This document shows positions 1 through 64,000 of a stretch of 64,000 nt of DNA, piece after piece. The notes beneath the pieces are model-generated. The model was not told the DNA's origin. It saw nothing but the letters and a program-made list of their open reading frames with translations, and made no database searches. Within the stretch, counting starts at the first letter, position 1; every line of letters starts with the position of its first letter. A program made the translations under genes and the position numbers. Source of the DNA: Mermis nigrescens (taxonomy: Eukaryota; Nematoda; Enoplea; Mermithida; Mermithidae); contig JAVLUZ010000272.1 in assembly GCA_036768485.1 (NCBI GenBank), positions 120,034-184,033 on the forward strand, given 5' to 3'.

Positions 1-49
1 AATATAGGAATTCAGAAATGATTCTGATCTGGCATAATTGTTGATCCAT
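1..49 (-). pseudogene. pPolB 5' end, cut by window edge
   Basis: The minus strand from 49 leftwards starts with ATGGATCAACAATT, the same start as the plus-strand pPolB at 1204, and continues with similar sequence rich in His and Gln codons. Only about 16 codons lie in the window. Its TATA box is at 182-189. It is the mirrored partner of the polymerase at 1204-5415; whether it is intact cannot be seen. Confidence 0.5.
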
Positions 50-1061
50 TTTCTTCCAAAAAAGTAGATGAAATAAGTAGCAAATTTGACAAATTAGTCA
101 AGGCGCAAATTGAACAACCGACTGATCAGCAGACAAAATTCCTATAAAATAAGAGAACTAGTTTTATCTTTGAATTGACTCCTTATATACCAAAAGTGGT
201 GTACTAAAAAAATTAGTATACTAATATTTTCAGCCAATCAGAAACGAGCTGGCATAGTGCCAACCAATCAAAAGTCAACAAATTAGTGTACTAATTAAAC
301 GTGTTCAGACGTGTTCAGACAGACAAAGAATTGACATACTAAAAAAGTAGTGCTGTATCAAATTCAATTCAGACAGGCTGCAAAATTAGCATACTAAAAT
401 TGGTATATCAAAGAGAAAAATTATCAAAATTGGCATGGCAACTAAATAAAATCAACCATAACATAAAAAACTCAAAATTAGCACTAACTATGCTATGCTA
501 TTCATTAAATTGATAAAAAGAGCCAAAAATTAGCATACACATGCATTCATTGCATAACCTAAAAATTAGCATAGCCATGCATTCTCATTACTTAACTTAC
601 ATAGAAATAGACCAAAAATTAGCATTAGACTGATAAAAGAAATAAAAGAAAAACTGTATTAAATTTATAAAAAGAATTAAAAAATAGCATATGTGTGCTA
701 CATATATTACTACAACAGATGAAAATTAACATACTTATGTGGGTAAACATAACTGGTAAAAAACAATTCAAATTATCATATACTGATATTAATGACTATT
801 ATTAAAAAGCAAAAATAACCATATGCATACATATATTAATGTATCATGCATAGCAAATGCTAATTTTTCTGTCTGTTTTCTCCTTTTGATACACTAATTT
901 TTTAGTATGCTAATTTTTGACACATCTGAATGGATTGTTATGATACCTATATAATTATTTTCTAATTTGCTAACTTTCAATTGGTTGGCACTAATACATG
1001 AAAACTCCTTCTGATTGTGAAAATATTAGTATACTAGAGAAAGTTTTTATTTTATTTTGGT

Positions 1062-1069
1062 ATATAAGG
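1062..1069 (+). promoter_or_regulatory. TATA box of pPolB, element A
   Basis: GGTATATAAGGAGCCGAC lies 142 bases upstream of the ATG at 1204. The same string (with one or two changes) precedes pPolB in element B at 41002-41009 on the minus strand, and its mirror sits at 182-189. Conservation across diverged copies supports a real core promoter. Confidence 0.6.
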
Positions 1070-1203
1070 AGCCGACCAAAGAGCAAGACTAGTCTCTTCT
1101 TATTTTACTTAATTTTGTCTACTGATGCATTGATTTATTTTCAATTTTAGCTCTGATCAATTTGTCAAGTACTCACTTATTTTGTCTACTTTATTGGAAG
1201 AAA

Positions 1204-4200
1204 ATGGATCAACAATTGCACAAGCATCAGAATCATTCAATTCCCCGACATCAATCGCAACTGCTGAAAACTAAAAGGACATTATCACCTCCTGGATTTG
1301 GATTAATAACCCGGCTTTGACTAACGCTATATGGAGAAATGGATCAACCTCATGCACAACACCTCACTAACAACCGCCATTTGTCAACTTGCGGTTGAAG
1401 AAAACACTCGACTGCTGCGGTGCCCGACCGACTCTGGAATTGCTGCAGCAAATGGTGGATTTGGAGCTGTGCGGGCAGGCTTCTCAGCGTATTGACATAT
1501 ATTTTGAAAAATTTGTTGAAAAGGGGCTAAAAAGACTTGAGTTTGGATCTGTAGCGTTCTGGAATGCCATCTTGGGAGAGCGGGATGAAGGCAGAGAGCA
1601 GTTTGGTGGTGGCCTGTCTTTGAACGAGTTTTACGAGGTGGGCGAGATGTATTGCTTAAGGGTGCGGACGTTGACACCGACGCTTGGGGGTACAGCCTAT
1701 GGCTGAGAAAGCGCACGAATGAGGTCCACAATTTTGGACATCTCGTGATCAGTTTTGATCATGCGCTTGAGCGAATTTTAGATGGCTGTGCTCCCGAGGA
1801 TATGGTGGGGTGAGCAAATACATCCCTCTCACCATTTCCACCGAGTTTTATTCCTTCTCACCACCGCCAGCTCCTGAATGCCAACCGCATCCTGAGCGTG
1901 GTGATGCGATGAGTCAATCCAGCACGATTTTAATTTTAATGATCTGCTTTTTGGAATGTAATTATTGTTGACGCCCCTATGGGAGCCGGGGGAACCATTA
2001 AGAAGTTGGGTAAAAAAACGCGCATTGTTAATTGGGGAAACACAGGATACCATTGCGGGAACAGGGGCTGTTTTATTGAAATTCAAAATAATGATAAATT
2101 GTGCTGCCCGGGCCACGGTTGTTGCTTGTGCTCGCCTCGACAGGGATAAAAAGGAGGGAAAGTATTAGGAAGGGGGATAAGTGGGGTGGGACCCTGCAGA
2201 AGAAATTAGCCATTGAGCTAATGGGAGCTGCAGGTCAGGCAACATGAGAGACCCTGTGGCTTGGATGAGGTAGCAAAAATTCAAAATTATTTAACCCCAT
2301 AATTTTCAAATTAAAATTTATTCTAAAGATCATATGGATGCTTTAATTTATGCCGTCCTGACTCTGATAAAATCATTCATTTATATCTTCATCATAACCA
2401 CTTTGATGTTATTACGCACATGCCAGCATTCTTTGGCGCGTCTTACTGCAAAATATGCGATGAGTTATAGTAATTCTGAAAATCATATTTGTAATAGAGG
2501 CGCATGCACTTGTTGCAGTACTACCCCCCCCCCAATGTGCATTTGATAATTGGAAATCTTGTTCTGATTGTAATAGATGGTTTATGAGCAAAAGTTGTTT
2601 TAATAATCATAAAACGAGCCAAAAAATTTAAAAAGGGCGAAAAATTCCGCCTGTTGGTTTGCTCAACCGTCAGTCGTTGTAAAAAATGCAATCAATTATT
2701 GAAAACAAGTAAAAACGGTAAAAATCATGAATGCAGTCAAATTTATTGTACTACTTGTTCTATGTATGTTGATAAAGTTAATCACAAATGTTATATGATG
2801 CCCATACCCCCCGATTCTGAACCCAAACAAAAACCTACTTTTATTTTCTTCGATTTTGAAACTTGTCAGGGACAAAGAGTTTGGCAGAAATAAACAAGGG
2901 GATAAAAATTTCTTGCACACCCCCAATTGCTGTGTTGCGTATAAAGTCTGCAGAAACTTGTATAAATGAAGAGTTGGGAAATTGCGCTAAATGTGGGTTT
3001 AATAAATTTTATTTTTCTGGTCAAAACTGCTTAAACGAGTTTTGTCACTGGTTATTGTAAAGAAAATGAAGGCGCGACTGCACTTGCGCATAATGCTAGT
3101 GGTTTTGATTCTCAGTTTTTATTGCAATATTTAAAATCATGGCACAATTAATCCTAAACTTATTTGTCATAGGCTGCCAATCTTGATGCTTGAAGCAGGA
3201 AGGTGCGGGTCATTGACTCCATGAATTTCTTCCACTCAGCCTCTCATCTCTACCAAAAACATTCGGGATTTTGGAACTAAAAAAAGGGTATTTCTACCAT
3301 TTTTTTAATACACTCGAAAACTGGAACTATTCTGGCGGCCTTCCCAATATTGACTTTACGCCCCCAATAATATGAAGGAAGAGGCGCGTACAGAGTTTTT
3401 GAACTGGTATGCGCAAGAAAAATTGTTAAATAAACCGTTTAATTTGCAAAAAGAATTAATGGAATATTGCGAATCTGATGTTGATATTTTAACACGTTGC
3501 TGTTTAAAGTTTAGGCAAATTTTTATTTCTGAAATGGGGGTTGATCCCTTCCTTGTTAGTATTACTATTGCTTTGGCTTGTAATTACATTTTTCGTAAAA
3601 ATTTCCTAACCCCCAAACCGTCGGCATTGTGCCGCATGGTGGGTATTTAAGTAAAGAAAATCAATCAATAATTGCGTTAAAATGGTTAAAATATATTTCT
3701 GAAAGTCAAAATATTCATATTCGTCATAAATTAAACGGGGGCGAAATTAAAATCGGCAAATATAAAGTTGATGGTATTTGCGGTAAAACAATTTATGAAT
3801 TCAAGGGTTGTTATTTTCATGGTTGTCCTAAATGCATGTCTGATTGTAAAAATTAACTGCTGATAAACGTACTGCTGAAGAAGCGTATTTTTCTACTGTT
3901 GATCGTAAAATGCTTTTGCAAAGTCTTGGCTATACTGTTATTGAAAAATGAGAATGCGAGTTAAAAAAAGGAATTAAACGAAAATTGGGAAATGAAAAAA
4001 TATTTTGACGAACTTTAATTAATTACGCCTCTAGGCCCCCGTGAAGCTTTTTACGGGGGTCGCACTAATGCTATTAAATTATTGCACATTTGCGCGCCTA
4101 ATGAAAAAATTGAATATGTAGATGTTTGTAGTTTGTACCCATGGGGTTGCAAAACCGGGGAATTTCCACTCGGCTATCCACAAATTTTTACGGAAAATTT

Positions 4201-5415
4201 TAACCCACTTTCGGAAAAAACTTATAACGGCATTATTAAATGCACCTTTATCCCCCCAAGAGGCCTCTTCCACCCTGTCCTCCCCTACCGTTATGACGGC
4301 AAGTTATTGTTTCCTCTATGTAAGCAATGCGTTCTTGATAAAGTTGACGATTGCGAGCATTCTGATGTGCAGCGCACGATTATGGGGGCTTGGATTAGTT
4401 TAGAAATTTATAAAGCTCTCGAACTTGGATATAAAATTTTAAAAATTCACGAAATTTGGCATTACTCAAATTTGGATAAGTACGACCCAACCAGCAAGAC
4501 TGGCGGTCTTTTTACCGCTTATATAAATAAGTTCTTGCGTTTAAAGCAGCAAGCGGACGGATACCCTTCCAATTGTAAGACTGATACCGATAAAGCTGAT
4601 TATATTGCTAATTATGAACGCATTGAAGGTATTGCGCTTGATTCTAGTAAAATTGAGAAGAATGCTGGCATGCGCTCGCTCGCTAAACTTATGCTAAATT
4701 CTTTTGGGGTAAATTCGGACAAAGAAATAATATGTCTCAAATTAAATATATTTCTGATCCTAAAGAATTTACTAATTTAATGTTTGATTCTGCTAAAGAA
4801 ATCAGATCTATGCGGTTTATTGGAGAAAATATCATTTGCTGCACTTATATTGTTGAAGACGAATTTTTGGAAGCTCTTAATAATACTAATCCCATCATTG
4901 CCTCTTATGTCACGTGTCAGGCGCGCTTGAAATTATATACTTATTTGGAAAAGTTGCAGGACCGACTTCTGTATATGGATACAGACTCGGTAATTTATTT
5001 AAGCAGGCCGGATGATCAATATACGGTGCCAATCGGCCCGTATTTGGGCAATATGACGAATGAATTGCGAGCGTTTGGCAAAAACGCGTACATTTCCAAA
5101 TTTGTTTCGGGCGGACCGAAAAATTATGCCTACCGCGTCACGACTGATGGAAGAAATATGGTGCACAAGGTGCAGAAGTCTAAAGGTTTCAATTTGAATT
5201 ATTCTGTTAAACAAGAAATTACTTTTGACTATTTGAAAAAAATGGTGGTTGGATTTTCTTTAGGTGAGGAATACATGAGGACAATTGTGGAAAAGAGAAT
5301 TTTAAGGCATGGTGAACACAATATTTTAACTAGCATGTGTAAGAAAGATTATCGGGTTGTGTACGATAAAAGATGCCTCTTCCCCAACTATTGTACGCTA
5401 CCGTTCGGTTTTTAA
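1204..5415 (+). pseudogene. pPolB: Protein-primed family B DNA polymerase (Polinton/adintovirus type), degenerate
   Basis: This would replicate a linear double-stranded genome by protein priming. Visible in order: an N-terminal region with the family pattern, now broken; two Cys/His-rich zinc-binding stretches (about 2470-2780); exonuclease motif I, FDFET, near 2855; motif II, NASGFDSQF, near 3095; motif III, YCESDVDIL, near 3468; the P-HGG-YLS region near 3625; polymerase motif A, DVCSLYP, near 4122; motif B, KLMLNSFG, near 4690, where the aromatic-Gly part is disturbed; motif C, YMDTDSVIY, near 4975; and a C-terminus ending in LPFGF. At least eight frameshifts or stops separate these pieces, so it is a pseudogene. 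A second copy lies inverted at 36620-40735 and is better preserved. The spread of about 4.2 kb fits the family. The start at 1204 follows the conserved TATA box; a duplicated ATGGATCAAC also occurs at 1339. Confidence 0.93.
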
Positions 5416-5429
5416 TTATTTCTGGTTTA

Positions 5430-5830
5430 CCCGTGCCTTATTTTATTATTTGACCCTCTGACCGTCATTTTTTGTTTATTTTGTTCCTCTGGCCAGTACC
5501 TGTCTTGAAACAAAGCGTGACTGGACAAGACATCATTTTGTTTAGTTCTTATTTTTGTGTATTTCGTTCCTCTGGCCAGTACCTGTCTTGAAACACAGCG
5601 TGACTGGACAAGACGTCATTTTGTTTTGTTCATATGACGGTCATGGTTACTATTTCGTTTTTTCTCGCCTGCCTGTCGGATCTACCTGAAAAGAGCAAGT
5701 GCCGGTGGGTAGTCGAAACACGGGTTGAGTTTTTTGTTTATTTCGTTCCTCTGGCCGGTACCTGTCCGAAAAACAGCGTGACCGGACAAGACGTCATTAT
5801 TTTTATTTTATTAGAGAAATAGTAAAAACC
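5430..5830 (+). repeat. Repeats downstream of pPolB (CCAGTACCTGTC / GCGTGACTGG units)
   Basis: Three clear copies (near 5484, 5570 and 5746) and one diverged copy (near 5660) of a unit containing TTCCTCTGGCCAGTACCTGTC followed by AGCGTGACTGGACAAGACGTCATT. The start and end of each core can pair (CCAGT with ACTGG), so each could form a small stem. The array begins just after the pPolB stop and is conserved, inverted, in element B at 36230-36590. No ORF is supported here. Confidence 0.7.
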
Positions 5831-6079
5831 GGGACAGTAGCGCATACCCGTAAATAAGTAAAAGGCATCATTGTTGTATATAAACCGGTAGTCTTTTTTG
5901 TACATTCTAGCTAAAATATTGTCGTGTTTTTCATCCCTTTAAATTTCCATTTCCATTTTTGTATTATCGTGTTCCTTCATCTATTCCGGATGCCAACGGA
6001 AAAAAAGAAGAAGAAAATTTAAAAAATCGAAACCATCAGCCCAAATTTGGCTGAATGTAAAATTTATTATTTCTTTTAT

Positions 6080-6170
6080 TTTATACCGTTATTTAAATAA
6101 AGCGACCTGCGATAGATCATGCCTCCTCGTGGCGCAGGTTGGACCCTTTGCATTCGCAAAGGTGACTAAC
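6080..6170 (+). other. Conserved structured segment with box-A-like sequence, element A copy
   Basis: Contains TGGCGCAGGTTGG, which fits a tRNA-type box A, a potential ACCTGCG/CGCAGGT stem around it, and a downstream hairpin CCTTTGC-ATTC-GCAAAGG. The same segment is present on the minus strand of element B (35577-35650), where both stems are kept while the hairpin loop differs. No T-arm (TTCGA) follows, so this is not a complete tRNA. It could be a tRNA-derived or other structured RNA, or a regulatory element. Confidence 0.45.
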
Positions 6171-7560
6171 AGGATCTTATTATTTTTTATTAAGATATAC
6201 GTAAATTCAAGAAAATTTAGCTTTATCTCGATTTTTGAATATATTATTAAAATCCCTTTATTTTTAGCTAATGCATGTTTAATTAATGAATTTTTTCTCA
6301 GAACTAGTTTAAGAAATTTGCGTATGTTTCGTTTCCTAAGTAATTATTATTGTATCTATTTCGTATATTTTACCCCCGACCCTTTTGAGAGGCAATGGTT
6401 GGCGACGAATCGAACTTGCCGCACATATGGTGGGTTTATTTTTACGAAAAGCGGAGTAAGGGGGCAAAAATTGAAACTCAGAGGGCCTCGTATTTATTTT
6501 AAGTTCTATTTTTAAGATTTTTCTTTATTTTTAAGTTTTTTCTTTATTTTTAAGTTTTTCTTTATTTTAAATTCTTTTTATAATCCCCACTAAATTGGTA
6601 TACTGATATTCTTAATGTTTGGGCGCCTAAAAGCGATATATTTAGTTTTAGTTTTTTTCTTTATTTTTAAGATTTTCTTCTTAAATTTAATTCATTTATT
6701 AACACATCTAAAATTAGTATACTAAAATTCTTGATTTTTGGAAATGCAGCGCCGAAAATGGATATTGGTGTACTAATATTGATGCAGTAGAATTGGCGTG
6801 CTAAAATTGTATATTACGTAATTGATACGCTAAAATTAGTAGACTTGGAATAAAATGTTTGGGAGGACTGGGGAGGGTAGTATTTTCATATGTCCCGAAA
6901 AGCAAAAGCACAAAATCCATTTTAGATACTAGTTTTACGCTGTATAGCATAAGATACGTTATATGGGTGGGCATCCTTAGTCTTAGTTTAGTCCGACTCG
7001 TCCCGCTTAAATTCATATGATTCGTCCACGATTGCTTTATCCGTCGACCTGAAAAACCAAAAGCGATATAATTAATCTTAGTTTAACTGGGGTTGGGACT
7101 GAGTAAGCGTAGGACACGTTGTTGGGGGGTCCATCGCCGCAAAAATGATGCAATTGTGATCATAGAATTATCATTTTCTGTTTATTTTGTAATGTCCTTT
7201 TGTTTGCATGGTTTTATATGATGATTATGATTATTGAAAATCGTTATTAACAATATTTTTACATGAGTACAATGATGCACTCCCTTCAAGGCACTTATGG
7301 TACCTTTGATACATAAAAAACAAAAACAATTATCATCATATGATGCGTCCACCATAGGGCCGATTAATTTGTCCGACGGTAGTTTAGTCTTAGTTTAACT
7401 CGGGTACCGCGTGCCGCCTCCCATCACTGGCGGTCCCCCAGTCTGCATAGGACACGCTGATTGAAGGGAGGGTCCGTCCACGACCCACCTACGCTTAATT
7501 AGGTTCAGGTCTCTAATTGGCTCGGCTAGGCTGGTGAATGTCCGGTCACTGGCTTACTTT
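6171..7560. other. Gene-poor terminal region of element A
   Basis: No ORF here shows a recognisable protein. The stretch is AT-rich with runs of TTTATTTTTAAG (6500-6700), several TTAGTATACTAA-type words (6595, 6715, 6770, 6830), and repeated blocks around AGTCTTAGTTTAACT (6980, 7070, 7385). GTAGGACACGTTG-type blocks near 7105, 7445 and 7970 are shared with the left terminus of element B. It lies where element B carries its F-box and TBP genes, which I cannot find here. Confidence 0.5.
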
Positions 7561-7803
7561 ACATTTAGGCTTGGATTCGGGGGTTGCACTCCCTAACTAT
7601 TTATTAGTACACCAATTCCGCTTAACTATTGCGGTTTACACTTACGCTTAGTTTACACTTAGGCTTCAATTCGGGGGTTGCACTCTCTAACTATTTATTA
7701 GTACACCAATTCCGGTTAACTATTGCGGTTTACACTTACACTTAGTTTACACTTAGGCTTCAATTCGAGAGTTGCACTCCCTAACTATTTATTAGTACAC
7801 CAA
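7560..7803 (+). repeat. Tandem repeat, about 92-bp unit, 2.7 copies
   Basis: The unit runs from TTTACACTTAGGCTTCAATTC through TTGCACTCCCTAACTATTTATTAGTACACCAATTCCG and a GTTAACTATTGCGG block, then repeats. Copies start near 7560, 7655 and 7748 and differ by few bases. It lies within the subterminal part of element A. Confidence 0.8.
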
Positions 7804-7804
7804 T

Positions 7805-7884
7805 TTGGGCTCGCTCAGGTTAACTCTCAATTTTATTCTACCAAAAATTAGTATACTAACTCCAGTAAGCCACCCTTAACTACT
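7805..7884. repeat. Polinton-type terminus ending at 7884
   Basis: Read on the minus strand from 7884 this begins AGTAGTTAAGGGTGGC and continues with TTAGTATACTAATTTTTGG, matching the termini of element B (32575 and 49954). The following bases GATGTA would be its target-site copy, but the other end lies outside the window. A second terminus follows at 8306. Confidence 0.6.
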
Positions 7885-8306
7885 GATGTAATGCTCATTA
7901 TATACATACATATGTAGTATGACTTTGGAGCTAGGCTTAGGAGGGTCTGGGGTTTCCACTCACTGAGCATAGGACACGTGGTCTTTGGGGGTCCATCACA
8001 GGCCACCCAGAATTTCGGCCTCATTTAGGCTCCTCAACTACTTTTAGTACACAAATCCTACCCCCACCTTCGTCCGCCAGAATTAGTCTACTAAAGTTTT
8101 CGTTGACATCAAATTAGGGTCGCTAGGGTTCTTTGGACCTCCCAAAATTTTAGTACACCAATTTGGGCTTGCTCAAGTCAGCTATTTATTAGTCTACCAA
8201 ATTTTTAGTACACTAATCTTGGCGTGCTCGGGCCTGCCCCTGCCGCCTATGCTACAACGTGTCCTATGCTTAACCATTGCGCCCCAGGGTCCTCCCCTTA
8301 ACTACT
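7885..8306. repeat. Second Polinton-type terminus ending at 8306
   Basis: Read on the minus strand from 8306 this starts AGTAGTTAAGGGGAGGACCC and then GGGGCGCAATGGTTAAGCAT, matching the left terminus of element B (32575-32940) over about 370 bases. It shares the GCATAGGACACG, GGCCACCCAGAATT and GGCGGACG blocks. The next bases, TAGGTG, would be the target duplication. It is either the outer end of element A or the remnant of an older element into which A inserted at 7884. Confidence 0.7.
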
Positions 8307-8405
8307 TAGGTGGAACAGACGATCTATTGGGAAAACGCCTGCAAATGTATTATTATGTATGAGAATTTTGAATATTTCAATAGTGTTCATGTTTATGCAT
8401 CTAGT

Positions 8406-9690
8406 TCATGAAACGTGTTTCAGGTTTTTATCAATCATTATTGAGTTATCAAATTCAGCATATATAATGAATTCAATGCCAGAATCGGGTAAATTCTCAG
8501 AAAACCTCAACATTGGTGATGCTTGTTGTTCCTTCATGGACTAGGTCCCAGTGTCCTCCATCATCTGCATCAGGAGTCAAATCAAACACAAAGAAGCAGT
8601 GACTTGTATTAAAGATCTTCTCTGCTAATAAAATTACCTTCATTGCCCAATATCTAATGCATCAAACATCTGAGTATAAGGCTTGCAAGTACCTGTCAAG
8701 TTAAAATGAAATGTTGAGTGGGTAGGCAGGATACATTATACCTCCACACGTTACTTTTACATCATTTATGCTGAACGGTCTGAAGTTGAAAGGCGATTTT
8801 GCTAGATTGCCTCGATAAGCACTGCCTTCAACACAAGCAAACACTATACGCCTAGGCAGCTGACCAGTAAACAATGTATAATTGGGCGTTTCTCTAGCAG
8901 GATTTGAAATGTGCAAATTGGTCGAAGCTACTCTCCTTATGGGATATTTTGCTGTATAAGGAAAGCATTGTTTGCTCAAGAGCTAAATTCACAGTGTCCA
9001 AAGCCTCAACTTTTCGAATAAAAAATTTCATTTGTGAGACTTTCAAGTCAAGGCTGACATCCTCAAAGCACTGCAAAACAAACGCATTAATTTCTGTGTA
9101 ATTCTAGGCGGAAGTTGGTAAAATTAACTAAATATCTGTCTTGCAAGAACATGTCAATGTGCAGGGAGGCCGCAACTTCCACAACATTTTCATCTTTGAA
9201 CATTTTTTGAACGTTTTTTGAAAGCTTCATTGTCTTTTGTGTCAACATCACTTCCACCTTTGTGAAAGTACAGCGCAGATTGCAAATATGTCTTAGCATC
9301 ATACCCATAATTTAATTTGGTTTCAAAATACGATCTATATGCATATTTATCAGAGCTGTCAAAAACTAATTTGCCTCCTAAAAAGCATTTTACCTGCTTA
9401 AAGAAAGTCTTACCAATAAGATTGATAGGCGCATAGTCAGGCACTGCTGCTCCAGCAACAACTACTGGTTTTTTGATTCTCAGTAGCATTTAAATGTAGT
9501 TTTTATTGAGCTGAATGTAATGTGGATCAGGAGGTACTCTAAATTCATATGGTCCCTCATTAGTAATAGGATTTGTAGGTTGAAATTCATGCCAAAAACC
9601 ACACTTTATCACTACTTGAGTAAGAGGGACCGTGAAAAGGTCCAGTTCAGTCTTGGTACTGGGGATAGATTTTCCGTTTTTGAGAGCCAT
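8406..9690 (-). pseudogene. MCP: Major capsid protein (double jelly-roll, Polinton/adintovirus type), degenerate
   Basis: The product would form the hexon-like capsid shell of a Polinton or adintovirus particle. Recognisable pieces in order: the ELDLFTVPLTQ N-terminus (near 9650); the NLIGKTFFKQVK block with YAYRSYFETKLNYG (9440-9310); the QDRYLVNF block (near 9140); YPIRRV (near 8945); the strongly conserved TGQLPRRIVFACVEGSAYRG and SPFNFRPFSIND blocks (8870-8750); FDLTPDADDG (near 8560); and a C-terminal YAEFDN (near 8450), ending at a TGA at 8406. Five or so frameshifts or stops break it. About 430 codons fits the family's lower range. An in-frame ATG exists at 9711, but the ATG at 9690 lies 41 bases from the TATA box, matching the neighbours, so I prefer it. 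It heads a row of minus-strand virion genes and lies only 100 bases from the terminus at 8306. Confidence 0.9.
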
Positions 9691-9721
9691 TCTTTTGTTT
9701 TGAAAAAGCATCTATCATGCT

Positions 9722-9733
9722 AGTATTTATAGA
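9722..9733 (-). promoter_or_regulatory. TATA box of MCP gene
   Basis: On the minus strand this reads TCTATAAATACT, 41 bases (from TATA to ATG) upstream of the preferred MCP start at 9690. The core TATAAATACT precedes the genes at 10094, 10959 and 11709, so it looks like a shared viral core promoter. Confidence 0.75.
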
Positions 9734-10094
9734 CTTTGGGCGGCTACCAAGACCCTCTTTTTGCTGCTGCTGAAGGGCATGAGAGGCTTCATCAAACAAT
9801 TGAGTAGCTTCTTGCTTTGAGTGTTCTTTAGTAGACTCAAAAAGCTGTTTTCCTGGGCCAAATCAGATGCTATGTTTGAACCTGCAACTAGAGCATGTCT
9901 TCCAACTCGCTTACCAATTGACTGCAAAACTGGGACTGCCATTCTAAAAGCGAACGGAAAAAACTGCCAAGACCTACGCCCAGCTGGTATGGGATGCCTT
10001 TATAACCTTCCAACCCATAGCCTGTTTGGGCAGTCTGCCCTGTGTAGTAGTCCAACCAAATGTTGTAATTGTTAGGATTGAATTGAACGTGCAT
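9727..10094 (-). pseudogene. Small virion protein, pX-like (Polinton/adintovirus), frameshifted
   Basis: The N-terminal part (from 10094) has the family pattern of a Tyr-Tyr-Thr-Gly-Gln block, then a Tyr-Gln-Leu-Gly-Val-Gly-Leu-Gly-x-Phe-Phe-Arg-Ser-Leu segment. After one frameshift near 9945 comes a second half with GKRVGRHALVAGSNIASDL and a basic tail. In adintovirus-like genomes such short Gly-rich basic proteins lie next to the capsid gene and are compared with adenovirus pX; membrane or DNA binding in the virion is inferred from that. The stop overlaps the TATA box of the MCP gene. The TATA box at 10131-10142 supports the start at 10094. Confidence 0.7.
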
Positions 10095-10130
10095 TTTTGT
10101 AATTTTGTTTTGAATAAATTATATATGATA

Positions 10131-10142
10131 AGTATTTATAGA
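10131..10142 (-). promoter_or_regulatory. TATA box of pX-like gene
   Basis: Minus-strand AGTCTATAAATACT lies 46 bases upstream of the ATG at 10094 and overlaps the stop codon of the upstream gene (10136). This is the compact packing expected of a virus genome. Confidence 0.75.
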
Positions 10143-10703
10143 CTTTCATCCCAGTCGAATTCCCCACCTGCAGCAAAAATCTCCTTACCTTGTCTATTTA
10201 CTATACTTTCCAGTGGAACATTTGTGCAATTAAACACTTTCAGCAATTCTTTTGTGCCAGGGTGCCTGCTTATTTTCTTAAGCTCACGTGCAAGATTGTT
10301 AGCTAAATCTGTAATGTTTGAGCCTTCAATTCTATTGTCATCTATCACAAGCTCTCACCATTAGACTCAATTTCAATAAATGGGTTTGTACAAATGTAGT
10401 GAAGAAGGAGTTTTGCCTTTGGGATCTGATTTTGGCATACCAACAAGCACATCTTCATCACTCATTGCATTCTTTGTATCTTCAACTATACTTAGCTCTA
10501 CATGGCTGCTGCTTTTGTTCATATAGTTGTTTAAATCTGTTAAGCACCTGATTGTATTTCATGAGTTTTATTTCAGGAGCTGTCAGTTTTGCTATGCAAA
10601 GTTTTTGCATTTCATTATCTAAGGAATCTAGCACAACATCAATAGGTTTAGTCCGCTCACTGATTTCAGCAGGTATAAGAATCATTTTTTCAGTATGTTT
10701 CAT
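10136..10703 (-). pseudogene. Conserved Polinton/adintovirus-associated protein of unknown function, frameshifted
   Basis: The start MKHTEKMILIPAE with a following LDSLDNEMQKL and a Lys-x-x-x-Tyr-x-x-x-Leu segment is a pattern I associate with small ORFs beside capsid genes in arthropod Polinton-like elements. After a frameshift near 10490 come an acidic Ser/Asp-rich linker and a C-terminal part with RHPGTKELLKVF and a final EFDWDESL. A few stops lie near 10370. The start codon overlaps the stop of the upstream ORF (ATGA), and no separate TATA box is visible, so the two may share a transcript. Its role is not known to me; a virion or assembly protein is only a guess from position. Confidence 0.6.
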
Positions 10704-10959
10704 TTTCTACCAGCTATTGCATCAGCTAACAAACTACCAGCTATTGTTAGTATGGGAGTAAGTAAAGAGAAGAAAAACCACCTTCCTGTATTATAATATC
10801 TTTCTTTTGTTTTGTAGTCGCCTGCTTATTGTTTGCCAGGTATCTAATTTGATTCTGATATCTTCAAAGTTTCTTTATATCCTTTTCATTGGAAGGAATA
10901 TTACCATTCAGAAAGTTGTTTGCACAGTCACAGAGACAAAGGATTTGATCTTTTGCTGG
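10700..10959 (-). pseudogene. Small protein with hydrophobic C-terminus, Polinton-associated
   Basis: Begins just after the TATA box, with KDQILCLCDCANNFLNGNIP, a lysine-rich middle, and a C-terminal QEGGF then LLTPILTIAGSLLADAI segment that looks membrane-associated. One stop (near 10870) and one frameshift (near 10770) break it. The first codon would be CTG at about 10959, so the start is probably mutated. The QxGG-hydrophobic tail is a pattern found in small virion ORFs of this virus group; I give no firm function. The last codon overlaps the next ATG (ATGA at 10700-10703). Confidence 0.5.
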
Positions 10960-10960
10960 C

Positions 10961-10970
10961 AGTATTTATA
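10961..10970 (-). promoter_or_regulatory. TATA box of small hydrophobic-tail gene
   Basis: Minus-strand TATAAATACT, identical in its ten-base core to the boxes of the MCP, pX-like and ATPase genes, although the preceding TC is changed to AT. Confidence 0.6.
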
Positions 10971-11039
10971 ATAGCGGTTCTTTGAGGTTTTGCTTGACTC
11001 AGGAAATGTAAACAACCAATATTGTGTGTTAATTGTTCT

Positions 11040-11709
11040 TTACCCATTTTTTCTTTTTTTTGTCACTATATCTCTAATAGTATTTGTAGATTTCTGCAAA
11101 GAAACAGTTGGATGCCTGCTAAAAATATTTGTTCTTAAGCTGTAGCTCATCTCTAGCATTTTGAGTTAGATCAATTAAAAGGTGACCATGTGGCTGAGAA
11201 GTGTAGCATCAGAATAAGCTTCTATAAAAGATTAAGTGTTGGCAGGATAGAGCTGTCTAGAGAGCATTTGGGCCTGTAGCTGATCAGCAGGTTGTTTGAA
11301 CAAAGTTATATAATCAAAGTTTATGCCTAGGAAGTTCTTGAGACCATCAAAGAAAACGTTCTGAACAATCGTGTATAATGCTAATGTTTTAATGATGACA
11401 GCTCCTTGTAAAAAGTTGCATAATCTGGGCATTACCCTTACTCTGTTGCATAAGATCATTGAGAATCAAAGTTTGAGGCACATGACTAAATTGTTTTAGG
11501 TAATTAAAATCAGGAAGCCCTCGTATGAATAAAACATTGTTTAATTTTTATAAAGAGGCTGATTTTCTGCAAAGCACCACCAAATTTTTTGATTTTAGTA
11601 TCAATTAAGCATGCTTTATTCTCAATTAATTGCTTGACGAATGTTGTATCGCCTGACTTTATTGGTTTGGTCCTGAAACAAGGCAGGTAAAAGGATGTTG
11701 GAACATCAT
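11040..11709 (-). pseudogene. FtsK/HerA-type genome packaging ATPase, degenerate
   Basis: This would pump viral DNA into the capsid. The N-terminus MMFQHPFTCLVSGP leads into a Walker A region that reads SGDTTF where the family has SGKT or SGKS, so the catalytic Lys is lost, and a frameshift lies just before it. A Walker B-like LILNDLM (family DDLM) lies near 11475. A middle part with TIVQNVFFDGLKN, DYITLFKQPADQLQAQ and SRQLYP follows (11380-11240). The C-terminal PHGHLLIDLTQNAR and a basic end near 11045 match the closing part of Polinton ATPases. At least five frameshifts or stops are present. About 220 codons is the normal family size. It shares a 45-base divergent promoter region with the TBP-like gene at 11755. 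Confidence 0.8.
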
Positions 11710-11718
11710 GGTTTTAGG

Positions 11719-11752
11719 TATAAATATAAGTTTATCAGGAAGTATTTATAGA
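11719..11752. promoter_or_regulatory. Divergent promoter: TATA boxes for TBP-like gene (+) and ATPase (-)
   Basis: TATAAATATAAG on the plus strand starts at 11719, 36 bases before the TBP-like ATG at 11755. TCTATAAATACT on the minus strand (11741-11752) has its TATA start 41 bases before the ATPase ATG at 11709. Both boxes fit in one short intergenic stretch. Confidence 0.75.
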
Positions 11753-11754
11753 AA

Positions 11755-12273
11755 ATGGTAAGTATACAAAATATTTTACTGACTACAGCACTACCTTATA
11801 CACTGGCCTCAAAGACATCACCAGAATTACCAAAGACTGCACAATACAATTATTTGAGATATCCAGGAATTATATTTTTGACTACCTCAGAGCAACATTA
11901 CTGATATTCAAATTGGGTAAAATTGTATGTGTTGGAGCCAAAACAGCGAATAATGGTGAAAGTGCTATAAAAGTAGCTGTAGATGCATTAAATGCTATAA
12001 AGTGATGATTTAAAGGTGAAACCCCATATGTTTCAGGTTTGGCAAATTTAGGGTTCCACATTAATCTTTGCAAATTTTATGAGCTGGTGAAAAGAAAATG
12101 CATGTATGAAGTGGGATTGTTTCCTGGCTTAATATACAAGTTTTGCAATGTAACATTTATAGTCTGTCACAAGCGGAAAATTAATCCTTACAGGTGCAAA
12201 CAAGGCGCATGAGTTGCACAGAGCATATAAAATAGTTTCAACAAGGCTTGAGAAATGCATATTAGATACATAA
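11755..12273 (+). pseudogene. TBP-like: TATA-binding-protein (TBP) homologue in the virion cluster, frameshifted
   Basis: TBP core domains bind TATA boxes through two pseudo-repeats. Repeat 1 starts SIQNILLTT (family QNIVxTV), continues YNYLRYPGIIF, and after a frameshift near 11886 shows LLIFKLGKIVCVGAKTA. Repeat 2 shows a diverged start, INLCKFYELV, YEVGLFPGLIYK, and after another frameshift LTGANKAHELHRAYKIV up to a stop at 12273. The intercalating aromatic positions (LIF-x-x-GK, FPGLIY) and the GA[KN] turns are kept. The length, about 172 codons, equals a bare TBP core. Two stops separate the repeats near 12002. It diverges from the ATPase gene with its own TATA box. A second, separately diverged TBP homologue lies at 34084-34650. 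A captured host TBP is an alternative, but its place inside the virion cluster argues for a virus gene. Confidence 0.8.
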
Positions 12274-12295
12274 TATTTAACACTTTGAGAAAATA

Positions 12296-12540
12296 ATTAC
12301 TAAATTTGACAAAAAATATTCCAAACTTTACAAAAAATATTGCAAATTTTACAGAAAAATTCCCCAAACTTGACAAAAAATATCCCAATTTTTACAAAAG
12401 TACTATGCTTGAGATATTTTTTTATTCCAAATTTTACAAAAATATTCCTTACTTTACAAAAAATATTCCAAACTTTACACAAAATGTTCCAAACTTCACA
12501 AAAAATATTACAACATTTACAAAACATTCCTATCTTTGCA
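12296..12540. repeat. Short tandem repeat, about 20-21 bp unit, roughly 11 copies
   Basis: Imperfect copies of a unit like AACTTTACAAAAAATATTCC. Both strands stay open only because the repeat lacks stops, so the predicted Asn/Lys/Phe-rich products are not genes. It directly follows the TBP-like gene. Confidence 0.85.
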
Positions 12541-12545
12541 AATTT

Positions 12546-12765
12546 TTAGATCAATACTGATGACATGGATGAAGTTACATGTTCATCAATGATTTTTGTG
12601 TACAGGTTTTCAAAATAAAACCTAGCCTCAGGGTTTAGAAATTCCCACAAGTTAAGCAGCAGGCAAAGAATTGCCCTTTTTCAGGCGTTTTCTGATAAAC
12701 TTTGAGAAGATCAAAAGTGTGTGATCATCAGATTTGAGTAACGTTTGCCCATACTGGTTGCTCAT
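12546..12765 (-). pseudogene. Candidate small gene of unknown function in cluster C, frameshifted
   Basis: From an ATG at 12765 the minus strand reads MSNQYGQTLLKSDDHTLL and a basic RKRLKKG segment. After a one-base shift near 12660 it continues as LLNLWEFLNPEARFYFENLY and KIIDEHV, ending at 12546. Together about 72 codons of protein-like composition. I do not recognise the family. It follows the same orientation as the virion genes, so it may be another member of the cluster. Confidence 0.35.
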
Positions 12766-12929
12766 TTCTTAGGCCAAAAATAACCTAATGACATCATTAG
12801 ACAAGTACTGCTGAAAAATCAAGCATTGCAAAGATAGTGTAAATAAAAATCAGCATCAATCTAGGTTGTCACTAAATTTTGCACACAGCATACCTAAGTA
12901 TACCTAACGTACCTCGAGATCTGAGCCAA

Positions 12930-13395
12930 ATCTGCCCACTGGTTCTTGAAATATATTGCTATATGAGAAAGTGTAAAGAAAATTGGTATACTGTAGGCTG
13001 TGTACTAAAATTCAGTGTATATAGCATACCTTGCCTAAATGCATATTATCATTAAAATTTAAACAAAATCTGCTCATTGGTTCACTGAGTTATATTGCTA
13101 CATGAGAAAGTTTAAACTAAAATTGGCGTACTTGTAGATTCCATACTTGATAATAATAAGATGAACACATGCAGCATAAAGCCACTCCTGCTATGATAAT
13201 TTCAACCCAATCTGCACTCTATTTCTGAAATATATTGTTCTATGAGCATAGTGTAAAGTATATTAGAATACTGTAGACTGCATGCTGAAATTCCATATAT
13301 AGCATGTCTAGCTATTTATATCATATCCTGAAAGTTTGGACAAAATCCGCTCTATTGGTTCTTGGATATGATAGTGTTACACGATGTAACCTAGA
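12930..13395. repeat. Degenerate tandem repeat, about 130-140 bp unit, four copies
   Basis: Each copy carries a core like AAAATCTGCTCATTGGTTC, then GAAATATATTGCTATATGAG, then a GTGTAAAG block and AATTGGTATACTGTAG. Cores are near 12930, 13062, 13204 and 13342. The surrounding 12770-13740 shows no gene. Confidence 0.65.
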
Positions 13396-14311
13396 AATCC
13401 AATGGCAAAACACACAAAGCATATAACATCAGTCAATGTGATTAGCCGCCCTTAGACAATAAAGCTTATGTGAAATCTAGTCACTTACTCATCTTTTTCA
13501 CTTTGATTTACACTAATTGTTATTTTCAGTTTTATTGCTTTTTCTACGTAACTGACAAATACAGCCCAATTGTTACTTTGTCACTTGCATATTAGCTATC
13601 TTGCACTTTTTTACATTTTTTGCATGTCTTTTCACTTGCACTAATTTATTGCTTTAAAGTTTTCCTAATTCGTCAGAAAAAACCCATTAGTATAATCTGT
13701 GTAAAACTATGTTTAAGAACTAGTATTAAATCTCATGGTATAGCAGAGTCCTGCACGGGCCAAAATTTTTGACCCGCCCCGACCCGCCAGGAAAGAAATA
13801 AAGCCCGCCTCCCGCCCCACAGCTCCTTAGACCCGCCCCGCACAGTAATGTTACAAAAATTAGGCCCGCCCCGCCCCACCCCACAAAATTTTTCATGTAC
13901 TCTATGTTTCCATTTCTGGTCGAAAAGGAGCCAGAATGCAAGAAGATAAAGAACCAGACAATGGAGTGATACAAAATCTTCAATGTAAATGAGTGCAATG
14001 CAATTTTATAAACTGAATAAGAGCTAATGTCTTACTGCAATAAACTTCATTGGAACAACAATGATGTTACTGTGATAGGTGTAGTTAGGTATGTAGGTAA
14101 GCTGCAAAAGGCATAATCTTGCACTGCTTATTGCTCAAATTCTGAGGGGTCTGATGGGGCAAAATCGCCAAAACTAGCACAACAAAATCAATTTTGGGGG
14201 TCTGCTGGATCCCAGGGTACAGCCCAGATCCCAATGCTCGCCATTACTCAAATCCTATAGGTGATAGTCTACCTTATGTAAGGACGTAGTTTGTACCTAC
14301 ATATATGTAGG

Positions 14312-14854
14312 CATAGGTGGGCAGCACCGAAATTCTGGGGTGAGGGTGAAAAAATTTCTGAGGGGGAAGTGAAAAATTTTTAAAGGTCAAAAATGGTCTT
14401 AAAAGCATACGTGGGCAGCAAAGAAAATTCTGGGGGGGGGTGCAAGATTTTTCGAAGGTAAAAAAATGGCCTTAAAAATGGTGGTATGGCAATAAAAACA
14501 CCATTTTTCGACGTTTCTCATCAAGCACTATCCATTGGCATCAAAAAATTACGAAAAAAACGAAAAAAATTTTCAAAAATTGAATTCTGGGGGGGGGGGG
14601 GTATTTTGATTTCTGGGGGGGGTATTTTGGTTTCTGGGGGTGCATACCCCACGCCCAAGTGTGCTTAAAAGTGGTTGTATGGCAAAAAAACACCGTTTTT
14701 TGACGTTTCTCATCAAGCACTATCCAATGGCATCAAAAAAATTGCTGAAAAAGCAAAAAAAATTTTCTGGAGGAGAGTATTTTGATTTCTGGGGGGAGGT
14801 ATTTAAACCTCTGGGGGGCTGCATGCCCCCCCCATTCCCCCACGCCCACGTGTG
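14312..14854 (+). mobile_element. hAT-like MITE family M1, outer copy (split by an inner copy)
   Basis: Ends CATAGGTGGGCAGC and (reverse complement of the right end) CACACGTGGGCGTGGG, with the 8-bp duplication TATGTAGG at 14304-14311 and 14855-14862. The G-rich TTCTGGGGG tracts and the GTTTCTCATCAAGCACTATCC core mark this family, found at least nine times in the window. It contains another copy of itself. Confidence 0.9.
14406..14663 (+). mobile_element. M1 MITE nested inside an M1 MITE
   Basis: 258 bp, begins CATACGTGGGCAGC and ends CACGCCCAAGTGTG, flanked by CTTAAAAG at 14398-14405 and 14664-14671. Open frames inside it are not genes. Confidence 0.9.
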
Positions 14855-14882
14855 TATGTAGGTACTTGCCTACCTATATATA

Positions 14883-15674
14883 CAGGGTGTTTCAAAAAAA
14901 TGAAACCCATATCAGACCTTGTAACCTTTGAAACGAATCGCTCAATTTGAATGCAACTTGCTTTAATCAATAGATAAAAACCTTCATAATTGTCTTGCGA
15001 AGCTTCGTTTTCGCAGCTTCATTTGTTCTTGTACAACGCGCATTTGGGTAAAAGTCGTTTTTTTCATTAAATACTATGTGTCATAAGAAATGAATATGTG
15101 TTTGCGACGTAGCTTTAGATCGAGTGAACATTTTAGTATACGGTTTGCTTCAATCAAAAGCTTATTTATCTAGCTAGTTGCCTTTAAATTTTATTTTTAT
15201 TTTGTTTTGGTTCAAGAGCTATTGAGCTTTTGCCTAAGGTAACTCCTCGGCGATTGAGCCAGCAATGACAAAATAAGCAGCGAGTTGCTTGCGCTTGTGA
15301 ATGACCTAAGGAATGACATTTGGCAAAAGCTCAATAACTCTCGAACCAAGTAGCAAAATAGTACGAAAATTTATAGGCTAACAGCTAGGAAAACAGGCTT
15401 TTGAATAGAGCAGACCATATTCTGAAACGTTTACTCGATTGCAAAGCTACAACGTTACAACACATGATTTATTTCTAAACAGGCATTGTATTTAATAAAA
15501 AAATGACTTTTACTTAATTGCACGTTGCTCAAGAACAGAGCAAGCTACAAATACAAAACTTAGCAAGTTTCTTATGAAGGTTTTGTCTATTGTTTAAGAT
15601 AATTTGCATTGAAATTGAGCGAGCCATTGGGAAGTTAAAAGGTCAAATATGGGTTTTGTTTTTTTAAAACACTG
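14883..15674. mobile_element. Palindromic MITE flanked by TA
   Basis: Left end CAGGGTGTTTCAAAAAAATG; the right end reversed is CAGTGTTTTAAAAAAACAAAA. Arms of about 360 bp pair with scattered mismatches around an 80-base centre (15241-15320). TA lies on both sides (14881-14882, 15675-15676), which fits a Tc1/mariner-type non-autonomous foldback. It sits within the hAT element. Confidence 0.75.
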
Positions 15675-16022
15675 TATATATGTAAGCTTATGCATGGTAA
15701 AGCTGGATTATTTCAATTTGTATTATTTCAACAGCCCTCATGTGTTCTATTTCATTAAGTATTTATTCAAAAAATGAGCAGCAGAGCATTACTTAGAACT
15801 ATAGTCTATTTCGCAAAACCTTGTGCATGGAAATCAATTTTGCGCACGTATCCTTTTGCACAACAAAAATTAAAAAAAAAGAAAGGCCCACCCGCCCCGC
15901 CAAAATTTTTAGAAAATAAAGCCCGCCTCGCCCCGCCCCACCAGCTGTGTGACCCGCCCCGCAAAAAGCCCGCGCCAGCCTGTGGGGGCAGGGTGGGCTC
16001 AGCTCGCCTGCGCAGGGCTCTG

Positions 16023-16460
16023 TGGTATAATATATATATTGGATTATTGCTGTGATTATGATGTCATGTTGGTTCTTGGATTCTGCTATCCAATGGAATA
16101 TACAGATGCCTCTGAAGCCTTACCGCAAGTTGATAATTCCATATTAAAGTTATCCTCAGTTCAACTGCATTACCCCTTACTCTTACATGGTGGGACTGAG
16201 GTAAACATTTTCTTTTGAATATTGCCCTGAACTTGCAAAGGAATTTTTTCAAAATAAAGAAATTTTCTGAATTTTCCTTTTGCTGCTTGTATGGAAAAGA
16301 TTTATTTTATAACTAATCACGCCGCTGGCTAAATTTTTATTTGCTAAATTTTTATTCCAAACTTTTGAATAATGCAATCAAAAATTCTCTCTGTACAATA
16401 ATTGCGCCGCCAGCCCAAATGCTTGAAAATTTAGACATAATATTCAAAAATTTTTAGACA
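16023..16460. other. Leader region before gag, no gene seen
   Basis: AT-rich sequence following the hAT element. It includes an unconvincing short open frame (16064-16252) and repeated CTAAATTTTTATT words. It may be retroelement leader or LTR remnant, but no repeat partner was found downstream. Confidence 0.4.
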
Positions 16461-17116
16461 GTGAATCCCAATCTTGACAACGAGAGACAGAACTATTTTC
16501 CAGTCTATCCCTTATATAATTTGCACCCTCCCCAAATTTTTATTGGAGCTTTTGGCGAATGTTCTTCAGACTGGATTGAAAAATTTAATCAATTTTCGGA
16601 ATTGCAAGGTATCCAAGGTGACAATGAATATAAAATAACTTACTTGCAAGCAAATTTATTGGGTGCAGCGCAAGCAGCCTTTCAGGAAATTGAGTGCAAC
16701 CTTAGACCCCCATTCTTATATAATGATTTTATCAGAAATCTGTGATTGTATTCTTCAGATGGCTGTGATGTCAATGTTTTTCAGCAGTTTTGTATGATAA
16801 AAAACAAGAACCTGGTGAAAATGTGTCTGTTTTACTCAAAAATTTGAGAAAAATGGCACAAGTAGCATACCCAGATTTAAACGATGCAGCCAGAGAATCG
16901 ATTTTGAAGCCAATTTTCATCTTAGACTTTTGTCCAAAATTAAACAAGGAATTAAATTTCGAAATATTTTCATCGCTGAGTGACGCCCAAAGGAGCACCA
17001 TGCGTCGAATCTCAATTATTTGTGACAATTTTGTGAACAATAACCTGCAGAATGATGTTTTGTCAAAAACATGAAATAACCAACTTCTTGCTTTACAACG
17101 GAAAATCAATCACCTA

Positions 17117-18412
17117 AGAGGGGAGGTAGAAATGTTCTGAGAACTGCAGGTTTAAACTTTAAACAAAAGTTTAAGTTACATCTTATTATTTACTGTAGCA
17201 TGTCATTAAAAATTTTTCAAGACCGTTTCACTCTTGCTTTTGTCTATACTGTGTGGCGGTAATCTGTTTGGATCCAATATTGGCAAATGGATACAGGTGA
17301 AAAATTTGAGCACCGTGCTGTCATCAAATTCCTGACAAAACTTGGAAAGAATGCTAAGGAGATTGACGCCAATTTTAAGAAAGTTTATGGGGACTCAGCA
17401 CCTTCCGTATAGTACGGTTGCAAGATGGGCGGCCGAGTTTAAGCGTGGGCGACAAAGCCTGGAGGATGATCCCAGGAGTGGATGTCCATTGACAGCTGTC
17501 AATGAAGAAACAGTTGCCAGAGTAGAGACAATTATGAAAGAAAATTGGCGAATCAAGCTGAAAGAATTAGAGGCGCTTGTATGCATCAGCAGACCATCAA
17601 TTGTTCCAATTCTGCATGAACATTTGGGCTTATCCAAGGTGTGATGCCAGATGGATCCCGAAACTTTTGACGCATGAACAGAAAGAGGTAAGGTCAACAT
17701 TGAGCTTGGAGTTGATGCACCTTTATGACAGCGATCCAAAAGATTTTCATAGTAGAATTGTGTCTAGGGATGAAACCTGGATTTTTTGGTATGACCCTGA
17801 AAGTAAGGCAATGTCCATGCAGTGGTTACCAAAGGAACCAAGGCCTCCACTCAAGGCCAAAGTTCAACGGTCAGCTGGGAAGACAATGCTCACCCTGTTC
17901 TTTGATGCAGATGGTTGGTTGTTAGCCGATTTTTTGCAAAAAGGAACAACAATCAATGGCCAATATTACTCATAAATCTTGCTGCAGCTGAGTGATTTGA
18001 TAAAGCAGAAGAGAAGGGGAAAGTTGTCAAAGGGAATCTTGCTTCTGGATGACAATGCTCCAGTGCATTGTGCAGGAGTTGTGTTGGACACCATCAAAGA
18101 CCTGCAGTGGACTTGGCTGAATCACCACCCATATTCGCCTGATCTGGCACCTAGCAATTTTTGTATATTTCCAGATTTGAAGAAATCCATCAAGGGACTG
18201 AGATTTGAGGACCAAAGTTGTCTTGAATCTGCGGTTTTTGAGTGGCTGAATAATCAACCAAAATGTTATTGGCATCAAGTGATAAGTGACTGTAGGTCAA
18301 GATGGTTGAAGTGTTCTAACTTATATGGTGATTATATTGAAAAATAAATATCGGAAAGTTTGGTATCTGTTATCTTATATGGGTGTTCTCAGAACTTTTC
18401 TACCTCTCCTTG
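17117..18412 (+). mobile_element. mariner element
   Basis: Terminal inverted repeats of about 28 bp: the left end has AGGTAGAAATGTTCTGAGAAC; the right end reversed has AGGTAGAAAAGTTCTGAGAAC. Both are flanked by TA (17115-17116 and 18413-18414). The total of 1,296 bp is a standard mariner length. Confidence 0.92.
17287..18347 (+). pseudogene. mariner transposase, frameshifted and catalytically altered
   Basis: Starts at ATG 17287 with MDTGEKFEHRAVIKFLTKLG (helix-turn-helix region) and is broken by a frameshift near 17395. It then continues with the WAAEFKRGRQSLEDDPRSG linker typical of mariner. The second half has SRDETWIFWYDPESK (first catalytic Asp), LLLDDNAPVH (second Asp) and HHPYSPDLAPSNF near 18135-18170. 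In the family the third catalytic Asp follows LAPS; here it is Asn. More frameshifts occur near 17640 and 17975. The element therefore cannot move itself. Confidence 0.92.
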
Positions 18413-18480
18413 TAACAAACATCATATTGAAGACACAATCCAAAAAAACGTATAGACCGACAACCTGGGCGCCAAAGCAT

Positions 18481-19601
18481 GAGTAAGCCTAATTTTTATA
18501 CTTCATTTAACACACTGTGTATTACTAATTTTTATAAATAATACAATTAACAAGAATAATAATATTGATAATAAGTGAAAATTTACTAAATAGGCACACA
18601 TGAATAACTACAGTAATAAAGCTCATTTTATTTCAAAAGGCGTAAATTTTTTTCCTAACAGGCAAAATCAAACTTCAGATTATCAGTCTAATGGAGAGAG
18701 TTGATTTCCTCAAAATATTATTAAGAATTATAATGGATATAATCATAGTATTGCTGTCAATAACCAAGCAAATTTATTAGATCTTGATGACTGCAATGTT
18801 GACCATAATCGCTTACTCCATAAGCAATATCAGGCTGGAATGAATATGAATTTCCTCCCAAAATAGATCAAAATTATTTTTCTGCAACAATTTTGGAGCC
18901 TTGCCGCCGGCGCAATCTGAAAAATGACATCAGCACTGGAGGCTCATTACAGCAATGCCAAGGAAACAAATTACCGCATCTACAATTTGAGCCACTAAGC
19001 CCACAGGTCACTGTAGGTGCTGCTCCAAAGGCGCTAGAATCACCACCTCTGAAAGGAGAGTATTGCAGCATCACATGTTATCCAATGGACAACGCTTTTG
19101 ACAATTTGGAGTGCAAATTATCAAATTTGCACAGCTCAAGCTCAGGGAATCCTTAAGTTGAAATCCGAGCAAAATAAGCCAATTGTGGAGATAGTAGTTA
19201 CTTGTATTAAAAATGTAACTTAATATAAACAACCACAGTATGCAACTGATAAATGAACTTCATTTTAGCCAGTAACAAAGGTAATTTGGATTAGCCATGA
19301 TCCCAATATTAGGAGCACCATCAGTTGCAATGAAAACAGTAGCTTTAGCATCTTGCAAGTGAATCCGACAAAGCATCATAGAGATGAACTTAGAGTTCCC
19401 AGTGTTTTTCAAACCCTTTGTCTTTGCATAAAAGTCTTGCTATTATGCTCATATTATTGAATTGTAGTTTGAATCTGGTAAAAGGTTTTCAAATATGTGG
19501 AACTTCTAGAAGTGGACATCCATTGTAAATCCAAGAAAAGTTTCCTGCCTATGGCCTAAAAATCTAGAAAATCGGCCCAAAAATTAAAAGTAAACGTTTT
19601 T
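18481..19601 (+). other. Degenerate stretch between Gag and the env-like ORF
   Basis: No intact gene. A possible Gag tail with Asn/Gln-rich reading lies at 18600-18870, and a short open segment at 18893-19156 has no recognisable domain. On the minus strand, about 19440-19260 reads as a short protein-like piece with TVFIATDGAPNIG; I cannot place its family and it may belong to another inserted element. Confidence 0.35.
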
Positions 19602-21122
19602 GTGCCTTTAGATGAACCTATTACTTTTGATGCTTATGAATGTTTTATTTGGAAACAAAAAGTATGCACAAATATGGGGTTTTTTGGGGTAAAAGGACTT
19701 CTCAGTGATAATGTTGAAATTGAGAATGTTGCTCCTGATATTTCTAAAAACGTTGTGACAATGAAAAGTTTTATGGGACAGAAATTAGTAGCAATGCCAA
19801 CTGGTATATGGTCAACAAATAATTCACTCTCAGTTGAGTACCTGTGGCGCTGTAAGCAACTATGTCAAGAAATTGATAACTTTATGCTTGAGATAGGTAC
19901 AGTAGCTACCTATGATGGTAAAACATCATTTAATGATTTAGGTGACATAGGTGGTTGCAAACCAAATACAGGTCAGTGTCTGAATAATGATGGAATAATA
20001 GTCTGGAATGCAACAGACATTGAGCCTGCTTGTCCACTTGCTTTTAAGGGTAATTATGATGCTTTATTTAGTGATCATTATATAATTGTTGAGAAACTAC
20101 AAGCATCGTTCAGTATTAAGTCAACTTATAAGGCAAGCAGCCATTTAAGTGCAGTCTTTAATACGCATCAAGGTGCTTTTTACAATTTAATTTGATTTCT
20201 AGACGCGATCTCAATAATTATGCAGCAAGCAAAACTCAGTTAAGTGAAAGCAATCCAGTAAATGCAAAATTGAATTATTTAGATTATATGATAACTTCTG
20301 ATTTTGGCTTCATGTGGACTGAATTATGTATTCACACACAACAATATCTAGATTAAATATGGCAGTTATTACACTTTGACGCAATGTTAGGCACATGTGC
20401 TATATTACAATGTAACAATATCACTGCAAAATTTGTAGGCAAAACTCTTACAGTCTGGCATTGCAAATAAATTACTGATGCCCAAGTAATATAACATCAT
20501 AAGATAAATGATACCTGCTATGTAAATATTCCACTTTTTCCTAAAAATAAACTATTTTTGGTAAGTCCAGGTTCCTCAGATCTCATATTGTTTTCCCAGA
20601 AAATTGATTGTAATCATCATGCAGTTCCAATCTACCTTAATGACATCAAGAGGTTTACCAAATCTGGACTATTCATGAAAGAAAGGTACCATTAAATTTA
20701 TTGTGGAAGGGTTACCATACCATTTTTCAGTTTTATGCTCCAGGAGTTTTTCACAATAAACTTGCTGAATTGCCAGTAAGCCTTTTGTAATTAAAACAGC
20801 ATATTTTTGAACTCGCACACTTAATAATAAGCTAAATAGTGTCTTAAAATAAATACACTTCTGACTCATCTATAGAGCCTAATTTACTGCATGCTGCCCT
20901 CACAGGTGTTGACACAGGTGTAAAGTTTAGAACTTGTTAGAACATTTTGTAGACACCAGTCAGAAAAACTTCAATTCTGGCCTTAATTTGTTAATTGCTG
21001 GACCAGTACAGCTAATTATTAATGCACTCCTTCTCACACTTGTTATTGCAGGATTAGAGTATGTAGCGTACTTAGGTCTTATGTTTTTTATGTATCAAAA
21101 ACAAGATCAAATTTTAGAGTGA
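19602..21122 (+). pseudogene. Env-like glycoprotein of the retroelement, degenerate
   Basis: The N-terminal 197 codons are open, with Cys-rich spacing and N-glycosylation sites (Asn-Ala-Thr). Further on, broken by stops, come YMITSDFGFMWTELCIH, TVWHCK, a Lys-Ile-Asn-Asp-Thr-Cys-Tyr segment and LFLVSPGSSDLILFS. This is a pattern I know from invertebrate gypsy-type env-like proteins. Near the end (20990-21105) is a hydrophobic span, LINALLLTLVIAGLEYVAYL, a likely membrane anchor. It lies before the protease and RT, not after integrase where env usually sits. No furin site or fusion peptide is clear. Confidence 0.55.
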
Positions 21123-22140
21123 CAAATTCTTCTCAGAATAATATTGGCAAAGCTCTACTTGCATTATTGAAATTGAATAAGAAGAACAAAATTTTTGATC
21201 TTAAATTATCAGATGTTTCTTATAAAACTTCAGCAATCAATTGTGTAATAATTCACGATATATCAGTTGCATGCATAGAAACTTCTTTACATCAGGCAAG
21301 CAATCATATTTTTGCTGATTATGACAATGCTGTGTATAATGCAAATGCATCTAACAACTTTACAATACAAGATTTAGCAGATTTTACGTTTGAGAAGCAT
21401 CCACTGCCTGGTTTTCTCCCAGGCAGTTTTGGTAGATTCAGGACTTGGTCACCAAATGATGACTGTACGACTTCTGATAATCATGACAAATGCATGATAC
21501 CTATATAGTGGATATTACTGAGATAAGTAGTGAGCAACAAACACCTCATATTATAGTGATAGTGAATAGAAAGTTTAGAGTAGATGCCTTGATTGATACA
21601 AGTGCTGTTTGTTTGCTTGTTGATGCAGAAATAGTCAAGAAAATCAGAGATACCCCAATTTTTCCCACCTTTAGCAGCAAATAGAAGTTTTATAGTCCTA
21701 TTAGGTGAATGTTTTCTCACAATTACAGTTGCAGATGTTGACAAAACAATTTAAGTGCATATTCAAGAAAATTGCAGCAAACCTCTTCTTTTAGGATCAA
21801 ATTTTCCATTTAGATTCAAAAATTATCAGTTTGACAACAAAAAAAATTTGTAATCATTGAAAATACATGTGATATTCCATCACATTCAGTCATGTTAGTT
21901 CCTGTTAAAGTATCACAACAATACAAGGACATAAACAATGTACAGTTCCAACCAAAGAATTTTCATTCTGGTTACAGAGCTTATTTTGCAGCCTCTATCA
22001 ACAGCATAGCAGATCAACAAATTTCAGTCAAGCGCTAAATCCTTATACTTATCCTATCCAACTTTATAAAAACACATGCGTGCAAAACATAAAATTCTAC
22101 AAAAAAATACCAGCTTCAGATAACTTTATTTAATCTGTAG
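21119..22140 (+). pseudogene. Retroelement region ending in an aspartic protease, degenerate
   Basis: The first 130 codons (21119-21508) are of unknown nature and may be a spacer before pol. After a frameshift, 21510-21830 shows RKFRVDALIDTSAVCLLVDA, the retroviral-type protease active site, with the Gly of D-[ST]-G-A replaced by Ser. This is followed by FIVLLGECFLTITVADVD and LLLGSNFPF, the flap and C-terminal ILGxxF-like region. The reading runs on towards RT but is cut at 22200 by the Harbinger element. Confidence 0.65.
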
Positions 22141-22444
22141 TAAACACAAGTTTACAAAAGCAATCACATGACTACATTCCTCAGCATGCAAAAATATCTG
22201 CAGCCGGTTTCACGAGCTTGTCTAACTTGAGTTAGACGACTAACTTGAGTTAGCCAGGCAAGTTAGACAGGAAACTTAGCCAAGGGGAGTTTCACGAACC
22301 TGTCTAACCTAGTTAGCCGGCTAAAAGTTAGTCGACTAACACCTAAAAAGTTAGCCTGGTCAGTGGGGGTGGCTAACTTCAACTTAGACAGGCAAAATGT
22401 GTGCTTTTGTGGATGTTAGATTGTTTTTGTGAGAAGTTTAGAAA

Positions 22445-23483
22445 ATGTTGCGTCGTTGTTTGAATGGTTTATTAGATGACAGCGATGATGATTATGAAAA
22501 TTTGAATAAGCGGCCTAGAATTTACCGAGATAGAGACAATCCGCTTGATAAATATAATGACGATGAATTGTATAAACGTTATCGATTTACCCGATCAGCT
22601 ATTATGGAAATCACTGATATGTTGATGGATGATTTGGTAATTGAGACTGAACGTGGTTATGCTGTGCCACCCATACTTCAAGTTTTGGCGTCACTTCGAT
22701 ATTATGCGTCCAACAGCTTTCAAGAGGTGATTGGTGATACTTTGTCAATTTCCAAGCCTACAATCTGTCGGCTTTTGCGAAGAGTTTCCTTTTCGCTTTG
22801 CAAACGTGCAAAGAAATTTATACAATACCCCAAAAATGATGAAGTAAACAAATTCCAGCAACAATTTTTCAAGATTGCAAATTTTCCTATGATTGTGGGT
22901 TGCATTGATGGTATGCACATTCGTATTGTTGCACCTAAGGAGCATCCCCACGTGTATCAAAATCGAAAATGGATTTTACTCGTTGAATGTTCAAGCCGTG
23001 TGTGGACCTGGTGGTCAGCTAACAAACCTAGTTGTGAAGTGGCCTGGTAGTGCCCATGACTCTCGTATCTTTCGCGAATCTGCTTTAAGCCGAGGTTTGG
23101 AGGATGGGAGCCTTAAAGGTACACTGTTAGGGGACTCTGGTTATCCCTGCCGCACATTTCTTCTGACCCCATACCGAAACCCAAATAACACTGCCCAGAA
23201 AAATTTCAATAATGCTCAAAAACAGACAAGGGTTTTGATTGAACAGACTTTTGGCAGATGGAAATGTCGATTTTCCATACTGCACAGCGAAATTCGTACA
23301 AAACTTGAAACTTCGTTTGCCATCATAGTGGCTTGTGGCGTTTTGCACAACATCACAGTGCAAAAAAAATTGCCGGATTTTGATGACATTCTACCCAAAG
23401 AATTTATGGATGAAGAAACCGATTCTTTCAATGATGGTCAGTCAATGCGTGATCATATTGCCTTGACATACTTCAATAACTGA
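22445..23483 (+). pseudogene. PIF-Harbinger transposase with one frameshift
   Basis: The N-terminal half (22445-22965) has RYRFTRSAIMEITDMLMDDL, LASLRYYASNSFQEVIGD, a SKPTICRLLRRV helix-turn-helix and PMIVGCIDGMHIRIV with the first catalytic Asp. One base of shift near 22965 moves to the next frame, with FYSLNVQAVCGPGGQ, WPGSAHDSRIF (second Asp) and LIEQTFGRWKCRF (catalytic Glu). Apart from this shift the gene is open over about 345 codons, much fresher than its surroundings. Confidence 0.92.
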
Positions 23484-24669
23484 GTAGTTTTTTGCTTGAG
23501 TTGAATCGTATATTGCGCGTGTTTTTGCTTCTTATATAAATGTAATTAACTTGAAAACTTGAACTTCATGTTTTTCATTTAGCAATGTTCACAAAACGTA
23601 AATTTTTCCGAGGGCTCTAAAATAGCTTCTAGAATGGAGGCTGTTTTTACAACTTTTTACAAGATGTTAAAAATTCAACATTTTGTTATGATTTGTTCTA
23701 ATAATCGGCCGCAATCTATCAAGGGCATAGCCAGTGGGCTGGCAAACTCCAGGGCTGGCCAACTTGTTTTGGGAATTTTGGAAGTGGCGCAAAGCGCCAC
23801 TTCCCAAAATTCCGAACTTTACCCCCCCAGAATTTTTCAAGGGGAAATGTGAAAAAAATTTTTGGGGGGATGGGTGAACCTCCTCACGCCCATGTGTGGT
23901 TGTGATTGTGTGAGCACTGGGAGGAAAATTTTTCGACGACGTTTGATTTTATTCACTAAAATTGCGAAACTCACTGAGGCCTGCTGAAACAGTTCAAAAA
24001 CTCGTTTTCACCACAAAATCAATGCCTGCCAGTTTGCCGACTACAATTCCGAATTCGGATGAAAGAGAATGAAAGCGATATGTCTGGTGATGTCAAATAA
24101 TGTAATATGTGATGGTCTGCTATGAATTATGCTGCATTCCATTTTATGCAAACAAAACATCTTTTTTGTGTCTTAGGTTTCTTCAATGAGCTTGTAAAAA
24201 TAACATTCGAAAAATAAAATTCTCCTTATTAGCTCAATAGTTTAGTGAAAATATGCAAAAACCATCAAAACCAAGCAAAACCCAAGAAAGACCAGATCAA
24301 AAACCAAAAACCAAAAAATTGAAATTTTTAAATCTTGGTTTTTGCCACCCCTGTTCCCATTCAAATTTTGGAATCATGACAAAACATACCACAAAAAATC
24401 ACAAAAAAGTGATTGACTAGGATGCAAATATGTGGGCCTTTTCAAATCCAATTTTCTTACAAATGCAGGAGCATGCAATAGCATGTGCGGAATTTCTAAT
24501 AGTAATCTTACCAAGCCATCAACAAATGATTTGGTACTATTAGAAAATCGGTATTAGAAAGATAGGTACATAGAATATAAGTAATGTAATGTCGTTTGCA
24601 ACCTATCATAACAATGTGGGCATTCATTCATCAATAACAAAATTAACTTGCATGAGTCACAACGAGCAT
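23484..24669. other. Harbinger interior without genes
   Basis: Between the two convergent genes. It holds the hairpin at 23765-23815 and otherwise AT-rich sequence with runs such as AACCAAAAACCAAAAA near 24290. No coding region is supported. Confidence 0.5.
23765..23815. repeat. Perfect-stem hairpin within Harbinger
   Basis: AAGTGGCGC-AAA-GCGCCACTT, extended by TTTTGG and CCAAAA with one unpaired base, gives a stem of about 17-18 bp. Around it (23740-23905) lies G-rich sequence like the M1 MITEs, ending CACGCCCATGTGTG, so this may be a rearranged MITE. Confidence 0.6.
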
Positions 24670-25905
24670 TTACAAATTTTCATAAATCGAATTTTGTTGC
24701 ATCGGCGCACTGGGGGCACTAGAAAACTGAGTAAATTGTGCACCATCTTTAGCAATGCAAGACTGAGTGAAAGCTTGACAGGCAGCCCCGAATGCATTCA
24801 TCGCATTTGAAACGGAATACCACCCTTGAATTTCGGCATTGACTTTTTGCTGCATGAGATTTTTTTCCATCTCGAACTTATTCTTCTCTGCAATATGCTT
24901 TGCCTCTTCGGCAAGTAAAACACGAATTATCATGTCTTCCTTGCACACTTTTTCCTTTTTATTCTTTGGTTTCTGCAAAGCGCTGTTGCCTGAAGTTGTA
25001 GCGGATTTAATTTTTGAGGTTTGAAAAGCCGCTGCTTCAGATTCGTTTACACTTTGACTGAAATCTTTGACCGAAGTGTTCATCCATGGTCGCAAAGAAT
25101 TTCGAAGTGAATTCTTCATCACTGTCACCTAAATCAAATCCATCCCCATGGCCAGTAATTGATGGATTATTTTCTCCAATAACCTGCAAGACGTCCTTCG
25201 GCTTCCTCTGACACACATATTTCTTCACAACCACCCCCCATTTTCTGACGCTTGCGTCTTTCATTGGCTACTTCGGTTTTGGCTTTTCCACACATGTTCT
25301 CCCAACATTTTTTCACGTTGGCAGCATCTCTATTCATTCCATATTGCGCACTGACTTGCATTGCCAACTGAAGCATGAAAACGACTACACATGCAATGAC
25401 TATCACTCTATGTACATATGATCCATCAGAATAGTTGATGAAAAACTTTAAACAAGTTTGTACAAACTTTTTCAATCAACGATTTAAAAAAATTTTAACC
25501 ACTTTTTGTCACATTGTTTTTCTAGATTATTGCGGCAACAGTAGAGGAAATTTTTTTCTGATTGCATATAATAATTTGTGGACCTTTTGTGGGAAAAAAT
25601 AGGTTGTTAATGCAAGGGCCACAATCCTTTTTGTGTGTGAATTCACAATTTATTTGATTTTTAAACTGGGCTTTTTAATAATTTTTCAAAAACACTATAT
25701 TGCTTATGTTGTGTGATGCAAACTTTCAATTGCCTAGATGGCTGTCTTTTTTTACTTCTTTTCATTTTGCCATTTTTCTTTTGTTTGAATTGGCCTTTCC
25801 GTCATTGCAATTGAAAATTGTGGCATGGTCCCTGACAAACTGAGTGATGAATTGCCTTTCCGCTTCAGTAAACGGTTTGTTACGTTTAGATTCAGTACAT
25901 GATCC
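24670..25905 (-). pseudogene. Harbinger Myb/SANT-like DNA-binding protein, probably spliced or degenerate
   Basis: A first segment from the ATG at 25905 reads KRNKPFTEAERQFITQFVRD, a Myb/SANT-like start. A second segment (25360-25170) reads YGMNRDAANVKKCWENMCGK and then RRKRQK, the end of such a domain. A third (25128-24670) is a Lys/Gln-rich helical tail with KKEKVCKEDMIIRVLLAEEA and a C-terminus near 24670. The pieces sit in different frames; introns or decay could explain this. Harbinger elements carry such a protein, which in studied cases helps bring the transposase to the element ends. Confidence 0.65.
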
Positions 25906-26213
25906 CATAATTGTCAATGATAAAACAAAGAAAAACGAACCAAACACTGCACAGAACGATTTTTAATGCACAGAATGTTATTATGTAATGTACCTATGTT
26001 TGGTTTAAACCACATTTTTCCCTGTCTAACTTTTATGAGCCTGTCTAACTTCAAAGTTAGCCCGGGCTAAAGTTAGACAAGGAGTTAGACACCCTCGTGA
26101 AACCCAAAAAGTTAGTCGGCCAACTTTAGCCTACTAACTCAAAAAATTTAGCCGGCTAACTGAGTTAGTCGACTAAAAAGTTAGACACCTTCATGAAACC
26201 GGCTGCTGATAAA

Positions 26214-26481
26214 CACACCTGGGCGTGGGGGGTTTGGGGGGTGCGCACTCCCCCAGAAACCAAAATACCCCCTCCCCAGAAATCAAAATACCTCCCCCAG
26301 AATTCAATTTTTTTAAGATTTTTTCGTTTTTTTTGCAATTTTTTGATGCCAATGGATAGTGCTTGATGAGAAACGTCAAAAAATGGTGTTTTTATTGCCA
26401 TACCACCATTTTTAGGGCCATTTTTGACCTTCAAAAAAATCTTGCATCCCCCCTTCAGAATTATCTTGCTGCCCATGTATG
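26214..26481 (-). mobile_element. M1 MITE copy next to the Harbinger end
   Basis: Starts CACACCTGGGCG and ends CCCATGTATG, flanked by CTGATAAA at 26206-26213 and 26482-26489. The left duplication includes the Harbinger target copy CTG, so the two insertions lie back to back. Confidence 0.92.
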
Positions 26482-27860
26482 CTGATAAACTGACAATCAA
26501 AGAAAAATGCAGCTTATTGATGTACTTTTGTCTTTTTCCTACGTTGTATGCCTTAGATGAGAAAGACACTGGAAAAACTAATTTAGTTTCACATACTATT
26601 AATACTGGACACAACAGGCCTGTGAGAGGTTTTCCATACCACTCATCAAAAGAAAAAGAACTGATCACTCAAGAAATAAAAGCACTTGAAACAAAAGGCA
26701 TTGTCACTACAAGCGCATTTCTGCGGGCCACAAATGTTGTTTTAGTTAGAAAAATACTGGAGGCCACAGACTATGCATAGATTTTTTGAGGTTTAAACAA
26801 AGTGACAAAGATAGATGTCTATCCTTTACCAAGGATAGATGACATATTGGATACCTTGAAAAACATGAAGTATTTTACAACTCTAGATCAAGCAAATGCC
26901 TACTGGAGCATTCCAATTGCACAAGACAATCATGAGGAAACTGTGTTTAACACCTTGCGGTTTATATGAATTTCACTATTTACCATTTGGCTTGTGCAAT
27001 GCTCTAGCATATTTTCAACACTTAATGTAAATACTTTTATCTGGATTACAATGGCAAACTTGTTTGGTCTATCTTGATGATATTTTAGTTTTTGCAAAAA
27101 CACATAACAAAATGCTTATAAGGTTAAAAGACATTTTAAGTTGTTAACATCACAGTTGTTTGAAACTTTGATCAGATACATGTAAATTCTGTTTTGCTGG
27201 AGTAGAAAATTTGGGATATAAGGTTTCTTGTGGAGGTATCCTTCCCGACAATCGAAAGTTTGAAGCTATAAAAGCAATCAAAGAACCTAAAATGGCAAAA
27301 GTAAAAACTTTCCTTGGTCTCGTCTTGTATTATCAAAGATTTATCAAAAACTGTGCTCAACTTTTGCAGCCCCTCACAAAACTTTTAAAGAAGGGGAAAA
27401 GCTTATTTTGACAGTTGAACAACAAAATGCATTCAATACTCTTAAGACTATGCTAATTGAACCGCTATTTCAGTTGATGACTGATTTTGCTAAGCCATTT
27501 ATCCTTCAAACCAATGAATTAGTTATGGGCATATGAGCTATTTTAAATTAAATAGGTACTGACGGATTAGAACATCCAATTGCTTATGCTAGCAGAAGTT
27601 TGAAGCCTGCTGAAAAAAATTATCAAATTACAAAAACTTGAAACACTAGCAGTGGTCAAATTTGTTAAATATTTTTGACCCTATCTATATCTCAATGAAG
27701 TCACAGTATACACAGATCATACTGAGGTTAAATCTGTTTTGGAAAAGCCTAATCCTTCCTCTCATATCACATGCTGGTGATTGGCTTTAGCAGATACTAA
27801 GCTAAACATTTTCCTAAAAAAAGTAAGTGCTAATAAAAACATGCAGATGCACTGTCAAGG
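26482..27860 (+). pseudogene. pol: Reverse transcriptase and RNase H of the gypsy element, degenerate
   Basis: The RT reads from DKLTIKEKCSLL through GHNRPVRGFPYHSSKEKELI, the usual N-terminal gypsy block, then DILDTLKNMKYFTTLDQANAY (motif A), LPFGLCNALAYFQ and LVYLDDILVFAKT with the intact YLDD-type active site near 27070. The connection FLGLVLYYQRFIKNCAQLLQ and LTKLLKKG follow (27310-27410). RNase H pieces include PIAYASRSLKPAEKNY and VYTDHTEVKSVLEKPNP (27570-27760). Several frameshifts and stops are present. Confidence 0.88.
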
Positions 27861-28089
27861 TCACCAAATGAAGATAAGATACATTTCTTTGACATCAAAT
27901 CTACTTTAATGAGTCGGCCACAAGAAAATGGCCTAATATGTGCTATGGAAAAACAAACCATTAGCATAAGAACTTTACAGCATAAAGATCATGAAGTCAA
28001 AGCCCATCATACAAAGTCAGAAAATAAAATAACAATAATCTGTCTTCTTCAACACAAAACTATGATTCAAGTAATGATACTCTTCACCA

Positions 28090-29003
28090 AAAGCTTCATA
28101 GTAATTTTAAAATTGTAGTACCTAAGCAGATACAAAATCTAATAATTCAAACTCATCATGATGAGCTATATTGCTATTTTGGACCACACAAAACAATTCA
28201 CATAATATCTCAATTTTACTATTGGCATACAATGCAAAAGGATTTAAATGAATACTTTAAAGTGTGCAGCGACACAAAATATTGGCTGATTTTAAGCCTA
28301 TGATTGCAAATGGACCTTTTAAATGCTTGGGACTAGATTGTATGGGAACATTACCAATCACTGAAAAAAGTAATTGTTTCAATGCTGTATTCACTGATTA
28401 TTTTACAAAATATGTTGAGGATTATGCAACAGAAAATATTATAGTCTGAAACCATAGCACACTTATTTGTAAACAAAAATAGTATGCTGACATGGTGTGG
28501 TGCACCATATTTTACAATCAGACCAGGGAACTGACTTAATTTCTCACCTCATGAAAGAAGTAGCAAGCATCTTAGGTGTGAAAGAAGTACATAGCACTGC
28601 ATATCATCCCATTCCTAATGGAGAGGTGGAACGTACTAATCAGACTCTAGCAACTTGTATACCTGTGTATGCTGAAATTAATCAGAAAGACTGGGACAAT
28701 TATCTCCCATTTGCAGTTTTTGCAATTAACATTACTGTGAATGACTCAACTCAATATAATCCAGCCAAACTTGTATATGGGCATTCACCTAAATTACCAA
28801 TGGACATTGCACTCACACATGAAACATCTCCTTATACGGTAGATATTGATTTGTTCAATGATGATGCAGTGAAACAGCACTTTACACAAGTTCTATCTAT
28901 TATTCACAATTGCATTTTAGAATCACAACAAAAATATGCAAAGTATTACAATAAAAGAGCACATAACATCAATTATAAGATTAACAATTTAGTCCTGAAA
29001 TAA
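28090..29003 (+). pseudogene. int: Integrase of the gypsy element, degenerate
   Basis: A zinc-finger-like start (LIIQTHHDELYCYFGPHKT, with the later Cys partly kept) lies at 28130-28280. The catalytic core has LGLDCMG (first Asp) and LQSDQGTDLISHLM (second Asp, near 28515), then STAYHPIPNGEVERTNQTL with the catalytic Glu near 28625. The tail (28640-29003) has the KYYNKRAHNINYKINNLVL pattern common in gypsy integrases. The 168-codon last part is uninterrupted. A stop and a frameshift lie near 28440. Confidence 0.88.
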
Positions 29004-29224
29004 TCTAAAATTATCAAGCAAGGCTTGTGTAAAAGCTTTCATAAATTGTAAAAAGCCAAGCAGTTCTGTGCTTGATAAAATTGAAAATGGCTGATACATG
29101 ATTGAAATGCGTTAAAAATACTTTTATTTCTCTTGTGTATTCTAATATTTATAGACTTGTAAAACACTAGCTCATTGAGATTGGAAGTTTATAATTAATG
29201 GATTGTAAATGCAGAAAATAATTG
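29004..29224. other. End of the gypsy element and an isolated TATA-like motif
   Basis: No gene. On the minus strand, TCTATAAATATT at 29144-29155 is one base off the TATA motif of the virion cluster. This suggests that sequence to the right of the gypsy element once belonged to cluster C. Confidence 0.35.
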
Positions 29225-29563
29225 TTATCTATATCTTTTATATTCAAACAATGATAAGATGGCATTGCATAATTCTAATTCACTAAACAACTCAAGGGAG
29301 AAAAAGAAACCCGTGCAAAGTATTTGTCTGTTGTGAGATTCGTAGCTTACAGGCACAATAAAGTCTGTTTTGAAATGAAAAACTGGTCTTGGAATGTTAG
29401 TTCTATGCTCACCTTTAATTTTTATGATTTCTTTATGGATACTAGCTGGATATCTCTTATTAATCTGAAACCCAAATGCATCAGCTAAAACCTCATCACT
29501 GAATGTTTTTGCATTTTGTTTATGTTCAAAATCACAAATCCACCTCACGTTGTTTCCACACAA
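29225..29563 (-). pseudogene. Orphan ORF fragment, function unknown
   Basis: About 112 open codons with protein-like composition: FSDEVLADAFGFQINKRYPA, a basic IKIKGEHRTN, PRPVFHFKTDFIVPVSYES and a C-terminal LFSELELCNAILSLFEYKR. No ATG is seen at the start (the first possible codon is TTG after a stop), so the N-terminus is missing or shifted. I do not recognise it. The virion-type TATA motif just downstream (29144-29155) and the same orientation as cluster C make a lost virus gene plausible. Confidence 0.35.
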
Positions 29564-29645
29564 TTAGAGAATTTGAGTACATTTATGCGTTAACTTTTGA
29601 ATTGCGGGGATTTTCAATAAAATAAATACAATAAATGATCACAAC

Positions 29646-29922
29646 CACACATGGGCGTGGGGGTTTTGGGGGAAGGGGTATGCACCCCCCAGAAGTTGAA
29701 ACATCCCCAAGAAATCAAAATACCCTTCCCCAGAAAAATTTTTTTTGCTTTTTTAGCAATTTTTTGATGCCATTGGATAGTGCTCAATAAGAAACGTCGA
29801 AAATGGTGTTTTTTTGCCATACGACCACTTTTAAGACCATTTTTTGACCTTTAAAAATTTTTTCACCCCCTCCAGAAATTTTTTCACCCACCCCCCCAGA
29901 ATTTTGGTGCTGCCCACCTATG
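29646..29922 (-). mobile_element. M1 MITE copy
   Basis: Starts CACACATGGGCGTGGG and ends GCCCACCTATG, flanked by ATCACAAC at 29638-29645 and 29923-29930. It inserted at the very edge of the foldback that follows. Confidence 0.93.
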
Positions 29923-31487
29923 ATCACAACTCATTCAGCTTGCTCAAAAATTAGTCCATGTTTCATGTTATAACATGCCTTGCCTACAGTGTGGTAGTCA
30001 GTAAAAGCTGATGAACCTGCTCACTATCAAATGATTCATTTCAGTGAAGTGAGGATGTTTGAGATAAACTCAAGAACCTTTGACAGATTTTTATGAAATA
30101 TAGTGTTTTAGTTTGACAATTTTTGGAATGAATTTATTCTGCTAAAAAGAGTATAGCTAGACCAGGTCTACAGTATGCTAGGCTCGAAAAATTTCTCAAA
30201 CTTTGTTTGCGGTAAGTACAGTATGCAGCTTAAGTTTCATATTTTGGAAAATAGCAAAATACTTAGATATTTTGTGCTCTAAATTTCACTCTTTTGTTTT
30301 TTCGTGTTTGTGAAAAGCTTGTCCTGCAATTTCTATTTAATTTTTTTCCAATATGACACGATTTTTCATATTTCTGAATGTTTGACACATTTAGAAAGCC
30401 CAAAAAAATGCTTGTTTAAATGATATCCTATTTGTCTGATTCACAGAAGGATTCCAGGTTTTCAATAGGGCTGATAGGATGGCAGTCATACTGTAGCTTT
30501 TTGATGTTTTAAGCCTTTATTCTGTGAGTTTCTGACATATTTCAAATTCTTTTTCAGTAAATAGCTAGAAAATTTAATGTTCTTCCTAATGGGGTATGTT
30601 TCATATTTTTGATCCTTTTAGTTCAATGAGGACAGTTCAAAAACCTTTAAATTATTCATTGTATAGTGAAAATGCATGACTTTCTTATTCCGCTATACTT
30701 ATGGGAGGGTCCACTTTGTTTTCACAATACAATGAATAATTTTGAGGTTTTTGAACTTTCCTAAACGAACTAGAAGGATTCAGAACATAAAACATAGCTC
30801 ATTAGAAAGGACATTGAATTTTCCAGCTATTTACTGAACAAATTTTGAAATATGTCAGAAATTTACAGAATAATAGCTGAAAACATCAAAAGCTACAGTA
30901 TGACAGCCTTTCTGGCGACCATATTCAAAAACTGGAATTCTTTAGTAAATCAGACAAATAGGATATCATTTTAACGAGCTTTTTGAGCTTTCTAAAATGT
31001 GCTCAAACATTTAAAAATATGAAAAATAGCGTGAATTAATGCATACCTTATGGGGGCAGCCTTATTGGAAAAAAATTAAATTGAAATTGCAGGACGAACT
31101 ATGCAGAAACATAAAAAACAGATAAGGGGGAAATTTAAAAGCACAAAAATATCTAACTATTTAGCCATCTTCTAAAATATGAAACTCAATCTCTATACTG
31201 TATTGACCAAGCAAAGTTAGAGCGCTTTATCAAGCCTGGCATACTGTAGCCATAAGCTAGCTATACTTTTTGCAAAATGATTTCATTCCAAATTGTCGAT
31301 CTAAAAGACTTTATTTCATCAAAATCCATTCAGTTGTTCTTGAGTTCATCTCAAAAAACCACACTTCACTAAAATGAGCTGTTCAATGGTGTGCATGCTA
31401 ATCAGCTTTTGACCAACTGTCACACTGTAGGCATGTTATAACCTAAAAGATGGACTATTTTTTGAGCAAGCTGAATGAGTTTTGATC
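29923..31487. mobile_element. Foldback (long inverted repeat) element, about 1.56 kb
   Basis: The left part begins ATCACAACTCATTCAGCTTG; the right end reversed begins GATCAAAACTCATTCAGC. Arms of about 750 bp pair throughout with scattered mismatches around a roughly 50-base centre (30672-30720). There is no coding capacity. The family and target duplication are unclear. Confidence 0.8.
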
Positions 31488-31789
31488 TTTTATTGTGTAA
31501 TGGAAGGGTAGTTGAAGTAGCTGACGGGCATAAGTATTTGTATACTGTAAAGTATTTCAAGTCTTGATGAATTTTGGCAAGTCTTAGTGAACCTGCAGTC
31601 CTCAACTTTTCAGAATTTTGTAGTTCACAATTGTAAGGTTTCTGTTTTGAATGAGTAATATGTGTACACTCACAATGAACACAGGTGTAAAAATGGCATT
31701 TGGGCTCGACCAAGTAAAAGTAAAGGTCTTCAGCCTAATCAACGTAAGTATGAGTTAGGTTGTCAGAATTAAATTGTTTTGATCTTTAT

Positions 31790-31886
31790 AAAGAAAGAAG
31801 AGAGACTGGTTGTATGTTCAGTTGTATTTAGGCATCTTTTCAAAGAAAGAAGAGAGACTAGTTGTATGTTCAGTTGTATTAAGGCA
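31790..31886 (+). repeat. Direct tandem duplication of about 52 bp
   Basis: AAAGAAAGAAGAGAGACT followed by GTTGTATGTTCAGTTGTATT occurs twice in direct succession with two or three changes. It lies at the start of the MULE coding region. Confidence 0.85.
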
Positions 31887-32568
31887 TAATCATGAAATCT
31901 TGACAGATCTCTTTTCTCATTATCCTGAACAACCGTGGTTGACACTGATCCTGTTAAATTGGCTAAGCAGTCTGCTGAAGTGGAGGGTATGCAAAATTAA
32001 TTGTTGATCAGATCTGCAAGCGGTATAAGATATGTGTTACCACTAAGGATGTTTGGAATTCAGTGCATTCAAATAAAAGCATATCAGAAAAAATTTTACC
32101 AAAGCAATTTTAGTTGTTCAAAGGCTGAAAAAAGAAAAGTGTGCAGATCCTGATGCTGCAATTTGGGTACTAAGTGATGCAGAGACTAAGTTTATCTATA
32201 TTGTCTTCTATCAGTCAGGTGAAATGAAAAAATGGTATGAAAAATATCCAGATGTAACTCAGGTTGACAGAACTTACTGCCTAAATGACTCTAATTACGT
32301 GTTGTATCTTTTTACATTGTTTGATAACAAAGGCATTAGTCGAATAGTGGCTTGGGCATTCACAGTGTCTAGAGACAGAACCGCATATTGAAGAATGCTT
32401 CAAGATTTTTTTGGAAGTCAATAGTACATCTATAAAAGATACTAAAGTTGTTTTTGAATTGGTCAAGGCTGCTCAGCAGACTTTTTTAACACTAATGTTC
32501 TACTGTGTCAGGTTGATGTTCAACATAATTTCTGTAAAATTGCTAATGAAATGACATTTTTGCCTAAT
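31860..32568 (+). pseudogene. MULE-type transposase, 5' part, interrupted by Polinton B
   Basis: Reads RHNHEILTDLFSHYPEQ, then after stops FTKAILVVQRLKKEKCADPD, WYEKYPDVTQVDRTYCLNDSNYVLYLFTLFD, SRIVAWAFTVSRDRT and VLLCQVDVQHNFCKI. This is the pattern of MULE-like transposases, with a first catalytic Asp in the VDRTY position and a Cys/His pair further on. The frame runs to 32568 (LPNEIS) and resumes at 49961 (HLANNN), proving that 32575-49954 is an insertion. Confidence 0.75.
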
Positions 32569-32574
32569 GAAATA

Positions 32575-33050
32575 AGTAGTTAAGGGTGGGACCCTGGGGC
32601 GCAATGGTTAAGCATAGGACACATTGTAGCATAGGCGGCCCGGGCATGCCCAAATTGGTGTACTAAAAATTTGGTAGACTAATAAATAGTTGCCCTGAGC
32701 GAGCCTAAATTGGTGTACTAAAATTTTGGGAGGTCTAAAGAACCCTAGCGACCCTAATTTGATGTACTAAAAATTAAGTAGACTAATTTCTGGCGGACGA
32801 ACGTAGGGGTAGGATTCGCGTACTAAAAAATAGTTGAGGAGCCTAAATGAGGCCAAAATTCTGGGTGGCCTGTGATGGACCCCCAAATAACGTGTCCTAT
32901 GCTCAGTGAGTGGGAACCCTCCTAAGCCTAGCTGAAATGGTGTAAAGTCGGAAGGGGAGAGAATACACCGGTATGGAATGTAAAATTCAGGAACTAACAG
33001 ACTCAGCAGGGATGGCCGGCCCATCCGACCCGAATTAAACTAAGACTGAA
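32575..33050. repeat. Left terminal and subterminal region of element B
   Basis: Starts AGTAGTTAAGGGTGGGACCC, then GCGCAATGGTTAAGCATAGGA, and many TTGGTGTACTAAAA-type words. The outer 24 bases match the right end exactly, and further inside the match is patchy. The whole 370 bases match 7930-8306 inverted. It ends in an AATTAAACTAAGACTGAAC block also seen in element A. No gene. Confidence 0.85.
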
Positions 33051-33252
33051 CTAATATTAAGTGTATCCATTTTATTTTTTCAGGTTGATTATCGGATGAA
33101 GCGATCGATAATTGTTGTTGTTCTCTATGTACGTGTATTACAATACAACATATGTATGTACATACATATTATTTGCTAAAGTGAATTGTGAAACAGACTA
33201 TAGCCTTTATCCTAGCAGAATTTGATATATGATATGGTCGTTGATATACTTT

Positions 33253-33633
33253 TCATAAAAAGTTTTCATAAAATTCCTTTGTTTCATCGTTAAATTTGTG
33301 CCAAAACTGGCATAACGATTCAAAATTTCTCATTTTAAGGTAATATTCCAATTCGTTAATAAATGACCATTTCTCTCGCTTTTGTCTGTACTCAGGTCTC
33401 ATTTTCAACCAAAAGTACCTGCCCAACTTTCCTTCTTCCATGTATCCGTACTTTAAAATGTGTGAGACAATGTGCTTGTAAATACCTTCTCCTTTTTGAC
33501 GCCATTTTGATATATTACATTCTGGGTATTGCGTATATTTATAAACAAAGTCTATAAACACTAGCAATATTTTCGAGTATTTTAAAACAAAAATGGAGGA
33601 AGTAATGAAAGAGATCCAAAAGCGACCCTTCAC
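33253..33633 (-). CDS. Unknown protein of element B, about 126 aa
   Basis: An uninterrupted minus-strand ORF. From Val-Phe-Ile-Asp-Phe onward it is rich in aromatic and charged residues: NISKWRQKGEGIYKHIVSHI, KLGRYFWLKMRPEYRQKREK, CQFWHKFNDETKEFY. The first 25 residues are hydrophobic (FWISFITSSIFVLKYSKILL), so it could have an N-terminal signal or membrane segment. Alternatively, translation may start further in, because the region overlaps the 5' end of the plus-strand ORF at 33593. I do not recognise the family. Confidence 0.5.
   Translation of the reverse strand: MKGRFWISFITSSIFVLKYSKILLVFIDFVYKYTQYPECNISKWRQKGEGIYKHIVSHILKYGYMEEGKLGRYFWLKMRPEYRQKREKWSFINELEYYLKMRNFESLCQFWHKFNDETKEFYENFL
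33551..33564 (+). promoter_or_regulatory. TATA box of ORF 33593, near-match to the virion motif
   Basis: TCTATAAACACTAG, with its TATA start 40 bases before the ATG at 33593. It differs by one base from TCTATAAATACTAG of the MCP gene (9722-9733) and has the same spacing, linking promoters of element B and cluster C. Confidence 0.65.
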
Positions 33634-33799
33634 GGAAGTGGAAACTAAAAGGGATGAAGTAATACCAAAAGTAGAGGAAAAGATGACCGAAAAAGTAAAA
33701 ATTGATGAAAAGCAGCAATTTATGGATGAGGACGTAAAACCTTACGGGAGGACAATTCGACCCCTATTGAGTTGTGCGGCAAAAATCTACAAAGGCTGA
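33593..33799 (+). CDS. Small charged protein of element B, unknown
   Basis: 68 codons from a good AAAATGG start, Glu/Lys-rich (FTEVETKRDEVIPKVEEKM), with a less charged end (YGRTIRPLLSCAAKIYKG). No domain recognised; the charged part may be helical. A TATA box lies 40 bases upstream. The 5' end overlaps the minus-strand ORF at 33253-33633. It stands before the TBP-like gene on the same strand. Confidence 0.5.
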   Translation: MEEVMKEIQKRPFTEVETKRDEVIPKVEEKMTEKVKIDEKQQFMDEDVKPYGRTIRPLLSCAAKIYKG

Positions 33800-34083
33800 T
33801 GTACACGCTTTTGATTCAGTTATGCGAATACTGTCAAAATCGTAGTTTGACTTGAAATGTGTTTGAAACAAATTTGGGGGTACTGTACATACGTATAGAA
33901 ATGTGTCCGAGGTGTACCAAATTTAACAGAGCCATGCAAGAAGCAGGCAAAAGAGTCTTGAAACGTTATCCGTAAAACTTACTTACATGTATATCCCTAT
34001 CTTAAGGCACCCATGAAACTTATGCGGCGCGTCTACCATATATACTTACGTACTTAGGTAGGTACCTATGTACAGTACTTAAA

Positions 34084-34650
34084 ATGAAGGTGCAGAATAT
34101 CGTCAGCAGTGTTGACAGCAAAAAAAGAATCAGTTTACATCACATTCACAGTGATTATCCTAATGTTAAATACAAACCTCACAAATTTCCAGGTCTAATT
34201 TTTTGTATGACTAACCCAAAATCAACTTTACTGTTTTTCGAGTCTGGAAAAATTGTATGCGTTGGGTCGAAAACGGTTGAAGAAGCTAAACAGACATAAG
34301 AGAAAGGATTAGAAATTATCGATTCAAATACTAATCTCAAAGTCAAAATTCACATGTTTGTTGGTTCATTCTGTTTAAATTCTCCAATTAATCTATCAGA
34401 CTTTTACGAAAATGTGAATAGAAAGAGCGAATACAAGCCCGAGATTTTCCCGGGTCTCGTCTACAGAATGAGAAACACTACCACAATTTTGTTTTCGAGC
34501 GGCAAAATTATTGTAACTGGTGCAAAATATGTGCAACATCTAAATCAAGCTGAACATATCTTAACAACACTACTAAAACAGCACGTGCCAAATATACACT
34601 TCTGTTCATTTAAAGCCCTTAAAAGGGCCGTTGGGTTAAAAATTCTATAA
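34084..34650 (+). pseudogene. TBP-like: TATA-binding-protein homologue of element B, one internal stop
   Basis: 188 codons spanning the whole two-repeat TBP core. Repeat 1: MKVQNIVSSVDSKKRISLHH, KYKPHKFPGLIFCM and LFFESGKIVCVGSKT. Repeat 2: GSFCLNSPINLSDFY, YKPEIFPGLVYRMR and LFSSGKIIVTGAKY with a helical end. In TBP, QNIV Asn and Val and the Phe residues in KRFPG, LIF and ELFPG positions contact the minor groove; most are kept here (Phe in HKFPG, FF-ESGK, EIFPG, LFSSGK). The repeat 2 Asn site is changed to Met-Phe and the repeat 1 TGA[KR] Thr is Val. A single TAA after EEAKQT (near 34297) splits the repeats; otherwise it is open, so it decayed recently or is read through. There is no N-terminal extension. 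CATATATACT at 34037 is a possible TATA box. Confidence 0.9.
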
Positions 34651-34828
34651 AAAGCGTTGCTCGCAAGGGTACGTCATTCTATCCAATCGCAATACGTAGC
34701 GCATCTTGGCGTCAAAATCGTACGGCATTTGTCCACTTGTGCTCTAGTAATATTAGTGTATCAACTTCACAACCCTACACGATATAAAAATTAGTAGACC
34801 AATGTTTGATATTCACTTTAGTGTAAAG

Positions 34829-34837
34829 TATAAATAC
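34829..34837 (+). promoter_or_regulatory. TATA-type boxes upstream of the F-box gene
   Basis: TATAAATAC at 34829 and TATAAATA at 34868 lie 65 and 26 bases before the ATG at 34894. The first resembles the motif used in cluster C. Confidence 0.45.
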
Positions 34838-34893
34838 ATGCATATATGTACAAAAGCAATCAATTTGTATAAATAAAACTAGTATACACAGAA

Positions 34894-35558
34894 ATGAAGA
34901 TTTTCAAAATAAAGAAAAAACTTAAATTAAATATGCTACCCCCGGAGCTATTGGTTAAAATATTCAAGTATTTGGACGGGAGAACGAGACTGAAACTGCA
35001 AAGAGTATGTCAAAAATGGTTGGAAATTATAGAAAATTTTAATTTTTGGCCCATTTCTCACAAAATTGTTCTGACAATTTCTGACGGTAACCTTATTCTC
35101 ACCACCCCGCTTTTTGTAAAAACAAACCCAACATTTGAGCAAACTATGAGTGTGTTGAAAATCGTCAATCCAGTCAAATTGAAAATTTGCGACAAGTTAG
35201 ACAAGTTAAGACTTTTCAGTTTTGTCCTGGAAAAAGATTAAACTATTTCTTAGTTAATTTTCTTACGTGCAACAATAAAATGATGTGTCGCACTTTTGTC
35301 TTCAATTTATGTAAAACATTAGCAGACAAATCCCAAAAATGTGTTCTAGTGATAAGTATAGGACAATTAGGGTTTTCAACGCATTACGATTTTGAAGATT
35401 ATGTAATTGAGAAACACATCTCAGTCAATTACTATACATTATACATATGCCAACATAAATATGCAATTTGGAAAAAACATATATTCGATAAAAAGTATAT
35501 AATATCTATATATGATGTGGATAGGAAGGAAGAACTTTATCCTCAATTCATGTTTTAA
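34894..35558 (+). pseudogene. F-box protein 1 of element B, one frameshift
   Basis: The N-terminus has a basic start then LNMLPPELLVKIFKYLDGRTRLKLQRVCQKW, a clear F-box (residues about 13-50: Leu-Pro-x-Glu-Leu, Ile-Phe-x-Tyr-Leu, Val-Cys-x-x-Trp). After about 110 codons a shift near 35200-35240 leads to a second half (to 35558) with FNLCKTLADKSQKC and YFEDY-like, Tyr/Lys-rich sequence. F-box proteins bind SKP1 and bring substrates to SCF ubiquitin ligases; the C-terminal part would choose the substrate and has no repeat that I recognise. It follows the TBP gene on the same strand. F-box genes are not part of the standard Polinton set. Confidence 0.8.
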
Positions 35559-35576
35559 TAAAAAAATAAATAGACT

Positions 35577-35650
35577 CAGTTAGTCACCTTTGCGTTAGCA
35601 AAGGGTCCAACCTGCGCCACGTGGAGGCCAAGTCTTTGCAGGTCGCAATA
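35577..35650 (-). other. Conserved structured segment with box-A-like sequence, element B copy
   Basis: On the minus strand: GACCTGC-(loop)-GCAGGT stem, TGGCGCAGGTTGG box-A-like string and CCTTTGC-TAAC-GCAAAGG hairpin. It matches 6080-6170 in element A with the stems kept and the loop changed. It is not a full tRNA. Confidence 0.45.
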
Positions 35651-35694
35651 TAAATTTATAAGTATAAAGAATAAAATTAAAATAAATAACAAAA

Positions 35695-35922
35695 ATGGAT
35701 CTTAATTTTATGAGTAGAAATCGAGATTTTCCTCTAAAAGAAATAGAAAAATGTCTCAAAAGAGTTGATTTCAATGGAAGTGTTTCTAACCAAATAATTG
35801 GATGTTTAGTTCTTCTGATAATATTACTCTTTTAATTTATTTTCAAACTAATTAAGAAAAAACGTTTTCATTTAATAACAAATTCAGATGATTCTTCAAC
35901 ATATACTCTCAGGCATGTTTAG
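35695..35922 (+). pseudogene. Small single-span membrane protein of element B, internal stop
   Basis: From ATG 35695: an N-terminal soluble part with FPLKEIEKCLKRVDFNGS, then the hydrophobic IIGCLVLLIILLF, a TAA at 35833, and in the same frame FIFKLIKKKRFHLI with a basic stop-transfer signal and a Ser/Thr-rich tail to 35922. The continuation of the membrane span beyond the stop suggests one original protein of about 75 aa. TATAAAG lies 32 bases upstream. Function unknown. Confidence 0.5.
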
Positions 35923-36229
35923 ACTGCAACGTCGATTTTAATTAAAATAATGAAATACTTTCAGACATATTCGGGCTGTCAGCCATATTTGGGCTGAAAA
36001 AGTCGATTTTTTAATTTTTATTTTCTAATTTTTTTCTGTTGGCATCCAAGATAAATGAAAAACACGATAAAACAAAAATGGAAATGGAAATTTAAAGGAA
36101 TGAAAAAACGACAATATTTTAGCTAGAATGTACAAAAACGACTACCGGTTTATATACAACAATGATGCCTTTTACTTATTTACGGGTATGCGCTACCGTC
36201 CCAGTTTTTACAATTTCTCTAATAAAATA

Positions 36230-36590
36230 AAAATAATGACGTCTTGTCCGGTCACGCTGTTTTTTGGACAGGTACCGGCCAGAGGAACGAAATAAACAAA
36301 AAACTCAACCCGTGTTTCGACTACCCACCGGCACTTGCTCTTTTCAGGGAGATCCGGCAGGCAGGCGAGAAAAAAACAAAATAGTGACCATGACCATCAT
36401 CTGAACAAAACAAAATGACGTCTTGTCCAGTCACGCTGTGTTTCAAGACAGGTACTGGCCAGAGGAACGAAATAAACAAAAATAAGAACTAAACAAAATG
36501 ATGTCTTGTCCGGTCACGCTGTGTTTCAAGACAGGTACCAGCCAGAGGAACAAAATAAGCAAAAAATGACGGTCAGAGGGTCAAATAATA
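36230..36590 (-). repeat. Repeats downstream of pPolB, element B copy
   Basis: Same units as at 5430-5830 (minus strand TTCCTCTGGCCAGTACCTGTC with AGCGTGACTGGACAAGACGTC), again three good copies and one diverged. They lie directly after the pPolB stop. Confidence 0.7.
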
Positions 36591-36619
36591 AAATAAGGCA
36601 CGGGTAAATCAAGAGACAA

Positions 36620-39600
36620 TTAAAAACCGAACGGTAGCGTACAATAGTTAGGGAAGAGGCATCTTTTGTCGTATACAACCCGATAATCCTTCTTACACAT
36701 GCTAGTTAAAATATTATGTTCTCCATCCCTTAAAATTTTCTTTTCCACAATTGTCCGCACGTATTCATCACCTAAAGTGAATCCAACCACCATTTTTTTC
36801 AAATAGTCAAAAGTAATTTCCTGTTTAACAGAATAATTCAAATTGAAACCTTTAGACTTCTGCACCTCGTGCACCATATTCTTTCCATCAGTCGTGACGC
36901 TAGTAGGCATAATTTTTTGGTCCGCCCGAAACAAATTCAGAAATGTACGCGTTTTCGCCAAACGCTTGCAATTCGTTCGTCATATTGCCCAAATACGGCC
37001 CTATTGGTACCGTATATTGATCATCCGGCCTGCTTAAATAAATTACCGAGTCTGTGTCCATATACAGAACTCGGTCCTGCAACTTTTCCAAATAGGTATA
37101 TAATTTCAAGCGCGCCTGACACGTGACATAAGACGCAATAACAGGATTAGTATTATTAAGAGCTTCCAGAAATTCGTCTTCAACAACATAAGTGCAGCAA
37201 ATCATATTTTCGCCAATAAACCGCATAGATCTGACTTCTTTAGCAGAATCAAACATTAAATCTAGTAAATTCTTCAGGATCAGAAATATATTTAATTTGA
37301 GACATGTTATTTCTCTGTCCGAATTTACCCCAAAAAGAATTTAGCATTAGTTTAGCGAGCAAGCGCATGCCAGCATTCTTCTCTATTTTACTAGAATCAA
37401 GCGCAATACCTTCAATGCGTTCATAATTAGCAATATAATCAACTTTATCAGTATCAGTCTTACAATTGGAAGGGTATCCGTCCGCTTGCTGCTTTAAGCG
37501 CAAGAACTTATTTATATAATCGGTAAAAAGACCGCCAGTCTTGCTGGTTGGGTTGTACTTAGTCCAAATTTGAGTAATGCCAAATTTCGTGAATTTTTAA
37601 AATTTTATACCCAAGCTCGAGAGCTTTATAAATTTCTAGACTAACCCAAGCCCCCGTAATTGCGCGCTGCGCATCAGAATGCTCGCAGTCATCAATTTTA
37701 TCAATAACGCATTGTTTACATAAAGGAAATAATAATTTGCCGTCATAACGGTAGGGGAGGACCGGGTGGTATAGGCCGCGCGGGGGGATAATCGTGCATT
37801 TAATAATGCCGTTATAAGTTTTTTCCGAAAGTGGGGTGAAGTTTTCCGTAAAAATTTGGGGATGGCCGAGTCGGAAATTCCCCGGTTTTGCAAACCCAGG
37901 GGTACAAGCTACAAACATCTACATATTCAATTTTTTCATTAGGCGTGCAAACGTGCAATAATTTAATAGCATTAGTGTGACCACCGTAAAAAGCTTCACA
38001 GGGGCCTAGTGGCGTAATTAATTCAATATCGTCAAAATATTTTTTCATTTCCCAATTTTTGTTTAATTCCTTTTTTAACTCGCATTCCCATTTTTCAATA
38101 ACGGTATAGCCAAGACTTTGCAAATACATTTTACGATCAACAGTAGATAAATACAGCTTCTTCAGCAGTACGTTTATCAGCAGTTAATTTATTACGATCA
38201 GACATACATTTAGTACAACCATGAAAATAACAGCCCTGGAACTCATAAATTGTTTTACCGCAAATACCATCAACTTTATATTTCCCAATTTTAATTTCTG
38301 CCCCCATTTAATTTATGACGAATATGAATATTTTGACTTTCAGAAATATATTTTAACCATTTTAACGTGATCATTGATTGATTTTCTTTACTTAAATACC
38401 CACCATGCGGCACAATGCCGATGGTTTGGGGGGTTAGGAAATTTTTACAAAAAATGTAATTACAAGCCGAAGCAATAGTAATACTGACGAGGAAGGGATC
38501 AACCCCCGTTTCAGAAATAAAAATTTGTCTAAACTTTAAACAGCAACGAGTTAAAATATCAACATCAGATTCGCAATATTCCATTAATTCTTTTTGCAAA
38601 TTAAACGGTTTATTTAACAATTTTTCTTGCGCGTACCAGTTCAAAAACTCTGTACGCGCCTCTTCCTTCATATTATCGGGGGCATAAAAGTCAATATCGG
38701 GAAGGCCGCCAGAATAGTTCCAGTTTTCGAGTGTATTGAAAAAATGGGGGAAATACCCTTTTTTTAGTTCCGAAATCCCGAATGTTTTTGGTAGAGATGA
38801 TAAAGCCGAGGGGATGAAATTCATGGAGTCAATGACCCGTACCTTTCCCGCTTCCAGCATCAAGATTTGCAGCCCACGACAAATAAGTTTAGGATTAATT
38901 GTGCCGTGATTTTGAAAATATTGCAATAAAAACTGAGAATCAAAACCGCTAGCATTATGAGCAAGTGCAGTAGCGCCTTCATTTTCTTTACTAAATAACC
39001 AGTGACAAAACTCGTTTAAGCAGTTTTGACCAGAAAAATAAAATTTATTAAACCCGCATTTAGCGCAATTTCCCAACTCTTCATTTATACAACTTTCGCA
39101 GACTTTATAAGCAATGCAGCAATTGGGGGTGTGCAATGAAATTTTTATCCTCTTGTTTATTTCTGCCAAACTCTTTGTCCTGACAAGTTTCAAAATCGAA
39201 GAAAATGAAAGTTAGGTTTCCGTTTGGGTTCAGAATCGGGGGAATTGGCATCATATAACATTCGTGATTAACTTTATCAACGTACATACAACAAGTAGTA
39301 CAATAAATTTGACCGCATTTATGATTTTTACCATTTTTACCCGTTTTCAATAATTGATTACATTTTTTACAACGACTGACGGTTGAGACAAACCGACAGC
39401 CAAAATTTTTCGCCAATTTTAGATTTTTTACCAGTTTCATGATTATTAAAACAACTTTCGCTCATAAACCATCTATTACAATCAGAACAAGATTTCCAAT
39501 TATCAAATGCGCATTGGGGGTAGCGATCGCAACAAGTGCATGCGCCTCTATTACAAATATGATTTTCAGAATTACTATAACCTTTATCGCATATTTCGCA

Positions 39601-40735
39601 GTAGTAAGACGCGCCGAAGAATGCTGGCATGCGCGTAATAACATCAAAGTGGTTATGATGAAGATATAAATGAATGATTTTATCAGAGTTGGGGCCGGCA
39701 TAAATTAAAGCATCCATATGATCTTTAGAATAAATTTTAATTTGAAAATTAGGGGTTAAAAAATTTTGAATTTCTGCTACCTCGTCCAAACCACAGAGTC
39801 CCTTGTGCTCGCCTAGACCCGCAGCTTCCATTAGCTCAACGGCTAATTTCTTCTGCAGGGTCCTCCGACCCCATTATCCCCCTTCCTAATACTATCCCAC
39901 CTCGGATCCCCGTCTGAGACGAGCACGAGCAACAACTATTGGCCCGGGCGAGGCACAATTTATCATTTTATTTTGAATTTGAATAAAACAGACCCCATTC
40001 CCGCAATGGCGGAGCAAACCAGGTATCCCAATTAACAATGCGACGTGTTTTTTTACGCATGTTATGGAGTTGGTTCCCCGGCTCCCATAGGGGCGTCAAC
40101 AATAATTACGTTCAAAAGAACCAGATCATTAAAATTAAAATCGCGTTTGGATTGACTCACGCGTTCGACCATGCTCAGGATGCGGTCGGCATTCAGGAGC
40201 TGGCGGTGGCAGAACGGAATTAAAACTCGGTGGTCGAGAGAGGGATGCATCAGTTCGACCCCGACCATATCCTTGGGAGCACAGCCGTCTAAAATCCGCT
40301 CAAGCGCATGATCGAAAACTGATCGAATGAGACGACCAAAATCACAGACCTCATTTGTGCGCTTAAGCCGTAGGCTGTACCCCCGAGCGTCGGTGCCAAA
40401 CTTCTGCACCCTTAAGCGATACATCTCGCCCACCTCGTAAAATTCGTTCAAAGACAGGCCACCGCCTATCTGCCCTGTGCCTTCATCCTGCTCTCCCAAG
40501 ATGGCATTCCAGAACGCAACAGATCCAAACTCGACTCTTTTTAGCCCCTTTTCAACAAATTTTTCAAAAATATATGTCAATACAGTAGGCTCGCCTGAAT
40601 ACAGCTCCAAATCCACCATTCAGCTGCAGCAATTCCAGAGTCGGGTCGGGCGCCACCGCAGTCAAGTCGTTTTCTTCAACCGCAAGCTGGCAAATGGCGG
40701 TCGTTAGTGAAGTGTCGCGGCTGAGGTTGATCCAT
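36620..40735 (-). pseudogene. pPolB: Protein-primed family B DNA polymerase of element B
   Basis: Better preserved than the copy at 1204-5415. In order: N-terminal domain with ERVSQSKRDFNFNDLV and VIIVDAPMGAG (about 40130-40080), a pattern of Polinton polymerases; zinc-binding regions with CEICDKGY, CNRGACTCC, CSDCNRWF (39650-39480) and CKKCNQLL, CTTCCMYVD (39370-39270); exonuclease motifs FDFET (near 39195), NASGFDSQFLLQYF (near 38960) and YCESDVDIL (near 38570); PHGGYLSKENQS (near 38400); KTIYEFKGCYFHGC (near 38240); palm motif A DVCSLYP (near 37915); motif B KLMLNSFWGKFGQ (near 37340); motif C YMDTDSVIY (near 37050); C-terminus LPFGF. All catalytic motifs are present, but about nine frameshifts or stops break the frame. 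The ATG at 40735 corresponds to MDQP in copy A. Length about 1,370 codons. Confidence 0.95.
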
Positions 40736-40899
40736 CTTCTCCAAATGGCGTTAATCAGAGCCTGGTTATTGATCCAAATTCGGGAAGCGATAATGTCCTT
40801 CAGCTTCTTGCAAAGGCGATTAATGCTCGGGAATTCGAAAGTGATTCTGATTCGGATGACGATTCATCTTCCTTCAGCAAGTTGACAAAATAAGTAGCA

Positions 40900-41860
40900 A
40901 ATTTGACAAATTGATCAGAGACCAAATTGAACAACCAACTGATCAGCAGACGAAATTTCTATAAAATAAGAAGAGACTAGTTTTGCTCCTTCAGTCGGCT
41001 CCTTATATACCAAAAATTGGTGTACTAAAAAAATTAGTATACTAATATTTTCAGCCAATCAGAAGCGAAGCTGGCATCAGTGCCAACCAATCAGAATCCA
41101 GCAAATTAGTGTACTAATTAAACGTGTTCAGACATGTTCAGGGGGTGAGCAAAAAATTTGGTCTATCAAATTCGTTCAGACCTGCCACCAAGTTAGCATA
41201 CTAAAAAATTAGTGTACTAAATAGGGAAAAAGAGCCAAAAAATTAGCATATGCGTGCATATATTAATGTATAATGGATAAAAATCATAGAAAAATTAGCA
41301 TACACTTATGTACATTACTGCATTATATACAAAAACGGTTGAAAAAGAGCAAAAATTAGCATATGCATATGTATATTAACGCATTAGCCTAATGAAAAGG
41401 CTAAAAATCGTTCAAAATTAGTGCGCATATATGAATATTAATGTATTAAATTGATAAAAAAGCAAACAGTGGCATAAGAATGCGCATATTAATGCAAAAT
41501 TGACAAATACAAATTGAAAATAAGCAAACGTGCGTGATTACGATGTATAAAACATAAAAACGTTGAACACTCTTCATAAAAATATAAAGAAACGTAAAAA
41601 ACAAAATGAAATAAGCTAAAAACACGATCTAATCATGTTTATTGATTATTTTCAACCATGGCTTGTAATATTAACCTTAAAACAGCCATGGTGTACTAAT
41701 TTTAACACATAAATAAATTGGTATACTAATTTTAACACATAAATAAATTGGTATACTAATTTAAAGAGTCAATCAATCAATTGGTGTACTAATTTAGTAT
41801 ACTAAAAATTGGTGTACTAATAATTTTTAACAACAGGAGAAGGGAAAAAAGACGTATTAT
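40900..41860. repeat. AT-rich repeat region upstream of pPolB (AATTAGCATA and TTAGTATACTAA units)
   Basis: 41240-41480 holds four or five diverged units of 50-60 bp with AAAAATTAGCATATGC and ATATATTAATGTATTA. 41690-41825 holds repeats of TTGGTATACTAATTTTAACACATAAATAAA. The palindromic word TTAGTATACTAA and variants recur. Both strands lack genes. The region matches 1-1250 and separates the divergent pPolB and the gene at 41931; an enhancer or replication origin is possible. Confidence 0.65.
41002..41009 (-). promoter_or_regulatory. TATA box of pPolB, element B
   Basis: Minus-strand GGTATATAAGGAGCCGAC, matching that of element A at 1062-1069. It lies about 270 bases upstream of the ATG at 40735. 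Confidence 0.6.
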
Positions 41861-41930
41861 CACTTAACGACCCCTTACAAACTGCTGTATATTGCTTTTT
41901 ATATCCTATTTTTTGTGATTTTATACAAAA

Positions 41931-43476
41931 ATGAATTCTTCGTCGGATGACATTTTTGCATCCTATAGTCCTCAAATTTTTGCATTAGACGGGATACTTC
42001 ATGAAATTGCTCGCAATGAAAGCATTGACACTAATTTTCTGGAAGCTATACTCAATGATTCGAGGGAAGTGAACTTAAGCAATTTCGAAACAGAAGCACT
42101 TGGTGAAGAAACACCGGCGAACAATATGTTCATTCCGGTACATTATTCTTTTGATCGCAACCAAAACTCATTTAGTTAATTAAATTATAAGTAATAAAGC
42201 CCTAAATAATTAATTCAGTAAAGATGATTGGATCGTACAAATTTCATTATAATAGATCTATTCCTTTCAAGGCTAATCATCAATGAAATAAATAATAGCA
42301 CAAGATCATTTGCAAAAGTATTAATAATACGCGCACACAGACACATAGGGAGGGACGAGTGCATTTTCAAACAATTTCGATGTGAAAATACCCAAAAACT
42401 CAATTTAATACAGTGAAAATCTTGAATTTTACCTCTTCATTGCCCCATAAAAATCACAATTTTACCCTCCTTGAGCAACAGGCCTTTGTGCATCTATGAA
42501 CAGACGTTGATTAATGAAGACAATACATTTATAACTAAACATAAAATCAGTGATACATGCACTAAATTTATATTAGGATGAAAAGGAAGTAATGACGGAG
42601 GAAGAGGTTGGTGAATTCTTGCAGATGGTGACGCCAAATTATGATGACCACGGTGGATATACTCAGCCGGAAGAACCACAAATACCGACCCCTCCAAGGC
42701 TTACGCTGGAGGCGGCTACGGTACATATAATAATCATAATATGGTGGGAACTAAAATTTTAATGATAGATTAAGGACTTATGAAAAAAAGATCAGAACAG
42801 TGTAACAGCTAATATATGAAATATAACAGAAAATAACAGCTTTGAATTAGCCATTTAGTTATTTTGTGCTAGTATATTACATAATATACAAATATTAATT
42901 TTGATTCTGACCGCATATGTAAATTCTTATGTATGAAAAAATTTGTGTTAGGTACATTTTTCGTTTGTTTATACTCCCGTATTTTCATATTCTATATCTG
43001 TAGTGAAAAATTACTACCTATTGTTTGAAATTAGTATAGATCAATAACACACTGTCTTGTTATCGCAATTTGTTTTATATAACTAAAGACTTGGCTAACG
43101 ACAATTGTTTTTTCGTAAAGTCAATAAAAATTTCATGCAAAATTAAATGACTTATCATCATGAAATATACAGCCATTTGAATTTATAAAATTTTTATCAT
43201 AAGTATGGTCGTTAGGTTTAATATTAAACTATCAGGTCGAACTAACCAAATGGAGCGAATACAATAAATTTTGCTCTGGAAACTCGGAGAACAAAAAACG
43301 GCGTTTGCAGAATTTACGTCTGCATAAATACCAAAAAAGACCGCGTGGTGAAATATCTTCATGATATCAAGGAAAAACCCGCTGCAAACATGAAAGCGGC
43401 CGTATGCGTGCTACTCAAAAATTTGGAAACGGATGACGATATCAGTACTTTGGTGCAGAGTTTTAATGCACGATAA
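41931..43476 (+). CDS. Candidate three-exon gene of element B, unknown function
   Basis: Exon 1, 41931-42137, is acidic (MNSSSDDIFASYSPQIFALD) and ends before GTACAT. Exon 2, 42577-42720, follows TATATTAG and reads DEKEVMTEEEVGEFLQMVTP and PEEPQIPTPPRLTLEAAT, ending before another GTACAT. Exon 3 starts at 43236 after ACTATCAG with VELTKWSEYNKFCSGNSENK. All three joins are in phase 0 and both introns share the GTACAT donor. In exon 3 the frame ends at 43364 as a basic tail, while a neighbouring frame stays open to 43476 with IYVCINTKKDRVVKYLHDIK and LLKNLETDDDISTLVQSF; a change in the six-A run near 43298 would link them. A TATA-like TTATATCC lies 32 bases before the ATG. I recognise no domain. 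Confidence 0.5.
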
Positions 43477-44718
43477 ATGAATTTTTGAATTTTCCTTCCT
43501 GCTTTTAATTTTTCCGATCTTGTGTGAAAAAAAGTACATTTTTTCAAGAATTTTGAAATTTTTTGTAAAAATTCCATTTTGAACATTTCTAGATTGAAGT
43601 TTTGACCATAAAAAACGTAAAAAACGGCTTTTAGGAAAAAATGAGAAAAAGCATACCTATTAGAAAAAAGTCACTTTTATGGTTGTTAAATTTAAAAAAA
43701 CATTCATTTATCCTTATTTTGTCGAATTCATGCTGCTGCCTTTATCTTGCGCATCAATCTCCTCATGCTATGCGCCTCACTAATTAGCTTAGCCTTTTTT
43801 CTTGTCGCAAGTTATACATTTTGTCAGTTTGCCATTGTATTATACATATTTGAGTACAGTAATCATTTGTTATAATCTCTAAATGTGCATTTTAATACTT
43901 GCTCATACCTCATTTAATGTTTTACATTGCATACGGATATTTTAAGTCTTTTTTTATTACATCGTCAGACATTGCGCTTTTATGGTTTTCTTTGTTTCTC
44001 ATAATCTCGTTAAGATTAATACAATTTTTTCTGTGATATCGCGCCTGTTAAATTGTCTTTGTACCTGCATGCCTGCTGTCGTATGTATATAGTCTCCTAC
44101 GCATTTAACAACATCAACATGATGCATCTATGTAGGTATACCTACCTAAGTACCTATCTAGAGTCTGTTTTTTAAAGCTAGTGCATGGATTTGTTCAAAA
44201 ACTAAAATCCTAGTTACTGTAATCCTTTTACATGTATGCTCTTGGCTTAATAACGGAATCGAGCATTAAAGCAATAGGTACATAAATCGCTTCATCAATA
44301 AGTAATTCATGCACTAGATTAAAAAATAGACTATTAACTATAGGTTACCATATGTAGGGTGCAACTTCATATTATGTATGTATGGATAGGTAGGTACCTA
44401 TGTGCTCATATGCAATATACATATGTACGTAAGTATAGTAGGTATCTACATAACTTGTTTTAATTTTACGGGGTTTCTGGAAAAATCTAAATTGAATGCA
44501 AAAGTATTTAGAAACACTTTTTATATTTTATTGCTTTTTGAGTAAGTAAATCCACAAAAAACATAATATAAGAACTTTTTTGTTCATTCACTCGACAATA
44601 GTGTTTAATTTACATCTAAACTTGTGCAAAACGGACACTTCTTACTACAGGTTGCATTACCATAAGAGAAAAAGTATCGCATACGTGAAAATTTCAACAA
44701 AAGGGGCAATTACATAAG
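43477..44718. other. No gene seen in element B, 43.5-44.7 kb
   Basis: AT-rich sequence with scattered TACCTACCTAAGTACC and ACATATGTACGTA-type simple words. Short open frames here show no protein-like pattern. Confidence 0.5.
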
Positions 44719-45400
44719 ACTATCCAAATTGAGATCTGTCTACCAGACAGAATCATGGACGGAACTTAACAAGCACCAGCGCTCAAGCGGCCCCTACACA
44801 CTGAAAATTGCAAAAATACTTAACAAGGTTACGAATGAATATAACATCAAACTGACGGGTTTAACTCAGTTTGTTATCTAATAGCCTGTTTTACATAACT
44901 CTGTGCATAAATTCTAAGAATTTTCAGCACCATTGAGGCTAAAGGTTACGATAATGTATCAGATCAGTGCTAAATATGTCAGTTTGCTTTAAATTTGTGT
45001 GAAGTTACATGAAACAGACTATAATTTTCGATAAATAATTAATCGGAATTTCAGAAAAACAGGATCTTGCACAAATGAAAAAGAAAATTCGCATTTTTTG
45101 TACACAGCTTTCAATGTTCTGGCAAAGAAGTGTAGCACCGCAAAAGCCATTACCAAAACGTCGAGGGCAAGATTTACATAAAACCTTCTAAATGTCTTAT
45201 CACAGACACGAGACGGATATTATGGACGGATGCGACCAGCGCGAACCTGTGCCACTTGACGTTAAACCTGTGATTTGACAGGAAATACTTAACAAGAGTA
45301 TGTATGAATAAAACATCATTTTCATGGGTTATACTTAAATTGATTGAAAACAAACATTGTGTTACGTTTCTTGGGAGTAAAACAATGTGAATTTGAGAAA
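44719..45400 (+). pseudogene. Two diverged copies of a coding-like segment, unknown
   Basis: 44719-44881 is open as LSKLRSVYQTESWTELNKHQ and then IAKILNKVTNEYNIKLTGLT, ending at TAA. 45190-45400 carries related DNA (shared ATGGACGGA, AGCGC, AAATACTTAACAAG and ATGAATA-AACATCA blocks) in a broken reading frame. This looks like the duplicated exon or fragment of one gene. Family unknown. Confidence 0.35.
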
Positions 45401-45682
45401 AGACGCCCCACAACACTCCGAACTATAGAGGGAGGAAAAATTACACAACGGTTTTAGTAAATTATGTACATACGTAGAAGGGGATTAGGATCGGTTTTTT
45501 GCCATCAATAGAAAATCCTATAAGCTAGAAATTTGCAACAAAGCGAGGAAATGCAAAGTTTTCCTGGTTTTTTGCCTGCGCCAATATGTACCTACTCTAT
45601 CTATGATAAACGCGACCTTGATGCTACTTAAGGTCGTTAAAAAAGGGGGAATGAACATACTGTAAAGATAGACAAGACTCAG

Positions 45683-45805
45683 ATGTATATGCAAAATTAT
45701 TATAATTTTATCCTATGCCGACAATGCGAATGCAATTACAGAAACAAATCGGTCAAATGCTTTGCCGCCTTATTCGTTGCAATTAAAATTCTTCAGGACG
45801 GCGGC
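45683..45805 (+). pseudogene. Fragment related to the small Cys-rich secreted protein
   Basis: Reads MYMQNYYNFILCRQCECNYR and then NKSVKCFA before running into GGYGE and a stop. It matches the FILCRQCKCHYR part of the minus-strand gene at 47215-47415, in opposite orientation. It ends at GGCGGCTACG followed by GTGAGT, a good splice donor; exon 2 of the gene at 41931 also ends GGCGGCTACG before GT. Confidence 0.45.
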
Positions 45806-47214
45806 TACGGTGAGTAGAGCGGCGTCAACGAAGCCAAAGCCAAAGGGCCCAGAACATTGCATAACACGTGAGCCCACCCAGTGGAAAAGCCAAGATGCCA
45901 TAGGCTAATATCTTTAGACCCACCGGGTGGGCCTCACGGCCTCGACGGTTGTCGTCGTAGTTGTTGACGGATGGTAACGGTGTTTGACGACCGCCAAGGA
46001 TGCATGTTCTCTTGTAGGCCCTTTTGGCCTCGTCGCTATTGTCTTTGTTGCAGCATGTGGTTGAAAGTTGTGGTATGAGTGGGAAATTTGTAGAAAGATG
46101 GAAGTTGGCGCTTGTATTGCAATTGGGCGGTGTATAAATTATTGTGGTAAAATATGCGTTGATGATCTAAAAAGTAATTTCAAGAATCAATAAACGCGAA
46201 TAATAATTATGCAAAACGCATAATAATCATATCTACGATCTTGCAGGGGTTTGAGGTGGTGTATTAATTGGGCCCTCATTCACCCAGCCAAATTTGTCGA
46301 TTTTCTAGAAGTTTTCAAAATTTCCCTTGAAATTGGCATAAGAAGTGTTTTTCTAAGTCTTTTTTCCGCTTTTTTGATTTTTATGAAATATTTTTATGCC
46401 AGTAGAAAGATAAAGAATACGGCAATAAGCAATATTTTTGACGCGTTCCCATTATTATTTCACCCCAAAAAAGGTGCCACTCCCCCAGAATTTCCATGCT
46501 GTGTGTCTTTCCCTTTTCAATAACTAATTCAAAACATGACCATTTTGAGCATTATAAATAGCGATAGAGATCAAGCATCTTTTTTGAGTAATAAATATGG
46601 ACGCATAATATCGTTTTGATTAACAATGAAAAAAGGGTCGTGCGTAGAGGATTTAGAGGTTCTCACAAAACAGACTGCTTAGGTCTGTGTTGCTCCCACT
46701 TATGGTGTAATATAGCTGTGTAAGTCCACTTATAGATGTTCGGACAAAAATTTGTATAAATTTACATTACCATGGTTATTTAAAGGAAAATAATTACCAT
46801 ATTCATCATCATCATGTCGGAAATGACAAGAAAAAAATTTTTAGTGAATAATTGTAAAATTAGAATTAAATTAAAATTAGAAATAAAATTAAAATTAGCC
46901 CGTAAAATTCAGAATATTACGGAAACCAATAGACAGTTTTCAATAAAACTTATTTTCAGCGTCTTATTTTAACAATTTCAGCTTGTTTTGCAAAAAATCC
47001 GGACTTTCTAAACCCATATTCTGTATTTGCTCCAGTTTTTGTAAGATTAAATAAAGAAAAAACCATTTTTTGAACGCCAAGATTTATCAAGCCGCAAAAT
47101 TTTTTGTTTTGAGCATACCACAAATGAAGAACAAAGGGGTAACGCAATAAAACGAAATTTTTCAAACTTTCAGAATGCATAGTCTTTTGAAAAACAGAAA
47201 TAAATTAATTTCCA
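45806..47214. other. Mostly non-coding stretch of element B with a hairpin
   Basis: GTGAGCCCACCC near 45867 can pair with GGGTGGGCCTCAC near 45928 (about 12 bp stem). A nearby GCCAAAGGGCCC and GGGCCCTTTTGGC-like pair (45845, 46017) adds another potential stem. An open frame at 46251-46523 has no recognisable domain. The rest is AT-rich. Confidence 0.45.
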
Positions 47215-47415
47215 TTATTTGCTCACTAAGCCGCTGTCCTGTGCCGTTTCCCAATCAAAGTCGGCGAAGCATTTGACCATGCGTGTCCTGTAATGGCATT
47301 TGCATTGGCGGCATAGGATGAATTTGGCGCCGTTGTTGACAACGGCGTCGGTGTAAATCGGACCAACGTAGGCTGAGCACGCAATGGCAATGGCAACAAA
47401 TAAATAATAATACAT
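47215..47415 (-). CDS. Small secreted cysteine-containing protein of element B
   Basis: 66 codons, uninterrupted. MYYYLFVAIAIACSAYVGPI is a typical signal peptide; the mature part has FILCRQCKCHYRTRMVKCFA with four Cys in a CxxCxC-x(9)-C spacing and an acidic end. A related fragment lies at 45683-45805. Export from infected or host cells is inferred from the signal; the function is unknown. Confidence 0.5.
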   Translation of the reverse strand: MYYYLFVAIAIACSAYVGPIYTDAVVNNGAKFILCRQCKCHYRTRMVKCFADFDWETAQDSGLVSK

Positions 47416-47834
47416 TTTCTGAAAGAAATAAAATATTAGACGCCTTGAATCTCAACACACGGATGCATATTTACGCAGATACGATATTATCATTAGTTAT
47501 GTATTAAACAATATTACCTAGGTAGGTACATAAAAAGAGAATAAAAAAGGACGCGCCGACCAGCGGAAAAAACCGGAATAGCTTGTGCGCGCAGAGCATA
47601 CGGGGAAAAAAGGACGCTATCGGTTTTGCATAGAGACATGAATACACCCTTATTAAAAAATAGACAAGTACGTAGATACAATACATACTTATGTATGTTA
47701 CGTACTAGCGCGCGTATAGCCAAAGATGACGTTGGGTACCAACCTATTTTCTTATTTTCCTACCTGCATACATACATACTTAGATGTATGCAGTGCAGTG
47801 TTTTCCAACCGGTTTTTTTACTAGCGCATGAGAG

Positions 47835-49493
47835 TTAATCAAAAATATCGTAATAAAATAGGCAATTCGCAACATCCACAATTGTAACCAAATTTTCAGC
47901 ATGCAAAAAACATTCATGCCAGGTAACAACAGCCTCAATTGGATTAATTGAACGCAAATTAACAGGTAAACCAACAGCCATAATTTGACTATGGAAGAAT
48001 TGATGACATAAAAAACCTAATTGCACCGAATCAAGAACAATATTGCAAACGATATTACGGGGTAAAATAACATTACGCACAAGCTCGAAAATTGCATATC
48101 CTGTAGCATCAGCGTTCAAACTAGGCGGAAAATTCAAAACAAGGTTTTCAAGTTGAGGCGCCGCGTTCAACAAGTTTAACAAAAACCCGTAAACGTTGCC
48201 CGCGAAGTAACACTGTTTCAAAGTAATGCGGAAAGGATTGAAAAAATTTATCAAATGAGGAGTTTCATAATTCATAAAACAGCTTTCAAAGGTGAGCTGA
48301 CGGACCCTTGGGAGAATACCAAAGGCTTCAACGTCATATTGACACTGCGTGAAGTGCAAATGACGCTGATCCGCATCATTCGCCAAAAGCGAAGACAACA
48401 GCGCGCTGGGTAGCGGGGTAGTCAGCGTGAGGTTCTTCAAGTGCACCGTTTGCGGATTGCAAACCACTAAAATTCGAACGAATCTATACATACATATTGC
48501 TGTTTTGTAAACAGTGTTGCCAACTCTCTCAAACAAAAAAATATGAGTCAAAAAATTTTTAAACATGGAAGCAAAAATTTTCGCTTTCAGCAATTTGCAA
48601 TGCAAATAAATGCTATTCGTCATTGAGTTCTACCTGTTTTTTTTCGAAAAAAGTTTTATTCTGGTCAAAAATTCTCAAATTTAGAAAAAATTGATATAAT
48701 GTCGTTTGGCAACGCTGTTCGTAAAGCAAGTGCATACATATACACAGATAAGTAGTTCGTATTCTACATATAATTTAAACATATAGGCTGCACATAAATC
48801 AAAAAACCGCCTCTAGATATTAGTTGTAAATCAACAAAAACGTAAACTGTGTGCAGTTTTCTTTAATTCTAAGGAACATTATGTACAAGTATGTGTTTAT
48901 CTCACGTATAGTTTAAATTTTGAAAATTATGTCCGACAACTATAGCATTATTTTGATACATACATAATTATGGCGTTATTTATTCTTGACAGTATACTAC
49001 TTACATAGTGTATCAAAGCGCTCAAGATGTTAAAATTCTAGGAAAATGACAGAAAGTTACGATTTAACTGGAATGCGTACACATTTAGAAACCGCCCTTT
49101 TTTCTATTTAATAATTTGTATTCGAATTTTGAAAAACCTTAGCAGCATGAAACAAATTTTTAAGCTTACTCATTATTTTTCGAAATATCGCTTAATTTTG
49201 GGTAAAGCCGTATCGCTTTCCTCGAACACCCTGAACGCTTTTTGGTACGGGAACGCCGGAACGGTTTGACCCTGATGAGTCAAGCAAAACGTATAATTCA
49301 TAGGCTGATCCTCCACCGGAAATATCGACTTTTTCAAAACCGCGCATAAACCGGGCAATATGGGATATTTTTGACTGTATATGAGCATACACCAGTCGGG
49401 AGATACACCGGTCGCCTTCATCCGCGTTAGGAAGTCCAAAAATTTGAAAATTCTTAATTTCAGTTCCACCGGAAGAGTTTCGAAACAAGCCAT
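47835..49493 (-). pseudogene. F-box protein 2 of element B, probably two exons
   Basis: The first part (49493-49173) begins MACFETLPVELKLRIFKFLD and continues FLTRMKATGVSPDWCMLIYS, a standard F-box at the N-terminus. The second part (about 48466-47835) is open over 210 codons with leucine-rich-repeat-like lines: VHLKNLTLTTPLP, LHFTQCQYDVEAFG, VRQLTFESCFMNYE, LENLVLNFPPSLN. That suits a substrate-binding LRR domain. Between them, 49165-48467 has no frame; GTAAGC near 49162 and TTTTAG before 48466 could be splice sites, though a stop comes just before that donor. GGGTATATGAGGGCCGG, like the pPolB TATA region, lies about 60 bases upstream. Confidence 0.65.
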
Positions 49494-49554
49494 TTTCGCT
49501 ATTCAATTCAACACTATAGAGCATGTATGGCCCCACCGGCTGCCCCGGCCCTCA

Positions 49555-49954
49555 TATACCCCCGGTTAGTATACTAAATTTAGTATACTAATATTAGTAT
49601 ACTAATTTTGGTCTACCAAATGCTACTTACTGTATATGTACACACCGTATAGGCTGAGTTTTTTGATACATAGAAAACAATGAACAACACTACAGTAAGT
49701 ATCACGATATCAATCTTTGCCTGGCGTCGTTTGTCCTGAAAAAGGACACGTTAGAGCCGGGGGAAAGGGTGGGGGTGGGGGTCTTATCCCCCCTCGTCCC
49801 ACCCCTCCCCTGCGTCCCTTTACACTTGTTTTTGGCTTGCAACTATTTTAATATACTAATTTTTGGCTTCGCTTAGCTCAACTATTTTTACTCTACCAAA
49901 ATTTTAGTGTACTAAAAATTAGTACACTTACCCAGGGTCCCACCCTTAACTACT
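49555..49954. repeat. Right terminal region of element B
   Basis: Ends CCCAGGGTCCCACCCTTAACTACT. 49565-49612 has three consecutive TTAGTATACTAA-type palindromes near the F-box promoter. The CCC-rich 49770-49815 segment has no counterpart at the left end, so the inverted repeats are diverged. Confidence 0.8.
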
Positions 49955-49960
49955 GAAATA

Positions 49961-50830
49961 AGCCATTTAGCAAACAATAATCTGATCATTGAAAGTGTGA
50001 AAAGCAAAGTGCAACATATTTTGAAGCAAATGCTTTACTCTCATGACAAAACCATTTTTGAAGAGAATTTTGCTGTTTTAATCAATGGCAATTTAGTCCC
50101 TGAGCTAGTAAAGCAGTGTTTCGATGCTAATTTTGACAGTTGTAAAGACATGTGGGCTTATGTTTTTTGAAGTTGTTTATGTTTGTCTGGTATTAAGGAT
50201 ACAAATAGAATAGAAGCCCAGAATAAGCATATTAAGGACGTCATATTTAAATATTCTTGTAGGTCTTCCTGTGTGAACAGATTGTTAACATATTGCAACT
50301 TGCGTGTATTTAATGTAAGTAGGAGCATCTTTTCTGACAAATGCAAATGACCGGCTCCCATTGATCATGACAGTAATATTGTTGTGATTAAGCAGGCCTT
50401 TTCATCTTTTGCAGCAGATAAGTTGACAAAGGAATATCATGCACTGAATTTAGAATTGATTCAAGTATGCATGTGAATTAGGTGCAAAAAAATTAAGTGT
50501 AAATTTTCCTACTTCTAAACTAGCTTGTGTATTAAGTTGCTTGATAAATGTGATTCTTATTTTGTGGTGCAGTTTGAATTACCTTGTAGGCACATATTTG
50601 CAGCAAGAAGGCATTTAAATTGTCCAACCTTGGATTTTTCTGCAGTTCCAGGTTGTTTTCTAAGAAATAATGCCATCACTTAGTATTCTCCTGTGCCCAA
50701 AAGTTTGAAAAATTGTAGCCCTAGGGATGATCCCCCAATTAATAGGACTGAACTTAGAGAAGCCAAATGCCTCATTTTCTGTGAATGAGTGGTATAATAC
50801 TCCGCTTGAAATATTGAAAAGAATAAGTGA
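49961..50830 (+). pseudogene. MULE-type transposase, 3' part
   Basis: Continues the frame from 32568: NNNLIIESVKSKVQHILKQ, VPELVKQCFDANFDSCKDMW, RIEAQNKHIKDVIF, RSSCVNRLLTYCNLRV, then a SWIM-like zinc-binding stretch with KCDSYFVVQFELPCRHIFAA (Cys-x-His) near 50550-50600. A few stops are present. This completes a MULE-like protein with transposase core plus SWIM finger. Confidence 0.7.
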
Positions 50831-51640
50831 TACATGTAGTAAGATGAGTCAGGAGAAATTTGAAATGCAAGTTCAATTCTTAACTAATATTTAGATGACC
50901 TGAATAAGACTGAAGATTCAGGGAAAATTCAGGAAAAGATTTTATCAAAAAGCATACCTCCTGGAAGTGGTAAGGCATCTGAGCACTAGGGGGCATCTAA
51001 TGGAGTTGTCTACTTTTGGTCACAGTGTAAAATATTAGGTGAGGTTAATGGACTAAATGCCTCTCAGCACCAAATTTTGTGAAAAAGTAAAAAAGTAAAG
51101 CAAAAAAATTATCATTGAATGCTGAGGAAATTAGTTTTCTTGTAGATCTTAGCACAAGATTCCCCAAAAATTTGATGGATAAGATTTCTAAGCTGCTTGC
51201 CCTGACATTTAGTAACAATGATACATATAGTATGTCACAGGTATATAGAGAGTGTGGTCGATTATTAAAATAGTCCTATTTTGAATACTCTTGCTTCTGT
51301 AGAACTGAATTAAAAACTAGAATTTTATGTCTTTTGTGCTAATAAAATAGCTTTAATGCATCTGAAAACGTTTAAAATCCATGGTCAGTTTGTATGCTGC
51401 ATGCTGTGAATTGCTGCATTTGTTGATGCGGATTAATTGTGATTCTGTTTGTTTTAATATATGGCAATGTGCAAATCAGAAGTGCTTAATGAATAAAATC
51501 TTCTGTCTGTTGTGTTTGCTGTGGATCTGTTCCATGGGATTGATCTGTCATCTAGGGTTCATAAATTAGGAGCCATTTTACAGCAGCATCTTTTTCATTG
51601 TTTTTAAAATTGTCATTCAACCACCTTCCCATTTTTTGAG
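50831..51640 (+). other. MULE interior, degenerate
   Basis: Short coding-like stretches on the plus strand are interrupted by many stops. 50860-51250 may be the end of the transposase or a linker. No separate gene can be supported. Confidence 0.35.
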
Positions 51641-52720
51641 AAATATAAGTAAAATAAGCAAAACTGTTGTAAACGTTAAGAAATACTGCATTTGTCCTAA
51701 ACCATATGAGAATGACGAGCACATGATAAATTGCAATGAGTGCAACAGTTCGTACCACCCTGATTGTATTGATTTTCCAGAAACTGAACCTGCTTAGAAT
51801 GATTCTGCAATTGCCTAGGGTTTGTGGCCTGTGTGATCCTGAAATTCAAAGGTGCTGTAAAAAGTCAAAATTTACCTTGTTACCCGATTCTCTGCTAAAA
51901 ATGAATATCCTTCTCCCAAATGGGCTGGGAGCATTCTAAAAGATGGGAAAGAAATTGTCCATACTAATACGTGTACATTATATTCCTGTTTGATGCCTTT
52001 TCATGCCCAAAATTTGCAAACAGGGAAGGCTAGCCAAAAAGCTGATATACTCAGACTAAACCTTGCTCAGTACTATTGGCAATCTTTTAGAAATATTTCG
52101 GAATGGGGAGTTCTCAAAATGTAGACTTCTTTGGGCTGGATTATCAAAAACTCCAAGTACAGGCAGTATTTTACACTTTTACTGTGACTTTCCAGTCTTT
52201 TTTACAGCTTTTTTAATCCATTGTTCAAAATGGAATTTACTTCAACATGTTCTAGTAACACATGTAAATATCCCTCAAAAGTTCATGTTGAAATTGGATT
52301 GTCTTTTGACTATTTTGTTAACACTAATGCTAACATTAAACATTTGAGTCAACTTCTGCATAGCTGGGCCACAAAACTGTGTTGCATTAGTTGTTCTGTT
52401 TATTTGCCACCTGATTTGGAAGTAATTGATCTAACTAGGGGTTGTACAGGGCAACAAAATTAAACCCTCCATTATCTTTGATCCCCCTACCTCCATTTTT
52501 GTCTATTGATCTAAGTGATTTTGAATGTTGCTCCAAAAATATTCCTAATGCTGTAACATTTTTCAATAAAAGGTATACTTTCATCAGTGCTGTTTATCAC
52601 AAAACGGACCATTTTTTGTTCATTTATGTGGGAAAATTAGATGATCTCTTACAATGATTTAGATGGAAAATTGAGATCAGAACCCTGGGGCTGTAAGTCC
52701 TTGTTCTGTATATCTGCTCT
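51641..52720 (+). pseudogene. MULE second region: PHD finger plus cysteine-protease-like C-terminus
   Basis: 51651-51797 reads KKYCICPKPYENDEHMINCN and ECNSSYHPDC, giving the Cys4-His-Cys order of a PHD finger. After stops, 51915-52060 reads GSILKDGKEIVHTNTCTLYS, where NTC looks like the catalytic Cys site of a ubiquitin- or SUMO-type protease. 52575-52660 has FISAVYHKTDHFLFIYVGKL with a candidate catalytic His, followed in another frame by an Asn-Asp-Leu-Asp-Gly block. Such protease regions are known from some MULE and related DNA transposons. The function is inferred from motif spacing only. Confidence 0.5.
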
Positions 52721-52789
52721 GATTTAATTTAAGCGTATACAATGAATAAAAGCATTGACATAAAATAAATTTAAATTATATAAAGTTGG

Positions 52790-53480
52790 GGATCCTTTGA
52801 ATTAATGTATATGTATCCACATTTTTTTCCGCGTTAGGTTTTTTTGATGTGCAGCATAATCCTGAAAATACCAAAGTAGGGGTACATTGATTGAGCTTAT
52901 GTATTATCATCATATATCCACTTTTTTCCATGTTAGCTTCTTCTTCAATGTGCAGCATAATCACACCTGGGCGTGGGGAGATTTGGGGGGGGAATATGCA
53001 CCCCCAGAAACCAAAATACCCACCCCAGAAATCAAAATACCCCCCCAGAATTCAATTTTTGAAATTTTTTCTGTCTTTTTCGCAATTTTTTGATGCCAAT
53101 GGATAGTGCTTGATGAGAAACGTCAAAAAATGGTGTTTTTATCGCCATACCACCATTTTTAAAGCCATTTTTCGACCTTCAAAAAAATCTTGCACCCCCC
53201 CCAGAATTTTCTTGCTGCCCACGTATGAGCATAATCCTTAAAATACCAAAGTAGGGGCACATTGCTTGAGCTTATGTGTTTTCATTGTATATCCGTTTTT
53301 TTCTGTGTTAGGTTTTTCTTCAATGTGCAGCATAATCCTGAAAATATCAAAGTAGGGGCGCATTGATTGAGTTCGTGTGTTGTTATTGTATATCCACATT
53401 TTTCCATCTCATCTTTTTCTTCAATGTGCAGCATAATTCTGAAAATGATAAAGTAGGGCACATTGATTAAGCTCATACTG
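52790..53480. repeat. Tandem repeat, about 120-bp unit, interrupted by an M1 MITE
   Basis: Each unit has TTCAATGTGCAGCATAATCC, TGAAAATACCAAAGTAGGGG, CACATTGATTGAGCTTATG and a TATATCCACATTTTT block. At least four units lie at 52790-52961 and 53228-53480. The open minus-strand frames over them are repeat products, not genes. Confidence 0.85.
52962..53227 (-). mobile_element. M1 MITE copy inside the 120-bp tandem repeat
   Basis: Starts CACACCTGGGCG and ends GCCCACGTATG, flanked by AGCATAAT at 52954-52961 and 53228-53235. Confidence 0.93.
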
Positions 53481-54473
53481 CTGTTTTATGTCTCTGCATC
53501 TATGTTGTGGAAAGGTAGGAATGTTTGGTTTTGTTCCCTAAATATCAGCCAGAAAAAATTAAATGGATAGAAAATGCCAGAAAATTGATTGAAAAGTAAA
53601 GATCACACTCACTTTAAATGCATTGCCTACCTCTCTAATCATGTTTCTACACAATTTTAATCACAGCTCAGCTCATAGGCTTTTATGACATATATGTAGA
53701 CCAATTTTGATGATGAATTAGGTTCAATCAAAAACTGATGAAAAATTATTTCTGATTACCTCTCCAATGCTTTGAAATCCAAAATTTTAGTACTAAAGCT
53801 ATATGAATTAATAGGTTTAGATCTTCTCAATGTTTAAAGAACCTTTTATAATTGAAAAAGTGCTTTGAAAAACANNNNNNNNNNNNNNNNNNNNNNNNNN
53901 NNNNNNNNNNNNNNNNNNNNNNNNNNNNNNNNNNNNNNNNNNNNNNNNNNNNNNNNNNNNNNNNNNNNNNNNNNGATTGATAGAAAACTAAGAGGTATTG
54001 TATTTAAAGTTCTTTTATTTTGTTATGAGCATTATAGCAAGCAAAGCAGGAGCCGATTGATTAGTGCATACAATCGTTTCGGGCATGCTAGTGTATCTAC
54101 ATTTAGTCTGTTTCAAGTCAACTTACGCTGTTTCCTACTGTTTTAAACCAACCATGTCTTCAATTGTCTTCGATGTTTGCTATTTCATTCAATTGGCTTG
54201 GAAGACTGTTAGTTTACTTAATATCATTTCCCATAGCTACTGCATAGCTAACGTGCTGCTGTTTCAATCATTGTTATGGTTGAATATTTATTTTAATCTG
54301 TTGGCCGCAAAATATACATCAATTTTTGCGTTGCTTAGAGAAAGTGTGATTTTTAGCAGATTTTCTGACTTTAGGTAGATTTTTCCTAGTCCCCTCCTTT
54401 TACATCCATAATAACTCTCACAATTCCAAGTATATTCATCTTTTTTGTTCCATCGGAGCATTTTTCTTGCTAG
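53481..54473. other. Gene-free stretch with assembly gap of 100 N
   Basis: N run at 53875-53974, a standard-size gap of unknown true length. The flanks are AT-rich without recognisable coding sequence; the frame that spans the gap is an artefact. Confidence 0.9.
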
Positions 54474-54670
54474 TAAATATATGTATACATAGATAGAGCT
54501 CATTTTTGGCAAAAAAAGCATGAAGCTTCAAGTCATTAGGATTCACTAATTAATTGATGACTATGAAAGATCAGATTATATTTTTAATTTAATAAGATTA
54601 TGCGCGCAGATTTCTAGAGGAAGGTGAATTTCTGCTGACCATGCTCATCTACTGTGATAAATATATCCCC

Positions 54671-55331
54671 TCAGTTATCCTTTATACTAAATGAATAATC
54701 AGTCAGGTAATCATTACCAAGAACACTACTAACTTTAAATGCATCCTTGAGCACCGAATTTGTGCAATTACAAATGCATTGATAGTCCTGCAACAGGAAA
54801 TAAGCATACTTGGTCCAAAGCCAGTGCGCTACACCACCAAGAGAGCCCAGCATCACTAAAGCACCATCTAACGTTAAACAGACTACTTTCTTTTTCTGAA
54901 TATTAAGTGCTTTAAACCATTTAAGTTTTCAGCAATTGATTGTGGATTCAAAGTGTTCTCTATTTGATTTCAGATCCCTTGATTAAATTTGTCAGATATA
55001 CAAGCAGCACTTTATAGTTTTTCTAGTCAGATCTTTCATTGATATTCAGAAAAGAGCTTCAGCTGGGGAGAATATACAACTTTTGGACTTTGCAACATAA
55101 GTGTTTATGCGTGCAACATTTTATAAGTTGAATAAGCTGAACAATCTTTTAATTTCAGTTTCAGCTTTTCTAGTAGTAGAACCTTCATTTATTTCACAAA
55201 ATAAGACATCTGTGAATCCTCAAGAGTATGGCAAAAATCAATTTTACAAATTGCCATCTCCTACTGCAGGGCAGCTTAGATATTCTTCATTATTCTGCAT
55301 ATTCAGGATATGCTTCTTACTGCAAGTGTAA
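54671..55331. pseudogene. Unidentified retroelement-like coding pieces, left arm (mirror at 59234-59880)
   Basis: Minus strand 54856-54671 reads LGSLGGVAHWLWTKYAYFLL and a Cys-rich end, resembling a membrane-proximal region. Plus strand 55101-55331 reads FYKLNKLNNLLISVSAFLVV and then a polar tail. Each has its mirror in the right arm. I cannot assign them with confidence; an env or gag-pol remnant of the gypsy element at the centre is possible. Confidence 0.3.
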
Positions 55332-56179
55332 TTGTAACGCGGATAATGCAAAAGCTTAGTAGCTTAATTTTACTTCTCTGCTGTTGAGGATTAATATTCA
55401 AGCTAGCTGACTTTATTTCCTTTGCTTTTATTACATTTTAAATGAGCTAATACTTTGCTGCTGATTAGTGTATTGCTACCTAGATTGTTCCTACAGAGTG
55501 GATTTAAAATTAAAGACAACACAAAGTATATCTACTTACCTTTTACTTCTTCACTAGAAAAACATAGAGGTGATGACGGAACACAAAATCTATCTTAGGG
55601 GACCGGAAAATGGAAACTTGGACAATACTAAGTGGAACATATTGAGGGTGAAAAATGGAGAAGTGGGCAAAAATGCTGAAATTATTAATTATTTATACAA
55701 CTTGCTTAATAGGTAGATATGCGGGTCCAGAAATCTAATTTAAGAGTTTGCAAAAAAGCAGAAATACAATGCTTAAACAAAATATGTGATTTGACTCAAA
55801 AAGTGTTATCAGAACATGAAGCATTTCCATGATTTCTAAATATAGTACCTGAGAATATCTTTTTCAAATTCTTTGTCCCTTTAATGTTGCCGCTCTTTGA
55901 CATCTTCCTTCTTTAAGGTGAATGTCTTCATTTGCCCAATATGATCTTGATTAGGCTATCTTCCAAGTCATTATAGCTTTGTTGTCTTTGACCATTCTGT
56001 GATTTGTCCTCAGTCTTAATCAGTTATTTGTGACTGTGTGTGCTGGCTTTGTTTGGATCCCAGCTACTGAGATGTCCAAATCATTCTGGGACAAATCCAT
56101 GGAGAGGCAAGTCAAATAAGTCATTTGTTGTGAAGTCTTTTCCAGTGTCATCACAATCTGGTATTTTTGTATCTTCATT

Positions 56180-56522
56180 TATCTCATCAACCATGCATTC
56201 AACTGATTGATTAGTGGTACAGCTATGAGCTGGTGATGTGATACTTCTCTGAAGTATTTGTAATCTGTTTCATTGCATGTGTTTTCAAATTGAATAATAA
56301 AGTTAGATCCAAAAGTGAAGGGATATCACTATTTTCTTCTATATACATGTGGACTATTTCTTCAATGTTATGTGTTTTTATAGTGATATAGGCCTCATCT
56401 ATTAGATTAATATCCTGATTTTTGAGAAATGTTTTATGTATGTGAAGGTCTGGTATGAGTTTATCTGCTTCTGGAATAAGCATGGAGCCTGGGACATTAC
56501 TATCATAGGTGGGCAACACCAA
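56180..56522 (-). pseudogene. Acidic ORF of unknown function in the palindrome (mirror at 58040-58400 +)
   Basis: Open for about 99 codons on the minus strand: SMLIPEADKLIPDLHIHKTF, DINLIDEAYITIKTHNIEEI, YIEENSDIPSLLDLTLLF. The N-terminus runs into the M1 MITE, so the original start lies elsewhere. Beyond the stop the protein-like pattern continues (DGTGKDFTT-like, LFDLPLHGFVPE). A gag or linker piece of the surrounding gypsy element is possible. Confidence 0.35.
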
Positions 56523-56767
56523 AATTCTGGGGGGGGTGGGGCTGGAAAAATTTTTAAAAGGTCAAAAAATGGTCTTAAAAGTGGTCGTATGGCAAAAAAA
56601 CACCACTTTTCGACGTTTCTCATCAAGCACTATCCAATGGCATCAAACAATTGCTAAAAAAAGCAAGAAAATTTTTTTTCTAGGGGGAGGTATTTTGATT
56701 TCTAGGGGGGGGTATTTCAACTTCTGGGGGTGGGTGCATACCCCCAATCCCCCCACGCCCATGTGTG
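56504..56767 (+). mobile_element. M1 MITE copy, left palindrome arm
   Basis: Starts CATAGGTGGGCAAC and ends CACGCCCATGTGTG, flanked by ATTACTAT (56496-56503) and ATTACCAT (56768-56775). It is the mirror of 57799-58058. Confidence 0.92.
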
Positions 56768-57089
56768 ATTACCATCCAAAACAGCAAATAATTTAGCATG
56801 ATTGTAAAAAGAAATGCAGAACTGCTCAGTGCTTGAGATCAGATTCAGTGGTTTTGATTAGTAAGCACTTATGCTAATGCTAATGTTTATAATTTAATAA
56901 GATATATATGCAATGTATATAGTATAATGCTACAACTGCTATTTGGTATTGGTCATCTTTTACCAAATCTGCATCACTGGAGTTTGAGTCAAAATCATAT
57001 TTATTTGCTGCTTTGCAACACTTTTTTAGGTTATCTGGGCGACCTAATGTTGTCTTTTTCTGATTTGCCTTAGGTTTTGATTGAACCAC

Positions 57090-57480
57090 TTGATTTGGCT
57101 GTGCTAGTGTTGGATAAAGTTGGTGTTGACTGTGTTGGTCCAATGCCACAGACTAAAAACAGAAATAGGCTTGTGGTTGTGTTTATCAATTATTTTGCAA
57201 AATAAATTGAAGCTTCATTATTTCTATCATTAAATTTGATGTAAAGTTGGTACTCCTATCCAACTGCAAAATTTGGGGTGCTCCATGAGGATACATGATT
57301 TTTGTTATAAATAGCTTTGCTATTGTATGTGCAGTGATGTTTGGTACTGCAGAAGCTTCAATTTATTTTGCAAAATAATTGATAAACACAACCACAAGCC
57401 TATTTCTGTTTTTAGTCTGTGGCATTGGACCAACACAGTCAACACCAACTTTATCCAACACTAGCACAGCCAAATCAAGT
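57090..57480 (-). pseudogene. int: Gypsy integrase core at the palindrome centre
   Basis: Minus strand from about 57465: LDKVGVDCVGPMPQTKNRNR and LVVVFINYFAK (first catalytic Asp), then through the 135-bp spacer AHTIAKLFITKIMYPHGAPQ and LQLDRSTNFTSN (second Asp). On the plus strand at 57105-57220 the mirrored copy has only the first half. So the complete core is read on the minus strand and the left arm is the duplicated part. Confidence 0.75.
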
Positions 57481-57798
57481 GGTTCAATCAAAACCTAAGG
57501 CAAATCAGAAAAAGACAACATTAGGTCGCCCAGATAACCTAAAAAAGTGTTGCAAAGCAGCAAATAAATGATTTTGACTCAAACTCCAGTGATGCAGATT
57601 TGGTAAAAGATGACCAATACCAAATAGCAGTTGTAGCATTATGCTATATACATTGCATATATATCTTATTAAATTATAAACATTAGCATTAGCATAAGTG
57701 CTACTAATCAAAAACCACTGAATCTGATCTCAAGCACTGATCAGTTCTGCATTTCTTTTTACAATCATGCTAAATTATTTGCTGTTTTGGATGGTAAT

Positions 57799-58058
57799 CA
57801 CACATGGGCGTGGGGGTTGGGGGGTATGCACCCACCCCCAGAAGTTGAAATACCCCCCCCTAGAAATCAAAATACCTCCCCCTAGAAAAAAAATTTTCTT
57901 GCTTTTTTGAGCAATTGTTTGATGCCATTGGATAGTGCTTGATGAGAAACGTCAAAAAGTGGTGTTTTTTTGCCATACGACCACTTTTAAGACCATTTTT
58001 TGACCTTTTAAAAATTTTTCCACCCCACCCCCCAGAATTTTGGTGTTGCCCACCTATG
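57799..58058 (-). mobile_element. M1 MITE copy, right palindrome arm
   Basis: Starts CACACATGGGCGTGGG and ends GCCCACCTATG, flanked by ATGGTAAT at 57791-57798 and 58059-58066. Confidence 0.94.
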
Positions 58059-60467
58059 ATGGTAATGTCCCAGGCTCCATGCTTATTCCAGAAGCAGATA
58101 AACTCATACCAGACCTTCACATACATAAAACATTTCTCAAAAATCAGGATATTAATCTAATAGATGAGGCCTATATCACTATAAAAACACATAACATTGA
58201 AGAAATGGTCCACATGTATATAGAAGAAAATAGTGATATCCCTTCACTTTTGGATCTAACTTTATTATTCAATTAGAAAACACATGCAATGAAACAGATT
58301 ACAAATACTTCAGAGAAGTATCACATCACCAGCTCATAGCTGTACCACTAATCAACCAGTTGAATGCATGGTTGATGAGATAAATGAAGATACAAAAATA
58401 CCAGATTGTGATGACACTGGAAAAGACTTCACAACAAATGACTTATTTGACTTGCCTCTCCATGGATTTGTCCCAGAATGATTTGGACATCTCAGTAGCT
58501 GGGATCCAAACAAAGCCAGCACACACAGTCTACAAATAACTGATTAAGACTGAGGACAAATCACAGAATGGTCAAAGACAACAAAGCTATAATGACTTGG
58601 AAGATAGCCTAATCAAGATCATATTGGGCAAATGAAGACATTCACCTTAAAGAAGGAAGATGTCAAAGAGCGGCAACATTAAAGGGACAAAGAATTTGAA
58701 AAAGATATTCTCAGGTACTATATTTAGAAATCATGGAAATGCTTCATGTTCTGATAACACTTTTAGAGTCAAATCACATATTTTGTTTAAGCGTTGTATT
58801 TCCGCTTTTTTGCAAACTCTTAAATTAGATTTCTGGACTCGCATATCTACCTATTAAGCAAGTTGTATAAATAATTATAATTTCAGCATTTTTGCCCACT
58901 TCTCCATTTTTCACCCTCAATATGTTCCACTTAATATTGTCCAAGTTTCCATTTCCGATTCGCCCCTAAGATAGATTTTGTGTTCCGTCATCACCTCTAT
59001 GTTTTTCTAGTGAAGAAGTAAAAGGTAAGTAGATATACTTTGTGTTGTCTTTAATTTTAAATCCACTCTGTAGGAACAATCTAGGTAGCAATACACTAAT
59101 CAGCAGCAAAGTATTAGCTCATTTAAAATGTAATAAAAGCAAAGGAAATAAAGCAAGCTAAGCTTGAATATTAATCCTCTACAGCAGAGAAGTAAAATTA
59201 AGCTAGTAAACTTTTGCATTATCCGCGTTACAATTACACTTGCAGTAAGAAGCATATCCTGAATATGCAGAATAATGAAGAATATCTAAGCTGCCCTGCA
59301 GTAGGAGATGGCAATTTGTAAAATTGATTTTTGCCATACTCTTGAGGATTCACAGATGTCTTATTTTGTGAAATAAATGAAGGTTCTACTACTAGAAAAG
59401 CTGAAACTGAAATTAAAAGATTGTTCAGCTTATTCAACTTATAAAATGTTGCATGCCTTAAACACTTCTGTTGCAAAGTCCAAAAGTTGTATATTCTCCC
59501 CAGCTGAAGCTCTTTTTCTGAATATCAATGAAAGATCTGACTAGAAAAACTATAAAGTGCAGCTTGTATATCTGACAAATTTAATCAAGGGATCTGAAAT
59601 CAAATAGAGAACACTTTGAATCCACAATCAATTGCTGAAAAACTTAAATGGTTTAAAGCACTTAATATTCAGAAAAAAGAAAGTAGTCCGTTTAACGTTA
59701 GATGGTGCTTTAGTGATGCTGGGCTCTCTTGGTGGTGTAGCGCACTAGCTTTGGACCAAATATGCTTATTTCCTGTTGCAGGACTATCACTGCATTTGTT
59801 ATTGCACAAATTTGGTGCTCAAGGATGCATTTAAAGTTAGTAGTGTTCTTGGTAATGATTACCTGACTGATTATTCATTTAGTATAAAGGATAACTGAGG
59901 GGATATATTTATCACAGTAGATGAGCATGGTCAGCAGAAATTCACCTTCCTCTAGAAATCTGCGCGCATAATCTTATTAAATTAAAAATATAATCTGATC
60001 TTTCATAGTCATCAATTAATTAGTGAATCCTAATGACTTGAAGCTTCATGCTTTTTTTGCCAAAAATGAGCTCTATCTATGTAAACATATATTTATTAAG
60101 ATGAAATTTTCAATCATTTAATCCCTATGTTGTAATTGTATGTTTGCATGATTTATAGTCAATAATGATGTAAAAGCTGCTCCAAAATTATACTATGTGC
60201 ATTTTGTAGCAAAATTCAATTTTTACTATACTCAAACAAAGTCTATGTGATTTGATTGAATATTTGACACAGTGCTATAATGTGAATCATTTGGAATGGA
60301 TTGCAGAGGAAATCAAAAGTGTTTTTTGTGTTCCTCATAGAATTATTGAAATCCAGTGAGCACTTTTCTTAAGTTCAGCATTCATAAAGAGAAATTTGCA
60401 GAGCAAGGTATTTGTAGTCAGAGGGGTAAAACCAAGGTGCTTCTTATTCATATAATCCTTTTATAGC

Positions 60468-60468
<1 letters not shown>

Positions 60469-60520
<52 letters not shown>

Positions 60521-60521
60521 T
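60469..60521 (+). repeat. Microsatellite (TTA)n, about 17 units
   Basis: Uninterrupted ATT/TTA trinucleotide repeat. Confidence 0.98.
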
Positions 60522-61258
60522 AATTATTGATTGTTATTACTTATTGATTGATTATTATTTATTCTGCTCATGCATGCATATTTCTAAGCTGGCTGTCACG
60601 TTTTCACATTGTCAATAATTTGTAAAATCACTGCCCGTCATAAAGGAATTTCTTCTGCTGAAGGAAGCAGCCTGGGATTCAATAGCAGCAGTAGGACCTT
60701 TTTGGTTTTCTTTTCAAATTACATCAGATGAGTCCTATATAAATGCAGGCATGCAGCAACCATGCATGCACGGTGTGGGAATTCTTGACCATAGTGAAAA
60801 CAAGAATCATTTCCAAAATGCTTCTTTTGGGCTTAGGGCTCAAAAATGCTAAATGTGTTTCAAAAAATTGTTTTTAGCATCCCTAGATGATGAAAACATA
60901 AAATTCAACAAAATTATAGCCAAAAATGACAGTTTGGTGAAAAGCACTGAAAACATTGACACTTTTGACTTTGCTGAAATGAGAAAATTTCATGATTTTT
61001 CTGGAAAAAATGCTAATTCTGGGGGGGCAAAAACGTTTTGTAGTGATTAAAGCTCCAATGCTCCTTGATAATGGCAGCAATACTTCATTTGTGTTTTTGC
61101 TTTATTATTTGCTCAATTTATTGCATTCATCTGAAACCTTGATGTTGCACCTCCAAACCAGGCGTGTAGCTCCGAGTGGACTGGGGGACCCGAACCCCCA
61201 AAAATTTTGGAAAAGTAAATTTTTTACCTAAGACCTCACCCAGGGAACAACTTAGCAC

Positions 61259-61532
61259 CAGATGTGGGCAGCAAGAAAATCCTGGAGGGGGGAGTGCAAG
61301 ATTTTTCAAAGTTAAAAAAGTGGCCTTAAGAATGGTGGTATGGTGATAAAAACACCATTTTTTGACATTTCTCATCAAGCACTATCCATTGGCATCAAAA
61401 AATTGCGAAAAAAAGAAAAAACTCTTCAAAAATTGAAATCCGGGGGGGGGTGGGCATTTTGATTTCTGGGGGGGTATTTTGGTTTCTGGGGGATGCATAC
61501 CCCTGAACCCCCTCCTTCACACCCAGGTGTGC
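61259..61532 (+). mobile_element. M1 MITE copy
   Basis: Starts CAGATGTGGGCAGC and ends CACACCCAGGTGTG, flanked by CTTAGCAC (61251-61258) and CTTGGCAC (61533-61540). Confidence 0.9.
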
Positions 61533-62317
61533 TTGGCACCCAGTCCTTTTTCTTGTGTGTGCACATTTACATATGCAATGCGGTAATTTTAAAATAATAA
61601 AGAAATTTTAGTTTACACAACAGTTATTAACATTTAATCCGTTTAAATAGTCTGTTCATTGGCTGATTACATTAAAGTCATCTTCACTTCAGTTTAATGG
61701 AAAAGTTGTGGCATTTATGGACTAGTGTTTTTGTGCATGTGTATGTATTTGAGTCTCTCATTTTTGTTGTAGGTACTTTGTCTCGATTTATTTGCAATGC
61801 CATTCAAAAAAATTCAAGTTGACATGCAGTAAAACTGCAAATTTGTATTTATTTTTGCAGTCCGCTTTCAACACTGATCTTTGACTTTATTATTTGAATA
61901 AATTGCGTTTTGTAGGGGAATGGATATTGTGCCAATAAATTGAAGTGGACCAAAAGTTGTTTTTCATAAGATAATTTACAATCACTTCTCAATATTTTTT
62001 AACATATCCTCTCCCACCAGGAAATTATTTTCACATCAGTATTTTTCTATATCTGGTATTTCAAAGTAGATTAAATGTTGAGGGTGGGGCTTGAATAATT
62101 GACTAGAAAAAGTAAAAGATGTTCTGAATTTGTCCAAATCAAACAGAAAATCAACAAAATTGTGACTTAGTTTTTATAATTCATTGATGCAAAATGATAA
62201 GAAATGCTAAAAGGTTGTTGCAATAATTCTGGCGTACACTTATTTAAAGAGCGTGTTAATTCACAACATTTCTACTGTTTTGATGTTTGGTATCAGAAAA
62301 TGTAGTTCTTAATTTTT

Positions 62318-64000
62318 AAGATGGCTCAAAGCAAGCTTGGCTGCTTTTTTAAAAATCTACAAACAATACTGATGAAGGAAATGCACCTGCCATACAAACT
62401 GGAACTGCTCCACTTGCTATTTCGCCTGATTTACCCAAGACCAAAAAATCAGCACACGCTTACTCAATGACTTGGGTTCAAAAATAGAGGGTCCTATGCA
62501 GCCTAGTTTAACTAAATTCCGCTCAACAGAATTTAGTAATGGAAGAAATTTATCTTTCTGTGTTGATTGGTTTGCAAAATATAATTGGATGGAATATTCT
62601 TCATCAACTGACACAGCTTACTGTTTTCCTTGCCATAATTTTTTGTTTGGTGGCTGCACATGTGATGCCTCTACAAAAGCTGGTTTTAGATTATGAAAAA
62701 ATGCTCATGAAAAATGCATTAAGCATTCCAATCTACTACACACAAAACAGAAATGGTCACATGGGAAAGTTTCCATGCCTCCCAACACAGTGGTACAATT
62801 TGTACCAGCTTGTCTAGTCTTTCCTAGGAAAACGATTGAACAAAATCTTTGCTACTTGTCATATATTGTAGAAGCTGTATGTTATTTGGCTTGTCAAGGG
62901 CTGGCTTTTTGTGGAGATAATGAAATGGAGGGAGCTCTTAATCAGGGAAAGTTTAAGGAATTGATTACGTCATATTCTAAAATTGAATAATTTCTTTTGG
63001 AAAAATTTCAAAAATGCCAGAAAATTCTAATTATTTGAGCCCCACAATTCAAAATGAAATAATAACAATTATGGCCAATCCTGTTAGAAAAGAAATCATA
63101 ACCGAAATTCAAAATTCTGGCATGATGGCAATCATGGCGGACAAAACTAGGGATATTTCACAAAAAGAACAGCCCAGCTTTTGTGTTGGATATGTTGCGG
63201 CCGATTTTTCCCCACAAGAAGAATTTTTAGGATTAAAGCACATTTCTAAGTTTGATTTTGCCTCACTGTATGTGGGCAGCAAGAAAATTCTGGGGGGAGT
63301 GCAAGATTTTTCAAATGTTAAAAAAATGGCCTTGAAAGTGATGGTATGGCAAAAAACACCATTTTTCGACATTTCTCATTGAGCACTACCTATTGGCATC
63401 AAAAATTGTGAAAAAACAAAATAAATTTATAAAAATTGAATTGGGGGGATATTTTGGTTCCTTTGGCGAGGGGGTTGCATACCCCTCCTGAACCCCCTAT
63501 GCCCAGCTGTGTGCCTCACTTGCTGATGCTATTTTTGCTCAACTACAAAAATTGGGACTTCCAAATGTGCCAATGATAGCTCAGTGCTACGACAGTGCTT
63601 CAGTTATGTCCGGCAAGCTCAGTGGAGTACAAAATTGTATCCGGGAAAAATTTCTTGTTGCTGTGTACGTCCACTGTCATGCACGTTGACTAAATCTAGT
63701 CCTCATTGATTGTGTCAAAAATATTTCCTTAGCTGGAGAATTTTTTGCTTTAGTGCAAAGGCTTTATGTGTTCTTATTGTGGTCTAAGGTTCATGAAATT
63801 TTTGTGGATACTCAGAAACGACTTAAGCTTCCAATTCATGAGCTAGGTTGACTGTTGGACACTAGGTGGGCTTGAAGATGGTGGAATGTTTTTGTTATTT
63901 TTGACCAATTTTCCATCCTGCTCAAAACTTTAGAACCATGCTCTTCTGATTCTGACAAAGATGTCATTGTTACTTGTTGTGTATTTTTTGCCAAATAAGT
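62318..64000 (+). pseudogene. hAT transposase (ZMYM1/TTF-zinc-finger type), degenerate, cut by window end
   Basis: Begins near 62318 (MAQSKLGCFFK). It then reads FCVDWFAKYNWMEYSSSTDT and YCFPCHNFLFG, a TTF-type zinc-finger pattern, then IMADKTRDISQKEQPSFCVG, the first catalytic region (Asp in MADxTxD), and EEFLGLKHIS. An M1 MITE (63267-63511) interrupts it. After it come IAQCYDSASVMSGKLSGVQN (second catalytic Asp), YVHCHAR and LNLVLIDCVKN, and a degenerate WW-type region near 63870. The C-terminal dimerisation region would lie beyond the window. Several stops make it inactive. Confidence 0.88.
63267..63511 (+). mobile_element. M1 MITE copy inside the hAT transposase
   Basis: Starts TGTATGTGGGCAGC and ends GCCCAGCTGTG, flanked by TGCCTCAC at 63259-63266 and 63512-63519. 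Removing it rejoins the transposase frame (FASL then ADAIFA). Confidence 0.92.

Follow-up and report, generated by a model that had tools for sequence, protein, structure and literature searches.

Background

The standard gene set of Polintons comprises pPolB, integrase, protease, ATPase and capsid proteins. The initial annotation of the locus described here placed TBP outside this set, and we likewise found no description of a TBP in a Polinton in the literature searched; novelty is meant relative to that literature, one of the searches having been swamped by TBP papers. A term search for TATA or TBP returned nothing from the Polinton papers PMC11071308 and PMC10328495, and only reference-list matches from PMC12220804. 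The remark that some giant viruses carry a TBP agrees with the available excerpts of two papers, which describe a TBP together with eight RNA polymerase subunits and TFIIB in Megavirus (PMC11464507), and a TBP together with a TFIIIB-type factor in CpV-BQ1 (PMC12085832). According to similarly partial sources, 59% of mirusviruses have a TBP (PMC10132985), and TBP genes occur sporadically in putative mirusvirus-derived elements of the alga Cymbomonas (PMC10675990). As far as these excerpts go, the elements reported below resemble giant viruses and mirusviruses in encoding a TBP, and the Cymbomonas elements in doing so as endogenous virus elements of a eukaryote; the latter, however, are described in the part of the paper available as having an HK97-type capsid and as being without PolB, ATPase and double jelly-roll genes (PMC10675990). 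With Polintons/Mavericks and adintoviruses our elements share pPolB, an rve integrase, an adenain-like protease and, probably, an A32-like ATPase and a double jelly-roll capsid, to which they add a standing TBP gene and F-box proteins beside PolB and TBP. F-box proteins in Polintons were not met as a topic in the literature searched.

Results and discussion

TBP1 and the adjoining virion genes

The window, i.e. the whole 64-kb stretch of Mermis nigrescens DNA that was analysed, holds decayed copies of Polinton-type virus elements. We compared it with 20 stretches of 9.9 kb from the same genome (L009-L028), which were picked across score classes and not at random. The initial annotation had located both TBP pseudo-repeats on the plus strand at 11755..12273, and PF00352 matches of pieces bear this out, though the copy is broken: TBP1 (11755..12270, +), a TBP gene of group I (defined below), shows 55-63% identity to the L019 TBP in three pieces, and because its pieces are spread over two frames with stops, it has no single open frame. 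The motifs quoted earlier (QNI, GKIVCVGAK, FPGLIYK and LTGAN) are present in its translations. When the pieces were searched singly against PF00352, two out of four scored above the Pfam curated cut-off (11730-12002, E 2.9e-6; 12009-12209, E 1.2e-5) and two below it (12163-12270, E 0.0097; 11752-11901, E 0.18). Chance matching is excluded by the order of the pieces, their strand and the relatives of the gene.

Genes in the left part of the window were called by tblastn with proteins from open relatives. Next to TBP1, on the minus strand, lie a broken gene for the packaging ATPase (11122..11709; 44% over 200 aa to the L019 ATPase, 9e-36), a piece of a p116 homologue (10774..10956; 77% over 61 aa to L019 p116), a p188 homologue in pieces (10139..10703; 61% and 71% to L019 p188), a p169/p155 homologue, also in pieces (9692..10103; 81% over 54 aa to L019 p169 and 43% over 54 aa to L027 p155), and a broken gene for a major capsid protein, probably of the double jelly-roll type (8515..9696; 66% identity with that of L019 across 400 aa, 1e-162). 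Between the end of the ATPase match at 11709 (-) and the start codon of TBP1 at 11755 there are 45 bases (11710..11754), a divergent promoter with TATAAATATAAG at 11719 (+). A 45-base promoter common to TBP and the packaging ATPase had indeed been proposed, and the gap is kept in the relatives, at 44 bases in L019 and L017 and at 45 bases in L026 and L028. The 4.1-kb block with TBP1, ATPase and capsid genes (8307-12399) forms a single alignment (89.2%) with L026, which lies elsewhere in the genome and in which the TBP, ATPase and capsid genes of the block are open. Identity to the window is 88.4% for L028 (8307-12400) and 79.5% for L019 (8307-12258), and the gene order of the block is repeated in all three relatives. 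The view that this TBP lies inside a virion gene cluster of the Polinton/adintovirus type is thus upheld by collinear ATPase and capsid genes.

TBP2 and the rest of the window

The window contains a second TBP gene, absent from the initial annotation. TBP2 (34084..34647, +), a member of group II, is better preserved than TBP1: two pieces match PF00352 above the cut-off (9e-23, 80.4 bits; 1.2e-19, 70.4 bits), the product is 77% identical over 166 aa to the L013 TBP, and a single in-frame stop (34297-34299) falls between the two repeats. TBP1 and TBP2 are 49% identical over 41 aa in repeat 2. A TBP-profile search, suggested earlier as a check of the locus, hence gives clear PF00352 matches for both genes. 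The region around TBP2 (33200-35201) is 97.3% identical to L012. Its neighbours are a broken gene for a homologue of p113, a small Cys-rich protein (33593..33969, +; 33733-33969 is 57% identical to L019 p113 across 79 aa), an F-box protein gene in pieces (34894..35555, +; PF12937 6.6e-11 on 34873-35238; 66% identity with its L013 counterpart across 123 aa) and a broken gene for DNA polymerase B, recovered as tblastn pieces (36717..40451, -; PF03175 1.7e-21 at 38294-39211). This arrangement (p113, TBP2 and F-box on the plus strand, PolB on the minus strand) is the mirror image of L013 (PolB +, F-box -, TBP -, p113 -).

The latter PolB gene belongs to the right arm of a 5.1-kb inverted repeat (962-6054 and 35979-41109, 90% identical), each arm of which carries PolB. 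The left arm holds a broken gene for a DNA polymerase B of the protein-primed type (1676..5312, +; PF03175 3.4e-16 at 4019-4777), for which tblastn gave 59-83% identity to pieces of the L013 PolB and 25% to the N-terminal part of that of L028. Membership of the protein-primed type is indicated by PF03175 matches in the window, L011 and L013; priming itself is predicted from the family. No tblastn match to a Polinton integrase or to a Polinton protease was obtained within the 64-kb window. Pfam scans around the genes (61 of 95 and 90 of 156 pieces) returned a PHD finger and F-box domains and otherwise weak matches.

Several further features of the window deserve mention. A third copy of the PolB upstream region, mirrored, is found at 7-399, and a second F-box gene at 49176-49502. 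The palindrome TTAGTATACTAA has 21 sites with at most one mismatch, versus 0.2 in Markov shuffles; the sites lie at 213-1037, 6714-8216, 41034-41805 and 49566-49915, with clusters in front of the two PolB genes and of this second F-box gene, and may represent a promoter or origin site of the elements. A PHD-finger match (51570-51794, 1.3e-7) falls outside any assigned element, and a 2.8-kb inverted repeat (54463-57216 and 57352-60106) has arms 98% identical. Judging from the translations, we take other parts of the window to be mariner-like and Gypsy-like host elements.

TBP genes across the genome

A PF00352 profile search of the genome (524 Mb, 860 contigs) gave 2555 first-look candidates and at least 150 scored TBP matches, all above the curated cut-off. 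Stop-free matches make up 142 of the 150 scored, a set in which some genes count twice, once for each repeat, and two rows (contig 73) are the host gene. A group I TBP query gave 2136 candidates and at least 150 scored matches with 71-100% identity (138 of 150 without a stop); the counts from both searches are lower bounds and include duplicates between contigs. From the alignment and the tree, the 20 TBP ORFs of the fetched stretches were assigned to five groups: I (L017, L019, L021, L026, L028), II (L011-L014, L016, L024 and, as a partial ORF, L021), III (L018, L027), IV (L010, L020, L022, L023, L025) and V (L009); the TBP of L015 is partial. Open copies match PF00352 with E-values from 2.1e-48 to 2.5e-45, each over two segments of the protein.

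Matches of at least 50 aa to PolB, integrase, ATPase, capsid protein or protease accompany the TBP in 16 of the 20 stretches, where L015 is counted on one weak PolB match and several queries were drawn from those same 20 stretches; no core element gene of this length was found near the TBP in the remaining four (L009, L016, L022, L025). Among the open ORFs of L019, Pfam identifies an integrase (1.9e-10) and the TBP (2.5e-45), and the ATPase matches PF04665 (Pox_A32; 9.6e-5, with 22.4 bits just short of the cut-off of 22.8) and the protease the C5 family PF00770 (4.5e-4, 20.4 bits, slightly below the cut-off of 21.3). In L027 the TBP (PF00352, 2e-47) is found with a C5 protease (PF00770, 1e-7, 32.2 bits against 21.3) and a capsid protein matching PF21738 (4.4e-4, 20 bits against a cut-off of 27); this capsid protein, of group III, is 58% identical to that of group I (L019), and some of the homologues carry PF21738. 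The rve integrase was also detected in L028 (6.9e-14, with a chromodomain), L012 (3.4e-12) and L017 (2.1e-11); two integrase copies overall have a chromodomain. In L011 and L013, TBP, F-box and PolB (PF03175) occur together. Intact versions next to virion genes, another check proposed at the outset, thus exist within the same genome, as related elements have open TBP genes next to those for integrase, ATPase and capsid protein. The TBP gene of group III follows those of the capsid protein, the protease and p250 on the same strand; since the position of TBP differs in spite of 58% identity between the capsid proteins and 41% between the proteases of groups I and III, TBP has either shifted its position or been gained repeatedly.

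Open F-box genes are situated between PolB and TBP in L011, L013 and L014. The p113 gene is present in 11 of the 20 stretches (L009, L011-L014, L016, L017, L019, L021, L024, L028) as well as in the window; it adjoins TBP in groups II and V and lies near the integrase in group I, and seven aligned copies share five invariant Cys residues. It resembles a zinc-ribbon partner of TBP, but given a low-quality structural model (pLDDT 59) and the lack of Pfam or NCBIfam matches above cut-off, p113 is at most a possible zinc-binding candidate.

A search beyond this genome with the group I capsid protein gave 324 homologues at E <=0.001, and among the matches listed (120 of 324) identity reaches 78% and nearly all come from jgi, lgn, ena or ncbi sources. 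Among 126 TBPs compared with group I (120 of them from 3588 matches), the closest is a metagenome protein, P0092 (49% over 172 aa), which joins group I in the tree with support of 91/85. P0092 and a capsid homologue, P0131 (69% identical), are each found on a contig of 6,582 bases from source lgn, so that the two genes presumably reside on one contig. No relative with gene context was confirmed in the scans of IMG/VR or in contigs of prokaryote genomes.

Ancestry and selection

The host TBP gene (contig 73) has two exons, and its product shares 86% identity with the human core. For eight element TBPs, identity to the host protein is 32-43%; TBPs of groups II-V show 34-47% identity to that of L019. 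A tree was built from 28 proteins, namely 14 of the 20 element ORFs, the host and human TBPs and 12 proteins taken as archaeal, partly from their source names; TRF and the TBPs of giant viruses and mirusviruses were left aside. In it, host and human TBPs pair with support of 99/96, groups I, II, IV and V form one clade (85/88), group III stands beside the eukaryotic TBPs (92/79) on long branches, and the 12 archaeal-labelled proteins are separate (100/99). The AU test does not reject a tree that unites the 14 element TBPs in a single clade (p-AU 0.27); it does reject one that joins host TBP to group I (p-AU 0.0004). The phylogeny against the host TBP, which had also been called for, therefore speaks against placing these sequences as host retrocopies. 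An intron-free and broken gene such as TBP1 is what a recent retrocopy of the host TBP, inserted into a Polinton remnant, might look like, yet the element TBPs show 32-43% identity to the host TBP, itself 86% identical to its human counterpart, and TBP occupies the same place in other element copies. With the tree and the collinear copies both against it, we reject this origin, to which we give practically no chance.

In 17 of 31 within-group pairs dS is 0.2-1.5 and dN/dS 0.11-0.24. Five of the 31 have dS <0.1, with dN/dS of 0.16, 0.46, 0.51 and 0.65 and one undefined; raised values are expected here, where post-insertion decay contributes. Another nine pairs, all from group IV, are saturated, and the pairs are mutually non-independent. 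The element TBPs are under purifying selection. Such selection, together with the many open copies, would also suit a multigene family of the host, e.g. germline TBP paralogues that have element genes nearby by chance. We consider this very improbable: the collinear block with ATPase and capsid genes recurs in the window, L019, L026 and L028, the occurrence of identical scores on numerous contigs suggests that the copies spread recently, and a TBP from a metagenome groups with group I and shares contig size and source with a capsid homologue. TBP is instead a standing gene of the elements, being collinear with virion genes in open copies, diverged into at least five groups and maintained by selection; that it belongs to these elements we regard as almost certain.

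Fold and contact residues

Like cellular TBPs, the element proteins have two PF00352 repeats, the TBP fold and the contact residues. The model of the L019 TBP (pLDDT 92.9) has the full TBP saddle, superimposing on human TBP (1cdw) with TM 0.93 and rmsd 1.4 at 36% identity; the best structural match by E-value is a Sulfolobus TBP (TM 0.88). TBP intercalates four Phe residues into DNA, and it has a DNA-contacting Asn in each repeat and TFIIB-contacting Glu residues in the stirrup. Three of the Phe positions are occupied in 14 of 14 element rows and the fourth in 13 (Tyr in L009), and the repeat-1 Asn and both stirrup Glu residues are invariant (14/14). The repeat-2 Asn, by contrast with the host TBP, is replaced by Leu in group I (4/4) and by Met in group II (2/2), and it is retained in the other eight rows; due to this loss the DNA preference of the two groups may differ. 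After the YExE stirrup, element rows have the eukaryotic L or I, and four archaeal rows have Q. In repeat 1, FPG is found in groups I, II, IV and V and in three of four archaeal rows, versus FAA in the host TBP. On the strength of the contact residues, the element TBPs are predicted to bind TATA DNA and TFIIB.

Promoters and transcription partners

We inspected the upstream regions of 39 hand-picked open element ORFs, using inferred start codons and leaving out genes closely behind a same-strand gene. TATA[AT]A occurs at most 60 bases (and at least 18) before the start codon in 36 of the 39. The three successive 60-base intervals farther upstream contain it in 4, 1 and 6 of the 39, and among random ATGs it precedes 77 of 1093. 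In a less redundant chosen set, a TATA box lies 20-55 bases ahead of the ATG in 19 of 22 genes; at this spacing it precedes 6.9% of random ATGs (n = 2123) and 12.2% of ATGs matched for AT content (n = 649). Several counts weigh against the pattern: the motif is also present on the opposite strand of those 60 bases in 29 of the 39 genes (TATATA reads the same on both strands, and divergent promoters are among those examined), the reverse TTTATA turns up in 6/22 beside TATAAA in 13/22, and a pooled Markov shuffle yields an average of 10 (maximum 20) of 39. Amplified TFIIB genes are not visible (PF00382 gave three matches among 10 candidates genome-wide), and Pfam scans of part of the window and of the element ORFs gave no RNA polymerase match. 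To this extent the elements differ from Megavirus and CpV-BQ1 as portrayed in the available excerpts, for in the scans made no TFIIB or polymerase match was seen; the TBPs of those two viruses stand outside the present tree.

The initial annotation held that this virus lineage has its own TATA-recognition factor. The TBP matches, the rejected host clade and the open copies beside virion genes support this, with TATA recognition predicted from the fold, the contact residues and the promoter layout. The TBP of an active element would bind the TATA boxes of element genes and recruit host TFIIB and RNA polymerase II to their promoters, so that the virus would gain a promoter-recognition step of its own with neither a viral TFIIB nor, as far as seen, a viral RNA polymerase. 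We consider it likely that element TATA promoters are fired in this way by the element TBP with host TFIIB and polymerase II. These TATA boxes could also be read by host TBP alone. If host TBP reads them unchanged, the element protein could be a decoy or brake, which binds host promoters or TFIIB non-productively and so reduces transcription of the host (host shut-off); this is the chief rival explanation. It would accommodate the retained TFIIB and DNA contact residues, and the DNA part could be altered in groups I and II, which lack the repeat-2 Asn. We nevertheless judge it unlikely: 13 of 14 rows retain the full set of four Phe residues, which productive TATA binding would require, and a factor that serves the element's genes would account for the nearly constant position of their TATA boxes. 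A standing element gene that serves as a promoter factor of the virus is, overall, the best explanation and a rather probable one.

Implications

We tentatively propose, as a broader picture that may well prove wrong in part, a clade of small integrating double jelly-roll viruses with TBP as a core gene, which would redirect host TFIIB and polymerase II to start-proximal viral TATA promoters without a viral polymerase or TFIIB; its at least five TBP lineages would have been moved or captured more than once, and two of them, with half of the DNA contact changed (repeat-2 Asn lost), might read promoters in a virus-specific manner. Virus TBPs are known from very large virus genomes, and the giant viruses examined, going by the excerpts available, also carry further transcription factors or polymerase. 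If our interpretation is true, a TBP in small Polinton-type elements, in which no trace of a viral polymerase or TFIIB is seen, would represent a minimal takeover of the first step of transcription. The several diverged and selected TBPs of one genome would provide a natural experiment on changes in partner binding and in the recognition of TATA boxes, and eukaryotic genomes would have in Polintons a supply of mobile TBP genes.
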